Below are positions 1 through 64,000 of a DNA stretch of 64,000 nt, one piece after another. Source of the DNA: Limnohabitans sp. 2KL-17 (lineage in GTDB: Bacteria > Pseudomonadota > Gammaproteobacteria > Burkholderiales > Burkholderiaceae_C). The stretch lies in contig NZ_NESK01000014.1 in NCBI RefSeq assembly GCF_003063415.1, forward strand, positions 1 to 64,000, in the 5' to 3' direction. The position numbers and the translations under genes were made by a program. The stretch's first letter is position 1. Every line of letters begins with the position of its first letter. The notes under the pieces were generated by a model that searched no databases, was not told where the DNA came from, and was given only the letters and a program-made list of their open reading frames with translations.

Positions 1-545
1 CCCTAACCAGGTCTGGACGGGAGACATCACCTATATCGCCACCGACGAGGGCTGGTTTGTACTTGGCAGCAGTGATAGACCTGTTCAGCCGACAGGTGGT
101 GGGCTGGAGCATGCAGCCTCACATGCAGAGCAGCCTGGTGACAGACGCGTTAAAGATGGCATGGTTCCGGCGTCAGCCAGCGCCAGGCCTGATCTTCCAT
201 TCGGACCGAGGCAGCCAATACTGCGGGCATGAGTTCCAGGGCACGCTGGCGGGTTACAAAATGAGAAGTTCCATGAGCCGCAAGGGAAACTGCTGGGACA
301 ACGCACCTACGGAGAGTCTGTGGGGTCGCTTGAAGGTGGGCAGGCTGTACGGACAGAGGTTTGCAACCCGCAGGCAGGCAATGGATGAGGTGATTGACTG
401 GCTGACGTTCTACAACCACCGGCGGTTGCACTCCACGTTGGGCTACGTCAGTCCGATGCAGTTTGAAAAACGCTGGGACGCGGCACAGCAATTGAAGGCC
501 GCATAATGAAGTGGCTAAGCAGTACGTCAAACAGGGGCAGGTTCA
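1..545 (+). mobile_element. 3' part of an IS3-family insertion sequence
   Basis: The window opens inside an insertion sequence: the left end is missing and only the 3' part of the transposase gene and a short tail remain. The right end is placed near 545 because the tail ends in a GGGGCAGGTTCA-like string finishing in CA, as IS3-family termini usually do. That boundary is inferred, since the matching left end is outside the window. The next gene starts about 130 bases further on. Confidence 0.6.
2..506 (+). pseudogene. IS3-family transposase OrfB, 3' part, frameshifted
   Basis: This is the C-terminal part of the DDE (rve) integrase domain of an IS3-family OrfB. The second Asp lies in FHSDRGSQY and the Glu in DNAPTESLWGRLK, and the typical tail YNHRRLHSTLGYVSP is present. 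The N-terminal piece VWTGDITYIATDEGW, with the first catalytic Asp, is read in frame 2. The rest, from YLAAVIDLF on, is read in frame 3. An extra T around 56-58 (TGGTTTGTAC where TGGTTGTAC would give W-L-Y) splits the frame, so this copy should be dead unless the extra T is a sequencing error. Confidence 0.85.
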
Positions 546-673
546 GGGTACAGGTGGCCCCACCCTCTGCGCGTGTTTGTTGCAGTGCGGTAATATTCAC
601 ATCCAGCCGGTTTGACGCCTTTGTCCAGGGCTGGATGACCGCGTTTTTGAACGCATTTGACCGCGCCACCCCC

Positions 674-3600
674 ATGAATGCACCCACCACGCTCCAACAT
701 TTGATGCAAGCCGACGCCGATGCGCCGCGCCTGCGCGAGATTCCTTACAATTACACGAGCTTCTCTGACCGTGAAATCGTGGTGCGTTTGCTGGGCGAGC
801 CAGCCTGGGACTTGTTGAACCAGTTGCGCCAGGAGCGCGGAACAGGCCGTTCGGCCCGCATGCTCTACGAAGTGTTGGGTGACATCTGGGTGGTCGAGCG
901 CAACCCTTATTTGCAAGACGACCTGCTGGACAACCCGGCCCGTCGCAAGCTGCTGGTGGACGCGATGCAGCACCGTCTGGGCGAGGTGCAAAAGCGCCGC
1001 ACCCCCGGCGCTGACGAGGCCCGTGACGCGCTGGTGGGCCAATTGTTGGCAATGGCAAGCCATGCCGTGGCGCAATTCGGCCAGCGATTTATCCGCATGG
1101 CCAAGCTGCGCAGCCAGGTGCAAAAGACCCTGGGGCGCCTGACGGCAAAGGACAACATCAAGTTTGACGGGCTCTCACGCGTGAGCCATGTGACCGATGC
1201 GACCGACTGGCGTGTGGAATACCCCTTTGTGGTGCTGACCCCTGACACCGAGACCGAAATGGCCGGGCTGGTCAAGGGCTGCATCGATCTGGGCCTGACC
1301 ATCGTGCCTCGGGGCGGCGGCACGGGTTACACCGGTGGCGCGATTCCCCTGACCTGGAAGAGTGCGGTGATGAACACCGAAAAACTCGAGGCCATGACCG
1401 AGGTCGAGATGGTCGACCTGCCCGGTATTGGCCACAAGATCCCGACCATCTGGACCGAAGCCGGTGTGGTCACCCAGCGCGTGGCCGATGCGGCCGAGCG
1501 CGGTGGTTTTGTCTTTGCGGTGGACCCGACCTCAGCTGAAGCCAGCTGCATTGGCGGCAACATCGCCATGAACGCAGGTGGCAAAAAAGCTGTGCTGTGG
1601 GGCACCGCACTCGATAACCTGGCCAGCTGGCGCATGGTCACGCCCGATGCCGAATGGCTGGACGTGGTGCGCATGGACCACAACATGGGCAAGATCCACG
1701 ACGCCGAAGTCGTCACCTTCGAGCTGCGCTATTTCAAGGCCGATGGCAAGACCCCGATCCGCACCGAAACTTTGGTCATTCCGGGCAAGACTTTCCGCAA
1801 GGAAGGGCTGGGCAAGGACGTCACCGACAAGTTCTTGTCAGGCCTGCCAGGTATCCAAAAAGAAGGCTGTGACGGCCTGATCACCAGCGCCCGCTGGGTG
1901 ATGCACCGCATGCCCACGCACACCCGCACCGTTTGCATGGAGTTTTTTGGCCATGCCCGCGAAGCGGTGCCCAGCATCGTCGAGATCAAGGATTTCATGT
2001 TTGCCGAGCAAAAACGCACCGGCACCGTGATGGCGGGCCTGGAGCATCTGGACGACCGCTATTTGCGTGCCGTGGGTTATTCCACCAAGAGCAAGCGCGG
2101 CGGTTTCCCCAAGATGGTGTTGATCGGTGACATTGCCGGGGACAATGCCGACGACGTGGCCAAGGCGACCAGCGAGATCGTGCGCATTGCCAACTCGCGC
2201 AGTGGCGAAGGCTTCATCGCCATCAGCCCCGAAGCCCGCAAAAAGTTCTGGTTGGACCGCAAAAAAACCGCCGCCATTTCGCGCCACACCAACGCCTTCA
2301 AAGTCAACGAAGACGTGGTGATTCCGCTGCCTCGCATGGCCGAGTACACCGACGGCATCGAGCGCATCAACATCGAGCTGAGCCTGCGCAACAAGCTCAA
2401 GCTGTGCCGCGAAATCGAAGCTTTCTTAGAGCGGGGCAACCTGCCGCTGGGCAAACAAGACGACGCCAGTGACATCCCATCGGCCGAGTTGCTGGAAGAC
2501 CGCGTGGCGCAAGCCTTGGCGGTGGTGCGCGAGGTGCGTGCACAGTGGCAAGGCTGGTTGAACGATGTCGACGCGCTGTTTCCTCAACTGCAAGAGCACA
2601 GCCTGCGGGCCAGCTGGAAGACACAAATTCGCCCGGCGTTCCAGAACATCTTCTCCGGCTCGGCGTTTTTGCCGATCCTCAACGAGGTCAATGCCATTCA
2701 CCAGCGCGTGCTCAAAGGCCGCGTGTGGGTGGCGCTGCACATGCACGCGGGTGACGGCAATGTGCACACCAACATCCCGGTCAACTCCGACAACTACGAA
2801 ATGCTGCAAACCGCGCACGAGGCGGTGGCCCGCATCATGGTGCTGGCCCGCAGTCTGGACGGCGTGATCTCGGGCGAGCACGGCATTGGCATCACCAAGC
2901 TGGAGTTTTTGACCGACGCCGAGTTGGCCAACTTCACCGCCTACAAAGCCAAAGTGGACCCCGAAGGTCGCTTCAACAAAGGCAAGCTGCTGCGCGGCGC
3001 GGCCCTCACGGGCCTGGGCGACGATGTGCATGCGGCCGATTTGACGCACGCCTACACCCCCAGCTTTGGCCTGATGGGCCACGAGTCGCTGATCATGCAG
3101 CAGTCCGACATTGGCGCGATTGCCGCCAGCGTGAAGGATTGCTTGCGCTGCGGCAAGTGCAAGCCCGTGTGCGCCACGCATGTGCCGCGTGCCAATTTGC
3201 TTTACAGCCCACGCAACAAGATTTTGGCGACCTCCTTGCTGGTCGAGGCTTTCCTCTATGAAGAGCAAACACGCCGTGGGATCTCGATCAAGCATTGGCA
3301 AGAGTTTGAAGACGTGGCCGACCATTGCACCGTGTGCCACAAGTGCCTGACGCCTTGCCCGGTGAATATTGACTTTGGTGATGTGTCGATGAACATGCGT
3401 AACTTGCTGCGCAAGATGGGGAAAAAGAGCTTCCGTCCAGCGGCTGAGTTCCAGTCTTGGTTCATTGGCACGGCCAGTCCGAATGCGATTGCATTGGGTC
3501 AAGCTTTGACCAAAATCAGCTTCAAGGCTCAGCGCTTGGGTAACCGCGTATTGAATGTTTTTGCGCGGCAACAAACCAAAACCCCCCCCGCAACGGTGGG

Positions 3601-4549
3601 TCAGCCGCCCATCAAAGAGCAGGTGATTCACTTCATCAACAAAAAGATGCCTGGAGGCTTGCCCAAAAAGGGCGCTCGCGCTTTGCTCGACATTGAAGAC
3701 AAAGATTACGTGCCCATCATCCGTGATCCCAAAACCACGAGTGCTGAGACCGAAGCGGTGTTTTATTTCCCGGGTTGTGGTTCGGAGCGCCTGTTCAGTC
3801 AGGTGGGTTTGGCCACCCAGGCCATGCTCTGGCATGCCGGAGTGCAGACCGTGCTGCCACCCGGTTATTTGTGCTGCGGTTACCCGCAAAAAGGATCTGG
3901 CCAGTTCGACAAGGCCGAGAAGATCATCACCGACAACCGCGTGCTTTTCCACCGCGTTGCCAACACACTCAACTACTTGGACATTAAGACGGTGGTGGTG
4001 AGCTGCGGCACCTGTTATGACCAGCTTCAGGGTTACGAGTTCGACAAGATCTTCCCCGGTTGCCGCATTGTGGACATCCACGAGTACTTGCTCGAAAAAG
4101 GCATCAAGCTTGAATCGCAAGGTGCTTACCTTTACCACGACCCTTGCCACAGTCCGATGAAGCTGCAAGCACCCATGAAAACCGTCACCGCACTGTTGGG
4201 CGATGGTGTCTTGGAAAGCACGCGTTGCTGCGGTGAAAGTGGAGGCTTGGCCACATCGCGCCCTGATATTTCGACACAGATTCGTTTCCGAAAAGAAGAG
4301 GAAATTCGAAAAGGCGAAGTTGCTTTGCGTCAGTCCGGTGCGGTCAAGGCCGACGAGAACGTCAAAATTCTCACATCCTGCCCGAGCTGTTTGATGGGGT
4401 TGAACCGTTACCAAGACGACCTGCAAAACGGCCTGCTCGAAGCCGATTACATCGTGGTCGAAATGGCCAAACATATCTTGGGCGAAGAATGGATGCCCGA
4501 GTACGTGAATGCGGCCAATGCAGGCGGCATCGAGCGCGTGTTGGTCTAA
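674..4549 (+). CDS. FAD-linked oxidase / 4Fe-4S oxidoreductase fusion (DUF3683 type)
   Basis: A 1291-residue protein predicted to oxidise a 2-hydroxy acid, fusing a D-lactate or glycolate dehydrogenase-like flavoprotein to its iron-sulfur partner. Visible parts are the PCMH FAD-binding motif [11 protein letters not shown] near residue 215, the FAD-oxidase C-terminal motifs [12 protein letters not shown] (about 690) and SGEHGIG (about 732), and two 4Fe-4S clusters ([11 protein letters not shown] about 822; [11 protein letters not shown] about 885). Two CCG domains follow (PGCG...CCGYP; DPCH...CCGESGG). The frame is open upstream to 506, but the start at 674 (MNAPTTLQ) is preferred because the upstream codons read through the IS tail. 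The substrate is not shown by the sequence. Confidence 0.9.
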
Positions 4550-4590
4550 GCCCAAAGCGCAAACCGACAGGAACATTTCGAAAGCACAAC

Positions 4591-5010
4591 ATGGCCGGAT
4601 TGAAAAAAGACATGCCCCACCCCGAGTCGCTGACCCTGCACGGTCAAACCCGGGTGCTGGAGATCGGATTTTCTGACGGTGCGCAATTTCGCATCCCGTT
4701 TGAGTTGATGCGCGTGTACTCGCCCTCGGCCGAGGTGCAGGGCCATGGCCCCGGCCAGGAAGTGCTGCAAACCGGTAAGCGCGAGGTGGGTATCGTCGAA
4801 ATCGAACCCGTGGGCAATTACGCCGTGAAACCGACCTTCACCGACGGGCACGAGTCGGGCCTGTTCACCTGGGAATACCTGTACTTTCTGGGCGACCAGC
4901 AAGATGCCTTGTGGAAACAGTACGAAGACCGTTTGCAAGCCGCAGGCATGAGCCGTGACGCGCCCATGATCGAAGCCTCGGCGGGCGGCAGTTGTGGGCA
5001 CAAGCATTGA
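4591..5010 (+). CDS. DUF971 family protein
   Basis: A 139-residue protein of the DUF971 family, the small domain also found at the N-terminus of gamma-butyrobetaine hydroxylase. Seen here are the core [31 protein letters not shown] and a C-terminal GGSCGHKH that could bind metal. Stand-alone members often sit next to Fe-S or ubiquinone genes, and this one lies 10 bases before ubiE and is probably co-transcribed with it. The start at 4591 (MAGLKKD) is chosen over upstream in-frame codons that overlap the preceding gene. The molecular role is unknown. Confidence 0.85.
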
Positions 5011-5020
5011 AGGCCAAGCC

Positions 5021-5752
5021 ATGAGCAGCACGCATTTCGGTTTCAAGACCGTCGATGAAAAAGAAAAAGCCCGGCACGTTCGTGGCGTGTTTGATTCGGT
5101 GGCGTCCAAATACGATGTCATGAACGACCTGATGTCCATGGGTCTGCACCGCGTCTGGAAGGCTTACACCGTGCAGGTGGCCAACCTGAAAGAGGGCGAC
5201 CAGGTGCTGGACATCGCTGGCGGCACGGGCGACCTGGCGATGGCCTTTGCGAAAAAAGTTGGGGCCACGGGCCGCGTGGTGCACACCGACATCAACGAGG
5301 CCATGCTGTCCACCGGACGCGATCGCCTGGTGGACCACGGCCTGGCCTTGCCCACACTGGTGTGTGACGCCGAGAAGCTGCCTTTCCCCGACAAGCATTT
5401 CGATTTGGTCAGCGTGGCCTTTGGCCTGCGCAACATGACCCACAAGGAGATAGCGCTTAAAGAAATGTGCCGTGTGCTCAAGCCTGGCGGTAAATTGCTG
5501 GTGCTGGAATTTTCCAAAGTGGCCAAGCCACTGGAAAAAATGTACGACTGGTACAGCTTCAACATCCTGCCTCAATTGGGCAAGCTGGTCGCAGGGGACG
5601 CGGACAGTTACCGTTACTTGGCTGAATCCATCCGGATGCACCCTGGTCAGGAGGAGTTGAAAAGCCTTATGAAAAATAGCGGATTCGGGCATGTGGATTT
5701 TCACAACTTGTCGGCAGGGGTGGTAGCCTTGCACGCAGGCATCAAATGTTGA
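5021..5752 (+). CDS. ubiE: Bifunctional demethylmenaquinone/2-methoxy-6-polyprenyl-benzoquinol methyltransferase
   Basis: UbiE, 243 residues, is the SAM-dependent C-methyltransferase of ubiquinone and menaquinone synthesis. The family signature around [17 protein letters not shown] lies near residues 29-45. The SAM-binding motif [13 protein letters not shown] and the later FGLRNMT and [16 protein letters not shown] segments are clear, and the C-terminus ends [14 protein letters not shown] as usual. The ATG at 5021 gives the normal N-terminus ([17 protein letters not shown]). It sits directly upstream of the Tim44-like gene and ubiJ-ubiB, forming a ubiquinone block. Confidence 0.97.
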
Positions 5753-5791
5753 TGCCCACAAACTGAATTACGGACCTGAGTTGGAGACACC

Positions 5792-6781
5792 ATGAACAAA
5801 TTGATGACACTGATGCTCGCAGGCGTATTGGCCTTGGGCAGCCTCAATGCAGAAGCCGCTCGGCGCATGGGCGGTGGCAAATCCGTTGGGCAGCAATCGA
5901 ACCAGGTCACCAAGCGTGATGCAGCGCCTCAGACACCTGCTGCACCGGCCCAAAATGCTGCTCCTGCCAATGCCGCCAAGCCTGGTGCAGCAGCGCCTGC
6001 CGCTGCCGCACCCAAGAAGCCTTGGGGTGCCATGTTGGGCGGTCTTGCCGCTGGTTTGGGCTTGGCCTGGTTGGCCCATTCGCTGGGTATGGGTGAGGCC
6101 TTCGGCAACATTCTGATGTTCCTTTTGATCGGTGTGGCTGTGATGGCTGCGATTGGGCTGTTCATGCGCTCACGCCGCAATGCGGCCGCCGGAAACCAGG
6201 GCGGTTTTGCTTACCAGGGCGCTGGCTCGTCGGCAGATCAACCTGCCTCGATGAAGCAATACAACCCTGAGAAAGTCGGTAACGACGCTTCAGCCCGGCC
6301 TTGGGAGTCGCAAAACACCCGTTTTGACAGTTCGGCTGTCGACGCCAGCAACGGCTCCATGATCGGCGCGGCCTTGGGGGGCAGCCAAACCTGGGGGATC
6401 CCAGCCGGTTTCGATGTGGAGAGCTTCATCACAGCAGCCAAACGCAATTTTGTGACTTTGCAAGATGCTTGGGACCGTTCAGACATTGCTGCTTTGCGTT
6501 CCATGATGACCGACACCATGGTCATGGAAATCCGCAACCAACTCAGCGAGCGCGAAAGCCAGTTCCCTGGGCAACCCAACAAGACCGAAGTGGTCATGCT
6601 CGAAGCCCAACTCCTGGGCATTGAAGAGCAGGCCGATACCTATCTGGCCAGTGTCGAGTTCAACGGCATGATCCGTGAAGACGCAGCTGCAGGTCCGAGT
6701 GCTTTCCGCGAAGTCTGGAACATGACCAAATCCAAACAAGGTGGCGGCTGGCTCGTTGCCGGCGTGCAAGCGCTGGCATAA
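5792..6781 (+). CDS. Tim44-like domain membrane protein
   Basis: A 329-residue protein with an N-terminal signal peptide or anchor (MNKLMTLMLAGVLALGSL, then AEAA). An Ala/Pro-rich linker covers about residues 40-75 and a hydrophobic stretch with two likely helices lies at about 77-125. The C-terminal domain (about 210-329) resembles the Tim44/MRP-L45 fold. Bacterial Tim44-like proteins are membrane-associated; a role in quinone biosynthesis or membrane assembly is suggested here only by its place between ubiE and ubiJ. RBS GGAGAC lies just before the ATG. Confidence 0.85.
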   Translation: MNKLMTLMLAGVLALGSLNAEAARRMGGGKSVGQQSNQVTKRDAAPQTPAAPAQNAAPANAAKPGAAAPAAAAPKKPWGAMLGGLAAGLGLAWLAHSLGMGEAFGNILMFLLIGVAVMAAIGLFMRSRRNAAAGNQGGFAYQGAGSSADQPASMKQYNPEKVGNDASARPWESQNTRFDSSAVDASNGSMIGAALGGSQTWGIPAGFDVESFITAAKRNFVTLQDAWDRSDIAALRSMMTDTMVMEIRNQLSERESQFPGQPNKTEVVMLEAQLLGIEEQADTYLASVEFNGMIREDAAAGPSAFREVWNMTKSKQGGGWLVAGVQALA

Positions 6782-6829
6782 AGACCGGCTCCACTGGGGG
6801 GCCTGTACTTTCGGGAATAATCGGGGACT

Positions 6830-7390
6830 ATGGCAACACAGTCCCCTTTTTCTTGGGCCGCTCAGGCGCTGCCCCAAATGGCCACTCGCTTGGCCACCGA
6901 TTTTCAACCCCCTGCCTGGGTGGTTGACGAGTCCGTCAACCGCCTTGTCTCGTTTCTCAACCATGTGTTGATGAGTGAACCCGAGGCCCTGGCCCGTCTG
7001 GCCAGGCAAAAAGGCCAACGCATTGAACTGGTCTGGGAACGAGTTCATCTTCAGCTGTCGCCCACCCCGGCAGGCCTGCTGGAGCGCGGCCATTTCGATG
7101 GCTTCGACCTGCGCCTGACCGTGACTGAACAGTCGCCCATCTCCCTCGCCTCGTCCTTGGCCCGTGGCGACAAACCCAAGGTCCGCATCGAAGGCGATGT
7201 GCAACTGGCCGCTGAAGTCAACTGGTTGATCGACCATGTTCGCTGGGATGCCGAAGAAGACCTGGCACGTTTGATTGGCGATGCTGCAGCCCACACCTTG
7301 GCTCAGACAGCGCACAAAGCCTTGGAGGCCTTGCGTGGCTTTGTGGCACGCCGCCCGGGTGCTGACCTTCGCCGCGGTAGCGCAGCATGA
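6830..7390 (+). CDS. ubiJ: UbiJ, ubiquinone biosynthesis accessory factor (SCP2 domain)
   Basis: A 186-residue protein with an N-terminal SCP2-like lipid-binding domain (about residues 38-135, including [11 protein letters not shown] and [16 protein letters not shown]) and a helical C-terminus. UbiJ is an accessory subunit of the soluble Ubi complex that binds lipid intermediates of ubiquinone. Its stop overlaps the ubiB start by four bases (ATGA), as expected for translationally coupled partners. Assignment rests on the SCP2 features plus the invariant position between ubiE and ubiB. Confidence 0.88.
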
Positions 7391-8964
7391 TGCGCTGGGG
7401 TCGCTTCGGACGGGGTACATTCATTGTCTTCATCGTCTTGCGCTACGGCCTTGACGAGTTGGTGCTGTCAAGCTTTCAAAAACCCTGGATTCGCATGCTT
7501 GCCCGAGTGCTATCGGTGGGCCGCGACCTGCGCTCACCGCGCGCTGTGCGCCTGAGGGAAGCCTTGGAGCGTCTGGGTCCGATTTTTGTGAAGTTTGGCC
7601 AGGTGCTGTCTACCCGGCGTGATCTTCTGCCTTGGGACATTGCCGAAGAGCTTGCCAAGTTGCAAGACCGCGTGCCCCCCTTCAGTTCCGACATTGCCGT
7701 GGCGACCATCGAGCGTGCTTTTGGCAAACCGGTGGACGAAATATTCGAAACCTTTGAGCGCCAGCCTGTGGCCAGCGCTTCCATTGCGCAGGTGCACTTT
7801 GCCACCTTGCGGGGTAAAACAGGCCATGTCCGTGAAGTGGCTATAAAGGTGTTGCGCCCGGACATGCTGCCAGTGATTCAGAAAGACCTCAGCCTGATGC
7901 GCATGATGGCCGGTTGGGTCGAGAGCCTGAGCGCCGATGGCAAACGCCTCAAACCGCGTGAGGTGGTGGCCGAATTCGACAAATACCTGAACGATGAGCT
8001 CGACCTGGTGCGTGAAGCGGCCAATGCCGCACAGTTGCGCCGCAATATGCAGGGCCTGGAGTTGGTGCTGATTCCTGAAATGATCTGGGACTTCTGCCAG
8101 CCCGAGGTCATTGTGATGGAGCGCATGAATGGCTTGCCGATCAGCCAAGTGGACCGCCTGCGTGAAGCCGGTGTGGACATTCCCAAGCTGGCCCGTGACG
8201 GCGTGACGCTGTTTTTTACCCAGGTGTTTCGCGATGGTTTTTTCCACGCCGACATGCACCCGGGCAATATCCAGGTCAGCCTGACACCAGAAACCTTCGG
8301 ACGCTACATTTCCCTCGACTTCGGCATTGTGGGCACACTGACTGAATACGACAAAGAATACCTGGCGCAAAATTTCACAGCCTTTTTCCGGCGCGACTAC
8401 AAGCGCGTGGCCGAGCTTCACATCGAATCGGGCTGGGTGCCTGCCGACACCCGCGTGGACGAACTCGAATCGGCCATTCGCGCGGTGTGCGAACCTTACT
8501 TTGACCGGCCCTTGAAAGAGATCTCGCTGGGCATGGTGCTGATGCGTTTGTTCCAGACCTCACGCCGATTCCAGGTGGAGATTCAGCCCCAATTGGTGTT
8601 GTTGCAAAAAACCCTGCTCAACATCGAAGGTCTGGGCCGCCAGCTGGACCCCGAACTGGATTTGTGGAGCACCGCCAAGCCATTCCTGGAAAAGTGGATG
8701 CTGGATCAAATTGGCCCCAAAAAATTGCTCGAGCAATTGAAAGACCAGGCCCCGCATTACGCCAAACTGCTGCCGCAATTGCCACGCTTGCTGCACGACT
8801 ACCTCAAGCAGCCGCGCCAAAACGATGCACGGCAGATCGAGCAGCTGCTGGCCGAGCAGCGGCGCACCAACAAGTTGCTGCAAACCCTGATTTACACCGG
8901 GCTTGGCTTTGTGGTCTCCTTGCTCGTTTTGCAGGTGGGCTTGCACCTGCAACTCTTCGCCTGA
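7387..8964 (+). CDS. ubiB: UbiB, ABC1/ADCK-family kinase-like ubiquinone protein
   Basis: UbiB, 525 residues, is an atypical protein-kinase-like ATPase required for ubiquinone synthesis. The family KxGQ motif appears as [14 protein letters not shown] (about residue 62), followed by the Ala-rich loop ASASIAQVH, the catalytic [14 protein letters not shown] segment and the DFGIVG metal-binding motif. The C-terminus carries the usual hydrophobic anchor ([20 protein letters not shown]). The start overlaps the end of ubiJ. All key residues are present and the length is normal. Confidence 0.97.
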
Positions 8965-8988
8965 ACTTGATATCTGAAGGAGCCGCAG

Positions 8989-10464
8989 GTGCTGCTGACT
9001 TTTGTGATCGCTTACTTGGCCGTGACCATCGGCATTGGTTTGTTGGCTGCACGCCGGGTCCATGGGGCCAAGGATTACCTGGTAGCGGGTCGAAGTTTGC
9101 CGCTGTACATGAACGTGGCCACCGTGTTTGCCACCTGGTTCGGGGCCGAAACCGTCCTGTCGGTGTCGGCCACCTTTGCCAAGGATGGCCTGAACGGTAT
9201 CCCCGGTGACCCGTTTGGTGCCACCGTCTGCCTGGTGCTGGCCGCCTTGCTCTTTGCCAAACTTTTTTACCGCCTGAATCTGCTAACCATTGGCGACTTT
9301 TACAAGGTGCGCTACGGCAAGTCGGTGGAAGTGCTCACCAGTGTGGCGATTGTGTTGTCTTACCTGGGCTGGACCTCGGCGCAATTGACAGCGCTGGGCC
9401 TGGTCATCCATGTGCTGTCGTCAGGGGCCATTGACCTGAACTACGCCATCATGATGGGCGCGGCCGTAGTGCTGGTCTACACCGTGTTTGGCGGCATGTG
9501 GTCGGTGGCCTTCACCGACTTGTTCCAGACGGTGATCATTGTGGTCGGCCTGGTTCTCGTGGCCACCCTGGTGGGTGGCAATGCCGGAGGTTTTGACAAG
9601 GTGGTGGCGCAAGCGGCGGCCGATGGCAAGTTCGACATGTTCCCGGCCGACATGGATGCCGCCGCCTGGTGGGCCATGGCCGGTGCTTTCTTTGCGTTTG
9701 CTTTTGGCTCGATCCCGCAGCAGGACGTGTTTCAGCGCATGACCAGTGCCAAGGACGAAAAAACCGCGGTGCGCGGCACCGTCATCGGGGCCTTGATGTA
9801 CTTTGTGATCGCTTTCATTCCGCTGTACATTGCTTATGCGGCGCTGATCGCCCACCCCGAGCTCAAGGCCTTGTTCGAGTCGGAAGACGCCCGCGCCATC
9901 CAGCGCATCCTGCCCGATCTGGTGCTGGGCAAGATGCCCATTTGGGCGCAGATTTTGTTTTTTGGCGCTTTGCTCTCGGCCATCTTGTCTACCGCCAGTG
10001 GGGCCTTGCTGGCCCCCACGGCCACCTTCACCGAGAACGTTCCCAAGCCATTTGTGCCCCACATGAGCGACCGTCAGTTCCTGTTGCTGCTGCGTGTCAT
10101 CTTGGTCACCTTCACCTCGTTTGCCTTGCTGTTTGCCCTCAACAGCACCAGCACCATGTACGAGATGGTGCAAAACGCCTACAACGTCACCTTGACCGGG
10201 GCCTTTGTGCCGCTGGTGGCCGGTGCTTTCTGGCGGCGGGCCAACACGCAGGGGGCCTTGTTCTCCGTGGTATTGGGTGTGGGCACCTGGCTGGTGTTCA
10301 ACTTCCTGGCACCCGGAACCTTGGTGCCGGCCAACTTGCTGGGCTTGATGGCGTCCATCGTGGGCATGCTGCTAGGTTCTCTGGCCCCGACCGTGATTGC
10401 CAACCGCGGTCAGTCCCTGGCCAGCGCCTTGGGGCATGCCGCCCAAGACAGCGCCAGTCGTTGA
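8989..10464 (+). CDS. Sodium:solute symporter family (SSS) transporter
   Basis: A 491-residue polytopic membrane protein of the SSS family, with about 13 hydrophobic segments. The family core GAKDYLVAGRSLPL and ATWFGAETVLSVSATFAKDG lies near the N-terminus, and the signature AFAFGSIPQQDVFQRM is in the middle. It uses a GTG start at 8989 with a good Shine-Dalgarno (GAAGGAG about 10 bases upstream), 24 bases after ubiB. The substrate cannot be told; small organic acids, amino acids and choline-like solutes are typical for the family. Confidence 0.9.
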   Translation: MLLTFVIAYLAVTIGIGLLAARRVHGAKDYLVAGRSLPLYMNVATVFATWFGAETVLSVSATFAKDGLNGIPGDPFGATVCLVLAALLFAKLFYRLNLLTIGDFYKVRYGKSVEVLTSVAIVLSYLGWTSAQLTALGLVIHVLSSGAIDLNYAIMMGAAVVLVYTVFGGMWSVAFTDLFQTVIIVVGLVLVATLVGGNAGGFDKVVAQAAADGKFDMFPADMDAAAWWAMAGAFFAFAFGSIPQQDVFQRMTSAKDEKTAVRGTVIGALMYFVIAFIPLYIAYAALIAHPELKALFESEDARAIQRILPDLVLGKMPIWAQILFFGALLSAILSTASGALLAPTATFTENVPKPFVPHMSDRQFLLLLRVILVTFTSFALLFALNSTSTMYEMVQNAYNVTLTGAFVPLVAGAFWRRANTQGALFSVVLGVGTWLVFNFLAPGTLVPANLLGLMASIVGMLLGSLAPTVIANRGQSLASALGHAAQDSASR

Positions 10465-10549
10465 TCCACCGCAGTCACTGCCCTGGCTCACGCGGGCCCA
10501 TGAAGGGGTTCAGCAATGGGCTCTGGGACCTGAAGGGCACTGCCGAGCC

Positions 10550-10555
10550 TATAAT
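10550..10555 (+). promoter_or_regulatory. Candidate -10 element before the FmdB-family gene
   Basis: A perfect TATAAT lies 38 bases upstream of the FmdB start codon at 10593 in otherwise GC-rich intergenic DNA. No convincing -35 is seen at 16-18 bases upstream, so this is a weak prediction. It fits because the preceding symporter gene ends about 130 bases before the next start. Confidence 0.4.
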
Positions 10556-10592
10556 TGAAGGTTTTCTTGCATCACCTTCAAAGGCTCTTGAC

Positions 10593-10940
10593 ATGCCCAT
10601 TTATGCTTACAAATGCAACGCCTGCGGCCATGCCAAGGATGTGCTGCAAAAAATGAGCGATGAACCCCTGACCGACTGCCCGGCTTGCGGTGCCCCCAAA
10701 TTCAGCAAACAACTCACAGCCCCTGGTTTTCAGCTCAAGGGCACAGGCTGGTACGCCACGGACTTCAAGGGTGGTGGCGCCGCGCCAGCGGCCGCAGCAG
10801 TGGCCACAGATGCCGCTGCACCGGCCAGCTCTGACGCTGCCAGTGCCGGCTCTGCCGCTCCCGGTGCCAGCACGGGCACAACCGAATCCTCTGCTTCAGC
10901 CCCGGCGGCTGGCTGCGCGCCATCTTGCGCCTGCCATTGA
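10593..10940 (+). CDS. FmdB-family zinc ribbon protein
   Basis: A 115-residue protein with an N-terminal zinc-ribbon of the FmdB/CxxC_CxxC_SSSS type: MPIYAYKCNACGHAKDVLQK with CNAC, and later DCPACG. An Ala/Ser/Thr-rich low-complexity tail follows, ending CAPSCACH. FmdB proteins are putative regulatory or zinc-binding proteins with no firm role. In this taxonomic group it commonly precedes DUF502 and aspS, as here. Confidence 0.9.
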   Translation: MPIYAYKCNACGHAKDVLQKMSDEPLTDCPACGAPKFSKQLTAPGFQLKGTGWYATDFKGGGAAPAAAAVATDAAAPASSDAASAGSAAPGASTGTTESSASAPAAGCAPSCACH

Positions 10941-10964
10941 CCTTTCCACATTGATCGCCACCCC

Positions 10965-11639
10965 ATGAAACACCGCAGCTTCAAACAGTATTTCGTCACC
11001 GGCTTGCTGGTTTGGCTGCCCATGGGCATCACCGTCTGGGTGATCATGTGGTTGGTCGGCATGCTCGACGCCATCTTTCTGGCGGTGCTGCATGCGGCCG
11101 ACACCTTGATTCCTGGGATTCATGCCAGCGCCGAGTACCTGCGGGGCATCCCCGGTTTAGGCGTCGCCATTGTGGCCGTGTTCATTTTTGCAACGGGTGT
11201 TTTTGTGGCCAATATGTTTGGCCAATGGTGGTTGCGCAAATGGCACGGCATCATGAACCGCATTCCGGTGGTGCGCAGCATTTACACCAGCGTCAAGCAA
11301 GTGGCGGATACCTTGTTTTCGGGCAGTGGCAATGCATTTTCCAAAGCCTTGCTGGTGCAATACCCGCGCCAGGGTTCATGGACCATCGCCTTTCTGACCG
11401 GCACGCCCGGCGGTGAAGTGGCCAAGCACCTGGACCAGCCCATGGTGAGTGTTTATGTGCCCACCACGCCCAACCCGACTTCGGGCTTTTTCTTGATGAT
11501 GCCCACAGCCGATGTGATCGAGCTCGACATGAGCGTCGACGACGCCCTCAAGTACATCATTTCCATGGGGGTGGTGGTGCCAGGCACACCTGTTCCCAAA
11601 CCCCCGAAAACGGCCTTGGTTCCACCGCCATCTGCGTGA
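10965..11639 (+). CDS. DUF502 family inner-membrane protein
   Basis: A 224-residue protein of the DUF502 family. Two N-terminal transmembrane helices (TGLLVWLPMGITVWVIMWLV and IPGLGVAIVAVFIFATGVFV) are followed by the conserved NRIPVVRSIYTSVKQV segment and a soluble C-terminal part with TPNPTSGFF. The function is not established. It lies 24 bases after the FmdB-family gene and about 50 before aspS, a common synteny block. Confidence 0.9.
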   Translation: MKHRSFKQYFVTGLLVWLPMGITVWVIMWLVGMLDAIFLAVLHAADTLIPGIHASAEYLRGIPGLGVAIVAVFIFATGVFVANMFGQWWLRKWHGIMNRIPVVRSIYTSVKQVADTLFSGSGNAFSKALLVQYPRQGSWTIAFLTGTPGGEVAKHLDQPMVSVYVPTTPNPTSGFFLMMPTADVIELDMSVDDALKYIISMGVVVPGTPVPKPPKTALVPPPSA

Positions 11640-11691
11640 TCCTGGCGCCTTTTTGCCCCCCTGTTTCTGCGAATCTAGAAAGTAAAACAAC

Positions 11692-13506
11692 ATGTCCATG
11701 CGTTCCCACTATTGCGGTCTGGTGACCGAAGCCCTGACCGGTCAAAACGTGAGCCTGTGCGGCTGGGTCAACCGTCGCCGTGACCATGGCGGGGTGATCT
11801 TCATCGACCTGCGCGACCGTGAAGGCTATGTGCAGGTGGTGTGCGACCCTGATCGTCCAGAGATGTTCAAAGTGGCAGAAGACGTGCGCAACGAGTTTTG
11901 TGTGCAGATCAAAGGCGTGGTGCGTACCCGCCCTGACGGCACAAGCAACGACAACATGAAAAGCGGCAAGATCGAGGTGTTGTGCCACGAGTTGATCGTG
12001 CTCAACCCATCCGTCACGCCACCCTTCCAGATCGACGAAGAAAACCTGTCCGAGACCACCCGCCTCACGCACCGCGTGTTGGACCTGCGCCGTCCGTACA
12101 TGCAAAACAACCTGATGCTGCGTTACAAAGTGTCGATGGAAGTGCGCAAGTACCTCGATGAAAACGGCTTTGTCGACATTGAAACACCCATGCTCACCAA
12201 GAGCACGCCCGAAGGTGCCCGCGATTACCTGGTGCCCAGCCGTGTGCACGATGGCCATTTCTTCGCCTTGCCCCAGTCGCCTCAGTTGTTCAAGCAGTTG
12301 CTGATGGTGGCAGGCTACGACCGCTATTACCAGATCACCAAGTGCTTCCGCGACGAAGACTTGCGCGCTGACCGGCAGCCCGAATTCACCCAGATCGATA
12401 TTGAAACCTCGTTCCTGACCGAAGAAGAAATCCGCGAGATGTTCCAGGGCATGATCAAAAGGGTTTTTCAGAAAACCATTGGCGTAGACTTGGGCGAGTT
12501 TCCGGTCATGACCTACCAAGACGCCATGCACATCTACGGTTCGGACAAGCCCGACCTGCGCGTGAAACTGCAGTTCACCGAAGTGACCGATGTCATGGGC
12601 GATGTGGACTTCAAAGTGTTCTCGGGCGCTGCCAACATGAAAGGCGGCCGCGTGGTCGCCCTGCGCGTGCCCAATGGCTCGGTCGAAGGCGGTGGTATCA
12701 GCCGTGGCGAGATCGACGCTTACACCGAGTTCGTCAAGATCTACGGCGCCAAGGGGCTGGCCTACATCCGCGTGAACGACCTGTCCAAAGGCCGTGAGGG
12801 CTTGCAGTCGCCCATCGTGAAGAACATTCACGACACCGCCCTGAACGCGGTGCTGGAGCGCAGTGGCGCCCAAAATGGCGACCTGATCTTCTTTGGCGCC
12901 GACAAGGAAAAGATCGTCAACGATGCCATAGGCGCCCTGCGAATCAAGATCGGTCACAGCGAGTTTGGCAAGAAAAATGGCCTGTTTGAGGACCGTTGGG
13001 CACCGATGTGGGTGGTGGACTTCCCGATGTTCGAATACGACGAAGATAACCAGCGCTACACCGCCGTGCACCACCCCTTCACCGCCCCCAAAGACGGCCA
13101 CGAAGACTGGATGGTCACCGCCCCCGAAAAATGCATTTCCAAGGGCTACGACATGGTCTTGAACGGCTGGGAAATGGGCGGCGGTTCGGTGCGTATACAC
13201 CGCGCGGACGTTCAGCAAAAAGTGTTTGACGCTTTAAAGATCAGCCCAGAAGAGGCCCAGCTCAAGTTCGGCTTTTTGCTCGACGCCCTGCAATACGGTG
13301 CACCACCCCACGGTGGTTTGGCCTTTGGTCTGGACCGCATCGTGACCCTGATGACCGGTGCCGAATCCATCCGTGATGTGATCGCTTTCCCCAAGACACA
13401 GCGTGCCCAGTGTCTGTTGACCCAGGCACCCAGCCCAGTGGATGAAAAGCAGTTGCGCGAATTGCACATTCGCTTGCGCACACCGGACGCTGTCAAAGCA
13501 GCCTGA
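11692..13506 (+). CDS. aspS: Aspartate--tRNA ligase, predicted non-discriminating type
   Basis: AspRS, 604 residues, bacterial type. An N-terminal OB-fold anticodon-binding domain ([13 protein letters not shown]) is followed by the class II catalytic core with motif 2 [18 protein letters not shown] and motif 3 [11 protein letters not shown], plus an inserted GAD domain. The residues matching His31 and Gly82 of the Pseudomonas aeruginosa enzyme are His (RRRDHGG, residue 32) and Gly (RTRPDG). Those mark the non-discriminating form, which also charges tRNA-Asn with Asp, whereas E. coli AspRS has Leu and Lys there. This implies a GatCAB amidotransferase elsewhere in the genome. Confidence 0.97.
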
Positions 13507-13528
13507 CCGGCGCGACACCACCCAGCCT

Positions 13529-13556
13529 AACGCCACCTTCGGGTGGCGTTGGTTTT
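13529..13556 (+). terminator. Rho-independent terminator after aspS
   Basis: A perfect nine-base stem AACGCCACC / GGTGGCGTT with a TTCG tetraloop is followed by GGTTTTT. It lies 23 bases after the aspS stop, so it should end the fmdB-DUF502-aspS transcript. Confidence 0.9.
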
Positions 13557-13673
13557 TGTGCTGCCTGAACGCCTGAAACCTGAACACGGGTTTCGGGCGC
13601 AGCAACAGGGGCGATTCTGAAACGGTGCCGCAACCGCAACCGATGCAGGGGGTGCCGCGCAACGAGCGCGCAC

Positions 13674-13709
13674 AAAAAAAGGCCTCGAGACCGAAGTCTG
13701 GAAGCCTTT
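13674..13709 (-). terminator. Rho-independent terminator of the RRM protein gene
   Basis: On the minus strand a long hairpin (outer arms AAAGGC / GCCTTT, inner AGAC-TTCG-GTCT) runs straight into seven T residues. It lies about 75 bases beyond the stop of the RNA-binding protein gene. A smaller hairpin (AACGGCA / TGCCGTT, 13750-13767) lies between the stop codon and this terminator. Confidence 0.87.
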
Positions 13710-13784
13710 GATGCTTGTACCCGGCATGAAGCTGGGCCAAAAATTGTGCAACGGCATCTCTGCCGTTGACGGGGTTTGCAGGGC

Positions 13785-14231
13785 TTAGTAGCCGCCGCGT
13801 CCGCCGCCACCACCGCCGTAGCCGCCACCGCCGGAGCGATCGCCACCACCACCGTAGCCGCCGCCACCGGAGCGACCACCGCCGCCGCCGCCGCCGTAGC
13901 CGCCACCGCCGGAGCGATCACCGCCACCGCCGTAACCGCCGCCACCACCACCACCGAAACCGCCGGTACGTGGAGGACGAGCTTCCATCGGACGGGCTTC
14001 GTTCACAGTGATGCTACGGCCGCCCAAGGACTGACCATTCATGCCGGCAATTGCGGCTTGCGCTTCGGCATCGCTGCCCATTTCAACAAAGCCAAAGCCT
14101 TTTGAGCGACCTGTGTCGCGTTCCATCATGACTTTTGCGCTGGTGATTGCGCCGAATTCGCCGAAAGCCTGTTGCAGGTCTTCATCGCGAACGGTGTACG
14201 GCAGGTTGCCGACGTAAAGTTTATTGCCCAT
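13785..14231 (-). CDS. Glycine-rich RRM-domain RNA-binding protein
   Basis: A 148-residue protein with one RNA-recognition motif at residues 1-80: RNP2 is KLYVGNLPY and RNP1 is SKGFGFVEM. A tail follows, made almost entirely of Gly with Tyr, Arg, Ser and Asp (repeats of GGGGYGGGGDRSGGGG). Bacterial RRM proteins of this type are often cold- or stress-responsive RNA chaperones. The ATG at 14231 has a GGAG about 8 bases upstream; a longer in-frame reading to 14282 is not needed. The gene is monocistronic, with its own strong terminator. Cold induction is inferred from family behaviour only. Confidence 0.93.
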   Translation of the reverse strand: MGNKLYVGNLPYTVRDEDLQQAFGEFGAITSAKVMMERDTGRSKGFGFVEMGSDAEAQAAIAGMNGQSLGGRSITVNEARPMEARPPRTGGFGGGGGGGYGGGGDRSGGGGYGGGGGGGRSGGGGYGGGGDRSGGGGYGGGGGGRGGY

Positions 14232-14581
14232 GCGGGACTCCTGAAAAACACAAAAAACAAAGCGATGGGGTCCCGAAAGCACAACAAACCTGAAAAGTGC
14301 CGCCGTAGCGCGCGAAACTGACCGATCACCTGACTTGTGACGTATTTAAACGTGCACACGTGAGATTATGGGGCATAGACAGAAAAAAGGTTTTTTTTTG
14401 GATATCTGGCCACCCATCTGTTGTGTTTTGTGACAAAACTTGGGGTTTACCGGGGGAACTTGTCGTTTTTACACCTTGTTGCCCCGGTGGTGAATTTTGG
14501 TGGGGTTCTGTTGCTTGCGGGCTGTTGCAGCAATATGGCTTGTCGGTGCCGCTTAATTTGTCAGCAGTTAATGCGCTGCGC
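14232..14581. other. Intergenic region upstream of the RRM gene
   Basis: About 350 bases between the RRM gene start and the end of the ABC ATPase gene, both on the minus strand. It is noticeably richer in T on the plus strand, with a nine-T run near 14391-14399, and should contain the RRM promoter and 5' leader. A plus-strand open frame crosses it but shows no recognisable domain and runs antisense into the ATPase gene, so it is not called. No other feature is recognised. Confidence 0.6.
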
Positions 14582-15187
14582 TCAGAGCTCCAGCAAGCTG
14601 GCCAGTACCAAGCCTTCAGGCGCTTCGTAGTCGGCCACGATCCAGGCACGGTCTGGCTGGCTGGCCGTATTTGTCAAAAAGTCCTTGATGAGGCGAATGG
14701 ACACCTGGTCAAGCGAGACAAAGGGTTGGTCAAGCAAAGTAACGGCTGCGCCTGAGGCCAAGGCCGCGACCAGCATCACTTTGCGGCGACTGCCCGTGGA
14801 CAGCATGTTCAGCCGTTTGTGGCGGTGTGACGTCATGTTGAGGGCTTCTGACAAGTCTTGTAGCAAGGCGTTGTTCCAGTGGGGGTAATGCGCTTGAAGC
14901 TTGTCCCAGCAGGCTTGCACCGTGGTTTCGTCATGTGCGGCGCCCTGTAGATCAAGCCAAAAGACGCCGCCGGGCGGTGTTTCTATGCTGCCGTTCAGTG
15001 GCAGCAAATCACCTGCCAACAGCCGCAGCAGGGTGGTTTTGCCGCAGCCTTCATCGCCACACACCCAATTCAGGCCCGCAGGCCAGGAAAAGCTCAAAGG
15101 TTCAAAGACCGCTTGACCACATGGACCGCCACTCAGATTGTGGGCTTGCAGCAAAAAAGACAAAGTGGGTGTGGATGGGGACGACAT
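14582..15187 (-). CDS. Small ABC-transporter ATP-binding protein
   Basis: A 201-residue nucleotide-binding protein. Walker A is the slightly unusual GDEGCGKTTLL (about residue 44), the signature region is LSTGSRRKVML (about 128) and Walker B is AVTLLDQPFVSLD. The size and a CcmA-like layout resemble stand-alone exporter ATPases. The signature is degenerate (STGSRRK instead of LSGGQ), and Asp-Gln replaces the usual Asp-Glu after Walker B, so ATPase activity may be weak. No membrane partner lies next to it. It is transcribed divergently from nudB with a 41-base spacer. Confidence 0.8.
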   Translation of the reverse strand: MSSPSTPTLSFLLQAHNLSGGPCGQAVFEPLSFSWPAGLNWVCGDEGCGKTTLLRLLAGDLLPLNGSIETPPGGVFWLDLQGAAHDETTVQACWDKLQAHYPHWNNALLQDLSEALNMTSHRHKRLNMLSTGSRRKVMLVAALASGAAVTLLDQPFVSLDQVSIRLIKDFLTNTASQPDRAWIVADYEAPEGLVLASLLEL

Positions 15188-15228
15188 GGCTCAATCCTAA
15201 CAAGGCCGGGGGTGCCTAAAATGTCCAT

Positions 15229-15696
15229 GTGACTTCAATAATTTACAAAATTCCCCAATCCGTTTTGGTTGTGATCTACACACTCAGTGGCCAGGTCTTG
15301 CTGATTCGGCGCACCGACGTTGGCACCTGGCAATCCGTTACGGGCAGCAAGGACCACCTGGACGAAAGCTGGACCACCACCGCCGTGCGCGAGGTTCAAG
15401 AAGAAACCGGCATCAACGCCCTGCACCCTCAATGTCGGCTGGAAGACTGGCAGCTCGAAAACGTGTACGAGATTTACCCGGCCTGGCGCTGGCGCTACGA
15501 TCCCCAGGTGAGTCACAACACCGAGCGTGTGTTCGGACTGAGCGTGCCTGAAGACACGCCTGTCACCCTCAGTCCCGCCGAGCACACTGACTGGCAATGG
15601 CTGCATTGGCAGGAGGCAGCAGACCATTGTTTTTCACCGTCCAATGCCGAGGCCATTTTGATGTTGCCCCGTTTTGAAAACCAGATTGGTCGCTGA
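15229..15696 (+). CDS. nudB: Dihydroneopterin triphosphate diphosphatase (Nudix)
   Basis: A 155-residue Nudix hydrolase with a Nudix box centred on GSKDHLDE...AVREVQEETG. The TGSKD context and an N-terminal QSVLVVIYT are typical of betaproteobacterial NudB, which removes pyrophosphate from dihydroneopterin triphosphate in folate synthesis. The start is a GTG at 15229. The stop overlaps the next ATG by one base. folE, encoding the enzyme that makes the precursor, lies only 2 kb downstream, which supports the call. Confidence 0.88.
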   Translation: MTSIIYKIPQSVLVVIYTLSGQVLLIRRTDVGTWQSVTGSKDHLDESWTTTAVREVQEETGINALHPQCRLEDWQLENVYEIYPAWRWRYDPQVSHNTERVFGLSVPEDTPVTLSPAEHTDWQWLHWQEAADHCFSPSNAEAILMLPRFENQIGR

Positions 15697-16448
15697 TGCC
15701 CCTGCGACAAGAGCATCCCATCCTGCGCGTGGCGACCTACAACATCCACAAAGGTGTGCAGGGGATGTGGCCCGCGCGGCGTCTGGAAATTCACAACCTG
15801 GCCCATGCGGTTGAGCAGCTCGATGCCGACATCGTGTGCTTGCAAGAGGTGCGCCTCATGCACCGCCTGGAAGAAAAATATTTCTCTCATTGGCCCAGCC
15901 AGCCGCAGGCCGATTACCTGGCCCCTGAAGGCTATGCGTCGGTCTATCGCACCAACGCCGTCACACGCCATGGTGAGCATGGCAATGCCTTGTTGTCGCG
16001 CTGGCCCGTGCTGTCGCACCAGCATCAGGATATTTCTGACCACCGATTCGAGCAACGCGGCATGTTGCACACCGAAGTCCAGGTGGTCGACCGTATGGTG
16101 CATGTGATCGTGGTGCACCTGGGGCTGGTGCCAGCCAGTCGGGTGCGCCAGCTGGCGCAGTTGCTGGCCTTTGTTGACCGGGTCATCCCTCCCCATTCGC
16201 CGGTTTTGGTGGCGGGCGATTTCAATGACTGGGGCACGGGCCTGGGGCGGCGCATGGCAGGGGCCGGTTTTCGCGAATGGCGAGAGCAGCCCACACCCAC
16301 TTTCCCTTCGCGACTGCCCTTGAATCAGCTTGACCATGTCTATGCACGCGGCCTGACGCCGGTCCATGCGATGGCCCCGTCAGGGCGCATTTGGCAGCGC
16401 ATGTCGGATCACTTGCCCCTGGTGGCCGAGTTTGCCTGGCCGGACTGA
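15696..16448 (+). CDS. Endonuclease/exonuclease/phosphatase (EEP) family protein
   Basis: A 250-residue EEP-fold metallohydrolase. RVATYNIHKG starts the first strand, CLQEVR carries the metal-binding Glu, LVAGDFNDWG carries the Asp/Asn pair and SDHLPLVAEF carries the terminal catalytic His. There is no signal peptide. It sits between nudB (one-base overlap) and clsB (two bases apart), the usual place for this gene next to ClsB. The substrate is not known; phosphodiesters of nucleic acids or lipids are both possible. Confidence 0.88.
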   Translation: MPLRQEHPILRVATYNIHKGVQGMWPARRLEIHNLAHAVEQLDADIVCLQEVRLMHRLEEKYFSHWPSQPQADYLAPEGYASVYRTNAVTRHGEHGNALLSRWPVLSHQHQDISDHRFEQRGMLHTEVQVVDRMVHVIVVHLGLVPASRVRQLAQLLAFVDRVIPPHSPVLVAGDFNDWGTGLGRRMAGAGFREWREQPTPTFPSRLPLNQLDHVYARGLTPVHAMAPSGRIWQRMSDHLPLVAEFAWPD

Positions 16449-16450
16449 GC

Positions 16451-17680
16451 ATGCGGCACAGCCCAGCCTTGCGCGACGGTCACCAGATCCGCTTGATCGA
16501 AGGTGGGCAAGCCTATTTTGAATCGTTGGTGGCGGCGCTGGAGCAGGCGCGCTCGCAAGTGCAGATCGAAACCTATATTTTTGACTTTCATGGCGCAGCC
16601 GCCATGGTGGCCGAGGCCTTGGAGCGGGCCGCTTTGCGGGGCCTGCGTGTTTGGGTGGTGGTGGACGGCGTGGGCACCCCTGGTCTGCCGCCCGAATGGC
16701 GTGAGCGTTTTGAACGTGCCGGCGTCGACTGGCGCGTGTACTCTCCCCTTGGCACTTGGGGCTTGTTGATCCCCAGCCGCTGGCGACGCCTGCACCGCAA
16801 ACTGTGCGTGATCGATGGCCACCTGGCTTTTTGTGGCGGCATCAATATTCTGGACGACTGGTACGACCCGCACCATGGCGCCTTGCATCAGCCCCGGCTT
16901 GATTTTGCGGTTTGTGCACGTGGCGCTTTGGTGCAGCAAATGCAGGAAACGATGTCGCAGCTTTGGTGGCGCATTCAGGGCGTGCGCCATGCGAGGGAGC
17001 AACAGTTTCCCAAGGCTTTCAGCTCTTTCAGGGCGGCGGGTCTGCATTTGCCTTGGACGCGGCAAGATGCCCATGCCTTCGAAGCCCACTTGGTGGCCAA
17101 GGCCGGTTTGCTGCTGCGGGACAACGTCTTGAACCGCAGCCAAATCGAGCGTGCGTACCTGAAAGCGATTGGCCTTGCCCGGCATGAAATCGTCATTGCC
17201 AACGCTTATTTTTTGCCAGGCCGCCGTCTTCGAAAAGCCTTGATCCATGCCGCGCAAAGGGGCGTGCGGGTGCGCTTGCTGTTGCAGGGGCGCTATGAAT
17301 ACTTCATGCAATACCACGCAGCCCGCCCGGTTTATGGCGTGCTGCTGGCGGCGGGCATTGAAATCCATGAGTACAAGGCCAGTTTTTTGCATGCCAAAGT
17401 GGCCGTGATCGACCCGCACAATGAGCGGCCCTGGGCCACAGTGGGCTCATCCAATCTGGACCCGCTCAGCTTGCTGCTGGCGCGTGAGGCCAATGTGGTG
17501 GTGGCTGACAAAGCTTTTGCGCAACAGTTGTACCAGCGTTTGAGCATGGCCATTGAGCAACAAAGCACCCCGGTGGTGGCTGCGGTTTACACCCAAAGGC
17601 CCTGGCACCAAAGGCTGCGTGACCGGGTGGCGTTTGGTTTGATGCGTTTGGCCTTGTTTTTGACCGGTAACCGCTATTGA
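16451..17680 (+). CDS. clsB: Cardiolipin synthase B
   Basis: A 409-residue phospholipase D superfamily protein with both HKD motifs: HRKLCVID then GGINI near residue 117, and HAKVAVID then GSSNLDPLS near residue 315. It lacks the N-terminal transmembrane helices of ClsA, fitting the ClsB type, which joins phospholipid head groups to make cardiolipin at the inner membrane. The start at 16451 follows the EEP gene stop by two bases, giving an apparent nudB-EEP-clsB operon. Confidence 0.92.
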   Translation: MRHSPALRDGHQIRLIEGGQAYFESLVAALEQARSQVQIETYIFDFHGAAAMVAEALERAALRGLRVWVVVDGVGTPGLPPEWRERFERAGVDWRVYSPLGTWGLLIPSRWRRLHRKLCVIDGHLAFCGGINILDDWYDPHHGALHQPRLDFAVCARGALVQQMQETMSQLWWRIQGVRHAREQQFPKAFSSFRAAGLHLPWTRQDAHAFEAHLVAKAGLLLRDNVLNRSQIERAYLKAIGLARHEIVIANAYFLPGRRLRKALIHAAQRGVRVRLLLQGRYEYFMQYHAARPVYGVLLAAGIEIHEYKASFLHAKVAVIDPHNERPWATVGSSNLDPLSLLLAREANVVVADKAFAQQLYQRLSMAIEQQSTPVVAAVYTQRPWHQRLRDRVAFGLMRLALFLTGNRY

Positions 17681-17759
17681 CCCGTGAGCAACCCCCGCCC
17701 GACATGGGACTTATGTCGCAGGTGGCGCAGGGTCTTTAATCGCTGTTACGATTCCGACT

Positions 17760-18494
17760 ATGTTTATAAATGCCCCAGACGCCATGACTGCATCTGCTGC
17801 CTCGCTTGAAGACGAAGGCGTTCCTGTTTCCGTGAAGATCCGCGAACGCATCCATGCATCCCGCAAACGCTTCCATGCCAACGACAACATTGCCGAGTTC
17901 ATCCAGCCCGGCGAATTAGATAAGCTGCTGGATGAAGTCACGGCCAAGATGGCCGGTGTCCTCGACAGCTTGGTGATCGACACGGTGAACGACCACAACA
18001 CCGGCGATACCGCCCGGCGTGTGGCCAAGATGTACCTGAAGGAAGTGTTCAAGGGCCGCTACACAGAAGGCCCCGAGATCACTGAATTCCCCAACGCCGA
18101 GCACCTCAATGAGTTGATGATCGTTGGCCCCATCACCGTGCGCAGTGCCTGCAGCCACCATTTTTGCCCAGTGATCGGCAAGATCTGGATCGGGATCATG
18201 CCCAACGAGCACACCAACGTGATTGGATTGTCCAAGTACGCCCGTCTGGCCGAATGGATCATGGGTCGGCCTCAGATCCAGGAAGAAGCCGTGGTGCAAC
18301 TGGCTGACCTGATCCAGCGTAAAACCCAGCCCGATGGCCTAGCCATCGTCATGGAAGCCAGCCACTACTGCATGGGCTGGCGCGGCGTGAAAGACATGGA
18401 TAGCAAGATGATCAATTCGGTCATGCGCGGTGCATTCCTCAAAGACGTCAATTTGCGTCGTGAATTTTTGGCCTTGATTCCCGGAAGGAGCTGA
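17760..18494 (+). CDS. folE: GTP cyclohydrolase I
   Basis: FolE, 244 residues, converts GTP to dihydroneopterin triphosphate, the first step of folate synthesis. Zinc-binding Cys and His lie in SACSHHFCP (about residue 130), followed by NVIGLSKYARL and the second zinc Cys region SHYCMGWRGV. The N-terminus up to about residue 35 is variable, and ATG codons at 17760 and 17784 are both possible; the first is used. The BLUF gene begins four bases after the stop, which suggests a two-gene transcript. Confidence 0.95.
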   Translation: MFINAPDAMTASAASLEDEGVPVSVKIRERIHASRKRFHANDNIAEFIQPGELDKLLDEVTAKMAGVLDSLVIDTVNDHNTGDTARRVAKMYLKEVFKGRYTEGPEITEFPNAEHLNELMIVGPITVRSACSHHFCPVIGKIWIGIMPNEHTNVIGLSKYARLAEWIMGRPQIQEEAVVQLADLIQRKTQPDGLAIVMEASHYCMGWRGVKDMDSKMINSVMRGAFLKDVNLRREFLALIPGRS

Positions 18495-18497
18495 TCC

Positions 18498-18920
18498 ATG
18501 TTGGTACGCCTGCTTTACGCCAGCCGCACGGTTGATCCCCGGGTCGAAACCATCGATTCGATTTTGGCTCATTCCCGCCAGTTCAACCCCAGCACGGGCA
18601 TCACCGGCATCCTGTGCTACGGTGGTGGTATCTTCTTGCAAGCCATCGAAGGCGGGCGCCAGGCGGTCAGCGATCTTTACGGTCATATCCAAAAAGACCC
18701 GCGCCACAAAGAAGTGGTCTTGCTGCATTACGAAGAAATTTCAGAGCGCCGCTTTGGTGGTTGGACCATGGGCCAGGTGGACACCTCTCGGGTCAATACC
18801 AACATCTTGCTCAAATATTCTGAGCGGGCCGAGCTAGACCCGTACAACGTGTCAGGCAAAGTCTCTCTGGCCTTGCTCGAAGAGTTGATGGCCACCGCTT
18901 CCATCATCGGGCGCGCTTAA
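18498..18920 (+). CDS. BLUF-domain blue-light sensor
   Basis: A 140-residue single-domain BLUF protein that should bind FAD and sense blue light. The photoactive residues are in place: Tyr7 (LLYASR), Asn30 (RQFNPSTGITG), Gln48 (GIFLQAIEG), and Trp89 and Met91 (GGWTMGQ). Apart from a C-terminal helix of about 40 residues there is no output domain, so it probably acts by protein contact. It lies four bases after folE and is followed by a strong terminator. A 5'-truncated second copy lies at 26898-27110. Confidence 0.93.
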   Translation: MLVRLLYASRTVDPRVETIDSILAHSRQFNPSTGITGILCYGGGIFLQAIEGGRQAVSDLYGHIQKDPRHKEVVLLHYEEISERRFGGWTMGQVDTSRVNTNILLKYSERAELDPYNVSGKVSLALLEELMATASIIGRA

Positions 18921-18935
18921 AAACCCTCTCACCGC

Positions 18936-18956
18936 AAGCCCCGCAAGGGGCTTTTT
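18936..18956 (+). terminator. Rho-independent terminator after folE-BLUF
   Basis: A perfect seven-base stem AAGCCCC / GGGGCTT with a GCAA loop is followed by TTT, 16 bases after the BLUF stop. It separates folE-BLUF from the downstream EamA transporter. Confidence 0.85.
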
Positions 18957-18963
18957 CACGCCC

Positions 18964-19845
18964 ATGCCCCTGAGTGCGCTTGCGTTGGTCGTTCTGGCAG
19001 GCTTGATCCATGCCTGCTGGAACATCGCCGCCAAAAAGGCCGGGGGCGATGTGCGCTTTGTCGGGTTCACTTCGGTGGTGATGATGGTGTTCTGGGCGCC
19101 CGTGGGTTTGTGGGCGGCCTGGCAACAGGCGCCGGCCTGGGGCCTGGTGGAGTGGGCGCTTGTGCTGGCCAGCGCCTTGTTGCACGTGGGTTACTTCATT
19201 GTTTTGTTGCGTGGCTACCGACAGGCCGATCTGACGGTGGTTTACCCGCTGGCGCGGGGCTCGGGGCCGTTGCTGTCATCGATGGTGGCCATTGTTTTTC
19301 TGGGTGAGGAAATTTCCTCGCTCGGCCTGGTGGGCATTTTGGGCGTGGTGGGCGGCGTGTTTTTGATTGCGGGCGGACCTGACCTTTGGAAAGCGGCGCA
19401 CGAGCCGCATCGGAGGGCGAGGGTGCGCACTGGCATTTTTTATGGCGCCTTCACGGGTCTTTTCATTGCCAGCTACACCGTGGTCGATGGTTATGCCGTA
19501 AAGGTGGCGCTGATGTCGCCCATCCTGGTTGACTATTTGGGCAACCTGGTGCGCTTTGTGTTGTTGCTGCCGACGTTGCTGCGCGATCGCCCGGCGGTCT
19601 GGGCCCTGTGGCAGCAGCAGCGCCCCTACGCGCTGGTGGTTGGTATTTTCAGTCCGGTTTCTTATGTGCTGGTGCTTTATGCCATGCAGGTGGCACCACT
19701 GTCCCATGTGGCGCCGGCACGAGAAGTTTCCATGCTGTTTGCGGCCCTGCTGGGGGGGCACTTGCTGGGCGAAAAAGACCGGGGACTGCGGGTCGCTGGG
19801 GCCGCACTGATCGCATTGGGCGTGATGGCCCTGGGGGTGGGTTGA
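18964..19845 (+). CDS. EamA/DMT-family transporter
   Basis: A 293-residue inner-membrane protein with about ten hydrophobic helices arranged as two EamA repeats. Family landmarks include VLAGLIHACWNIAAKK in the first repeat, VVYPLARGSGPLLSSMVAI at its end and VAPARE...LLGGHLLGEKD near the C-terminus. Drug/metabolite transporters of this group export amino acids or metabolites; no substrate is evident. It has no copy in unit B, where BLUF and DUF429 remnants lie only four bases apart. Its stop is one base before the DUF429 start. Confidence 0.88.
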   Translation: MPLSALALVVLAGLIHACWNIAAKKAGGDVRFVGFTSVVMMVFWAPVGLWAAWQQAPAWGLVEWALVLASALLHVGYFIVLLRGYRQADLTVVYPLARGSGPLLSSMVAIVFLGEEISSLGLVGILGVVGGVFLIAGGPDLWKAAHEPHRRARVRTGIFYGAFTGLFIASYTVVDGYAVKVALMSPILVDYLGNLVRFVLLLPTLLRDRPAVWALWQQQRPYALVVGIFSPVSYVLVLYAMQVAPLSHVAPAREVSMLFAALLGGHLLGEKDRGLRVAGAALIALGVMALGVG

Positions 19846-19846
19846 C

Positions 19847-20671
19847 ATGAACGCATCGCCATTGATCGGTTGCGATTTTTCCAGCAGCCCCTCCAAACGA
19901 AAACCCATCGTGCTGGCGCTGGGTCAGTCCCGCCAGGGCAGAGTCCAGTTGCAAGCGCTGCAAAGCTTTGAAACACTTGCAGCCTTTGGTAACTGGTTAA
20001 CGCAGCCCGCCGATTGGGTGGGAGGTTTTGATTTGCCATTCGGCTTGCCGCGCGAGTTGGTCGAGACACTGGGCTGGCCCACCAATTGGGCTGCTTGCAT
20101 GGACCATTACTGCGCGCTGGACCGCGCACACGTTCGTGACCAGTTTGCCGCCTTTTGCAACGCCCGCCCGGTGGGTGGAAAATTTGCGCACCGCGCTGCC
20201 GACAAACCCGCAGGTTCCAGCCCCTCCATGAAATGGGTAAACCCGCCCGTGGCCTACATGCTGCATGCCGGGGTGCCGTTGCTTAGGCAAGCGGGGGTGC
20301 ATTTACCGGCTTTGCAAAATGGCGATCAGCGCCGCGTGGCGCTGGAAGCCTACCCTGGTTTATTGGCGCGCGAGGTGCTGGGCAACCGCAGCTACAAAAG
20401 CGATGACAAAGCCAAGCAAACCCCAGAGCGCCTGCTGGCCCGGCGTGAGTTGCTCGGTGCCCTTGAGCGAGGCGAGACCCGCTTAGGCCTGCGGCTGGTC
20501 GCCAGCAACGCGCTGCTGGGCCGCCTAGCTGATGACGCCAGCGGCGACGCACTCGATGCCACCTTGTGCCTGATGCAGGCGGCCTGGGCGCAACAACAGC
20601 ACGCAGCCGGTCACCCGCAATACGGCTTGCCAGCGTGCGACCCTTTGGAAGGGTGGATTGTCACGGCTTGA
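19847..20671 (+). CDS. DUF429 domain protein
   Basis: A 274-residue DUF429 protein. An N-terminal IGCDFSSSPSKRKPI segment looks like an RNase H-type first strand with Asp. A GGFDLPFGLPREL motif (about residues 58-70) follows, then the conserved EAYPGLLAREV. Members are predicted nuclease-like or metal-binding proteins with no firm function. It follows the EamA gene by one base. The second copy at 27115 has lost the middle third including the FDLPFG motif. Confidence 0.85.
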   Translation: MNASPLIGCDFSSSPSKRKPIVLALGQSRQGRVQLQALQSFETLAAFGNWLTQPADWVGGFDLPFGLPRELVETLGWPTNWAACMDHYCALDRAHVRDQFAAFCNARPVGGKFAHRAADKPAGSSPSMKWVNPPVAYMLHAGVPLLRQAGVHLPALQNGDQRRVALEAYPGLLAREVLGNRSYKSDDKAKQTPERLLARRELLGALERGETRLGLRLVASNALLGRLADDASGDALDATLCLMQAAWAQQQHAAGHPQYGLPACDPLEGWIVTA

Positions 20672-20673
20672 TC

Positions 20674-20698
20674 TGTGGGAGTCGCGTCCTCGCGACTC
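20674..20698. repeat. REP-like palindrome
   Basis: TGTGGGAGTCGCG-TCCT-CGCGACTC: an eight-base perfect stem GAGTCGCG / CGCGACTC (20679-20698) preceded by TGTGGGAG, just after the DUF429 stop. This resembles repetitive extragenic palindromes common in Pseudomonas and relatives. It could also act as a 3' stabilising hairpin, as no T-run follows. Confidence 0.5.
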
Positions 20699-20706
20699 AT
20701 AAATGG

Positions 20707-20825
20707 TGTCAGGTAAGTATGAGTGAGGGTGTTTGCCGTTCTGCCAAGCCCGAGGAGTCTTGTAATGTAATTGGTTGTGCAAAATTTTTAAGAAAGTGGC
20801 TGTGCTGATCACGGTTAACCTGACA
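20707..20825. repeat. Small element with inverted TGTCAGGT ends
   Basis: TGTCAGGT at 20707-20714 and its complement ACCTGACA at 20818-20825 bound a 119-base non-coding stretch directly after the REP-like palindrome. GTGTCAGGT strings flanking REP-associated (Y1) transposase genes in other genomes suggest a non-autonomous remnant. With only eight matching bases this could be chance. Confidence 0.25.
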
Positions 20826-21268
20826 TTTGCCCAATGTTCAAGCATATTTGGCAATGCCACTTGCATTTGAGACAAAGAGCATTTGCTTCTGGATCGGGCA
20901 AAGCTCACTTGAAGATCATGATCCCGCTCGAACTCACGATACCAGCCAATTGGGGAATTTTCTCCCAGGTAACCTGACTGTCAGAAAGTCACACCAAGAG
21001 GCTTACCAAGCTTGGTACAGAGCAAGACCGCTTGGGTTCCGTCTTCGTTCAAATATACGAACCACCACAAATTCGACCAAGTGATTGTTTACACCCCGCC
21101 TTGGTTGTTTATTCGGCCGTGAGGCTTTTACGCCATCCGTAGCCCATGACCGGGTTGATCTTTGATGCGCTTCGTACTTGGAGACAATGAACACATATAG
21201 TTACAAAATTTTTTATTAAATAAATTTAATACATTAATATTGCCCCTGGAGGTTTCTTTCATCAGATA

Positions 21269-21329
21269 GCCTGACCCGGCAGTCGAAACTAAATTCGCTA
21301 AAGCGGGCGTCCCACTTATCACGTTAGCC
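21269..21329 (+). other. Degenerate attC-like site upstream of sodC
   Basis: GCCTGAC at 21269-21275 (one mismatch to RYYYAAC) and GTTAGCC at 21323-21329 (one mismatch to GTTRRRY) are separated as in a 61-base attC. Complementarity of the two arms is only partial. It lies about 40 bases before the sodC start, where a cassette boundary would be expected. The call leans on the clear attC sites at the same relative place in unit B. Confidence 0.3.
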
Positions 21330-21369
21330 GTCAACAATTGAACTTCGGTTCATCTCAAGTAGGAATTAC

Positions 21370-21891
21370 ATGAAGAAAATCTTGTCCGCATTGGCATTCA
21401 TTGCTGTTGGTGCATCGGCAATAGGCGCAGAGATTACGGTTTTCATGAGCGTGGCGCAAAAGGAAGGGGTAGGTGCCCCTGTAGGCACCGTTCGCATTGT
21501 TGAAACTGCCTATGGGCTGGCCTTCTACCCAACGCTCAAGGCGCTGCCATCTGGGTTGCATGGATTCCATATCCACGAAAATCCGTCTTGCGCAGCAGCT
21601 GAAAAGGATGGTTTGATGGTTCCCGCATTGGCGGCGGGAGGTCATCTTGATCCCAAGGGAACGAAAAAGCACGGCGAGCCGTGGGCGGACGGGCATCTTG
21701 GCGATTTGCCATCTCTGTATGTGGCAGCTGACGGTACCGCAGTGAGTCCGGTGCATGGGCCGAGGTTGAGAATTGGCGACGTGAGAAATCGATCGCTGAT
21801 GATTCACGCCGGTGGCGATAACCACGCCGATCACCCAATGCCCCTTGGAGGTGGCGGTGCCCGTGTAGCGTGCGGAGTGATCGACGGCTGA
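21370..21891 (+). CDS. sodC: Cu/Zn superoxide dismutase family protein
   Basis: A 173-residue exported Cu/Zn superoxide dismutase. The signal peptide [20 protein letters not shown] is followed by the copper-ligand motif [10 protein letters not shown], the AGGHLDP and KHG histidines, GHLGDLP, and [17 protein letters not shown]. The C-terminal [12 protein letters not shown] signature is intact. SodC removes superoxide in the periplasm. It occupies the slot between DUF429 and DinB that in unit B is filled by two integron cassettes, and it is flanked by weak attC-like sequences. Confidence 0.93.
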
Positions 21892-21898
21892 CCCAGCA

Positions 21899-21962
21899 AT
21901 CCAACGAACTTGCGCGAAAAGCCGAGCAGACTGGTCTGTTCGCTCATACCCAAGAGTTGCAC
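21899..21962 (+). other. Degenerate attC-like site downstream of sodC
   Basis: ATCCAAC at 21899-21905 fits RYYYAAC exactly and GTTGCAC at 21956-21962 has one mismatch to GTTRRRY. Inside, CTTG and CAAG pair next to the outer boxes, and a small hairpin around CAGACTGGTCTG is central. It begins eight bases after the sodC stop and ends two bases before the DinB start. The site is weaker than those at 28637 and 29657. Confidence 0.3.
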
Positions 21963-21964
21963 CA

Positions 21965-22458
21965 ATGAAGTCCCTCGAAACACTTTTCGCTCAAAAGTCA
22001 TGTGCTAACAATGAACTGTTCAATGCATTGGCAGCCATCCCCGACGATGCGCACGCTGAAGCCATCACTAAAGCATCCGGACGCTTAATCACATCTTCGT
22101 GGTTGATCACATCTTTCGGGCGCACCTGTGTTGACAGCAGCACCATGACACGGCAACCAATACCAAAGAAAAGCCTGAACTCAGCCAGCTGCATTTCTCG
22201 GTGAGTGAAACAGATGCTTGGTACTTGCAATACGTCAAGCAATTACCGGCAAGCGAGATCGATCAGGTGATTCGATTCAGTTTCACCGATGGCGATACCG
22301 GAGAAATGACAAGAGAAAAAATGCTCCTCCATGTCATCACGCATGGCGCTTATCACTGGGGCAATGTGGAGCAAATACTCAAGTCCATTTCTGTGGCACC
22401 CCTGCGTGACCACCTCACCAAATATCTTCATATTTCTGAGCCAGAGAGAGGGTGGTAG
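21965..22458 (+). pseudogene. DinB-family protein, copy A (frameshift plus nonsense)
   Basis: The broken copy of the intact DinB-family gene at 29751-30245. It starts in frame (MKSLETLFAQKS), but one base is missing near 22068-22078 relative to copy B, shifting the reading to another frame. There a TGA also replaces the copy B codon in CAC-CTG-TGT-TGA. The C-terminal part (AWYLQYVKQLPAS to the end) is still well preserved. DinB proteins are four-helix, metal-binding, thiol-transferase-like enzymes. Confidence 0.88.
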
Positions 22459-22460
22459 AC

Positions 22461-23006
22461 ATGATGCACACTGCTGTTTTAGTCATTGACGTACAACAAG
22501 GTCTGTGCTAAGGCCCTGACGCCGCGCACGACTGCCCCGGCACGATTGCGCGCATCAACTCAGTCACGCACCGGGCACGCGCTGCGGGCACTCCGGTATT
22601 CTTCATTCAGCACGAGTCGAGCGCAGGCTATCTGGTGCACGGCAGCCGAGAGTGGCAATTGGCGACAGGCTTGCAGGTGCAGGCGGGCGATCGGCGCATT
22701 CGCAAGACGACACCAGACGCTTTCTCGCGCACAGAGCTGCACGAGGCTTTGCAAGCTCTGGGTGTCCAGAATTTGGTGGTTTGCGGCAGGCATACCGAGT
22801 TTTGTGTGGATACCACCACGCGCAAGGCTTTGGCGCTGGGCTATCCGGTGATGTTGGTGTCTGATGCGCACACCTCGGCAGGCAATGCGGCCATCGGCCC
22901 GCAACAGGTCATTGCGCACCACAACGCCACGCTGACCAACATCTCCAGCTTTGGCCCTAGGGCCAAGGCTATTGCGCACGATGCAGTTCGTTTTTTGGCA
23001 GATTGA
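22461..23006 (+). pseudogene. Isochorismatase-family hydrolase, copy A (premature stop)
   Basis: A cysteine hydrolase gene otherwise open in one frame but interrupted by TAA at 22509-22511 (codon 17), where the intact copy B has GAA. Everything after it (GSREWQLATGLQVQ, VCGRHTEFCVDTT) is preserved. Internal initiation could give a fragment lacking the first strand with the conserved IDVQ Asp, so the enzyme is probably dead. Confidence 0.88.
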
Positions 23007-23048
23007 CCAGCGTCATGAGAATCTTGTCTTGAATGGTTGCACACCAGC

Positions 23049-23585
23049 ATGCAAATAACCCAGCTCACCGTCGCACATGCAATGGCCTACAAGGCCTTGA
23101 TGTTGTATGCCTACGAGCATGCGGCCGATGCATTCACGTCCACGCCTCAAGAGCGCGCATTGGAGCCGCACAGTTGGTGGCGCAGCCGCGTCGATGAGCC
23201 TTCAGGGCTGATATGGGTGTGGGGTGCTTTTGCAGGGGCTGAACTGGTGGGCACGGTGTCCGTCGAGTACACCGTAAGAACCAAAACACGCCACAAAGGT
23301 TTGATCGTTGCCATGTTTGTGCATGAAAATTTTCGTGGCCAAGGCCTGGCCCGAAAACTGATGTGTGCAGCTGTTGAGCATGGCATGGCACGCCAAGGCC
23401 TTCGCGTGCTACAGCTCGTAGTGACACAAGGCAATGCCCCCGCAGAGCATCTCTACCAAAGTCTGGGTTTTGAGTCTTTCGGGGTGGAGCCCATGGCTGT
23501 TTGTACGCCTGACGGATACCGATCCAAAGTTCACATGTGGTTGGATTTGACGTCAATGGGCGCTCGCATGAGTCAACCTTCTTGA
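23049..23585 (+). CDS. GNAT-family N-acetyltransferase, copy A
   Basis: A 178-residue GNAT acetyltransferase. The acetyl-CoA-binding motif A reads VHENFRGQGLARKLM (about residues 95-109) and the C-terminal motif is ...HLYQSLGFESFG. The acceptor substrate is unknown. The ATG at 23049 (MQITQLT) matches the start of copy B. The first about 110 residues differ from copy B at roughly one in six positions, while the last about 65 are identical, because a conversion tract starts at base 23379. Confidence 0.88.
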   Translation: MQITQLTVAHAMAYKALMLYAYEHAADAFTSTPQERALEPHSWWRSRVDEPSGLIWVWGAFAGAELVGTVSVEYTVRTKTRHKGLIVAMFVHENFRGQGLARKLMCAAVEHGMARQGLRVLQLVVTQGNAPAEHLYQSLGFESFGVEPMAVCTPDGYRSKVHMWLDLTSMGARMSQPS

Positions 23586-24169
23586 ACAGATCGCCATGAA
23601 GACCAAGAATCCCATCTTGTCCACGGCAGTCCGAGAAGCCGCTCGCCGCAGTGTCTTGTGCTGGCTGGCCACGGTGGACGCCGACGGTCAGCCCAATGTC
23701 TCACCCAAAGAAGTCTGGGCCATCGCGGACGAGCAGCATGTGGTGGTGGCTCATATCGCATCGCCTGTGACGGCACGCAACATCCGTCAGCAGCCGCAAG
23801 TGTGCCTGAGCTTTGTCGATGTGTGGGTGCAAAAGGGCTTCAAGCTGATCGGCACAGCCCATGAGGTCTGTGCCGATGACCAGGCCTTTGCAGCATGCGC
23901 CTCGCCCCTGTTGGCCATGGCGGGGCAGCGCTTTGTCATCCGCGTCACTTCCGTGGCCGCCATCTTGGCACCCGGCTATCAGTTTTTCCCGAATGAGACC
24001 AGCGAGACTTCGCAAATCGAAGGGGCCATGCGCACTTATGGTGTGCTGCCCATGGCCTGAGGCCGCAAGCGGACACGTCGCCACTGCACAAGCCGTTACG
24101 ATAGCCCACACCCATTCAGGAAATACAAATGACGACACAAGTTTTTGTGGTGACCCACGCCAAGGACGC
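23379..24169 (+). repeat. 791-base perfectly conserved tract, copy in unit A
   Basis: From base 23379 (3' third of GNAT) through the whole PPOX gene and the start of the cupin gene, the sequence matches 31166-31956 base for base at a fixed offset of 7787. The flanking parts of the two units differ at many positions. The last difference before the tract is at 23378/31165 and the first after it at 24170/31957. Confidence 0.88.
23596..24060 (+). CDS. Pyridoxamine 5'-phosphate oxidase-like flavoprotein, copy A
   Basis: A 154-residue split-barrel (PPOX-like) protein with the usual start region CWLATVDADGQPNVSPKEVW and a middle VCLSFVDVWVQKGFKLIG. Family members bind FMN or F420 and reduce small molecules; the substrate is unknown. 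It starts ten bases after the GNAT stop and is translated to exactly the same protein as the copy at 31383. Confidence 0.88.
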   Translation: MKTKNPILSTAVREAARRSVLCWLATVDADGQPNVSPKEVWAIADEQHVVVAHIASPVTARNIRQQPQVCLSFVDVWVQKGFKLIGTAHEVCADDQAFAACASPLLAMAGQRFVIRVTSVAAILAPGYQFFPNETSETSQIEGAMRTYGVLPMA

Positions 24170-24527
24170 ACGGTTCGAGAAAGGGCTGCGTTCCTTTTTT
24201 GAGTACCGCGATCTGGGCATGAAGGCAGCGACCGGTGGGCGTGTGACGGCCAGCGTGATCCGCGCTGCAGGCAGCCATGAATTTTCCAGTCAGCCGCACC
24301 TTCACAAAATGCAGTTTCAGTTGGTCTATGTGCTCAAGGGCTGGATCGAGTTTGAGTACGAAGGGCAGGGTGTTGTTCGGCTTGAGGCTGGCTCGTGCGT
24401 GCACCAACCGCCCGAAATCCGCCACCGTGAGTTGGGGCACAGCCATGATGTTGAGTTGTTGGAGGTGGTGCTGCCTGCCGACTTCGATACCGTGACGGTG
24501 AATGACGTCAATCCGAAAGAGGCTTGA
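24129..24527 (+). CDS. Cupin-domain protein, copy A
   Basis: A 132-residue single-domain cupin. The metal-binding motif 1 region is HLHKMQFQLVYVLKGWIEFE, and motif 2 is CVHQPPEIRHRELGHSHDVELLE. Its function (dioxygenase, isomerase or sensor) cannot be assigned. It is the first gene in which copy A again differs from copy B after the identical tract. The SbmA-like gene starts four bases after the stop. Confidence 0.82.
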   Translation: MTTQVFVVTHAKDARFEKGLRSFFEYRDLGMKAATGGRVTASVIRAAGSHEFSSQPHLHKMQFQLVYVLKGWIEFEYEGQGVVRLEAGSCVHQPPEIRHRELGHSHDVELLEVVLPADFDTVTVNDVNPKEA

Positions 24528-24531
24528 GCCG

Positions 24532-25071
24532 ATGTTTCGCAGTTTTTTTCTTTCGCGTCGTTGGGCTTTGTGGGCTTGGGGTGGTTTGCTGGTGTTGGTG
24601 GCAATGGTCTTCATCACGGTGCAGCAGACCGTGAAGCTCAACTCCTGGTATGGCGAGTTCTATGACTTGTTGCAAAAGCCCGAGCAGGCGGGCGGGGTCG
24701 AGAAGTTCTGGGGCTTCATGCTGCAATTTGCGTGGATCGCTTTTCCTTACATGTTGCTGCGCAGCCTGGAAACTTATCTGGCCTCGCACTACGCATTTCG
24801 TTGGCGTCAGGCCCTGACCGAGGTGTACCTGCCGCGCTGGCAGCGCACCGACGCAACGGTGGAGGGCGCTTCGCAGCGCATTCAGGAAGACTGCATACGT
24901 TTTGCCCGTCAGACCGAAAACCTGGGGCTGGGGTTGGTGCGGGCGGTGCTCACCTTGGTGTCTTTCATCCCGATTTTGTGGTTGTTGTCCAAAGGCATGG
25001 CCATTACGGATAAGCATTTCAACCACATGAGGCCAAGTATCGCCCCTTGGAAGAGCCCTCAACCCACGTAG
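24532..25071 (+). pseudogene. SbmA/BacA-like peptide transporter, copy A, truncated by IS91
   Basis: The first about 157 codons match the intact copy at 32320, down to the LSKGMAI segment. From base 25004 the sequence changes abruptly to IS91-flanking DNA, and the frame ends after some 20 unrelated residues. Half of the transmembrane region is lost, so the product should not work. Confidence 0.88.
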
Positions 25072-26897
25072 AAACCCGCGCCGCGCCCGCAGCAAGGCCG
25101 TGCCTGGCCGATCCACCGCAAAATTCACTGTTCACAAGAGGAATTAGCGGTGCGCCGGGTATGCCAGGCGCAGGCCTAGCCGGCAGCAAGTCAAAATCGC
25201 CGCCTCAACCCCTCACCAACTGATGCGCTGATCAACCTCAAAGTCCGGTGCCGCTTGCTCCGCCAGATCCCAATCGGGCTCCATGTGCACCCCGTCATCC
25301 GTCTGCGCATCGCAGTCATCCCACAGCGGTGGCCCGCGCGCCGGTGCTATGTGTGGTGGCTCGGAGTCCACCCCGATGTGATCGAGGATCTTCCTGATCT
25401 GCGTGCCCTCGGTAATGAATGCGATCAGGCGCATCTGCCCACCGCACATTGGGCACAGCAGCGGGAACACTTCGTAGATGCGGGCGATCAACACCGCCCA
25501 CAGGTAGTGCGCCGGTGAACGCTTGGGCGGCGCAGGCTCGGGCGTGGGTGGGACCGCGTTGCCCGGCACCACCCCCCCCGGCGCGCCCTCGCTCATGTTG
25601 GCTGGCTCGGTTTGCCTCGTAAGCGGTTGTGCCAGCGCCGTCACCGCAGCCCTGTGCGGCGAACTCGGGGCCAATACACCAAAATAGCGATGCCGGTGGG
25701 TGCGCGGCGGTGGCACCAGCGCCGCAATGCGGGCTATCAGTTCCAGCGGTGTGAGGTGCAACTCGTCGACCTTGGCACCACGCTTGTCGGAGCCAGGCTC
25801 GCTGTGCTGTTTGGCGCAGCGGTACACCTGGCCAGAGCCCTCTTTGCGCAGGCGTTCACAAGCAAAGGGTGGGCGGGCGCAGTAGCGCAGCAAGCGCTCC
25901 AGCGCGGCGCGGTCGTGCGCTTCGATGCACACACCCGCATCGACTGAGAAACCGCTGTGTTTGTAGGCCAGCATTTCTTTGGCCTCGAAACTCTCCAGCA
26001 GACCTCGGCCCACGAAGGCGCGCAGAATGCGTCGGTGCAAATCAGTCTGTACCTGGGCCACAGCGGTCTCGTCGATCGCACTGGCCGGGTGAAAAGCGAT
26101 GCCCGGCACTTCCTCAAACACCCCATCGACCGCGCACACATGGAAGTGCACATGCTCATTGAGGCTGGAGCCAAACCTGTGGATGAAGGCGACTGCGCCG
26201 ATGTGCAGCGTCGCCTTGTCCACATTTACCGCACCTGGGCTGTGGGTCTGCAGGCTTTGCGCGATGACCCGCAATAAGATGCGCAGCACCATGTTGAGCA
26301 CTGCCCCGTCACGCTGCATGAAGTAGCGCAGCCGCTTTGGCACCGGCAACACCCACTGGCGCACCGGCAGACGCGGAAAGACGTGATCCGTCAGGTGCGC
26401 CGCCGTCTCCACCATGCGTCGCGTGTTGCACGAGGGACAGACGCCACGGCCTTTGCAGGAATAGGCGACAAAGTAGTCGTGCCCGCAATCGTCACACCAC
26501 GCCCTGGCAAAGCCGTGGGCAAAGATGCCGCATTCGAGGTACTTGCGAAACGCTTGACGGACGTAGGGCTTGGGGGTGCGATGGTCGCCCTGCCCGTCAA
26601 ACTGGCCTGCGCTGGCAAGTTCATGCCAAGTCTCGAAGTGCTCGGCTATGGTTTGGTATAGCAGCGTGCGCTCGGGGTGGCGCGGGTTGTAGAGTTTGGG
26701 CTTTGCACCCGCTTGTCCGCCCGCGTGTGAATGCGAGTGCGTTGGGCGGGCAGTGGCGGGCATGGGGCAGTGCCAGCGTGGGCTGGGTGCCCGATCATAC
26801 TGGGGTTATATCCAGCTTCATCGCGGGCAAAGCCAACCACTGGGCGCGCCAAATACTCCTGATTTGATAGTTGCTTGCGCACATTCCACGAGGGCTT
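25004..26897 (-). mobile_element. IS91-family insertion element
   Basis: The limits are taken from the points where the two duplication units stop matching: 25003 in the SbmA-like gene on the left and 26898 in the BLUF gene on the right. One transposase gene on the minus strand lies inside, with about 200 and 130 bases of non-coding end sequence. IS91 elements move by rolling-circle transposition, lack terminal inverted repeats and can mobilise adjacent DNA. The exact ends were not proven. Confidence 0.8.
25213..26763 (-). CDS. IS91-family transposase (HUH/Y2)
   Basis: A 516-residue transposase. An N-terminal zinc-binding region (CDDCGHDYFVAYSCKGRGVCPSCNTRR, split as two Cys groups) is followed by the Y2 transposase domain with the HUH-like motif EHVHFHV near residue 230. 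The basic C-terminal part has a further Cys pair (LCPMCGGQM). Such enzymes nick single-stranded DNA during rolling-circle transposition. The frame is complete with no visible lesion, so the element may be active. Confidence 0.93.
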   Translation of the reverse strand: MPATARPTHSHSHAGGQAGAKPKLYNPRHPERTLLYQTIAEHFETWHELASAGQFDGQGDHRTPKPYVRQAFRKYLECGIFAHGFARAWCDDCGHDYFVAYSCKGRGVCPSCNTRRMVETAAHLTDHVFPRLPVRQWVLPVPKRLRYFMQRDGAVLNMVLRILLRVIAQSLQTHSPGAVNVDKATLHIGAVAFIHRFGSSLNEHVHFHVCAVDGVFEEVPGIAFHPASAIDETAVAQVQTDLHRRILRAFVGRGLLESFEAKEMLAYKHSGFSVDAGVCIEAHDRAALERLLRYCARPPFACERLRKEGSGQVYRCAKQHSEPGSDKRGAKVDELHLTPLELIARIAALVPPPRTHRHRYFGVLAPSSPHRAAVTALAQPLTRQTEPANMSEGAPGGVVPGNAVPPTPEPAPPKRSPAHYLWAVLIARIYEVFPLLCPMCGGQMRLIAFITEGTQIRKILDHIGVDSEPPHIAPARGPPLWDDCDAQTDDGVHMEPDWDLAEQAAPDFEVDQRISW

Positions 26898-27110
26898 TAA
26901 GAAGTGGTCTTGCTGCATTACGAAGAAATTTCAGAGCGACGCTTTGGTGGCTGGACCATGGGCCAGGTGGACACCTCGCGGGTCAATACCAACATCTTGC
27001 TCAAATATTCCGAGCGCGCCGAGCTGGACCCTTACAACGTGTCGGGCAAAGTCTCGCTGGCCTTGCTCGAAGAGTTGATGGCCACCGCGTCGACCATCGG
27101 GCGCGCCTGA
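26898..27110 (+). pseudogene. BLUF protein fragment, copy B
   Basis: The last about 70 codons of the BLUF gene (from KEVVLLHYEE to the end) follow the IS91 element directly. The 5' half with the flavin-binding Tyr, Asn and Gln is gone, so no photoreceptor can be made. Most differences from copy A are synonymous. The next remnant, DUF429, starts four bases after the stop; the EamA gene and terminator of unit A are absent. Confidence 0.9.
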
Positions 27111-27114
27111 GCCG

Positions 27115-27696
27115 ATGCAGCTCATCGGCTGCGACTTTTCCAGCAGCCCCAGCAAACGCAAACCCATCGTTCTGGCGCTGGGCCAGGCCCGCCCGGTGGG
27201 TGGCAAATTTGCGCACCGCGCTGCCGACCGGCCCGCAGGTTCCAGCCCCTCCATGAAATGGGTCAACCCGCCCGTGGCCTACATGCTGCACGCCGGGGTG
27301 CCTTTGCTCCGGCAAGCGGGTGTGCATTTGCCGGGTTTGCAAAACGGCGATCAGCGTCGCGTGGCCCTGGAAGCCTACCCTGGCTTGCTGGCCCGTGAGG
27401 TGCTGGGCAACCGCAGCTACAAAAGCGATGACAAAGCCAAGCAAACTCCCGATCGCCTGCTGGCACGGCGCGAGTTGCTCGGTGCGCTGGAGCGCGGCGA
27501 GACCCGCCTGGGCCTGCGCCTGGTGGCCAGCAACGCCCTGCTGGGCCGCCTGGCTGACGATGCCAGCGGCGATGCGCTCGATGCCACCCTGTGCCTGATG
27601 CAAGCGGCCTGGGCGCAGCAGCAGCACGCAGCCGGTCACCCGCAATACGGCTTGCCGCCGTGCGACCCGTTGGAGGGGTGGATCGTGACGGCCTAG
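27115..27696 (+). pseudogene. DUF429 protein, copy B, with internal in-frame deletion
   Basis: A 193-codon version of the DUF429 gene at 19847. Relative to copy A it lacks 78 residues (after LALGQ, before ARPVGGKFAH), which removes the GGFDLPFGL motif. The break lies at CCCGCC-type repeats found at both ends of the lost segment in copy A, so a short-homology deletion is likely. The frame is kept, so a shortened protein might still be made, but loss of a core motif argues against function. Confidence 0.82.
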
Positions 27697-28036
27697 GCTT
27701 TGATTTCAGCCGCCCCCATGTCTTTGGTGTGACTCATCGGGCCATTCGAATAGGTTGACCGTCGAGCAAAAAACGAATTTATTAGGGGTAATTTTTATAA
27801 TTTTTGAGGCTATAGTGCATATGCCGTACCCGCTCGTTTACATGATCGAGTCAGCGGGTGGACTGCAAAAAAGGGGCACTGGGTTTCATGACAAATTTAT
27901 ACCTGTATGGAATCGCAAAGGATGAGCCTGTAGGCAAATACGCAAGCGGCTTGCGGGCATTTCATCCAAAAAATGTATCTACTGTGCCCGGATGTATCCA
28001 CCGGGTTATGCGGTCTACATTACGTTAGGCAAAGCC
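27697..28036. other. AT-rich stretch before the integron cassettes
   Basis: About 340 bases, clearly more AT-rich than the neighbouring genes. It contains a TATAAT at 27796-27801 without a good -35. A short open frame from 27888 (MTNLYLYGIAKDEP...) has no recognised homology and runs on into the cassette. A CCCGG / CCGGG hairpin lies near 27987-28005. It ends at a GTTAGGC core site. No integrase fragment was seen on either strand. Confidence 0.55.
28024..28030 (+). other. Integron recombination core site GTTAGGC
   Basis: A perfect GTTRRRY core lies seven bases before the ATG of the first cassette gene, exactly where the cassette boundary should be. No matching RYYYAAC partner was found upstream, so this is either an attI-like simple site or the 3' half of a decayed attC. 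Confidence 0.6.
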
Positions 28037-28642
28037 ATGGACACCCCCGAAGAAAAATATCAGCGCATGGCAATGGCCATGCAGAAGGTTGCGAGTGAAC
28101 TCAAAGGTGAAAGCGAGCGCGGGTGCGTAGTTTTGGCGTTCGCGTGGATGGACGACCAACTGACCAACAACCTCAGAAAGTTCCTTCTACCGTCAGCGCA
28201 ACAATCCGCAAAAGCAGATGAGCTTCTCGGCGTCGGTCGCCCTGTAGGCGACGCCGCCGCCAAGATTGATCTCTGCTTACGTCTCGGGCTTTTGCATCAA
28301 CACACGCACAAGAGCCTCCACATGTTCAGGCGTTTGCGCAACGATTTCGCTCACATGGCCTCCGATATTTCTTTCTCCACGCCGAGCATCCACGATAGGG
28401 TACTAGCCATTTTCGACAACGAAGAGCCCGTAATACGATCCTTGTGGGAGTCGATTGTTCAAGACCCAGAGGTACGGGCTGCCACGGAGCATAACCGCAA
28501 CAAAAGCGGCCCTCACATACTTCGCACCGCCCTTGGCACTCGCAGCCTGTTCGAGCAGACGGCAGCATCACTTGTCGCCGGGCTCATATCAATCGAATAT
28601 GCCCTCACTCCAATCAAACCACCAGGGCGCGTAAATGCCTAA
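28037..28642 (+). CDS. MltR-like protein encoded by an integron cassette
   Basis: A 201-residue soluble protein. The segments VVLAFAWMDDQLTNNLRKFL, GVGRPVGDAAAKIDLCLRLGLL and HMFRRLRNDFAHM resemble the MltR (mannitol operon repressor) family, whose members are all-helical and not classical DNA-binding repressors. The role here is unknown. The start at 28037 is preferred because the cassette core site lies just upstream; longer frames cross it. The stop lies within the RYYYAAC box of the following attC, as is typical of cassette genes. Confidence 0.7.
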   Translation: MDTPEEKYQRMAMAMQKVASELKGESERGCVVLAFAWMDDQLTNNLRKFLLPSAQQSAKADELLGVGRPVGDAAAKIDLCLRLGLLHQHTHKSLHMFRRLRNDFAHMASDISFSTPSIHDRVLAIFDNEEPVIRSLWESIVQDPEVRAATEHNRNKSGPHILRTALGTRSLFEQTAASLVAGLISIEYALTPIKPPGRVNA

Positions 28643-28753
28643 CTGTGCGGTCAAGCGGACGCCAACACTGGCCATGGCTTCGCCATTTTCATGGCCAGCA
28701 TCGGCGCCCTGTGCCCTGTCGGGCTTCGGCGCCGCTTACCTTGGGCGTTGGGC
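28637..28753 (+). other. attC site of integron cassette 1
   Basis: GCCTAAC (28637-28643) and GTTGGGC (28747-28753) fit the RYYYAAC and GTTRRRY cores. Next to them TCAAGCGG and CCGCTTA pair, as the inner boxes do in many attC sites. The 117-base interior holds further hairpins (CTGGCCATG / CATGGCCAG and a GGCGCC pair). The extrahairpin-type imperfect pairing is what integron integrases recognise. Confidence 0.82.
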
Positions 28754-28782
28754 GTCACTTGGAAGCAGCTGAGCGAACAAAC

Positions 28783-29655
28783 ATGATTTGTCTCCCTGAA
28801 TGGCTCACATGGTCAAACGCAGCCAGCTTTTTCAACTCCGCTTTCACCACTTCGCTTATTGGAGCTCTCGCGGGAGCGTATGCAGGTGCTCGGGCTGCGC
28901 AGAAGATCACTGAGCGCGCGAAGGAGCGCGAACAGCTGATTTCTCAAATACGTGCAACGAACGCTGCAACGATGGTCGCCTTTTCGGCTTTCAACGCAGG
29001 AGCCGCCCTGAAAAAGCAGCACGTTCAGCGAATGTATGACGAGTTCGAGAATGCCAAGGCCAAGCTGAATGCATACAAGGCTGAGCGAGCTACCGGACAG
29101 CGTCAGGGAAATGCGGAGTACGTTTTCACGGCTGACATGCGCACCTTCTCCGCACCGCTGGCGCCAATCGAGACACTCAAGGATCTCGCTTTCAACAAAC
29201 TTTCTGCGTATGGCCGACCGCTTGCGCTTGTCTCTGTGCTTGAGCAGTCTTTTATTGGGCTACGAGAAGTCATCTCGAAGCGTGATGCACTCATTCATCG
29301 GTTTGCCAGCGGCCATATCTCCAAGGAGCTAGTTCACAACTACTACTTCGGCCAGAAGTTGCCGAGTGGCGATACAAACCAAGAATTTCCTGATTTGGTT
29401 TTTGCCATTCACAGCTACGTGGACGACATAATTTTCTTCGGCTCACTGCTATGCGGCGACCTAGTGGCTCACGGCAACAGCGTCCATGAGGAATATACCA
29501 AGCGGTTCCGCAAAGGGGCACCGAATGTCAGCACCGTGGATTTCAGTGGGCTTCGAGAGAAGGGAATCATTCCCTCAGACAGTCAATACACCGATTGGCT
29601 AAACGCATTTGTGAAGCAGGATTTCAATTCCAAGAATGCAGGTAGCCAACAGTGA
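28783..29655 (+). CDS. Membrane-anchored protein of unknown function, integron cassette
   Basis: A 290-residue protein not recognised as any family. An N-terminal hydrophobic segment (FTTSLIGALAGAYAGARAAQ, about residues 20-40) should anchor it. It is followed by a charged helical, probably coiled-coil stretch (KITERAKEREQLISQI and on to about 110) and a soluble remainder. The ATG at 28783 lies 30 bases after the attC of the previous cassette, and the stop is one base before the next attC. Codon use looks less GC-biased than in flanking genes, fitting horizontal origin. Confidence 0.7.
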   Translation: MICLPEWLTWSNAASFFNSAFTTSLIGALAGAYAGARAAQKITERAKEREQLISQIRATNAATMVAFSAFNAGAALKKQHVQRMYDEFENAKAKLNAYKAERATGQRQGNAEYVFTADMRTFSAPLAPIETLKDLAFNKLSAYGRPLALVSVLEQSFIGLREVISKRDALIHRFASGHISKELVHNYYFGQKLPSGDTNQEFPDLVFAIHSYVDDIIFFGSLLCGDLVAHGNSVHEEYTKRFRKGAPNVSTVDFSGLREKGIIPSDSQYTDWLNAFVKQDFNSKNAGSQQ

Positions 29656-29656
29656 T

Positions 29657-29725
29657 GCCCAACCCTTCAATCGAGAGGACTTGCCCCGGCAAGCCGGGTC
29701 AAGCCTCTCATCTCAAACGTCAGAC
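29657..29725 (+). other. attC site of integron cassette 2
   Basis: GCCCAAC (29657-29663) fits RYYYAAC exactly. The 3' box GTCAGAC (29719-29725) has one mismatch to GTTRRRY. Between them a strong imperfect palindrome is seen: GAGAGG...CTTG...CCCGG against CCGGG...CAAG...CCTCTC. The 69-base size and the TCAA / TTGA flanking pairs match common environmental attC sites. The altered 3' core may block further recombination. Confidence 0.82.
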
Positions 29726-29750
29726 CTACTTAAACCCACGATTCGCAACC

Positions 29751-30245
29751 ATGAACTACCTCGAAACACTCTTCGCTCAAAAGTCATGGGCCAACCATGA
29801 GCTGTTCAATGCACTGGCAACCATCTCCGAGGATGCGCACGCAGAAGCCATTACAACTGCTATTCGCACGCTGAATCACATCTATGTGGTGGATGAAATT
29901 TTTCGGGCACATCTGTGCGGACAGCAACACCGGTACACGGCAACCAATACCCCGGAAACGCCGGAACTTGGTCAATTGCATTTCTCGGTTGCAGAAACGG
30001 ACGCTTGGTACTTGCAATACGTCAAGCAATCACCGGAAAGCGAGTTCGGTCAGTCCATTCGGTTCCGCTTTACCGATGGCGATGCCGGTGAAATGACAAA
30101 AGAAGAAATGCTCCTCCATGTCATCACGCATGGCGCCTATCACCGGGGCAATTTGGGTCAAATTCTCAAGTCCATTTCTGTGGCACCCCCGCGTGACCTT
30201 CTCACCAAATTTCTTCATGTCACCGAGCCAGAGAGAAGGAGGTAA
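29751..30245 (+). CDS. DinB-family protein, copy B (intact)
   Basis: A 164-residue DinB/YfiT-type four-helix protein. The three metal-ligand positions typical of the fold can be placed at LNHIYVVDEIFRAHL (His near residue 43) and HVITHGAYHRGNLGQIL (two His near 130). Members act as thiol-dependent transferases or hydrolases. The start at 29751 (MNYLETLFAQKSW) matches copy A; the frame is open upstream through the attC but that is not translated sense. It sits five bases before the isochorismatase gene. Confidence 0.9.
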   Translation: MNYLETLFAQKSWANHELFNALATISEDAHAEAITTAIRTLNHIYVVDEIFRAHLCGQQHRYTATNTPETPELGQLHFSVAETDAWYLQYVKQSPESEFGQSIRFRFTDGDAGEMTKEEMLLHVITHGAYHRGNLGQILKSISVAPPRDLLTKFLHVTEPERRR

Positions 30246-30250
30246 GCATC

Positions 30251-30805
30251 ATGCATTCTGCTGTTTTGGTCATCGACGTACAACAAGGCCTGTGCGAAGG
30301 CCCCGATGCCGCGCACGACTGCCCTGGCACGATCGCACGCATCAATGCGGTCACGCAACGGGCACGCGCTGTTGGCATTCCTGTGTTTTTCATCCAACAC
30401 GAATCTAGCGCGGACTATCTGGTGCACGGCAGCCGCGAATGGCAATTGGCGACAGGTTTGCAAGTGCAAGCCAGTGATCGGCGCATTCGCAAGACCACAC
30501 CCGATGCATTTTTGCGAACAGAGTTGCACGGTGCATTACAGACCTTGGGCGTTGAGGACTTGGTGGTTTGCGGCATGCACACAGAATTTTGTGTGGACAC
30601 CACCACGCGCAAGGCACTGGCGTTGGGCTATCCGGTGTTACTGGTGTCCGATGCGCACACCTCGGCAGGCAATTCGGCCATCAGCCCGCAACAGGTGATT
30701 GCGCATCACAACGCAACATTGACCAACATCTCCAGCTTTGGCCCCAGTGTCACGGCGATTGCGCACGATGCTGTTCGATTTTTGACTGATTTGCCAGCGC
30801 CATGA
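30251..30805 (+). CDS. Isochorismatase-family cysteine hydrolase, copy B (intact)
   Basis: A 184-residue cysteine hydrolase. The catalytic Asp lies in VLVIDVQQGLCEG (residue 9), a Lys in RIRKTTPDAF and the nucleophilic Cys in VVCGMHTEFCVDTT (about residue 118). Family members hydrolyse isochorismate, nicotinamide or other small amides; the exact substrate is unknown. The gene is intact, unlike copy A with its codon-17 stop. Confidence 0.92.
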   Translation: MHSAVLVIDVQQGLCEGPDAAHDCPGTIARINAVTQRARAVGIPVFFIQHESSADYLVHGSREWQLATGLQVQASDRRIRKTTPDAFLRTELHGALQTLGVEDLVVCGMHTEFCVDTTTRKALALGYPVLLVSDAHTSAGNSAISPQQVIAHHNATLTNISSFGPSVTAIAHDAVRFLTDLPAP

Positions 30806-30835
30806 AAATCTTGTTTTGATGGATCGCACACCAAC

Positions 30836-31372
30836 ATGCACATATCCCAACTCACCGCCGTACATGCCATGGCTTACAAGGCCTTGATGTTGCATGCCTA
30901 CGAGCATGCTGCCGATTCATTCACCTCGACGCCTCAAGAGCGCGCTTTGGAGCCGGACAGTTGGTGGCAAGGCCGCATCGACGACCCGTCAGGGCTTACA
31001 TGGGCGTGGGGCGCTTTTGCAGAGGTTGAGCTGGTGGGCACGGTGTCCGTCGAGTACGCCGCAAGAACCAAAACACGCCACAAGGGTTTGATCGTGGCCA
31101 TGTTCGTGCATGAAAATTTTCGCGGCCAAGGCCTGGCTCGCAAACTGATGCGTGCAGCTATTGAACATGGCATGGCACGCCAAGGCCTTCGCGTGCTACA
31201 GCTCGTAGTGACACAAGGCAATGCCCCCGCAGAGCATCTCTACCAAAGTCTGGGTTTTGAGTCTTTCGGGGTGGAGCCCATGGCTGTTTGTACGCCTGAC
31301 GGATACCGATCCAAAGTTCACATGTGGTTGGATTTGACGTCAATGGGCGCTCGCATGAGTCAACCTTCTTGA
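30836..31372 (+). CDS. GNAT-family N-acetyltransferase, copy B
   Basis: A 178-residue paralogue of the gene at 23049, with the same acetyl-CoA motif (VHENFRGQGLARKLM) and start context (ATG preceded by CACACCAAC). The first about 110 residues carry around twenty substitutions compared with copy A, and the remainder is identical at base level from 31166 onward. Confidence 0.88.
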   Translation: MHISQLTAVHAMAYKALMLHAYEHAADSFTSTPQERALEPDSWWQGRIDDPSGLTWAWGAFAEVELVGTVSVEYAARTKTRHKGLIVAMFVHENFRGQGLARKLMRAAIEHGMARQGLRVLQLVVTQGNAPAEHLYQSLGFESFGVEPMAVCTPDGYRSKVHMWLDLTSMGARMSQPS

Positions 31373-31956
31373 ACAGATCGCCATGAAGACCAAGAATCCC
31401 ATCTTGTCCACGGCAGTCCGAGAAGCCGCTCGCCGCAGTGTCTTGTGCTGGCTGGCCACGGTGGACGCCGACGGTCAGCCCAATGTCTCACCCAAAGAAG
31501 TCTGGGCCATCGCGGACGAGCAGCATGTGGTGGTGGCTCATATCGCATCGCCTGTGACGGCACGCAACATCCGTCAGCAGCCGCAAGTGTGCCTGAGCTT
31601 TGTCGATGTGTGGGTGCAAAAGGGCTTCAAGCTGATCGGCACAGCCCATGAGGTCTGTGCCGATGACCAGGCCTTTGCAGCATGCGCCTCGCCCCTGTTG
31701 GCCATGGCGGGGCAGCGCTTTGTCATCCGCGTCACTTCCGTGGCCGCCATCTTGGCACCCGGCTATCAGTTTTTCCCGAATGAGACCAGCGAGACTTCGC
31801 AAATCGAAGGGGCCATGCGCACTTATGGTGTGCTGCCCATGGCCTGAGGCCGCAAGCGGACACGTCGCCACTGCACAAGCCGTTACGATAGCCCACACCC
31901 ATTCAGGAAATACAAATGACGACACAAGTTTTTGTGGTGACCCACGCCAAGGACGC
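31166..31956 (+). repeat. 791-base perfectly conserved tract, copy in unit B
   Basis: Partner of 23379-24169. It covers the GNAT 3' end, the spacer, the complete PPOX gene, its spacer and the first codons of the cupin gene. Even non-coding spacers are unchanged, so protein-level selection cannot explain the identity. Confidence 0.88.
31383..31847 (+). CDS. Pyridoxamine 5'-phosphate oxidase-like flavoprotein, copy B
   Basis: A 154-residue PPOX-like split-barrel flavoprotein, identical in sequence to the product at 23596. Two unaltered copies 7.8 kb apart might double dosage, but the identity is better explained by a shared conversion tract. Flavin binding is inferred from the family. Confidence 0.88.
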   Translation: MKTKNPILSTAVREAARRSVLCWLATVDADGQPNVSPKEVWAIADEQHVVVAHIASPVTARNIRQQPQVCLSFVDVWVQKGFKLIGTAHEVCADDQAFAACASPLLAMAGQRFVIRVTSVAAILAPGYQFFPNETSETSQIEGAMRTYGVLPMA

Positions 31957-32314
31957 CCGGTTCGAGAAAGGGCTGCGTTCCTTTTTTGAATACCGTGACC
32001 TGGGCATGAAGGCGGCGACCGGTGGGCGTGTGACGGCCAGCGTGATCCGCGCTGCAGGCAGCCATGAATTTTCCAGTCAGCCTCACCTTCACAAAACGCA
32101 GTTCCAGCTGGTTTATGTACTCAAGGGCTGGATCGAGTTTGAGTATGAAGGCCAGGGCGTTGTTCGGCTGGAGGCCGGTTCGTGCGTGCACCAACCGCCC
32201 GGCATCCGTCACCGTGAGATGGGGCACAGCGACGATCTGGAATTGCTGGAGGTGGTCTTGCCCGCAGATTTCGAGACGGAAACTGTGGCCAGCGTCAACC
32301 CTGAAACGAGGTAA
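31916..32314 (+). CDS. Cupin-domain protein, copy B
   Basis: A 132-residue single-domain cupin, paralogous to 24129. Both metal-binding motifs are kept (HLHKTQFQLVYVLKGW and CVHQPPGIRHREMGHSDD). It differs from copy A mainly in the second half and at the C-terminus (VNPETR versus VNPKEA). The SbmA-like gene follows after five bases and may be co-transcribed. Confidence 0.82.
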   Translation: MTTQVFVVTHAKDARFEKGLRSFFEYRDLGMKAATGGRVTASVIRAAGSHEFSSQPHLHKTQFQLVYVLKGWIEFEYEGQGVVRLEAGSCVHQPPGIRHREMGHSDDLELLEVVLPADFETETVASVNPETR

Positions 32315-32319
32315 GACAG

Positions 32320-33276
32320 GTGTTCCGAAGTTTCTTTCTTTCCCGCGGTTGGGCTTTGTGGGCCTGGGGCGGCTTGCTGGTGCTGGTGGCGCTGGTGTTC
32401 ATCACGGTGCAGCAGACGGTCAAGCTGAACACCTGGTACGGCGAGTTTTACGATTTGCTGCAAAAGCCCGAGCAGCCGGGTGGCTTGGAGAAGTTCTGGG
32501 GCTTCATGCAGCAGTTTGCCTGGATCGCTTTTCCCTACATGTTGCTGCGTAGCCTGGAGACGTATCTTGCCTCGCACTACGCCTTTCGCTGGCGTCAGGC
32601 CATGACCGAGGTTTACCTGCCGCGCTGGCAAGGCACGCTGGAGACGGTCGAGGGCGCTTCGCAGCGCCTTCAGGAAGACTGCATGCGATTTGCGCGCCAG
32701 ACCGAGAACCTGGGCTTGGGCCTGGTGCGTGCGGTGTTGACACTGGTGTCCTTCATTCCTATTTTGTGGCTGTTGTCCAAGGGCATGGCGATCGCCTGGC
32801 TGCAATTTGAGGGCTCGCTGTTTTGGGTGGCGCTGGTCACGGCTGTGGGTGGCACCGTGTTGTCGTGGTACGTGGGCATTCGCCTGCCAGGGCTGGAGTA
32901 CAACAACCAGAAGACCGAGGCGGCGCTGCGCAAGGATCTGGTTTATGCCGAAGACGATCGCAGTCGCATGGATTTGCCCACGGTGCTCAGCCTGTTCGCA
33001 GGCGTGCGCTTGAACAACTTTCGCTTGTTCAACCACTACGCTTACTTTCACCTGTGGAGCAATTTTTACAGCCAGACGATGGTTATTTTTCCGTACTTGC
33101 TGATGGGACCTTCGCTCTTTACAGGCTTGATCACCCTGGGCGTGATCCAGCAAGTGAGCAATGCGTTTGGCAAGGTCAATGAAGCGTTTTCATACCTCAT
33201 CGAGCGCTGGACCGACATCACCGAGTTGCGATCCATTTACAAGCGCCTGACCGAATTTGAAAAGGCCTTGGCCTGA
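32320..33276 (+). CDS. SbmA/BacA-like peptide antibiotic transporter
   Basis: A 318-residue inner-membrane protein of the SbmA/BacA family, which imports peptides such as microcins and proline-rich antimicrobial peptides using the proton gradient. Clear family segments are WYGEFYDLLQKPE, SHYAFRWRQAMTEVYLPRWQ, GASQRLQEDCMRFA, IRLPGLEYNNQKTEAALRK and ERWTDITELRSIYKRL. It lacks the roughly 90-residue N-terminal extension of E. coli SbmA but otherwise looks complete. No ATP-binding domain is fused. The start is GTG at 32320. The truncated copy is at 24532. Confidence 0.88.
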   Translation: MFRSFFLSRGWALWAWGGLLVLVALVFITVQQTVKLNTWYGEFYDLLQKPEQPGGLEKFWGFMQQFAWIAFPYMLLRSLETYLASHYAFRWRQAMTEVYLPRWQGTLETVEGASQRLQEDCMRFARQTENLGLGLVRAVLTLVSFIPILWLLSKGMAIAWLQFEGSLFWVALVTAVGGTVLSWYVGIRLPGLEYNNQKTEAALRKDLVYAEDDRSRMDLPTVLSLFAGVRLNNFRLFNHYAYFHLWSNFYSQTMVIFPYLLMGPSLFTGLITLGVIQQVSNAFGKVNEAFSYLIERWTDITELRSIYKRLTEFEKALA

Positions 33277-33287
33277 TCCAGCCAAGG
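33266..33287. terminator. Possible bidirectional terminator hairpin
   Basis: CCTTGGC and GCCAAGG form a perfect seven-base stem with an eight-base loop across the stop codon of the SbmA-like gene, in the 26-base gap to the convergent SulP gene. No T-run follows on either strand, so efficiency is uncertain. Confidence 0.4.
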
Positions 33288-33302
33288 ATTCGCGACGACC
33301 AT

Positions 33303-34988
33303 TCAGATGGCCGCTGCCGCAATGTCTGCGGGCAAGGGGTCCAGCGAATTGAGCGCTTGCAGGGCTTCGGCGTCCGTGCGGTAGAGCTTGAGACAAGGGC
33401 CATCGTGCAGTTCACCCGCACGGCGCAGCGCCTTCTCGATGGGCAGTTTGATGCCACTGATGTGCAGGCAGATCCCACGGCTGGCCAGTTGGCGGTGCAA
33501 TTGGCCAAAAGTCTCCACGCCGGTGACATCGACCCGGTTGATCGGTTGCGCAAACAAGCAGACATGGCGCACATCGGGGTGCTGCATGAGGTGGTCTGTG
33601 ATGGCCCGTTCAAAGTCGCTGGCAGCGGCAAAGTCCAGCTCGGCGTCCATGCGCAAGGCGTAAAGGTGCTGGGCCAGCGGCGGCAGTTTCCACAAGTGAC
33701 GATCGCGCAGGCTGCCATCGGGGTGCAGCCCCACTTCGATGATGCGGGGGTGCAATCGGGTGTGTAAAAAGTGGCTCAGGCCCACCAGTACCCCGGTCAT
33801 CACGCCCCAGTAAATGCGCGGTGCCGTGGCCAGGGTGATCGCAAAGGACACCCCCGCTGTGACGGTTTCCACGCGGTCAATTCGCCAGAGTTTCAAAAAT
33901 TGCCTGGGCTGAAACAAGTTGAGCACGGCCACGATGACGGCCGCCGCCATGACCGAGCGAGGCACATATTGCAGCGCAGGCATGAGGATGAGCAAGGCCA
34001 GCAGCACAAAGCCCACCGAGGCCACCACGGCCCAACCCGAACGCGCACCCGAGTAAAGCATGAGGGCCGAGCGCGAAAACGAGGTGCTGGTCGGGAAACT
34101 GCCTGAAAAAGCAGAGGCCAGTTTGGCCAGCCCTTGGCTGAAAAGTTCGGTGCTGTCGTTCCAGCGCTTGCCATCGCGCTGGCACTCGATGCGGGCGCTG
34201 GAGGCGGTTTCCAGAAAGCTCACCAGGGCGATCACTATGGCAGGCACCCACAGTTGGTTGAGCACATCAAGGCCAGGCCAGACAGGCCAATAAAAATCGG
34301 GCAGGCCTGATGGCAGCAGCCCGACCACGCTGCCATGGTCCTGGTAGTTGGTGGCATAACCTATGACCGAAGCGATGCCCATCACCAGCATGATGCCGGG
34401 CCAACGGGGTTTGAATTTGCGCAGCAACAACAGCACCACCAGACTGGACAGGCCAAACAGGGCAGGCCACCCGGTCAGCCATGAGGACCAAGTCGACAGA
34501 TTCCAGCTCCAGGCTTTGATGCCCAGCAAACCAGGCACTTGCGAGCCCATGATGAGCAAGGAAGCGGCCTGGGTGAAGCCCATCATCACCGGGGCGCTGA
34601 CCAGGTTGATGAGCCAGCCATAGTTGCCCAGACCCAGCATCAACTGCATGACGCCCGACAGCAGCGACAACCACACGGCCAGTGACACCCACTCGGGTGA
34701 GCCGGGTTCGGCCATGCCCGTGAGGGAGGCACCAATCAGCACGCAGGTCAGCGCGGCAGGGCCCACGGACAAGCGGTTGGCGCTGCCAAACAGCACCGCC
34801 AGCAGGGCTGGAATCAGGCAGGTGTAAAGACCGGTGACCAAGGGCATTCCGGCCAGGCCCGCATAAGCCACGGCTTGCGGAATCATGACCAGTGCCACCG
34901 TCAAGCCCGCCAGCACTTCGGTGCGGGCCAGCGGGGCGGTCAGGCGAGGCCACTCACGGGAGGTGAGGAATCGGTTTGTAGAAGCCAT
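33303..34988 (-). CDS. SulP-family anion transporter with STAS domain
   Basis: A 561-residue SulP protein: about twelve transmembrane segments (start of the core: GLTVALVMIPQAVAYAGLAGMPLVTGLY) and a C-terminal STAS domain from about residue 440. The STAS phospho-acceptor loop, usually DSSG, reads VDVTGVETF here, so the usual Ser is missing. The SulP family carries sulfate, bicarbonate or dicarboxylates. The neighbouring sulfatase on the same strand suggests sulfate transport, by context only. Confidence 0.9.
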   Translation of the reverse strand: MASTNRFLTSREWPRLTAPLARTEVLAGLTVALVMIPQAVAYAGLAGMPLVTGLYTCLIPALLAVLFGSANRLSVGPAALTCVLIGASLTGMAEPGSPEWVSLAVWLSLLSGVMQLMLGLGNYGWLINLVSAPVMMGFTQAASLLIMGSQVPGLLGIKAWSWNLSTWSSWLTGWPALFGLSSLVVLLLLRKFKPRWPGIMLVMGIASVIGYATNYQDHGSVVGLLPSGLPDFYWPVWPGLDVLNQLWVPAIVIALVSFLETASSARIECQRDGKRWNDSTELFSQGLAKLASAFSGSFPTSTSFSRSALMLYSGARSGWAVVASVGFVLLALLILMPALQYVPRSVMAAAVIVAVLNLFQPRQFLKLWRIDRVETVTAGVSFAITLATAPRIYWGVMTGVLVGLSHFLHTRLHPRIIEVGLHPDGSLRDRHLWKLPPLAQHLYALRMDAELDFAAASDFERAITDHLMQHPDVRHVCLFAQPINRVDVTGVETFGQLHRQLASRGICLHISGIKLPIEKALRRAGELHDGPCLKLYRTDAEALQALNSLDPLPADIAAAAI

Positions 34989-35011
34989 GTGCGATCTTAG
35001 CCGCCATCCTT

Positions 35012-36352
35012 TTAGCGCTGGGGCATGTCACGGACCGAGTAGCCCAGGCTGACGGTGGCGTCTTCAGGAATGGCGGGCACCGTGGCGTCCCAGGCTTCCC
35101 AGGCTGCGCGCAGACTTTGCAGCTTTTCGGGTTGGTGCTTGGCCAGGTTGGCGCGCTCGCGCTCGTCGGTCGGGATGTTGAACAGGTAGTCGTTGCCATC
35201 CACCCGCAGGTATTTGTAGTCGCCCATGCGCAGGGCGCGCTGGCCCCGGTGGTTCATGCGCCAGTAAAGGGGCCGCTCAAATTGATGCAAGGGGTCGCGC
35301 AGCACCGGGGCCAGCGACACGCCGTCAAAAGGAAGCTTGGCATCGGCTTGTGCGCCTGCCAGCTCCAACATGGTGGCGGACCAGTCCATGGTCATGCAGT
35401 GCTGCGTCGATGACCCGCCGGCTGCGATCACTGCGGGCCAATGTGCGATCCATGGCACGCGGATACCGCCTTCGGTCAGGTCCATCTTGCCGCCCACCAG
35501 TGGCCAGTTGTCTGAAAAGCGCTCGCCGCCGTTGTCGCTGGTGAAGACGATCAGGGTGTTGTCGAGTTGACCGGTTTTTTTCAGCGCTTCGACCACCCAG
35601 CCAATGCCTTCGTCCATGTGGTGGATCATGCGGTGGTAGGTGTGGATGTTGCCGCCGTGCAGGTGGAACAGGTTGTCCTTGACCTCTTGCGCCAGCGCGT
35701 GGTCGTCGCGGGTTTCCCAAGGCCAGTGCGGCGCGGTGTAGTGCAAGCTCAAAAAGAAAGGTGTGCCCTGCGCAGCGCCGGGGGCCATGCGTTCGACGAA
35801 ATCGACCGCCTTGTGCGAGATCAGGTCGGTCAGGTAGCCGTCTTCGTGTTTTTCTTCTTCGTTGGTGTAGAGATCGTGTGTGCCGTTGTTGCTGGCGTGC
35901 GTGAAGTAGTCCACGCCGCCCGACATGGGGCCGAAGAATTCTTCGTAACCCGACTTGATGGGGCTGAAGTGGGGTGGGTAGCCCAGGTGCCATTTGCCGA
36001 TCAGCGCCGTGCGGTAGCCGCTGGCTTTGAGCAGTGAGGGCAGCGTGGGGTGCTCGGGCGGCAGGCCAAGTACCTGGCTGCCTTTGCTCTTGCTGTTGAT
36101 GGGTTCGTCAGCGCCTCCGCGCAGGCGGTATTGGTAGCGTGCTGTCATCAGCGCAAAGCGGGTTGGCGAGCAAACCGGCGAGTTGGCGTAACCCTGGGTG
36201 AATTTGAGACCCGCAGCGGCGAGCTGGTCGAGGACGGGCGAGACCTTGCCGAACTTCGCATCGCGGCCGCCGTAACAGCCCAGGTCGGCAAAGCCGAGGT
36301 CGTCGGCCACGATGAAGATGATGTTGGGGCGTTGGGTGGAGGGCGCTGTCAT
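35012..36352 (-). CDS. Cysteine-type sulfatase
   Basis: A 446-residue sulfatase. Metal-binding Asp residues are in IIFIVADDLGFADLGCYGG, and the formylglycine precursor Cys61 lies in the signature CSPTRFALMTARYQYRLRGG. A second metal site is in FTSDNGGERF. It hydrolyses sulfate esters after Cys is converted to formylglycine; no modifying enzyme is in the window. No signal peptide is seen, so it is probably cytoplasmic. Its start is 20 bases after the stop of a Bug receptor gene. Confidence 0.92.
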   Translation of the reverse strand: MTAPSTQRPNIIFIVADDLGFADLGCYGGRDAKFGKVSPVLDQLAAAGLKFTQGYANSPVCSPTRFALMTARYQYRLRGGADEPINSKSKGSQVLGLPPEHPTLPSLLKASGYRTALIGKWHLGYPPHFSPIKSGYEEFFGPMSGGVDYFTHASNNGTHDLYTNEEEKHEDGYLTDLISHKAVDFVERMAPGAAQGTPFFLSLHYTAPHWPWETRDDHALAQEVKDNLFHLHGGNIHTYHRMIHHMDEGIGWVVEALKKTGQLDNTLIVFTSDNGGERFSDNWPLVGGKMDLTEGGIRVPWIAHWPAVIAAGGSSTQHCMTMDWSATMLELAGAQADAKLPFDGVSLAPVLRDPLHQFERPLYWRMNHRGQRALRMGDYKYLRVDGNDYLFNIPTDERERANLAKHQPEKLQSLRAAWEAWDATVPAIPEDATVSLGYSVRDMPQR

Positions 36353-36371
36353 GGATGTTGTTCAGAGGGGG

Positions 36372-37343
36372 TCAATCGACCTTCATGCCGGTGGCACGAA
36401 TCACGCGGCCGTATTGGTCAGAGAGCTTCTTGAGTCGTGCGTTGGCGGCTGTCCCGGTCAGGCCTTCATAGGCCATGTCGAGGTCGTTCAGGCGGGCTTG
36501 CAGCTCGGGGCGGAGCAGGGCATCGGTGATGGCTTTCGCCATGGTTTGCATCAGGGGCTCAGGCGTGTTGCCCGGGGCCATGACCACGTAGAGCACTTCG
36601 CTTTCCAGGTCCTTGAAGCCGGCTTCGGCCACAGTGGGTATTTCGGGGGCCAGGCGTGAGCGTTTGCGGCTGGTCACCGCCAATGCCGTCACCTTGCCGC
36701 CCTTGACCTGCGGCAGCATGCCCGGTGTGGCCAGCGTGCCACCCTCCACTTCGCCCGAAACCACCGCCATCACCGCAGGTGAATTGCCCCGGTAGGGCAC
36801 ATGCACCAGTCGAGTTGCAGCCGACACATTGCTCATGTTGACCCACAGGTGGCCTGGCGAGCCGTTGCCGCCAGAGCTGAAGTTCAGGCTGCGCTCGCGT
36901 GCAGCCTGCATGAAATCCTTCACTGTTTTGTAGCCCGTGCTGGGATGAACGCCCAGCAGCAAGCCGGAATTGGAGATCACCACCAGTGGCTTGAGGTCGG
37001 CTTCCTTGAAGGGCATCGACTTGTAGATGTGCGGATTGATGGTGTGGGTGGTGTCAATGCCCCACAGCAGGCTGTAGCCATCGGGCATGGACTTGGCCAC
37101 CAGATCGGCCCCGACGCTGCCTGCCGCACCAGGTTTGTTGTCGACCACAAAGGCTTGCCCGAATTGCTTTTGCAGCACATCCCCCACGGCACGGGCCAGG
37201 ACGTCAGAGGGGCCGCCGGCTGGCCAGCTGTTGACGAATTTGACAGGCTTGCTCGGCCAAGTTGCGTTTTGGGCCATGGTGGCGCTGTTGACCAGCAGGC
37301 TCAGGCTGCCCACTAGCAAGGCGCGAAGAAAAGACGTGTGCAT
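36372..37343 (-). CDS. Bug/TctC-family tripartite tricarboxylate-type receptor 1
   Basis: A 323-residue periplasmic solute-binding protein of the Bug (TctC) family. The signal peptide is MHTSFLRALLVGSLSLLVNSATMAQ and the mature start is WPSKPVKFVNSWPAGGPSDVLAR, the family hallmark. The ATG at 37343 has GGAG about six bases upstream and is preferred to the TTG or ATG before it. Bug receptors bind carboxylates or aromatic acids. No tctA or tctB membrane genes are adjacent. Confidence 0.9.
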   Translation of the reverse strand: MHTSFLRALLVGSLSLLVNSATMAQNATWPSKPVKFVNSWPAGGPSDVLARAVGDVLQKQFGQAFVVDNKPGAAGSVGADLVAKSMPDGYSLLWGIDTTHTINPHIYKSMPFKEADLKPLVVISNSGLLLGVHPSTGYKTVKDFMQAARERSLNFSSGGNGSPGHLWVNMSNVSAATRLVHVPYRGNSPAVMAVVSGEVEGGTLATPGMLPQVKGGKVTALAVTSRKRSRLAPEIPTVAEAGFKDLESEVLYVVMAPGNTPEPLMQTMAKAITDALLRPELQARLNDLDMAYEGLTGTAANARLKKLSDQYGRVIRATGMKVD

Positions 37344-37371
37344 GTGCATCTCCAAACGGGGGTGATAGTTC

Positions 37372-38358
37372 TCAGTCGAGCTGAACGCCCGTGGCCTTGA
37401 TGGGCTTTTCCCAGCGGGTCAGATCGGTTTTTTGTGCTGCTGCCAAGTCGTTCGAGTTGGAGCCGATCGGTTCGTAACCGAGCTTGAGCATCTTGTCTTT
37501 CATGGCCGGGTCGCGGGCGATTTTCATCATGGCTTTTTCCAGGCGGGTGAGGGCGTCACCCTTCAAGCCTGCGGGGCCGTACATGGCAAACCAGGCGCTG
37601 GCATCCATGTTGATGCCCGATTCCTTGAGGGTGGGCACCTCGGGCACTTGTGGGTCGCGCTGGCTGCCGGTCACGGCAATGATGCGCACTTTGCCCGCAC
37701 GGTGCATTTCGGCGGTTTCGGACACCACATCAAACTTGTAGCCGATGTGGCCACCCAGCAAGGCATTGTTGGCTGGGGCGCCGCCCTGGAAGGGCACGTG
37801 GTTGAGGCTGATGCCGGCAGACTGCTCCATCAACACACCCATGAAGTGGGGCAAGGTGCCTGCGCCGGGTGTGCCATAGCTGGCACTGCCGGGGTCACTT
37901 TTGGCTTTGGCCACCATCTCGGCCACGCTTTTCACATTGGTGGCAGGGCCGGAGACCACACCAAACTGGAAGCGTGCGATTTGCGAGACCGGCGTGAAGT
38001 CCTTGACGGCGTCGTAGTCGAGCTTCTTATAAACATGGGGGAAAAGCACCATCGGGCCGCTGGGCAAGACGATCACGGTCTGGCCATCGGGCTTGGCGGC
38101 CTTCACGGCGTTCAGGGCAATGCGTCCGCCCGCGCCGGGTTTGTTGTCCACAATGATCGTGCCAAAGTCATCACGCAGTGCATCGGCCACCATGCGGGCC
38201 AGAATGTCGGCCGAGCCACCTGGTGGAAAACCCACCACAATCTTCAACGGGGGTTTGTCTTGTGCCTGCAGGCCGGGCGACAGCACGGCCAATGACAGGG
38301 CGAGCAGGCCCAAGGCTCTGCGTGTGATGCGTTGGGCTGTTCGGTGGGATGTGGTCAT
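37372..38358 (-). CDS. Bug/TctC-family tripartite tricarboxylate-type receptor 2
   Basis: A 328-residue Bug receptor with a signal peptide (RRALGLLALSLAVLSPGLQAQ) and the usual PLKIVVGFPPGGSADILARMVA start. It is only distantly similar to the receptor next to it, so the pair is not a recent duplication. It is transcribed away from the MarR gene, from a 119-base shared promoter region containing a palindrome. The ligand cannot be read from the sequence. Confidence 0.9.
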   Translation of the reverse strand: MTTSHRTAQRITRRALGLLALSLAVLSPGLQAQDKPPLKIVVGFPPGGSADILARMVADALRDDFGTIIVDNKPGAGGRIALNAVKAAKPDGQTVIVLPSGPMVLFPHVYKKLDYDAVKDFTPVSQIARFQFGVVSGPATNVKSVAEMVAKAKSDPGSASYGTPGAGTLPHFMGVLMEQSAGISLNHVPFQGGAPANNALLGGHIGYKFDVVSETAEMHRAGKVRIIAVTGSQRDPQVPEVPTLKESGINMDASAWFAMYGPAGLKGDALTRLEKAMMKIARDPAMKDKMLKLGYEPIGSNSNDLAAAQKTDLTRWEKPIKATGVQLD

Positions 38359-38414
38359 GGGGAAAGTCTCCGATAAGTTGGACCAGGGCGGCCTCTGGTT
38401 GAAAACGCTGATCA

Positions 38415-38429
38415 GCTACAGAATGTAGC
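38415..38429. promoter_or_regulatory. Candidate MarR operator palindrome
   Basis: GCTACA-GAA-TGTAGC is a perfect six-base inverted repeat with a three-base centre, midway between the divergent Bug receptor and MarR genes. A TTGACA-like box lies four bases downstream (38433-38438). MarR regulators bind such short palindromes, often in their own divergent promoters. Binding is inferred. Confidence 0.5.
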
Positions 38430-38477
38430 GCCTTGACAGACAATTGATCTAAACAACCATCCCCCCGGAAAACCCTG

Positions 38478-39002
38478 ATGTCGCCTTCTCCCTTTCAACG
38501 TCTGGCTTCGATCGACGATCTGCTGCTGTACCGGTTGGGTCGTTTGTCGAGCGTGGCGGGGGCGATGGTGGTGCGGTTGTGCGAGGGGGGTTATGGCATC
38601 ACCCGGCGTGAGTGGGCGGTGGTGGCGCAGTTGTATGAAAACGGCGGCTTGCCGCCTTCTGCATTGGCCGAGCGCATGCACCGCGACCGCGCGCGCACAT
38701 CGCGCACCCTGACCGCCTTGGGGCGCAAGCAATTGGTGCTGCGAACGATTCCCGCCAACGACCGGCGCAGTGCGCTGGTGTCCCTCACGCCGGCAGGGCG
38801 GCAACTCTATGAGGCCTTGATGCCTCAAGTGCAGGTCATCAACAGCCAGATTTTGAGTGCGCTGCAAACGGATGAAACCATGCGTTTTGACCAAGCGCTT
38901 GCACGTTTGCAAGTGCGCGCGCAGTCTTTGCTCGCCGAGTTGAGCCCCGACTTGCCCAAAGCCAACCGCCGCCAGGGCCGACGTGGCAAGGGTGTTGCAT
39001 GA
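38478..39002 (+). CDS. MarR-family transcriptional regulator
   Basis: A 174-residue MarR-type winged helix protein. The recognition region is SALAERMHRDRARTSRTLTALGRKQLVLRTIPANDRRSALVSLTPAGRQL, where LGRKQLV and the RRS wing are typical. It probably senses a phenolic or carboxylic ligand and controls the divergent Bug receptor, sulfatase and SulP genes. The C-terminus ends in a basic RRQGRRGK tail and overlaps the next gene by four bases. Confidence 0.88.
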   Translation: MSPSPFQRLASIDDLLLYRLGRLSSVAGAMVVRLCEGGYGITRREWAVVAQLYENGGLPPSALAERMHRDRARTSRTLTALGRKQLVLRTIPANDRRSALVSLTPAGRQLYEALMPQVQVINSQILSALQTDETMRFDQALARLQVRAQSLLAELSPDLPKANRRQGRRGKGVA

Positions 39003-39496
39003 AATGCTGGGCCCACTGTTGGCTTGTGCTGGCTTTGTCAGGCCATTGGGGTGCTCAGGCTTCTGAGGTCTGGACAGGCTGGGTCAGCTGGGTGATGGAT
39101 GGTGACACGGTTTTGCTGGTCCGGCATGGCCAATTGGAGCCAGTCAAGTTGCGCATCGATGGCATTGATGCGCCTGAAATCTGCCAGCCTGGTGGCGTGC
39201 AAGCCCGGGACGCCATGACCCGACTGGCGCTGCGCAAGTCGGTTGAGGTCGACGACCGCGGGCAGGACGTCTATGGCAGGCAAGTTGGGCGGCTGTCGGT
39301 CGATGGGGTGGATCTGGGGGCCGAGATGGTGCGTTCCGGCATGGCCTGGGCGTACCGGTTTGAAACGGGCAAAGGCCCTTATGCGGGCTTGCAGCGACAG
39401 GCCCAGACGCAAAAGACGGGTTTATTTGCGGCACCTGAGGTTGCCATGTCGCCGCATGTGTTCAGAAAATTCCATGGCACTTGCCATGGCAACTGA
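38999..39496 (+). CDS. Thermonuclease-family (SNase-like) nuclease
   Basis: A 165-residue exported nuclease with a signal peptide ending around GAQAS. The staphylococcal nuclease fold is recognised by VMDGDTVLLV, LRIDGIDAPEICQPGG, then KSVEVDDRGQDVYGRQVGRLSVDG and MVRSGMAWAY. The catalytic Arg in LRIDGIDAPE and the Glu/Arg positions are present. It cleaves DNA or RNA in a Ca-dependent way in relatives. It overlaps the MarR gene by four bases, but a functional link is doubtful. Confidence 0.9.
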   Translation: MKCWAHCWLVLALSGHWGAQASEVWTGWVSWVMDGDTVLLVRHGQLEPVKLRIDGIDAPEICQPGGVQARDAMTRLALRKSVEVDDRGQDVYGRQVGRLSVDGVDLGAEMVRSGMAWAYRFETGKGPYAGLQRQAQTQKTGLFAAPEVAMSPHVFRKFHGTCHGN

Positions 39497-39509
39497 CGGT
39501 TTGTGGCGA

Positions 39510-40274
39510 TCAGGAACGGTGCGCCGCGCACACAGGGCAAGCCGGGTTGCGTTGCATGCGGATGTCGGTCCATGACAGTTCGCGGCCATCCAGCATCAGC
39601 AAACGCCCGGCCATGTGGCTGCCCATGCCGCTCAATATCTTGAGGGCCTCTGCTGCTTGCACTGTGCCGATGATGCCGACCAGGGGTGCAAACACCCCCA
39701 TGGTGGCGCAGCGGGTTTCTTCTGGCATGTGTTCCGGCGGGAAGATGCAGGCGTAGCAAGGTGCATCGGCCTGCGTGGTGTCAAACACCGAGACCTGCCC
39801 GTCCATGCGGATGGCTGCACCGGAAATCAGCGGCTTGCGGTGTTGCACGCAGGCCAGGTTCACGGCCTGGCGGGTTTCGAAGTTGTCACTGCAGTCGAGC
39901 ACCACATCGGCGCAGGCGACCAGGGCGTCGAGTGTGGCCGCATCGGCGCGTTGCGTGATGGGCGTCACGGTCGCATCGGGGTTGATTTGAGCAATGGCTG
40001 TGCGAACCGATTCGGCTTTGAATTGACCCACGCGGTCAAGGGTGTGGGCAATCTGGCGCTGCAAGTTGGTGGCGTCCACGTGGTCGTGGTCGACCACCGT
40101 AATGTGACCCACCCCAGCGCTGCCCAAATACAGACTCACGGGTGAGCCAAGGCCCCCTGCACCAATGATCAGGGCATGCGAAGCAAGCAGTTTCTCCTGG
40201 CCATCGATGCCCAGCTCGTTGAGCAAAATATGCCGCGAATAGCGCAGTAACTGTGCGTCATCCATGCGCGTCAC
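39510..40274 (-). CDS. moeB: MoeB/ThiF-family adenylyltransferase
   Basis: A 254-residue E1-like enzyme that adenylates the C-terminus of a MoaD- or ThiS-type sulfur carrier. The ATP-binding motif is IGAGGLGSPVSLYLGSAGVG, followed by VDHDHVDATNLQRQI, and DVVLDCSDNF. Zinc ligands are CYAC near residue 176 and CPVC at the C-terminus. It starts within 10 bases of the end of ctpA on the same strand. It could equally be ThiF; the call uses the overall MoeB/HesA size. Confidence 0.8.
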   Translation of the reverse strand: MTRMDDAQLLRYSRHILLNELGIDGQEKLLASHALIIGAGGLGSPVSLYLGSAGVGHITVVDHDHVDATNLQRQIAHTLDRVGQFKAESVRTAIAQINPDATVTPITQRADAATLDALVACADVVLDCSDNFETRQAVNLACVQHRKPLISGAAIRMDGQVSVFDTTQADAPCYACIFPPEHMPEETRCATMGVFAPLVGIIGTVQAAEALKILSGMGSHMAGRLLMLDGRELSWTDIRMQRNPACPVCAAHRS

Positions 40275-40283
40275 CCATGGCGC

Positions 40284-41735
40284 TCAGTCTTCTTTCTTCT
40301 CGGCCTTGCGCACGGCCAGCGTGGTGCTGACCTTGACGGGCAGGCCTTTGAGTTGGTTCAAGGCCTGGATCAACTGGAAGTCCTTGTCCGAGCCGAACTC
40401 GGGTAAACGCCGTTCAGCCACGGGCTTTTTGGATTCTTCTTCCAGCTTCTTGATCGCGTCTTCACGGGCTTTTTCGCGGGCTGGGTCTTTCTTCTCTTCG
40501 GCTTCTTTGCCGTTGGAGAGGTGTTTTTCCAGATCGGCTTCGCGAGTGCGCAAAGCAGAGAACACGTTGCCGTTTTCGGTTTCGTCCAGCATCACCTCGG
40601 GCACGATGCCTTTGGCCTGGATGGCTCGGCCGTTGGGTGTGTAGTAGCGGGCGGTGGTGATCTTGAGTGCCGTGTCAGGCCCCAGTTGGCGCACGGTCTG
40701 CACCGAGCCTTTGCCAAAGGTCTGGCTGCCCATCAGGGTGCCGCGCTTGTAGTCTTGCAAGGCACCAGCGACGATCTCGCTGGCTGAGGCCGAGCCTTCG
40801 TTCACCAGCACCACCAAAGGCACTTTTTTCAGCGCACCGCCCGTGGCCGCGGTCATGCGGGCAATGGGGTCGTTGCTGCTGTTGCGACGCCAGAACTGGG
40901 GCGTGGCTTTGTAGGTGAATTTGCTTTCTTCGAGCTGGCCATTGGTGGTGACCACGGTGACGTTTTCAGGCAGGAAGGCTGCAGACAAAGCCACGGCTGC
41001 GTCCAGCAGACCTCCGGGGTCATTGCGCAGGTCAAGCACCAGGCCTTTGAGCTGGGGCTCTTGTTTGTACATTTCCTCGATCTTGCGGGCGAAGTCGTCC
41101 ACTGTGCGTTCTTGGAACTGGGACACGCGAATCCAGCCGTAACCCGGCTCCACGATCTTGGACTTGACCGATTGGGTCTTGATCTCTTCGCGCAAGATGG
41201 TCACCGGGAAGCTGCGGTTTTCGGATTTGCGGAAGATCGTCAGCAGCACCTTGGTTTTGGGCTCACCGCGCATGCGCTTGACGGCTTCGTTCAAAGTCAG
41301 GCCCTTGACAGGGGTGTCATCGATCTTGGTGATCAGGTCGTTGGGTTTCAGGCCCGCCCGGTCGGCCGGAGAGCCTTCAATCGGAGAGACGATCTTGACC
41401 AGTCCATCTTCCTGGCTGATCTCGATGCCCACACCGACAAACTTGCCAGAAGTGCCTTCAGAGAATTCCTTGAAGCTTTTTTTATCGAAATACTGGGAGT
41501 GGGGGTCCAGGCTGGCGACCATGCCAGAGATGGCTTCGGTGATCAACTTTTTTTCGTCGACGGGCTCCACATAGTCGCTCTTGACCATGCCAAAGACCGC
41601 GGCCAATTGCTGCAGCTCTTCGAGTGGCAAGGGGGCCATGTTGCCGCGTGCCACGGTTTGCAGGGATACAGTGGTCAATGCCCCTGCCAAGGCCCCCACG
41701 CTGATCCAGCCCGCGATCTTGAGTTTTTGTCCCAT
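40284..41735 (-). CDS. ctpA: C-terminal processing peptidase (S41 family)
   Basis: A 483-residue periplasmic or membrane-anchored serine protease. An N-terminal hydrophobic anchor (IAGWISVGALAGALTTVSL) precedes a PDZ domain (VGVGIEISQEDGLVKIVSPIEG, about residues 100-190) and the S41 catalytic domain with Ser in NEGSASASEIVAGAL and Lys in SQTFGKGSVQT. The charged C-terminal tail (EKKDPAREKAREDAIKK) is long. The ATG at 41735 has GGGGAA nearby and is preferred over a TTG at 41753. It lies next to gpmA, a common pairing. Confidence 0.92.
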   Translation of the reverse strand: MGQKLKIAGWISVGALAGALTTVSLQTVARGNMAPLPLEELQQLAAVFGMVKSDYVEPVDEKKLITEAISGMVASLDPHSQYFDKKSFKEFSEGTSGKFVGVGIEISQEDGLVKIVSPIEGSPADRAGLKPNDLITKIDDTPVKGLTLNEAVKRMRGEPKTKVLLTIFRKSENRSFPVTILREEIKTQSVKSKIVEPGYGWIRVSQFQERTVDDFARKIEEMYKQEPQLKGLVLDLRNDPGGLLDAAVALSAAFLPENVTVVTTNGQLEESKFTYKATPQFWRRNSSNDPIARMTAATGGALKKVPLVVLVNEGSASASEIVAGALQDYKRGTLMGSQTFGKGSVQTVRQLGPDTALKITTARYYTPNGRAIQAKGIVPEVMLDETENGNVFSALRTREADLEKHLSNGKEAEEKKDPAREKAREDAIKKLEEESKKPVAERRLPEFGSDKDFQLIQALNQLKGLPVKVSTTLAVRKAEKKED

Positions 41736-41839
41736 ATGCTTGTATTTCCCCAATCAGAAGCGAGTCAATATACACCCGTGAGCAGCGTGTTTTGTGAGAT
41801 CGCAGGCAATAGTCCTGTCATGGCAGGGCCCTTCAGGCA

Positions 41840-42583
41840 TCAGGCTTTGCCCTGGCTGGCCACAGCCGCTGCGGCTTGGGCCACCGCCTCGGCATCGCCC
41901 AGGTAATAGTGACGGATCGGTTTCAGATTTATATCCAGTTCGTAGACCAGTGGAATCCCGTTGGGGATGTTCAGGCCGACAATGTCTGCGTCAGAAATGC
42001 CGTCCAGGTACTTGATCAGGGCGCGGATGGAGTTGCCGTGGGCGGCGATCAGCAAGCGTTTGCCCGCTTGGATGTTGGGGGCAATGCTGTCGTTCCAGGC
42101 GGGCAACACACGCGCCACGGTGTCTTTCAGGCATTCGGTCAGCGGCACGGCTTGCGGGTCAATCTGAGCATAACGGCGGTCGCCACGTTCGCAGCGCGGG
42201 TCGGTGACTTCCAGCGCAGGCGGCGGGGTGTCGTAGCTGCGGCGCCAGGCCATGACCTGCTCTTCGCCAAATTTTTTGGCCATATCGGCTTTGTTGAGGC
42301 CTTGCAGGGCGCCGTAGTGGCGCTCATTCAGGCGGTAGTCCTTGAGCACCGGCAGCCAGGCTCGGTCCATTTCGTCCAGCGCGTACCAGAGGGTGTGAAT
42401 GGCGCGCTTGAGCACCGAGGTGTAGCAAAGGTCAAAGTCCCAGCCTTCGGCCTTGAGCAGTTTGCCAGCCGACATGGCCTGGCTCACGCCGGTGGGGGTC
42501 AGGTCCACATCGGTCCAGCCGGTGAATCTGTTTTCAAGGTTCCAGATGGATTCGCCGTGGCGGATCAGGACAATTTTGTACAT
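41840..42583 (-). CDS. gpmA: 2,3-bisphosphoglycerate-dependent phosphoglycerate mutase
   Basis: GpmA, 247 residues, interconverts 3- and 2-phosphoglycerate in glycolysis. The active-site motif [18 protein letters not shown] carries the phospho-histidine, [10 protein letters not shown] and [17 protein letters not shown] are intact. The length is normal. It is divergent from the rhodanese gene, with a 115-base promoter region between them, and precedes ctpA in the same direction. Confidence 0.97.
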
Positions 42584-42697
42584 GGTGAAAAAGCAGCAGA
42601 GGCTGTGAAAAACAAAAGGACAAGACCATCATTTTAGAATCGGGGCTTGGCGGTCCGCTGACGGGCCGGTATTTTGTGGCTTAAAAAGGTCTGATTC

Positions 42698-43099
42698 GTG
42701 AAATTTCTCCTCGACAACTGGATGCTCATCACTGTGGCTTTGGCTTCAGGTGTGGCTTTGCTCTTTCCTGCCCTGAACAAAGGCAGTGGTCTTAGCCCGC
42801 AGGACATGGTGCAGCTGATGAACCGCGAAAAAGCCATCGTCATCGATGTGTGCGAGCCCGACGAGTTCGCCAAAGGGCATGTGATTGGCGCCAAAAACCT
42901 GCCGTTGGGCCAACTGGAAGACAAATTGGCTCAGCTCGTCAAAAGCAAAACGTCCCAGGTGGTGATGGTTTGCCAGGTGGGTGCCCGGTCGGCACGTGCG
43001 GCGGCAACCGCTCGCAAACTCGGTTTTGAAAATGTGCAGTCTCTTGCTGGGGGCCTGAAGGCCTGGCAGGCGGCCAGCATGCCCGTCGAAAAAGCTTGA
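42698..43099 (+). CDS. Membrane-anchored rhodanese-like protein
   Basis: A 133-residue protein with an N-terminal transmembrane segment (WMLITVALASGVALLFPAL) and a rhodanese domain with AIVIDVCEPDEFAKGHVIGAKNLP and the catalytic loop CQVGARSARA. It probably transfers or traps sulfane sulfur at the membrane. The start is a GTG. It sits 14 bases before grxC and near secB, as is usual in betaproteobacteria, so a link to thiol and protein export quality is possible. Confidence 0.9.
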   Translation: MKFLLDNWMLITVALASGVALLFPALNKGSGLSPQDMVQLMNREKAIVIDVCEPDEFAKGHVIGAKNLPLGQLEDKLAQLVKSKTSQVVMVCQVGARSARAAATARKLGFENVQSLAGGLKAWQAASMPVEKA

Positions 43100-43113
43100 A
43101 CCAAGGAGTCGCC

Positions 43114-43374
43114 ATGCAAGCCGTCAAAATATACACCACCGCTGTTTGCCCTTATTGCGTGAGAGCCAAGCAGTTGCTCAAATCCAAGGGTGTTGAGCAA
43201 ATTGAAGAAGTCCGCATTGACCTAGACCCTGTCCAGCGCGATCACATGATGCAAATCACCGGGCGCCGCACCGTGCCGCAAATTTATGTGGGCGACACCC
43301 ATGTGGGGGGCTGCGATGACCTGATGGCGCTCGACGCCAAAGGCGGTTTGGTGCCTTTGCTGCAAGCGGCCTGA
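43114..43374 (+). CDS. grxC: Glutaredoxin 3
   Basis: An 86-residue glutaredoxin with the CPYC active site ([12 protein letters not shown]), the TVPQIYV cis-Pro loop and the terminal HVGGCDDL motif. It reduces disulfides with glutathione. The ATG at 43114 is preceded by AAGGAG at 43103-43108, deciding the start over the in-frame TTG at 43096. It is co-transcribed with the rhodanese gene and lies upstream of secB. Confidence 0.96.
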
Positions 43375-43499
43375 ACAATCTTGGGGTTTTCGCAGGCCGG
43401 CTTCGACCCGAAGCTTGGAGCCGATACCCGATAATCCATCTTTTTAAATCCTTTGGTGGTTCCCCCGGACTGCCTGTGTTCCTATCTGAAGAGAAATTC

Positions 43500-43973
43500 A
43501 TGACCGATACCGCTGCCAACGCCGTCAACACTGAAAATCTGGCCCCTGTTTTCCAGATTCAGCGCGTTTACCTCAAAGAGACATCGCTCGAGCAACCCAA
43601 CTCACCTGCCATTCTTATCGAGCAGCAGCAGCCCAGCGTGGACATCCAACTGGGCGTAGAAGCCACGCCCGTTGCAGAAGGTGTGTTTGAAGTGTGCGTG
43701 ACCGCCACGGTGCATACCAAGATCGAGGACAAAACCGTTTTCCTGGTGGAGTGCAAGCAAGGCGGCATTTTTGAAATCCGCAACCTGCCCGAAGACCAGA
43801 TGGGCCCGGTCATGGGCATTGCTTGCCCGCAAATCGTCTACCCCTACCTGCGTGCCAGTGTGGCCGACCTGATCACCCGTGCCGGCTTTCCGCCTGTGCA
43901 CTTGGCTGAAATCAACTTCCAGGCCATGTACGAGCAGCAACAAGCGCAACAAGCCGCTGCAACTGCACAATAA
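43500..43973 (+). CDS. secB: Protein-export chaperone SecB
   Basis: SecB, 157 residues, keeps preproteins unfolded and hands them to Sec[45 protein letters not shown] and the [30 protein letters not shown] region are typical. The start at 43500 (MTDTAANAV) is preferred over an upstream in-frame codon at 43476. The order grxC-secB-gpsA is the classic one. Confidence 0.97.
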
Positions 43974-44000
43974 AGCCTTGGCTTTGCTGGGCGGTTTCTG

Positions 44001-45005
44001 ATGCACATCACGGTCATTGGGGCAGGAGCCTGGGGCACGGCCATCGCGATGGCGGCTTGCCGCCATCCCGCCTCTCACACGGTTCGCCTGCATGCCCGCG
44101 ACCCGGATCAGGCCGATGCCATGGTGCAGCAACGCCAAAACAGCCGCTATTTGCCGGGTATCGAGTTGCCATCGGGTTTGATGGTCGTGAACGGTTCGCT
44201 GGGCCCTTGGGTTCAGCAGCAGGCCGGGCCCACTGATTTGTGGGTGGTGGCCACCCCGATGTCGGGTTTGCGCCTCAGCTTACAGCTGCTGCAGCATGTG
44301 AGTGCTCCGGTGGCTTGGCTGTGCAAGGGGTTCGAGTCGGGGACCGGTTTGATGCCCCATGAAGTGCAAGCCGAAACTGCCCCCGATTTGCAGGCGGGGG
44401 CCTTCAGCGGACCCAGCTTTGCCCTCGAGGTAGCCCGTAACCAACCCACCGCTTTGGTCGCCGTCAGCCAACATGCCGCTGTGCGCGAAGCCTTGGTCCA
44501 GGCCTTTCACGGCCCGGCATTGCGTGTGTACGCCAACGACGACATCGTCGGGGTGGAGGTGGGCGGGGCCGTGAAAAACGTGCTGGCCATCGCCACTGGT
44601 TTGTGTGATGGCCTGGGTTTGGGCCTGAACGCCCGTGCGGCACTCATCACACGTGGCTTGGCAGAAATGACCCGCCTGGGCTTGGCACTGGGCGCCCGCG
44701 CCGAAACTTTCATGGGACTCTCCGGACTGGGCGATCTGGTGTTGACCGCTACGGGTGACTTGAGCCGCAACCGCAAAGTCGGCCTGCTGCTGGCGCAAGG
44801 CCTCAGCCTTGAACAAGCTGTGGCCTCACTTGGACATGTGGCCGAAGGGGTCTACAGTGCGCGTACCGTCTGGCAGCGCGCCCAAAGTCTGGGTGTGGAA
44901 ATGCCCATCACCGAAGCGGTGGTGGCCTTACTGGACGGGCGTTTGCAGGCCCGTGAGGCTGTTCAGGTTTTGATGGACCGAGGCCCTCGCGGCGAGTCGG
45001 TCTAA
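44001..45005 (+). CDS. gpsA: Glycerol-3-phosphate dehydrogenase [NAD(P)+]
   Basis: GpsA, 334 residues, makes sn-glycerol 3-phosphate for phospholipids. The Rossmann motif is [17 protein letters not shown], the catalytic Lys lies in [17 protein letters not shown], and the substrate region [23 protein letters not shown] is intact. It ends by overlapping the convergent panC gene by four bases. Confidence 0.97.
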
Positions 45006-45850
45006 ATTTCGAAGTTGTCGATCAGGCGCGTGTTTCCCAAGCGTGCCGCACCCAACACCACCAAGGCGTCCTTTGCCTGCGGCGCTTGCAGATCTTGGCG
45101 TCGGCGCACCGTCAGGTAATCCGGCTGCCAGCCACGCTGGCGCAGGCCTGCCATGGCTTGGGCCTCCAGTGCCGGCAAATGGGTGTTCAGTGCATCGGCA
45201 GCAGCCACAGCACCCCTTCCCAATTCGCGCAAAGCCAGTTGCAGTTGCACCGCCTCGGTGCGTTCGGTCTCCGACAAGTAGCCGTTGCGCGAACTCAGTG
45301 CCAGGCCATCTTCAGCGCGGCAGGTGTCCACGCCCATGACTTCAATGGGAAGTGCAAATTGGCGCACCATCTGGCGAATCACCATGAGTTGCTGGTAGTC
45401 CTTCTTGCCGAAAATGGCAACCCCCTGCGCCTTGCCCGCGAAAACACTGTTGAGCAGCTTCATGACAACGGTGGACACGCCTATGAAAAAGCTGGGACGG
45501 AACTCGCCCTCAAGGATGTCACCCAGCGCCGGGTCAGCATGGACTTTTACCGTTTGTGCTTCGGGGTAGAGGTCTGTTTCGCGCGGTGCAAACACCACGT
45601 CGCAACCTGCCGCTTCGAGCTTGGCGCAGTCGGCTTCCCAGGTGCGGGGGTAGCTGTCAAAGTCTTCATGTGGCAGAAACTGCAGGCGGTTGACGAAGAT
45701 GCTGACAACGGTGCTGTCGCCCTTGGGCTTGGCCAGCTGTACCAGTTTGATGTGGCCTGCGTGCAGGTTGCCCATGGTGGGTACAAAAGCGGGGCTTTGG
45801 CGGCCAGCCAGGTGTTGGCGCAGTTCGTCGATGGAGCGGGCGATGAGCAT
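45002..45850 (-). CDS. panC: Pantothenate synthetase
   Basis: PanC, 282 residues, joins pantoate and beta-alanine using ATP. The HIGH-like motif is [12 protein letters not shown], followed by SIFVNRLQF, the [16 protein letters not shown] segment and the [12 protein letters not shown] loop. It lies 21 bases after panB on the minus strand, so the two form a pantothenate operon. It overlaps gpsA end to end. Confidence 0.97.
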
Positions 45851-45871
45851 GGTGGAGGTTGGGTGAGTCTG

Positions 45872-46741
45872 TTACCAAGAGTGCAATGTGTTGTCGGGGA
45901 AGCTGCCGTTTTTGACAGCACACACATAAGCCTTCATGACGTCCAGCACACTGCTTTGTCCAGTCATGAAGTTGCGAACGAACCTAGGGTTCTTGCCCAA
46001 GTTGATGCCCAGCATGTCGTGCATCACAAGTACCTGGCCGACAGTGCCATCGCCCGCCCCGATGCCGATGGTGTGGCAGCGCGGCAGGTGTTGGGTTAAG
46101 CTGGCCGCCAGGGCAGCGGGCACCATCTCCAGTACCAGCATGGTCGCGCCTGCATCCTGCAGAGCCAGAGCTTCCTTTCGCAGTTGGTCGGCAGAGTCCC
46201 CTTTGCCTTGCACCCGGTAGCCACCCAGGGCATGCACGGTTTGCGGGGTCATGCCCAAGTGGGCGCAGACCGGAATGCCACGCTCGGTTAAAAATCGAAC
46301 GGTCTCGGTGGTCCAGCCACCGCCTTCGAGTTTGACCATGTGAGCGCCCGCCTGCATCAGCACGGTAGCGCTGCGCAGGGCTTGTTCTCGAGATTCCTGG
46401 TATGAGCCAAATGGCAGGTCGCCAATGATCCAGGAAGCTCCCGTCACGCGTTGCACACCCTGGGCCACGCATGCGGTGTGGTAACGCATGGCGTCCAGGC
46501 TTACGCCCACAGTACTGGGCAGGCCCTGGCAAACCATGCCAAGCGAGTCACCCACCAAAATGCATTCGACGCCAGCAGCGTCAGCCACTGCGGCAAAGGT
46601 GGCGTCGTAGGCCGTGAGCATGGTTATTTTTTCGTTGTGCGCCCGCATTTCCTGCAGGCGTGGCAGGCTAATGGGTTTGCGACCACTCACGAGTGATACA
46701 GGGGGAAGCGTGCTGTAGGTGTTGATCAAAGCATTTTCCAT
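45872..46741 (-). CDS. panB: Ketopantoate hydroxymethyltransferase
   Basis: PanB, 289 residues, makes ketopantoate from alpha-ketoisovalerate and methylene-tetrahydrofolate. [28 protein letters not shown] carries the metal-binding Asp, then LPFGSY and the AHMVKLEGG motif with Lys and Glu. The longer-than-average N-terminus (about 20 residues) is not diagnostic. Its own promoter is probably the AT-rich stretch just upstream. Confidence 0.96.
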
Positions 46742-46756
46742 GGCTGGGTTCAGAGG

Positions 46757-46833
46757 TGAATATTTTTAATAATAATTAATTATTTTTATTATTATAGTAA
46801 TTCCAAAAAATATTGAAATGTAGTTTTTAATTT
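46757..46833 (-). promoter_or_regulatory. Exceptionally AT-rich panBC promoter region
   Basis: About 75 bases made almost only of A and T lie between panB and scpA, in an otherwise GC-rich chromosome. On the minus strand there is a perfect TATAAT (complement of 46791-46796) about 50 bases before the panB ATG, with AT tracts on both sides like an UP element. A weak TTTCAA could be the -35. The region also has short AATAATAA / TTATTATT symmetry. Confidence 0.5.
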
Positions 46834-47684
46834 GTTGTGTAGGCCAGCCGCACGTAGATGGGGGCAAAGGCCTCGGCCTGGGTGATCTCGATCAGGGTTT
46901 CCTTGGCCAACTCCAGTAAGGCGATGAAAGTCACCACCAGCACGGGTGTGCCCAAGGTGGGATCGAACAGGTTTTCGAACTCCACAAATTTTCGGCCTTG
47001 CAGGCGCTTGAGCAAAATGGTCATGTGCTCGCGTACGCTGAGTTCTTCGCGGCTGATTTTGTGGTGCTGGACCAAGTTGGCACGTTTCAGGATGTCGCGC
47101 CAGGCCGATTGGAGTTCGTCCATGTTGACATCGGGAAAGCGTGGCTGCAGGCTTTGTTCGATGTGGACCTCCGTTTGTAAAAAATCTCGGCCGTATTGTG
47201 GAATCTGGTTCAGTTGCATCGACGCGAGCTTCATTTGCTCATATTCGAGCAGTCGGCGCACCAACTCGGCGCGAGGGTCTTCGGCTTCCTGGCCCTCACT
47301 GAGCTTTTTGGGGGGCAATAACATGCGCGATTTGATTTCGATCAGCATGGCCGCCATCAGCAAATATTCAGCTGCAAGTTCCAGGTTGCGCTGCCGTATC
47401 TCATCGACATAAGTCAGGTATTGGCGAGTCACCCCCGCCATGGGGATATCAAGAATGTTGAAGTTTTGCTTGCGTATCAGGTAAAGCAACAGATCCAGCG
47501 GGCCTTCGAACGCCTCCAAAAAAACCTCCAGGGCATCCGGTGGGATGTACAGGTCGGTAGGCATTGAGAATAGGGGCTCGCCATACAGCCGCGCCACGGC
47601 CACATGGTCGACCACTTGCGGCATGGACACAGGTGTGTCGTTCAGCGGCACTGGCAGCTCGGTGGGGGGGGCAAAGGTGGTCAT
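46827..47684 (-). CDS. scpA: Segregation and condensation protein A
   Basis: ScpA, 285 residues, is the kleisin subunit that joins SMC and ScpB for chromosome condensation. FEGPLDLLLYLIRKQNFNILDIPMAGVTRQYLTYVDEI is the family N-terminal signature, and AAEYLLMAAMLIEIKSRMLLP follows. The C-terminal winged helix part (VVTFIALLELAKETLIEITQAEAFAPIYVRL) is complete. The start at 47684 (MTTFAPP) is chosen over an upstream ATG. The order DUF3460-scpA-panB-panC is common in betaproteobacteria. Confidence 0.95.
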   Translation of the reverse strand: MTTFAPPTELPVPLNDTPVSMPQVVDHVAVARLYGEPLFSMPTDLYIPPDALEVFLEAFEGPLDLLLYLIRKQNFNILDIPMAGVTRQYLTYVDEIRQRNLELAAEYLLMAAMLIEIKSRMLLPPKKLSEGQEAEDPRAELVRRLLEYEQMKLASMQLNQIPQYGRDFLQTEVHIEQSLQPRFPDVNMDELQSAWRDILKRANLVQHHKISREELSVREHMTILLKRLQGRKFVEFENLFDPTLGTPVLVVTFIALLELAKETLIEITQAEAFAPIYVRLAYTTN

Positions 47685-47747
47685 GGGCGGCGCTGTGGGT
47701 GCACGACACAACGGGATATCTGCCCGAAGTGTCGTTCAACGGCAATT

Positions 47748-47954
47748 TCAGGAGGACTGGTTCTGGTAAACGTATGGCTTTTGGGCCACGCGCGCATCCT
47801 TGAAGGCCTGCTGCTCGTCGCGGCTCAGTGACTTGTCCCACAGCAATGCACGGCCTTGGCGCTGCTCGGCCTCCAGCTCGGGGCGCTGCGCCTTGAGCTG
47901 GGCGATGAACTGGGTGGTGTCTGAGGTGTAGTCAGGGCGACGGAAAATGGACAT
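47748..47954 (-). CDS. DUF3460 family small protein
   Basis: A 68-residue protein of the DUF3460 family, recognised by MSIFRRPDYTSDTTQFI, the basic-acidic middle LKAQRPELEAEQRQGRALLWDK and the conserved VAQKPYVYQ end. Such genes sit just upstream of scpA in related genomes; a role is not known. The ATG at 47954 gives the usual N-terminus, although the frame is open further upstream. Confidence 0.85.
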   Translation of the reverse strand: MSIFRRPDYTSDTTQFIAQLKAQRPELEAEQRQGRALLWDKSLSRDEQQAFKDARVAQKPYVYQNQSS

Positions 47955-48030
47955 GTTGGGCTTTCTGGGGGACAAGGTGACATGGGCTGAGGGGGCATGA
48001 AGCACACAGCTTGCATCGAATGAAGACATT

Positions 48031-49710
48031 TTACGGGCCCGGGCGCGTCATCAGGCTGACAGCGCGCTGAATGCCTGCCGGCAGGTCGGGCTCGAGTCGC
48101 CCTTCCAGATGGTCAAGCAAGCCTGTGCGTTTGGCGATGTCCAAGGGCTGGTGCAATAATCCGCAAATGATCAACTGCACCTCTTTTTTGCGGCAGGTAT
48201 CGATCAAATTCATCAAGGCATCGGCGCCCGAAGAATCCACGTAAATCACGTTTTTCAGGTCAATCACCAAAGCCGGCGTGGCGATTTTGTCTTCGATGTC
48301 CTCAACCAGCTGGACGGCACCAAAAAACAAGGCGCCGTACAACCGCCAAGCCTGGACATGGGTTTCATGCCCTGCCAATCCAGGAAGGTCCAGACGGCTG
48401 ACAGTTTCGCTCCGACTCAAACTGGAGATGCGATAGATGAAGGTCAGGCAGGCCGCAATCAGGCCGACCTCGACCGCCACGGTGAGGTCAAACACCACCG
48501 TGAGGAAAAACACCGCCAACAAAGTGATTCGGTAGGGCAGCCGGTACTGGCGCAGCAATAAAAACTCGCGCCACTCGCCCATGTTCCAGGCCACAAACAT
48601 CAAAAGTGCCGCCAGCGCTGCCAGGGGCACATGCCCAGCCAGTGGGGCGGCCAGCAGCACCACGGCCAGCAGCGTCAGTGCATGCACCATGCCCGCGATG
48701 GGGCTGGTGCCTCCGCTTTTGATGTTGGTGACGGTTCGGGCAATCGTGCCAGTGGCGGGCATGCCCCCAAAAAATGGGGTCACAAAATTGGCCAAGCCTT
48801 GGGCCATCAACTCCTGGTTGGGGTTGTGACGGTCGCCAATCATGCCGTCGGCAATGCGCGCGCACAGCAGTGACTCAATCGCGCCCAACAGGGTCAAAGT
48901 CAGGGTGGGCATGAGCAAAAACCGGGCGCTGTCCCAACTGAACTCGGGCCACTGAAAACTGGGCAAGACGGCGGGGATACCGCCAAATTTGCTGCCAATG
49001 GTTTCTACCGGCAAGGACAGCCCCATGCAGGCCAGCGTCGCAAATACCAGCGCCACGATGGATCCGGGCACCAAGCTGACCCAGCGGTATGGGGTGTCGT
49101 TCAGGCGGCGACCCAGACGCATCCAGCCGACCAGCAGCGACAAGGAGCCCAGGGCCACCAGCAAGGCGGCCAAATTGGCAGAGTGCAGGTTTTGCCCCAG
49201 CGTACGCAGCATGCCGAAAAAATCTGCGGGCATGGACTCGATTTTCAGCCCCAGAAAATCCCTGATTTGCGAGAGCATGATCAAAACTGCAATGCCATTC
49301 GTGAAACCGATCACGACCGACACCGGTATGAATCGAATCAAGGTGCCCAGCCGAAACAAGCCCAGCAGAAACAGCAAAATGCCCGACATGGCGGTGGCCA
49401 ATATCAGGTTGGCCAGGCCATAGCGCTCGACGATGCCGTAAACAATCACGATGAAGGCGCCTGCAGGCCCGCCAATTTGCACGCGACTCCCGCCCAAAGC
49501 CGAGATCAGGAAGCCCGCAATGATGGCCGTGAACAAGCCTGCTTCGGGTTTGAGCCCCGAGGCAATCGCAAAAGCCATCGCCAGGGGCAAGGCCACCACC
49601 CCGACGGTGATGCCGGCCCCAATGTCCTGAGCGAGGCGCTTGCGGTTGTAGCCTTGCAGGCTGTCGAGCAATCGGGGCCTGAAGAAATGGGTTGCGTGCA
49701 GCCAATTCAT
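48031..49710 (-). CDS. SulP-family transporter with canonical STAS domain
   Basis: A 559-residue SulP protein, with GITVGVVALPLAMAFAIASG at the start of the membrane core and about eleven or twelve hydrophobic segments. The C-terminal STAS domain has the canonical YVDSSGADAL phospho-acceptor loop. It is related to but clearly different from the first SulP gene, whose loop lacks that Ser. Substrate (sulfate, bicarbonate or dicarboxylate) is not shown. Confidence 0.9.
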   Translation of the reverse strand: MNWLHATHFFRPRLLDSLQGYNRKRLAQDIGAGITVGVVALPLAMAFAIASGLKPEAGLFTAIIAGFLISALGGSRVQIGGPAGAFIVIVYGIVERYGLANLILATAMSGILLFLLGLFRLGTLIRFIPVSVVIGFTNGIAVLIMLSQIRDFLGLKIESMPADFFGMLRTLGQNLHSANLAALLVALGSLSLLVGWMRLGRRLNDTPYRWVSLVPGSIVALVFATLACMGLSLPVETIGSKFGGIPAVLPSFQWPEFSWDSARFLLMPTLTLTLLGAIESLLCARIADGMIGDRHNPNQELMAQGLANFVTPFFGGMPATGTIARTVTNIKSGGTSPIAGMVHALTLLAVVLLAAPLAGHVPLAALAALLMFVAWNMGEWREFLLLRQYRLPYRITLLAVFFLTVVFDLTVAVEVGLIAACLTFIYRISSLSRSETVSRLDLPGLAGHETHVQAWRLYGALFFGAVQLVEDIEDKIATPALVIDLKNVIYVDSSGADALMNLIDTCRKKEVQLIICGLLHQPLDIAKRTGLLDHLEGRLEPDLPAGIQRAVSLMTRPGP

Positions 49711-49749
49711 GGGGTTTGGGTGTTGTGCGTTCAGGCCAGGGCAGAAAAA

Positions 49750-50487
49750 TCAGGCGGCACGCTGGCGCAAATCGTCGAGCAAGGGGCGAAGACTCAGCAG
49801 CCAAAGCAGGCCCGCCAAGGGCACCGTGGTCACATAGCCCACATAGTTGAAGCCAAGCGCTCCGAACAGTCCCCCCAGCAGGAAGCCTAGGACCAAGCCC
49901 GAATGGACCCGCAGGCGTTGGCGGTTTGCCCGGACTGAAGGCGTCTCGCTTGAACGGTTGATGTAAACCCATTTGCCCAGTTCTATGCCGATGTCGGTCA
50001 CCAGGCCGGTGATGTGGGTGGTGCGGATATCTGCTTTGGAGATCTTGGTGATGACCGCGTTTTGCAGACCCATGATGAAACAAAGCAAGACCACCGTGAT
50101 GGGCAGGAACACCTGTGACCAGGCCCCTATGGCTGCACCAAAAAGGCCAAACACCAGCAAGGCAAAAGATTCGAGCAAAAGCGGCAGGCTGTAGCTGCTG
50201 CGCAATTGCTGGCGCAGGCCCCAGTTGACCATGATGGCCGTGCACATGGCACCCATTAAAAAGGCGATCAGGCAAGTCACTCCGGCCAAGGCCATACCAA
50301 AATGGCCGAGCACCATGTCGTCAGCCACCGAGGAGACGATGCCCGTCATGTGCGAGGTGTAGCGGCCCACCGCCAGGAAGCCCCCGGCATTGGTGGCGCC
50401 TGCGATAAAACTCAACACCAGACCGAGGCGCAAATTGGCCTCAGGGCTTCGCTGCACATCGGTCCATCCGCGGATCAGGGGAAACAT
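49750..50487 (-). CDS. DUF1275 (YoaK-type) membrane protein
   Basis: A 245-residue membrane protein with about six hydrophobic helices. Family residues include LSFIAGATNAGGFLAVGRYTSHMTG at the N-terminus and MGLQNAVITKISKADIRTTHITGLVTDIG in the middle. The function of the family is unknown. It lies 39 bases upstream of the second SulP gene, in the same direction. Confidence 0.9.
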   Translation of the reverse strand: MFPLIRGWTDVQRSPEANLRLGLVLSFIAGATNAGGFLAVGRYTSHMTGIVSSVADDMVLGHFGMALAGVTCLIAFLMGAMCTAIMVNWGLRQQLRSSYSLPLLLESFALLVFGLFGAAIGAWSQVFLPITVVLLCFIMGLQNAVITKISKADIRTTHITGLVTDIGIELGKWVYINRSSETPSVRANRQRLRVHSGLVLGFLLGGLFGALGFNYVGYVTTVPLAGLLWLLSLRPLLDDLRQRAA

Positions 50488-50514
50488 GTGCAGCGTTCTC
50501 GGTGTGTGGGTGGC

Positions 50515-52608
50515 TCAGTGGATCCGCATGCCCGGCTTGGCGCCGGGCCAGGGGTGCAGGACGTAAATGCCGGGCTCGGCACTTTCGTCGGCATGGCTGG
50601 CCGCCAGCACCATGCCTTCACTCACGCCAAACTTCATCTTGCGCGGGGCCAGGTTGGCCACCATCACCGTGAGTTTGCCGATCAGGTCTTCGGGTTTGTA
50701 CAGGCTGGCAATGCCTGAAAAGACATTGCGTGTGCGTCCCTCGCCCACATCCAGCGTCAGGCGCAGTAGCTTGACCGAGCCTTCCACGGCTTCGCAGTGA
50801 ACGATCTCGGCAATGCGCAAATCGATCTTGGCGAAATCGTCGATGGAAATGGTGGGGGCGATATCTTCACCGCCGGGAATGAGTGCCTGCGTGACGGGTT
50901 CGGGCGCTTCAAACAGGGCTTCGAGTTGCTTTGCGTCGACGCGCTGCAGCAGGTGCTGGTAGGCCTGGATGCTGTGACCCGCACCCAGCAGGCTTTGCGC
51001 CTGCGCAAAGGTGAAGGGCGACACATTCAGAAAGGCCTCGACCTGTGTGGCGAGGGCAGGCAGCACAGGCTTGAGTTGCAGGGTCAGCAGGCGAAAGGCT
51101 TCGATGCAGGCGGTGCACACATCGTGCAGCCGGGCATCCATGCCGGCTTGTTTGGCCAACTCCCAAGGCTTGTTCTGGTCCACATAGGCGTTGACCTTGT
51201 CGGCCAGCAGCATAATTTCGCGCAAAGCCTTGCCGTATTCGCGTTCTTCGTAAAAGGCTGCCACTGAGGGGGCCATGCCTTGTAATGCGGCCAGTAATGC
51301 CTGGCCATCGGCGCTCACGGCGCCCAGTTTCCCGTCAAACCGTTTGGCGATGAAACCGGCCGAGCGCGAAGCGATGTTGATGAATTTACCCACCAGATCG
51401 CTGTTCACCCGCGCCATGAAATCTTCGGCGTTGAAGTCGATGTCTTCGTTGCGGGCCGACAGTTTGGCGGCCAGGTAGTAACGCAGCCATTCGGGGTTCA
51501 TGCCCAGACTCAGGTACTTGAGTGGGTCCAGGCCTGTGCCCCGACTTTTGCTCATTTTTTCGCCGTTGTTCACCGTCAGAAACCCGTGCACGTTGACTTT
51601 GTCGGGCGTCTTGCGGCCACTGAAGTGCAGCATGGCGGGCCAGAACAGGGTGTGGAAGGTCACGATGTCCTTGCCGATGAAGTGGATCTGCTCCAGATTC
51701 GGCTGGGCCATGTAGGCGGCGTAGTCTTCACCGCGTTGGTCCAGCAGGTTCTTCAGGGACGCCAGGTAACCCACCGGGGCATCGAGCCAGACATAAAAAT
51801 ACTTGCCCGGCGCATCCGGAATCTCGATGCCAAAGTAGGGCGCGTCTCTGGAAATATCCCAGTCGCCCAGACCTTCGCTGGTGGAGCCGTCGGGGTTGGT
51901 GCGCACGCTGAACCACTCTTTGACCTTGTTGGCCACCTCGGGCTGCAGCTTGCCGTCTTGCGTCCATTGGGTCAAAAATTCGACGCACCGAGGGTCGGAC
52001 AGCTTGAAGAAAAAGTGTTCCGAGCTTTTCAGCTCGGGCTTGGCGCCCGACAAGGCCGAGAACGGGTTGATCAGGTCGGTTGGGGCGTATACGGCACCGC
52101 ACACCTCGCAGTTGTCGCCGTACTGGTCTTTGGCGTGGCACTTGGGGCACTCGCCCTTGATAAAGCGGTCGGGCAGAAACATGTTCTTTTCGGGGTCGAA
52201 GAACTGCTCCACGGTGCGCACTTCAACGAGTGAGCCGCCTGCAGACATGGGAATGTCACGCAGGTCGCGGTAAATCTGGCGGGCCAGTTCGTGGTTCTCG
52301 GGCGCATCGGTGCTGTGCCAGTTGTCAAAGGCGATGTGAAAGCCGTCCAGATAGGGTTTGCGGCCAGCAGCGATGTCTGCCACGAACTGCTGGGGCGTCT
52401 TGCCCGCTTTTTCGGCGGCGATCATGATGGGCGCGCCGTGCGTGTCGTCGGCTCCCACGAAGTTGACCTGACTGCCCTGCATGCGCTGGAACCGCACCCA
52501 GATATCGGCCTGGATGTATTCCATGATGTGACCGATGTGAAAGTTGCCATTGGCGTAAGGCAAGGCGGTGGTGACAAAAAGCTGGCGCGGGGCGTTGGGG
52601 GCAGACAT
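50515..52608 (-). CDS. metG: Methionine--tRNA ligase
   Basis: MetRS, 697 residues. The HIGH-like motif is [14 protein letters not shown], the zinc knuckle is [18 protein letters not shown], and the KMSKS motif is [16 protein letters not shown]-terminal EMAP-type tRNA-binding domain ([18 protein letters not shown] to the end) makes this the long dimeric form. The ATG at 52608 ([11 protein letters not shown]) gives the normal N-terminus; a longer frame to 52794 overlaps the apbC gene. Confidence 0.97.
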
Positions 52609-52705
52609 GGTGGGGCAACTTGTAGGGGAATCGCTGATTTTAGGGTCTACCGGTGCGCTTGTCGGTAAACTCCTGCCCAACCTCTGAAAGCAACGACAAG
52701 CACCT

Positions 52706-53794
52706 ATGGCGACCACCGAACAACTCCTGCAAGCCCTGCAAACCGTGATCGATCCGAACACGGGCAAAGATTTCGTTTCCACCAAATGCCTCAAAAACCT
52801 GCAAGTCGCGGGCGCTGACGTGTCTTTTGACGTGGAATTGGGCTATCCCGCCAAAAGTCAGATCCCGACGCTGCGCCAATCGCTGATTGCTGCAGCCAAG
52901 GGCGTGGCCGGCGTGGCCAATGTGTCGGCCAACGTCACCAGCAAGATCACGGCCCACTCAGCCCAGCGTGGCGTGGCGCTGTTGCCGCAGGTGAAAAACA
53001 TCGTGGCTGTGGCCTCGGGCAAAGGCGGTGTGGGCAAAAGCACCACTGCCGTCAATCTGGCGCTGGCGCTGGCTGCCGAGGGTGCCAAGGTCGGTTTGCT
53101 CGATGCCGACATCTACGGCCCCAGCCAGCCCATGATGATGGGCATCGAAGGTCGCCCAGAAAGCGAAGATGGCCAGACCATGGAGCCGATGGAAAACTAC
53201 GGCGTGCAGGTCATGTCGATCGGCTTTCTGGTCAACCAGGACGAGGCCATGATCTGGCGCGGCCCGATGGCCACCCAGGCGCTGGAGCAGCTCTTGCGCC
53301 AAACCAACTGGAAAGAACTCGACTACTTGATCGTCGACATGCCGCCGGGCACCGGTGACATCCAGCTCACCTTGAGCCAGCGCGTGCCCATGACGGGTGC
53401 CGTGATTGTGACCACGCCGCAAGACATCGCCCTGCTGGATGCCAAAAAGGGCGTCAAGATGTTTGAAAAAGTGGGCGTGCCGATCTTGGGCCTGGTGGAA
53501 AACATGGCCGTGCATGTGTGCACCAACTGTGGTCATGTGGAGCATATTTTTGGCGCCGATGGTGGCAAGAAGATGGCAGCTGAATACGGCATGGATTACC
53601 TGGGTGCCTTGCCCTTGGACATGCAAATTCGCCTGCAGGCGGACAGCGGCAAACCCACGGTGGTGTTCGACCCCGATGGCGAAGTGGCCCAAATCTACAA
53701 GGCGGTGGCGCGTCAAGTGGCCGTCAAGATTGCGGCCAAGGCCAAGGACTTCTCGGCCAAGTTCCCTACCATCAAGGTCAGCAAGGACACCTGA
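52706..53794 (+). CDS. apbC: Iron-sulfur cluster carrier ATPase (Mrp/ApbC)
   Basis: A 362-residue P-loop ATPase that carries 4Fe-4S clusters to apoproteins. An N-terminal MIP18/DUF59 domain (about 1-85) is followed by the deviant Walker [17 protein letters not shown] (about 108), [27 protein letters not shown] and the cluster-binding CTNC near residue 272. It is divergent from metG. Confidence 0.95.
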
Positions 53795-53877
53795 TCGGCC
53801 AGTCGGCAGGATTTTCCGGTCGCCATGACCGGACTGAGGCTGACATTTCAGCAACTTGGCGTCTTGAGAGGGAGGCT

Positions 53878-55624
53878 GTGGTGCAGCAACACGCCACCAA
53901 AAGCGCCCAAACTCATGCCGATTCTGTGGCGCAGTTTCGCAACTTCTACATCCAGGAACTGGTGACTCTGGCCGTGAAGGGTTGCCTGGAAATCTCGCAT
54001 GACTACAAGTCGCTTGACAGTGCTTTACCCCTGCCTGCCACTCTGACCATCGACCTTGAGCATTTCCTGTCCAAGGTCGATGGGAGCGTCCCGAGGCGAT
54101 TGTTGTCACCGATTCAATGGGAATAATCGCTCAATGCAACGATGCCATGTGTGACATCTTTGGATACACCATGGACGAGTTGATAGGGGAGCGCATCAGC
54201 CTGCTGATGCCCCCAGAAGAAGGCAGTCCACACAACAGTGAAACGAAAGTCAATCTGATGAAGTGGCGGGAAAAACTGGGCAACCAGCCAAGCGTCATGC
54301 CCGGCCAAAGGCGTGATGGCAGCGTTTTTCCTGTGCGCCTGACCGTCAGTGAAACCCATCGGGACAATGAGCATTTTTTGTGGGCGTGATGCAGGATTTC
54401 AGCGCCATCCAGAGCGCTCAAGACCTGTTGGTTGAAGCCAAGGAAAAGGCCGAGCAAGCCAATCGCATGCGCGGTGAGTTTCTGGCCAACATGAGCCATG
54501 AAATTCGCACGCCCATGAACGGCATTGTGGGCATGACCGAGTTGGCGCTTGACACTTCATCTCCTGAGCTTCAAAAGGAGTATCTGACGCTGGCGCGAGA
54601 CTCGGCCAACCATTTGCTGCAAATCATCAATGAGATTCTGGATTTTTCCAAAATCGAGGCCAAGGCGCTGGAACTGGAGCTGCGCGAGGTCAGTCCGGCC
54701 CAGTTGATTCGGCACACAGTCAAGTCTCTGGAGCAGTTGGCCCGGGTCAAAGGTGTGGATCTTCAGTTGAAGATGGCAGACAACATGCCGGACTTGGTCT
54801 GGATGGACCCTGTGCGCATGCGGCAGGCCTTGACCAATCTGCTCGGCAATGCCATCAAGTTCACAGACCAAGGCTCGGTCGTTGTCAAAACCGAATTGCT
54901 GTGCGAGATGGACGACCAGACGGTGCTGCTGCGCATCAGCGTCATTGACACAGGCATCGGTTTTGATCCTGAGCGCACCGAAGCCTTGTTCAGTCCCTTC
55001 ACGCAGGCAGATGGCTCTGTGACGCGCTCTTTTGGTGGCACAGGACTTGGCCTGGCCATCACGCGCAGTTTGCTGCAGTTGATGGGCGGCTACATTGCAG
55101 CTGAAGGGCAACCTGGCAAAGGCGCAAGTTTTGTTGCCACTTTGCCGGTCAAAAAAGTCATCCGGCCGAGCATGCCTGCTTCCGACCTTGTGCTCTTAGA
55201 AAAGCAAGATGGTGGTTTACCCCTTGTTGCCAAGCCAGTGGATTGTTCTGTGCTCCTGGTCGAAGACCATGAGATCAACCGCAAGTTGGCGGAAATCATG
55301 CTGCAACGCATGGGTTACCGCTATGCCACTGCCGCTGATGGGCAGCAGGCACTTGACCGTTCGGCCGAGGAGCGCTTCGATGTGGTGTTGATGGACGTGA
55401 TGGATGGCATCACCGCCTTGCGCGAGTTGCGAGCCAGAGAGGCTGGCGGCGGCCGCCGAACGCCGGTGTTGATGGTCACGGCGCATGCCATGACGGGCGA
55501 CAAAGAACGTTTCATCGCGGCCGGTGCGGACGGCTATGTGTCCAAACCCATGTCATTGGCTGAACTGCAAACTGAAATCAGTCGGGTGATTTCATCCACA
55601 GAGGCAGAGCACAAAAATTCATGA
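53878..55624 (+). pseudogene. Hybrid histidine kinase (PAS-HisKA-HATPase-REC), frameshifted
   Basis: The gene is spread over three reading frames. The N-terminus (53878 on) runs into the PAS domain (EAIVVTDSMGIIAQCNDAMCDIFGY) only after a shift near 54085-54100. A second shift lies at a run of six T (54374-54379), where seven would continue NEHFFVGVMQDFSAI. The kinase domains are complete: H-box NMSHEIRTPMNG, N-box, G-boxes. The REC domain keeps LLVEDHEINRK and FDVVLMDV but lacks about four residues before MDG. Each shift equals one missing base, so sequencing error in homopolymers must be excluded. Confidence 0.82.
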
Positions 55625-55719
55625 GCGCTGATTGGGTGATGCATTCGCTACACCACACCGATGCACTCCATAAAGCTCTGCCGAAAAAGGCTTGGTGAAC
55701 CGGAGAAGCTGACTTGTCA

Positions 55720-57279
55720 TTAGGACGTTTTTTCCAGATCCCGCAATCTAAATCGCTGAATTTTTCCGGTCGCCGTCTTGGGCAGTTCGGCCACAAAGTC
55801 GATAAAGCGCGGGTATTTGTAAGGGGCCAGGCGTTCCTTCACAAAGGCTTTGACTTCGGCCTCGGTCAGGCTTTGGCCTTGTTTGAGCACGATGAAGGCC
55901 TTGGTTTTGGTCAGCCCGTCGACGTCTTCTTTGCCGATCACGGCTGCTTCCAGAATGGCGGGGTGCTGCACCAACGTGGCTTCCACCTCAAAGGGTGAAA
56001 CATAGATGCCGCTGACCTTCAGCATGTCGTCGTTGCGCCCTGCATAGGTGTAGTAACCATCGGGATCACGCGTGTACTTGTCGCCGCTCTTGGTCCAGAT
56101 ACCCTGAAAGGTGTCTCGGGTTTTGTCGCGGTTGTTCCAATACATGAGCGCGCTGCTCGGGCCCTGGATGTAGAGGTCTCCGATCTCGTTGTCGCCGGTG
56201 ACCACACTGCCGTCTTCGTTGCGCAGTTGGACCTCGTAACCGGGCACAGCCTTGCCGGTGGTGCCGTAGCGCACATCGCCGGGTCGGTTGGATAAAAAGA
56301 CGTGCAGCATCTCGGTCGAGCCGATGCCGTCGATGATCTCGCAGCCAAAATGGGCCGACCAGCGCTCGGCAATGTCACGCGGCAAAGCCTCACCAGCAGA
56401 CGAGCAAAGTCGCAAGGCCACAGCACTTTTTGGGGGCAAATCCGGGCTCGCAAGCATGCCGCCGTAGCCGGTAGGCGCACCATAAAACACGGTGGGCTGG
56501 TGGTCCACCAGGCGCTTGAAAGTGGCTTGTGGGGTGGGGCGTTCGGCCATCAGCACCACCGTGGCACCCACGCTCAAGGGGAAGGTGAGGGCGTTGCCCA
56601 AGCCGTAAGCAAAGAACAGCTTGGCGGCCGAAAAGACGGTGTCACTCTCGCGCAAATCCAGCACGCCTTTGCCATACAACTCGGCCGTCCAGTACAGGTT
56701 GCCTTGGCTGTGCACGGTGCCCTTGGGCTTGCCTGTTGAGCCGGATGAGTAAAGCCAGAAAGCGGGTTCGTCAGCCAGCGTGATGGCCGGCAGCGCAGGG
56801 TTGTTTTGCGCCACCAAGTCGGCCATGTTGAGCTGGCCTGGCGTCAAGGCTGCGGCGGGGCGGGACACCAGCAGATGGCGCACTTCGGTTTTGCCGATAT
56901 CCAGCGCACTTTGCAGCGTTGGCAGCAGGCTGCCCGACACCAGTGCGGCTTGCGCCCGGCTGTTGCTCAGCATGAAGGCATAGTCTTCAGCAGTCAGCAG
57001 GGTGTTCACCGCCACAGGCACCACACCGGCATAAAGTGAGCCCAAAAAGGCCACCACCCAGTCGCTGCTGTCTTGCATGAGCAGCAGCACGCGTTCTTCG
57101 CGCTTGAGCCCCATGGCCTGCAGGCCGCCGGCAAAACGGCGTATCTGCTCGGTCAACTCGCCGTAGGTGGTGGTGCCCATGTCGTTAATCAGCGCGGTTT
57201 TGCCGGCGCGATGGGCGTTGGTGGCGATCAGGTGCTGGGAAAAATTGAAGTCGGCTGGGGGTGGGGTCACAGGGCGCAT
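55720..57279 (-). CDS. bclA: Benzoate--CoA ligase
   Basis: A 519-residue AMP-forming acyl-CoA synthetase that makes benzoyl-CoA, the entry substrate of the box pathway. The AMP-binding motif is YSSGSTGKPKGTVHS, followed by YGAPTGYGGML, SSAGEALP, DGIGSTEMLHVFLSNRPGDVRYGTTG and RNDDMLKVSGIYVSPFEVE. The catalytic Lys lies in PKTATGKIQRF. The residues around GSTEMLHVFLSN match benzoate-CoA ligases. The ATG at 57279 has AAGGAG before it. It is divergent from boxR, across a region containing BoxR-type operators. Confidence 0.93.
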   Translation of the reverse strand: MRPVTPPPADFNFSQHLIATNAHRAGKTALINDMGTTTYGELTEQIRRFAGGLQAMGLKREERVLLLMQDSSDWVVAFLGSLYAGVVPVAVNTLLTAEDYAFMLSNSRAQAALVSGSLLPTLQSALDIGKTEVRHLLVSRPAAALTPGQLNMADLVAQNNPALPAITLADEPAFWLYSSGSTGKPKGTVHSQGNLYWTAELYGKGVLDLRESDTVFSAAKLFFAYGLGNALTFPLSVGATVVLMAERPTPQATFKRLVDHQPTVFYGAPTGYGGMLASPDLPPKSAVALRLCSSAGEALPRDIAERWSAHFGCEIIDGIGSTEMLHVFLSNRPGDVRYGTTGKAVPGYEVQLRNEDGSVVTGDNEIGDLYIQGPSSALMYWNNRDKTRDTFQGIWTKSGDKYTRDPDGYYTYAGRNDDMLKVSGIYVSPFEVEATLVQHPAILEAAVIGKEDVDGLTKTKAFIVLKQGQSLTEAEVKAFVKERLAPYKYPRFIDFVAELPKTATGKIQRFRLRDLEKTS

Positions 57280-57504
57280 GTTTTGTCTCCTTGGGGTCTT
57301 TGTATTTGCCGTATCGAAAGTGTTGTTCAAAAGGTGGGCTCAGGCAATCCGGGGCTTTCCTCTGGGGGTCACAGAAGCAAGGTGATGCCCTGCGCTGGGC
57401 GTTCGGTTCTTTGTCAACAGGGGGCCTGGTTCTGGGTGAATATGCAAGGTAATGCCATAAAAAACTGTTCCAGGTGTCCAGTTGGCGGTATAAACAGGGG
57501 TTGA

Positions 57505-57518
57505 TGCACTATTGTGCG
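57505..57518. promoter_or_regulatory. Imperfect BoxR-type operator (TGCA-N6-TGCG)
   Basis: TGCACTATTGTGCG: one complete TGCA and a second with its last base changed, with the same six-base spacing as the perfect operators and 13 bases before the next one. Confidence 0.45.
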
Positions 57519-57530
57519 TGCCTGGCAGTA

Positions 57531-57544
57531 TGCACTAAAGTGCA
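57531..57544. promoter_or_regulatory. BoxR operator (TGCA-N6-TGCA) upstream of boxR
   Basis: TGCACTAAAGTGCA lies 57 bases before the boxR start. TGCA pairs six bases apart are the operators described for BoxR in Azoarcus, where BoxR represses box genes and benzoyl-CoA releases it. The placement fits autoregulation and control of bclA. Confidence 0.75.
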
Positions 57545-57600
57545 TGTTTCGGGTTGGTTGAAATAAAAGGGTTTTCCCTAGTAATGATCAAAGGTCGAGC

Positions 57601-58515
57601 ATGACATCCCCTGAACCCACACGGATGGAAACGTCTGAACCAGAAGCAAAGCGCAGTCCTTTTCTGGAAGCCCTGGGTGAGTGTGTGCGCACCCTCCGCT
57701 CCCGCAAAGGCATGACACGCCGTGCTGTGGCCGTTGCTGCCGATGTGTCAGAGCGTCACCTGGCGAATCTGGAATACGGCACCGGCAACGTGTCGGTGCT
57801 GGTCTTGCTGCAAGTCGCCAATGCGCTGCAGTGCTCACTGGCCGAGTTGTTGGGTGACGTGACCACCACTTCGCCCGAGTGGCTGTTGATTCGCGAATTG
57901 CTGTCCAAGCGCAGTGAAGCTGATTTGCGCCGCGCAAGGGTGCAACTGAGTGACATGTTTGGCGAAGGTGGCAACGCACAAGAGCGCAAGAACCGCATTG
58001 CCTTGATTGGCTTGCGTGGTGCGGGCAAAACCTCACTGGGCCAGCGCCTGGCGGACGATCTGGGTTTTCCCTTCATCGAGTTGAGTCGCGAAATCGAGAA
58101 ATTTGCCGGTTGCCAGATCAGCGAAATCCACAACCTCTATGGGGCCAACGCCTACCGCCGTTACGAACGCCGCGCCCTCGAGGAAGCCATCCAGATTTAC
58201 CCCGAAGTCGTGGTCGCCACGCCTGGCGGTCTGGTGTCCGAGTCGGCCAACTTCAACGTGTTGCTCTCGCATTGCACCACTGTGTGGCTGCAGGCCGATG
58301 CGGCCGATCACATGGGCCGTGTCGCTGCACAAGGCGACATGCGCCCCATGGCCGCAAGCCGAGAAGCCATGGAAGACCTCAAGCGCATTCTGGAAGGGCG
58401 CGCGGCCTTTTATTCAAAAGCCGATCTGGCCATCAACACCAGTGGACGCAGCGAAGACGAAGCTTTCAAGGCTTTGCGTACTTCCGTTCGCCAGCACTTG
58501 CAAATGGCTGGTTAG
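57601..58515 (+). CDS. boxR: BoxR, benzoyl-CoA-responsive transcriptional repressor
   Basis: BoxR, 304 residues, fuses an N-terminal HTH_XRE domain (about 22-85; MTRRAVAVAADVSERHLANLE is split by the recognition helix) to a shikimate-kinase-like domain (about 130-300) that binds benzoyl-CoA. The P-loop is GLRGAGKTSLG at 137-147, followed by FIELSREIEKFAG and VVVATPGGLVSE. In relatives it represses catabolic genes until benzoyl-CoA appears. The gene is flanked on both sides by TGCA-N6-TGCA repeats. The ATG at 57601 is the first of two nearby in-frame ATGs. Confidence 0.95.
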   Translation: MTSPEPTRMETSEPEAKRSPFLEALGECVRTLRSRKGMTRRAVAVAADVSERHLANLEYGTGNVSVLVLLQVANALQCSLAELLGDVTTTSPEWLLIRELLSKRSEADLRRARVQLSDMFGEGGNAQERKNRIALIGLRGAGKTSLGQRLADDLGFPFIELSREIEKFAGCQISEIHNLYGANAYRRYERRALEEAIQIYPEVVVATPGGLVSESANFNVLLSHCTTVWLQADAADHMGRVAAQGDMRPMAASREAMEDLKRILEGRAAFYSKADLAINTSGRSEDEAFKALRTSVRQHLQMAG

Positions 58516-58560
58516 GGCCTGGTGGGTTTTTTTTGAGGATTAGGGAAAACACTTAGTAAA

Positions 58561-58574
58561 TGCATTAAAGTGCA
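58561..58574. promoter_or_regulatory. BoxR operator 1 upstream of boxC
   Basis: TGCATTAAAGTGCA, a perfect TGCA-N6-TGCA. It lies 112 bases before the boxC start and just beyond the end of boxR, close to a possible TTGAGG -35 at 58533. Confidence 0.75.
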
Positions 58575-58594
58575 TATTTATGACGAATAAGACA

Positions 58595-58608
58595 TGCACT
58601 AAACTTCA
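58595..58608. promoter_or_regulatory. Imperfect BoxR-type operator 2 upstream of boxC
   Basis: TGCACTAAACTTCA keeps the first TGCA and the six-base spacer; the second half is TTCA. It lies between two perfect repeats, so it may add cooperative binding. Confidence 0.4.
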
Positions 58609-58616
58609 ATGCAGCA

Positions 58617-58630
58617 TGCACTGAAATGCA
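58617..58630. promoter_or_regulatory. BoxR operator 3 upstream of boxC
   Basis: TGCACTGAAATGCA, a perfect TGCA-N6-TGCA. A third TGCA (58610-58613) lies seven bases upstream, so several half-sites are stacked before the boxC start at 58673. Confidence 0.75.
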
Positions 58631-58672
58631 TTTTTGACTGAAATCAAATTCCCCTTACCGACGGAGACAGCC

Positions 58673-60331
58673 ATGACAACTTCCCTTCAGGTCAACTACC
58701 AGACCACGCCCGCAGAATACAAACACATCAGCCTGGCCTTTGATGGCGAGATCGCCACCCTGTCGATCAACATCAACGAAGACGCCGGCATCCGCCCAGG
58801 TTACAAACTCAAGCTCAACAGCTATGACCTGGGTGTGGACATTGAATTGCACGACGCCCTGCAGCGCATCCGCTTTGAGCACCCTGAGGTTCGCTCGGTG
58901 GTGGTGACCAGTTTGAAGGACCGCGTGTTCTGCTCGGGGGCCAACATCTTCATGCTGGGGGTCTCGACCCACGGCTGGAAAGTCAACTTCTGCAAGTTCA
59001 CCAACGAAACCCGCAACGGCATCGAAGACTCCAGCAAGCACGATGGCCTCAAATTCGTCGCCGCCTTGAACGGCGCTTGCGCTGGCGGTGGCTATGAGTT
59101 GGCCCTGGCTTGCGATGAAATCGTGCTGGTGGACGACCGCTCGTCAGCGGTGTCTTTGCCTGAAGTGCCTTTGCTGGGGGTGTTGCCCGGCACCGGTGGC
59201 CTGACCCGCGTGACCGACAAACGCCATGTGCGCCACGACTTGGCCGACATTTTCTGCACCAGCGTGGAAGGTGTGCGCGGTCAAAAAGCCGTGGACTGGC
59301 GCCTGGTGGATGCCATCGCCAAGCCAGCCGTGTTCAAGGAAGCCGTTCAAGCCCGCGCCACGAAATTGGCCGCTGGCAGCAACCGCCCTGTCGGTGTCAA
59401 GGGTGTGATACTGACCCCATTGAACCGCACCTTTACTGCCGACGCCCTGACTTACACCAACGTCACTGTTGAAATCGACCGTGCCAAGCGCATCGCCACC
59501 TTCACCGTCAAGGCCCCGGCCACCGCCCAGCCCACCGACATCGCCGGCATTAAAGCCGCAGGCATGAACTGGTGGCCACTGCAAATGGTGCGTGAACTGG
59601 ACGACGCCATCCTGCACATGCGAACCAACGAACTCGACATTGGCACCTGGGTCATCAAGACCGCAGGTGACGCCGCCGCCGTGCTGGCCTCGGACGCCAC
59701 CATGCTGGCCCACAAGGACCACTGGTTTGTGCGTGAAACCATTGGGCACCTGCGCCGCACCCTGGCCCGCATGGACGTGACCTCACGCAGCCTGTTCGCC
59801 TTGGTCGAAGAGGGGACATGTTTTGTCGGCACACTCGCCGAATTGGCTTTTTGCGCCGACCGTGCCTACATGCTGGCTCTGCCTGATGACCTGGCCAAAG
59901 CCCCCAAGATCCAGTTGAATGAAATGAACTTTGGTTTCTTCCCCATGGTCAATGACCAGACCCGCCTACAGCGCCGCTTTTATGAAGAAGTGCCCGCCAT
60001 GGAGGCTGCTCGCGGTGCCATTGGCAAAGCACTGGACGCTGACGCTGCTTTGGCCTTGGGCTTGGTGACTGCGGCGCCAGATGATATTGACTGGACAGAT
60101 GAAATACGAATGGCTCTGGAAGAGCGCACCTCTATGTCGCCTGATGCATTGACCGGCCTTGAGGCCAACTTGCGATTTGCACAAAAGGAAAACATGGCCA
60201 CGCGTATTTTTGGCCGCTTGACTGCCTGGCAGAACTGGATCTTCCAGCGCCCCAACGCCGTCGGCGAAAAAGGCGCTCTGAAGGTCTACGGCAAAGGCGA
60301 AAAAGTCCAGTTCGACATGAACCGGGTTTGA
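58673..60331 (+). CDS. boxC: Benzoyl-CoA-dihydrodiol lyase BoxC
   Basis: BoxC, 552 residues, opens the ring of 2,3-epoxybenzoyl-CoA with water, giving 3,4-dehydroadipyl-CoA semialdehyde and formate. It is a long crotonase-fold enzyme: VVTSLKDRVFCSGANIFML and ALNGACAGGGYELALACDEIVL form the first half, and EVPLLGVLPGTGGL the oxyanion region. The ATG at 58673 with GGAGAC upstream gives the expected MTTSLQVNYQTTPAEY start. The formate it releases could feed the NuoE/FdsG-like dehydrogenase at the window end. Confidence 0.95.
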   Translation: MTTSLQVNYQTTPAEYKHISLAFDGEIATLSININEDAGIRPGYKLKLNSYDLGVDIELHDALQRIRFEHPEVRSVVVTSLKDRVFCSGANIFMLGVSTHGWKVNFCKFTNETRNGIEDSSKHDGLKFVAALNGACAGGGYELALACDEIVLVDDRSSAVSLPEVPLLGVLPGTGGLTRVTDKRHVRHDLADIFCTSVEGVRGQKAVDWRLVDAIAKPAVFKEAVQARATKLAAGSNRPVGVKGVILTPLNRTFTADALTYTNVTVEIDRAKRIATFTVKAPATAQPTDIAGIKAAGMNWWPLQMVRELDDAILHMRTNELDIGTWVIKTAGDAAAVLASDATMLAHKDHWFVRETIGHLRRTLARMDVTSRSLFALVEEGTCFVGTLAELAFCADRAYMLALPDDLAKAPKIQLNEMNFGFFPMVNDQTRLQRRFYEEVPAMEAARGAIGKALDADAALALGLVTAAPDDIDWTDEIRMALEERTSMSPDALTGLEANLRFAQKENMATRIFGRLTAWQNWIFQRPNAVGEKGALKVYGKGEKVQFDMNRV

Positions 60332-60418
60332 TTTTTAACGTTGTGTAGCGTGGTTCCCGGTGGTCCGCGCTGCAACCGAAATTTGACCCCACCGTTGCTT
60401 TAATTTCTGGAGACTCTC

Positions 60419-61846
<1,428 letters not shown>

Positions 61847-61889
61847 TGCGTTGAACGTTTGATCGACTGCTGCTTCCTTGTTGGGGGCA

Positions 61890-61966
61890 GCAGTTGACAG
61901 AGGAAGGGGCGGGTTCCTCATGCGGTTACCGGAAAATCGTCACCCGCCCCTTCCTCTGTCAACTGC
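61890..61966. repeat. Perfect 25-base inverted repeat (hairpin 1)
   Basis: The arms 61890-61914 and 61942-61966 are exact complements over all 25 bases, with a 27-base loop. The arm begins GCAGTTGACAGAGG. The loop contains ACCGGAAAATCG (61928-61939), which is the reverse complement of a string in the loop of hairpin 2. There is no terminator-like T run. Confidence 0.92.
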
Positions 61967-62025
61967 ATGGTTCAAGGCGGTCCAAAGCGCCTGTAGACTG
62001 TGCCCCTCAAAGCCGTCACAGAGCG

Positions 62026-62097
62026 ACGCAATGGGTGAGTGCCGGGCGCCGATTTTCCGGTGCCCCGTATGTGGTGCACGGCACTCACCCATTGCGT
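62026..62097. repeat. Perfect 19-base inverted repeat (hairpin 2)
   Basis: The arms 62026-62044 and 62079-62097 are exact complements (the arm begins ACGCAATGGGTGAG), enclosing a 34-base loop. The loop contains CGATTTTCCGGT (62050-62061), the exact complement of the loop string in hairpin 1. The arms themselves are unrelated to those of hairpin 1. Confidence 0.92.
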
Positions 62098-62182
62098 TGC
62101 GGAACGCGCAGACCACTCGTTCTGGCAAGCCAATTCGAGCGCAGACAAAAAGCACAAAACCGAAAGCCTGAGGAGATCTTCC

Positions 62183-63493
62183 ATGACCACAGCATCGACC
62201 CTGATCAAACAGCACGTCATCGACCCGGAAATCTGTATCCGCTGCAACACCTGCGAAGCGATTTGCCCGGTGGGGGCAATTACCCATGACTCGCTCAATT
62301 ACGTGGTCAAGGCGGACATCTGCAACCTGTGCATGGACTGCATCTCACCATGCCCCACAGGCTCGATTGACAACTGGCGCATGATGCCCAAGGCCAAGGC
62401 CTACAGCATCGAAGAACAACTCAAGTGGGATGAATTGCCTGCCGAACTCAGCCCAGATGAATTGGGCGATGCAGGGGGTGCTGAAGCTGATGCCCTTCAA
62501 GAAGCGCAAAGTGCCGTTCAAGCGGTTGCCGCATCGTCTGCATCGGCCGTGAGCACAGCCATCACCTCGGGCTTCAACTCAGCGGCTTTTGGTGCCATCA
62601 CCCCGCCTTGGTCTGCTGCACACGCATACACCAACTTGTATGGCCCCAAGGCTGCAGAAAAAACCATCACCGCCACGGTCACCGGCAACGTGCGAGTGAC
62701 CGAAGTGGGTAAAACAGCAGGGAACGACTACGACACACACCACATCGTGCTCGACTTCGGCAGCATGCCCTTTCCGGTGCTTGAAGGCCAGTCGATCGGC
62801 ATCATCCCGCCAGGTTCGGATGCCAAAGGCAAGCCGCACCATGCTCGCCAGTACTCGATCGCCAGCCCCCGCAACGGCGAGCGCCCCGGCTACAACAACC
62901 TGTCGCTGACCATCAAGCGGGTGCTGGAAGACCACAGCGGCCAGCCCGTGCGTGGCGTGGGTTCCAACTACATGTGCGACTTGCAGGTGGGTGACAAGGT
63001 TCAGGTGATCGGTCCGTTTGGAGCCAGCTTCCTGATGCCCAACCATCCCAAGAGCAACATCGTCATGATCTGTACCGGCACGGGCAGTGCGCCCATGCGT
63101 GCCATGACCGAGTGGCGTCGTCGGCTGCGGGCCAGTGGCAAGTTTGAAGGCGGCAAACTGATGTTGTTCTTCGGCGCCCGCACACCGCAAGAGTTGCCTT
63201 ACTTCGGACCACTCAACAACTTGCCGAAAGACTTCATTGACATCGAGTTTGCCTTTTCGCGCGAGACGGGAAAATCCAAACGCTACGTGCAAGACGCCAT
63301 GCGTGACCGATCTGCCGACCTGGCGGCGCAACTCATAGATGGCAACACAAGCTTTTACGTGTGCGGCCTCAAAAGCATGGAAGAGGGTGTGGTGATGGCC
63401 TTGCGTGACATCGCACAGAATGCTGGACTCGATTGGGATACCGTGGGTGCTGCGCTCAAAAAAGAAGGTCGGCTGCACCTTGAGACCTATTGA
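62183..63493 (+). CDS. boxA: Benzoyl-CoA epoxidase reductase subunit BoxA
   Basis: BoxA, 436 residues, passes electrons from NADPH to BoxB. Two 4Fe-4S motifs are at the N-terminus ([12 protein letters not shown] and [12 protein letters not shown]), then an Ala-rich linker, an FAD-binding domain ([12 protein letters not shown]) and an NADP-binding part ([32 protein letters not shown]). The C-terminal [13 protein letters not shown] is typical of the ferredoxin-NADP reductase fold. The ATG at 62183 has GAGGAGAT upstream. Confidence 0.95.
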
Positions 63494-63516
63494 GCTTGGC
63501 GCATATTTTTGCAGGA

Positions 63517-63531
63517 GCGGCCTCTGGCCGC
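63517..63531. repeat. REP-like palindrome after boxA
   Basis: GCGGCC-TCT-GGCCGC is a perfect six-base stem within GCAGGAGCGGCCTCTGGCCG, 24 bases after the boxA stop. It resembles REP sequences (AGGAGCGG...CCGCGA). It may stabilise the 3' end of the box mRNA; no T run follows. Confidence 0.5.
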
Positions 63532-63620
63532 GAACTGTAGCGATGTGCGAGTTTTGATGTGGATCCGGGCCTGAGGCCATTCCAACTATCATCCGGACAA
63601 CAGACCCGAGGCGCTTTTTC

Positions 63621-64000
63621 ATGCAGGCCATCACGCCATCCCCAACCCACATTGCGCTGAGCCAGGTTCGTGAACAGTTGCGACTGCCTCGTGCCCAGCT
63701 CAAAGGGCGTCAGCCTTCTGAGGCAGCCTTGGCCGAGGTGCGTGCCCTCATCGGTGCCGCGCCTGGCAACGGCCACCGCCGCGATCTGCTGATCGAGCAC
63801 TTGCATGTGCTCAATGATCATTTTCAGGGGCTGTTTGAGCGCCACATCGTGGCCTTAGCTGCCGAGATGCGCCTGCCCGTGGTCGAGGTGTTCGAGGTCG
63901 CTTCTTTCTACCACCACTTTGAATTGCTCAAGGACCACGACACGGCACCGGGTGTGACATTGCGTGTGTGCGACAGCCTCAGTTGCAGCCTGGCCGGCGC
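63621..64000 (+). CDS. NuoE/FdsG-like NAD-linked dehydrogenase subunit, partial
   Basis: The first 126 codons of a gene that runs out of the window. After an N-terminal region lies the 2Fe-2S thioredoxin-like fold: LPVVEVFEVASFYHHFELL and VTLRVCDSLSCSLAG, with the first two Cys of the cluster. Such subunits occur in complex I, NAD-linked formate dehydrogenase and related hydrogenase-type complexes. Placement after the box operon, whose ring cleavage releases formate, favours formate dehydrogenase. The start (MQAITPSPTH) is the first ATG. Confidence 0.75.
   Translation, partial: MQAITPSPTHIALSQVREQLRLPRAQLKGRQPSEAALAEVRALIGAAPGNGHRRDLLIEHLHVLNDHFQGLFERHIVALAAEMRLPVVEVFEVASFYHHFELLKDHDTAPGVTLRVCDSLSCSLAG

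Follow-up and report, generated by a model that had tools for sequence, protein, structure and literature searches.

How could two neighbouring copies of a gene block that have drifted far apart come to share hundreds of bases without a single difference? This question is raised by a 64,000-nucleotide stretch of DNA (the window) from Limnohabitans sp. 2KL-17, which covers positions 1 to 64,000 of contig NZ_NESK01000014.1 on the forward strand. Bases 23379–24169 of one block, referred to here as block A, are identical at 791 of 791 positions to bases 31166–31956 of a second block, block B, at an offset of 7787. A first-pass annotation of the sequence had ascribed this identity to recent gene conversion or recombination rather than to selection. 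Our analysis supports a recent homologous exchange, and suggests that the exchange could have been the event that created the tandem.

Two gene blocks in tandem

Block A occupies positions 18498–25005, an IS91-family element 25006 to approximately 26896, and block B 26899–33276. The assigned genes of the two blocks lie on the forward (+) strand. Block A begins with an intact BLUF gene (18498–18920; Pfam PF04940), the 3′ part of which (18709–18916) is repeated at 26899–27106 in self-comparison. It is followed by an EamA transporter gene (18964–19845; PF00892), which by gene-order comparison is present in block A and absent from block B, a DUF429 gene (19847–20671; PF04250), and a Cu/Zn superoxide dismutase gene (21370–21891; PF00080) that has no self-match in block B. 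The next two genes are broken: the DinB-family gene (21967–22458) has several stops and a one-base frame change relative to its counterpart in block B, and the isochorismatase gene (22464–23018) has two early in-frame stops. The remaining genes are a GNAT gene with an open frame, of which the 3′ part lies within the tract (23049–23585; PF00583), a PPOX-like (PNPOx_N) gene entirely within it (23596–24060; PF01243, assigned on the identical copy B), a cupin gene with an open frame (24129–24527; PF07883, assigned on copy B), and an SbmA/BacA-like gene (24532–25005; PF05992, profile positions 2–151 of 315) that is cut by the IS91-family element at 25005/25006.

Block B starts with a BLUF 3′ fragment (26899–27110; 93% to block A over 212 columns) and a shortened DUF429 gene (27115–27696). 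The latter matches 19865–19934 and 20162–20667 of block A and scores 21.2 bits, slightly under the Pfam cut-off of 23; its internal deletion of approximately 230 bases is in frame and has a 7-base overlap at the joint (27187–27193). Two genes at 27992–29655 have no counterpart in block A, and neither has a Pfam match at E 0.001. Intact DinB-family (29751–30245; PF05163 on the open frame 29652–30245, with its ATG at 29751) and isochorismatase genes (30251–30805; PF00857) come next, followed by the GNAT (30836–31372; PF00583), PPOX-like (31383–31847; PF01243) and cupin (31916–32314; PF07883) genes. The block ends with a complete SbmA/BacA-like gene (32320–33276; PF05992, profile positions 2–314 of 315), which runs into chromosome whose gene order is conserved in relatives. 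Ahead of the DinB gene of block B, positions 29652–29740 form a hairpin-like stretch (translated ...NPSIERTCPGKPGQASHLKR...) that, we presume, resembles a cassette attC site. DinB, GNAT and isochorismatase genes are typical cassette genes. An Rfam scan of positions 17000–34000 gave no match at gathering thresholds.

The IS91-family element between the blocks (25006–26896, reverse strand) is ISPps1-like, and its right end is uncertain by approximately three bases (26896–26899). Its transposase gene (25213–26763) is an open frame of 516 codons and encodes a Y2_Tnp domain (PF04986, 2.7e-37) and a Zn_Tnp_IS91 domain (PF14319, 7.9e-18), the HUH Y2 and IS91 zinc domains, respectively. The left end at 25006 is well defined, as the element starts at the same position beside 12 other distinct and unrelated flanks, and the right end stops at the same position, within approximately three bases, beside unrelated flanks in three genomes (G036, G251 and G056). 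In its own genome the element gave a single match. Its left end adjoins the break in SbmA of block A and its right end the break in BLUF of block B. Because these flanks belong to different genes, the site is a junction and not a simple insertion. The parts add up to the repeat period: 1627 bases of block A, 1891 of the IS91-family element, 2 further bases and 4267 of block B give 7787.

Which end of the element is oriIS and which terIS was judged from where each lies with respect to the ORF rather than from function. On this purely positional basis, block B begins (26899) beside the transposase-5′ end, and SbmA ends (25005) beside the transposase-3′ end, which is the layout of captured DNA. 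IS91 elements target the tetranucleotides GTTC or CTTG at the oriIS end. Here the flank at that end reads CATT, and among the 12 other flanks GTTC, followed by T, occurs in two (L096 and L122), with no consistent tetranucleotide. The last bases at the transposase-5′ end (26853–26896) resemble a short sequence that is dispersed among genomes of the family, 57 of 399 having matches, at least some of them isolated (e.g., G434 and G304). This sequence may be a small non-autonomous element with the same end, or a repeat that the IS91-family element has taken up.

An identical tract between diverged copies

The tract comprises the 3′ part of the GNAT gene, a spacer, the PPOX-like gene, a second spacer and the first 41 bases of the cupin gene. 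Exact comparison returned it as a single maximal run, in agreement with the first-pass annotation, which had described a base-for-base match at constant offset that includes the spacers. Only one other exact direct repeat of at least 60 bases is present in the window, a 68-base satellite of the tract (24228–24295, identical to 32015–32082). Differences outside the tract are indeed frequent. In gapped alignments, blocks A and B differ at 211 of 1369 columns (15.4%) on the left, with a one-base gap at 22074, and at 118 of 710 columns (16.6%) on the right, from beyond 24295 up to 25005. Synonymous divergence (dS) is 0.31 in the part of GNAT left of the tract, 0.57 in the right part of cupin, and 0.81 in SbmA.

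Chance does not account for the identity. A substitution-density scan and a recombination test had been proposed in the first-pass annotation, and permutations in two forms both rejected chance. Of 2996 aligned columns (22010–25005), 334 differ; when these were permuted 20,000 times, no run of identity exceeded the maximum of 126 bases, against the 791 observed. In a three-way comparison that begins at 23038 and includes G029, the one relative aligned across the whole tract, blocks A and B are identical at 97 consecutive variable columns, against a maximum of 23 in 50,000 permutations.

The identity could alternatively be held in place by selection, through extreme constraint on the PPOX-like gene and its spacers. 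We found no support for this reading, which is hardly credible and is ruled out by how freely relatives differ within the tract. Both copies differ from G029 at 97 of 791 positions (12.3%) and from each other at none, and the differences from G029 are spread over the GNAT end, the PPOX-like gene and the spacers alike. Other relatives with matches of at least 380 bases to the tract are 72–82% identical to it. None of the 154 PPOX codons differs between blocks A and B. Left of the tract (23038–23378), A and B differ from each other at 41 of 341 positions and each differs from G029 at 38 of 341, so that the two are equidistant from this relative in the left part of GNAT. Outside the tract, blocks A and B are approximately as unlike as copies from different Limnohabitans species.

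With chance and constraint both failing, exchange between the copies is the explanation, and a recent homologous exchange between blocks A and B as the origin of the tract is well supported. The first-pass annotation was therefore right to prefer exchange over selection; the conversion that it named is not told apart by these data from a crossover that may have founded the tandem.

The edges of the tract

The two edges of the tract are dissimilar. On the left, blocks A and B differ at 23354, 23364, 23373 and 23378 and nowhere thereafter, and the edge is sharp to a few bases. It follows a mild dip in divergence, with 12 differences in the 139 bases just left of the tract (8.6%), compared with the 211 of 1369 of the left flank overall. 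The right edge is stepped: positions 24170–24227 hold 5 differences in 58 bases, 24228–24295 none in 68, and ordinary divergence then resumes (32 of 205). The sharp edges that had been described at both ends thus hold at 23378, where the change is abrupt after the dip, and not at 24170, where the edge is a mosaic across 126 bases.

This zone on the right (24170–24295 in copy A, partner 31957–32082) has 5 differences in 126 bases, or approximately 4% between A and B, compared with 16–28% between A and 30 relatives, which indicates that it too is partly homogenised. The ratio of divergence in the zone to that in the next zone is 0.25 for A and B; none of 435 pairs of relatives is as low, the lowest being 0.29. 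Mutation that came later and fell uniformly would be unlikely to place five differences in 126 bases beside none in 791 (P = 5e-5). A stepped edge of this kind would result from patchy repair of heteroduplex DNA, or from two events that overlapped.

Dating the junction and tracing the two blocks

The truncated SbmA gene of block A points to a young junction. It carries 15 silent and 2 replacement A-specific changes, where neutral change would give a silent to replacement ratio of approximately 1:2.9 (P = 1.2e-7); the B-specific changes are 19 silent and 9 replacement. Changes were polarised where at least 60% of relatives shared one state, which left 25 of the 70 SbmA differences unpolarised. 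The pattern implies that the gene was whole and under selection through most of the A–B divergence and was cut recently, and hence that A and B diverged before the present junction formed. Separate lineages are the most likely setting for that divergence, although the SbmA pattern alone is no proof. Lineage-specific changes (silent/replacement) number 15/9 for A and 34/8 for B in isochorismatase, and 25/3 and 7/1 in DUF429. The left part of GNAT, with 5/10 for A and 8/5 for B, shows that constraint was not uniform over block A.

Gene order was compared in the 29 of 36 relatives that have both BLUF and DUF429 matches. An EamA gene lies between the two, as on the left of block A, in 15 of the 29, and is absent from the other 14, so this position is exchangeable. 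The compact BLUF-TGA-NNNN-ATGCAG junction on the left of block B is found in 7 of the 29, and the remaining 7 lack EamA but have longer spacers. Together, the SbmA pattern, the open IS91 reading frame and the gene orders favour two lineages that were joined recently.

Phylogenetic trees fit less easily with two separate lineages. Segment trees were built with relatives whose best match spanned at least 85% of the segment (11 rows for isochorismatase, 7 for the left part of GNAT, 30 for the right part of cupin, 32 for SbmA, 29 for BLUF and 31 for DUF429); DinB and the tract had one qualifying relative each and gave no tree. Blocks A and B are sisters in DUF429 (support 96, starred), the BLUF fragment (87.6) and isochorismatase (77/82). 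The right part of cupin has a support of 99.9, in a segment that includes the partly homogenised zone. In SbmA, A and B are separated, though without significance (AU p 0.21), and neither placement is favoured in the left part of GNAT (AU p 0.35). The sister trees imply that the donor, if any, was an unsampled close lineage, or that the copies share a later origin, and they argue against a distant donor. The DUF429 result in particular is hard to square with the most straightforward interpretation of the EamA difference.

If A-left and B-right were resident, and B-left and A-right foreign, a phylogenetic switch would be expected across the tract. Neither the six segment trees nor the nearest relatives window by window displayed one; the genus is too star-like, and the comparison had no power to detect a switch. 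In 400-base steps, the best relative is mostly 80–91% identical and changes every few hundred bases, and the base composition of the block parts is uninformative on which are resident and which foreign. The best whole-tract match among relatives is that of G029 (85.8%). No closer match, and no donor, is among the matches listed when block B was compared with 90 genomes of the genus and the tract with 399 of the family, the genome itself included, with few candidates scored per genome. A scan of named genomes with the PPOX protein gave four loci, three of them in Limnohabitans. None of 40 relative loci (36 relatives) has a second copy of the isochorismatase, GNAT, PPOX, cupin or SbmA gene. Other repeats of at least 150 bases are present at three of the 40 loci.

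A crossover that may have founded the tandem

Taken together, these observations suggest a history in which the blocks diverged separately and were joined recently through the arrival of a foreign block with an IS91-family element, the tract being the site of the founding crossover. We regard this history as evenly poised between right and wrong. Beyond the recent homologous exchange, which the alignments demonstrate, we infer with decreasing confidence that one block is foreign, that it arrived as a circle, and that the crossover founded the tandem.

The foreign DNA would have consisted of one block and the IS91-family element, in its simplest form a 7787-bp circle, which entered the cell and underwent a single crossover with the resident block at the tract, in the GNAT-PPOX-cupin region. 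The product would read, from the left, resident left half, identical tract, and foreign right half, which stops within the cut SbmA gene, then the IS91-family element. To the right of the element would follow the foreign left half starting with the truncated BLUF gene, the identical tract again, and the resident right half with its complete SbmA gene. Repair of gaps and of heteroduplex DNA where the crossover took place could have made both copies of the tract identical and left the patchy zone on the right. Homologous exchange between sequences that are 15% apart should be a rare event. Through the 791-base direct repeat that is now present, RecA could excise the 7787-bp insert again.

A circle of this kind could have been produced by IS91 rolling-circle transposition that read past terIS, which would join oriIS to SbmA and leave the captured block on the terIS side. 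The part of PMC9330008 available to us describes how transposition of the IS91 type involves a single-stranded circle and how cleavage that occasionally falls beyond the ter end takes flanking DNA along, and the accessible text of PMC9376610 places terIS at the 5′ boundary and oriIS at the 3′ boundary. By this convention, as far as that text gives it, terIS is the end that faces block B and oriIS the end that faces the SbmA break, as the capture model requires.

The founding crossover is favoured by the combination of identity without constraint, a mosaic right edge, a young junction between old copies, the gene orders, IS91 ends at both breaks, a period that sums to 7787, and single-copy relatives. 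Against it stand the missing switch and the A–B sister pairs in the trees, the lack of a donor, the 10 replacement and 5 silent changes in the left part of GNAT of block A, and the inconsistent oriIS target. A still fuller account would be a complete natural IS91 capture between species. An element in the BLUF gene of a related Limnohabitans would have rolled past its terminus, taken 5.9 kb of chromosome with it as a 7.8-kb circle and been rescued in a new host by one homologous crossover; the tract would be the scar, and intact DinB and isochorismatase genes would have been supplied beside decayed resident ones. We consider this account as a whole less likely than not and offer it tentatively.

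Other histories of the locus

The tandem could also have formed by another route, such as recombination between two IS91 copies, one located in SbmA of one chromosome and the other in BLUF of incoming DNA, with ordinary intrachromosomal conversion of approximately 0.8–0.9 kb from one block onto the other following later, perhaps as two overlapping events. This is the reading of the first-pass annotation, and we hold it to be a serious possibility that falls somewhat short of even. It would yield an identical tract with a stepped edge just as well; the 5 differences in 126 bases next to none in 791 would be accounted for if two events had differed in age, and the tract length lies within measured bacterial conversion as given in the available portion of PMC5485169. 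It needs more events than a single crossover, however, and only one copy of the IS91 element is present in the genome. The junction itself looks recent, which leaves less time for a separate conversion. Conversion also appears in a second alternative, an old tandem duplication inside this lineage that drifted in place and had its middle re-homogenised. The sister positions of A and B in the DUF429, BLUF and isochorismatase trees speak for it, as do the broken DinB and isochorismatase genes and the relaxed left part of GNAT in block A. Despite the trees, the signs of purifying selection in the cut SbmA gene speak against it, and so do gene orders that differ between A and B and are each found in other species; the open IS91 reading frame and the absence of a second copy of five block genes from all 40 relative loci weigh against it as well, and we judge it improbable.

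Finally, the tract might be a collapsed or mis-copied repeat, given that the assembly is a 3.5-Mb draft in 111 contigs. Both copies lie on the same contig, and the middle segment leaves and re-enters the direct repeat, which by reasoning permits only one path; the tandem is therefore independent of long reads. In the same assembly a longer tandem repeat was kept within one contig: C19 (L140:191–11668) carries two rRNA operons in direct tandem, 5714 bases long and 99.98% identical, with one mismatch. A collapse, moreover, would not erase approximately 15% divergence over 791 bases and yet keep both unique flanks. In view of the repeat topology and the resolved rRNA tandem, an artefact is very unlikely. 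When five relatives were checked, two of them, G010 and G036, also showed two 16S genes at similar spacing; a single one was seen in G006 and in G021, and one together with a partial match in G009.

The founding crossover thus remains our preferred reading. If it is true, an IS91-type circle with ordinary genes was caught by homologous recombination across approximately 15% divergence in a freshwater bacterium. It would also mean that a stretch of identity shared by diverged copies does not have to be the product of later conversion, and can be the very crossover from which the tandem arose. If the tract is no more than a product of conversion, the locus is ordinary bacterial biology. The first-pass account of the tandem units stands in so far as it invoked exchange, but it lacked the cause, namely the IS91-family element where the two blocks meet, and the divergence of these blocks before they came into their present arrangement.

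Comparison with known systems

The event is of a known kind, and the anatomy of this locus is unusually readable and complete. Searches of the literature on Limnohabitans genomes, insertion sequences and horizontal gene transfer returned nothing that names the locus. Within the literature searched on IS91 with tandem duplication or rolling-circle transposition, available to us in part, no such case was found.

A close measured parallel for the tract is conversion between the duplicate tufA and tufB genes of Salmonella. In the available part of PMC5485169, the mean walk in a mismatch-repair-deficient background is approximately 500 nt in either direction, and tracts are shorter with repair. These walks make a tract of 791 bases plausible, although the tuf genes are nearly identical. 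As in tufA/tufB, an identity tract of several hundred bases lies between duplicates, and its length is in the measured range given there. Unlike the tuf pair, which differs at 12 sites according to the same text, blocks A and B are approximately 15–17% apart, lie in tandem with an insertion sequence between them, and are each broken at one end.

For the architecture of the tandem, Campbell-type integration is a close model. When circular DNA integrates by a single crossover, a direct repeat flanks the insert and the crossover lies inside the repeat. The present locus likewise has a direct repeat around the presumed insert, with the putative crossover within it. It departs from the model in that no vector or phage is seen, and the insert would be a chromosomal block with an IS91-family element.

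Resistance genes are the setting in which PMC9330008 and PMC9376610, in the portions available to us, treat IS91/ISCR capture. In common with the systems described there, the locus has a transposase of the IS91 family, an element with sharp ends, putatively captured DNA on the terIS side, 5′ of the transposase gene, and oriIS at a novel junction. It differs from them, as far as those portions go, in that the genes are ordinary chromosomal genes instead of resistance genes, no target tetranucleotide is seen, and the circle and its transposition are read from the arrangement. The element itself is close to ISPps1: its transposase is approximately 78% identical, over 97%, to plasmid-encoded proteins annotated as such, and its terminus, ACGGATA..., is common to related elements in the same bacterial family. 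By sequence it is nevertheless a separate element, the comparison being with annotated proteins.
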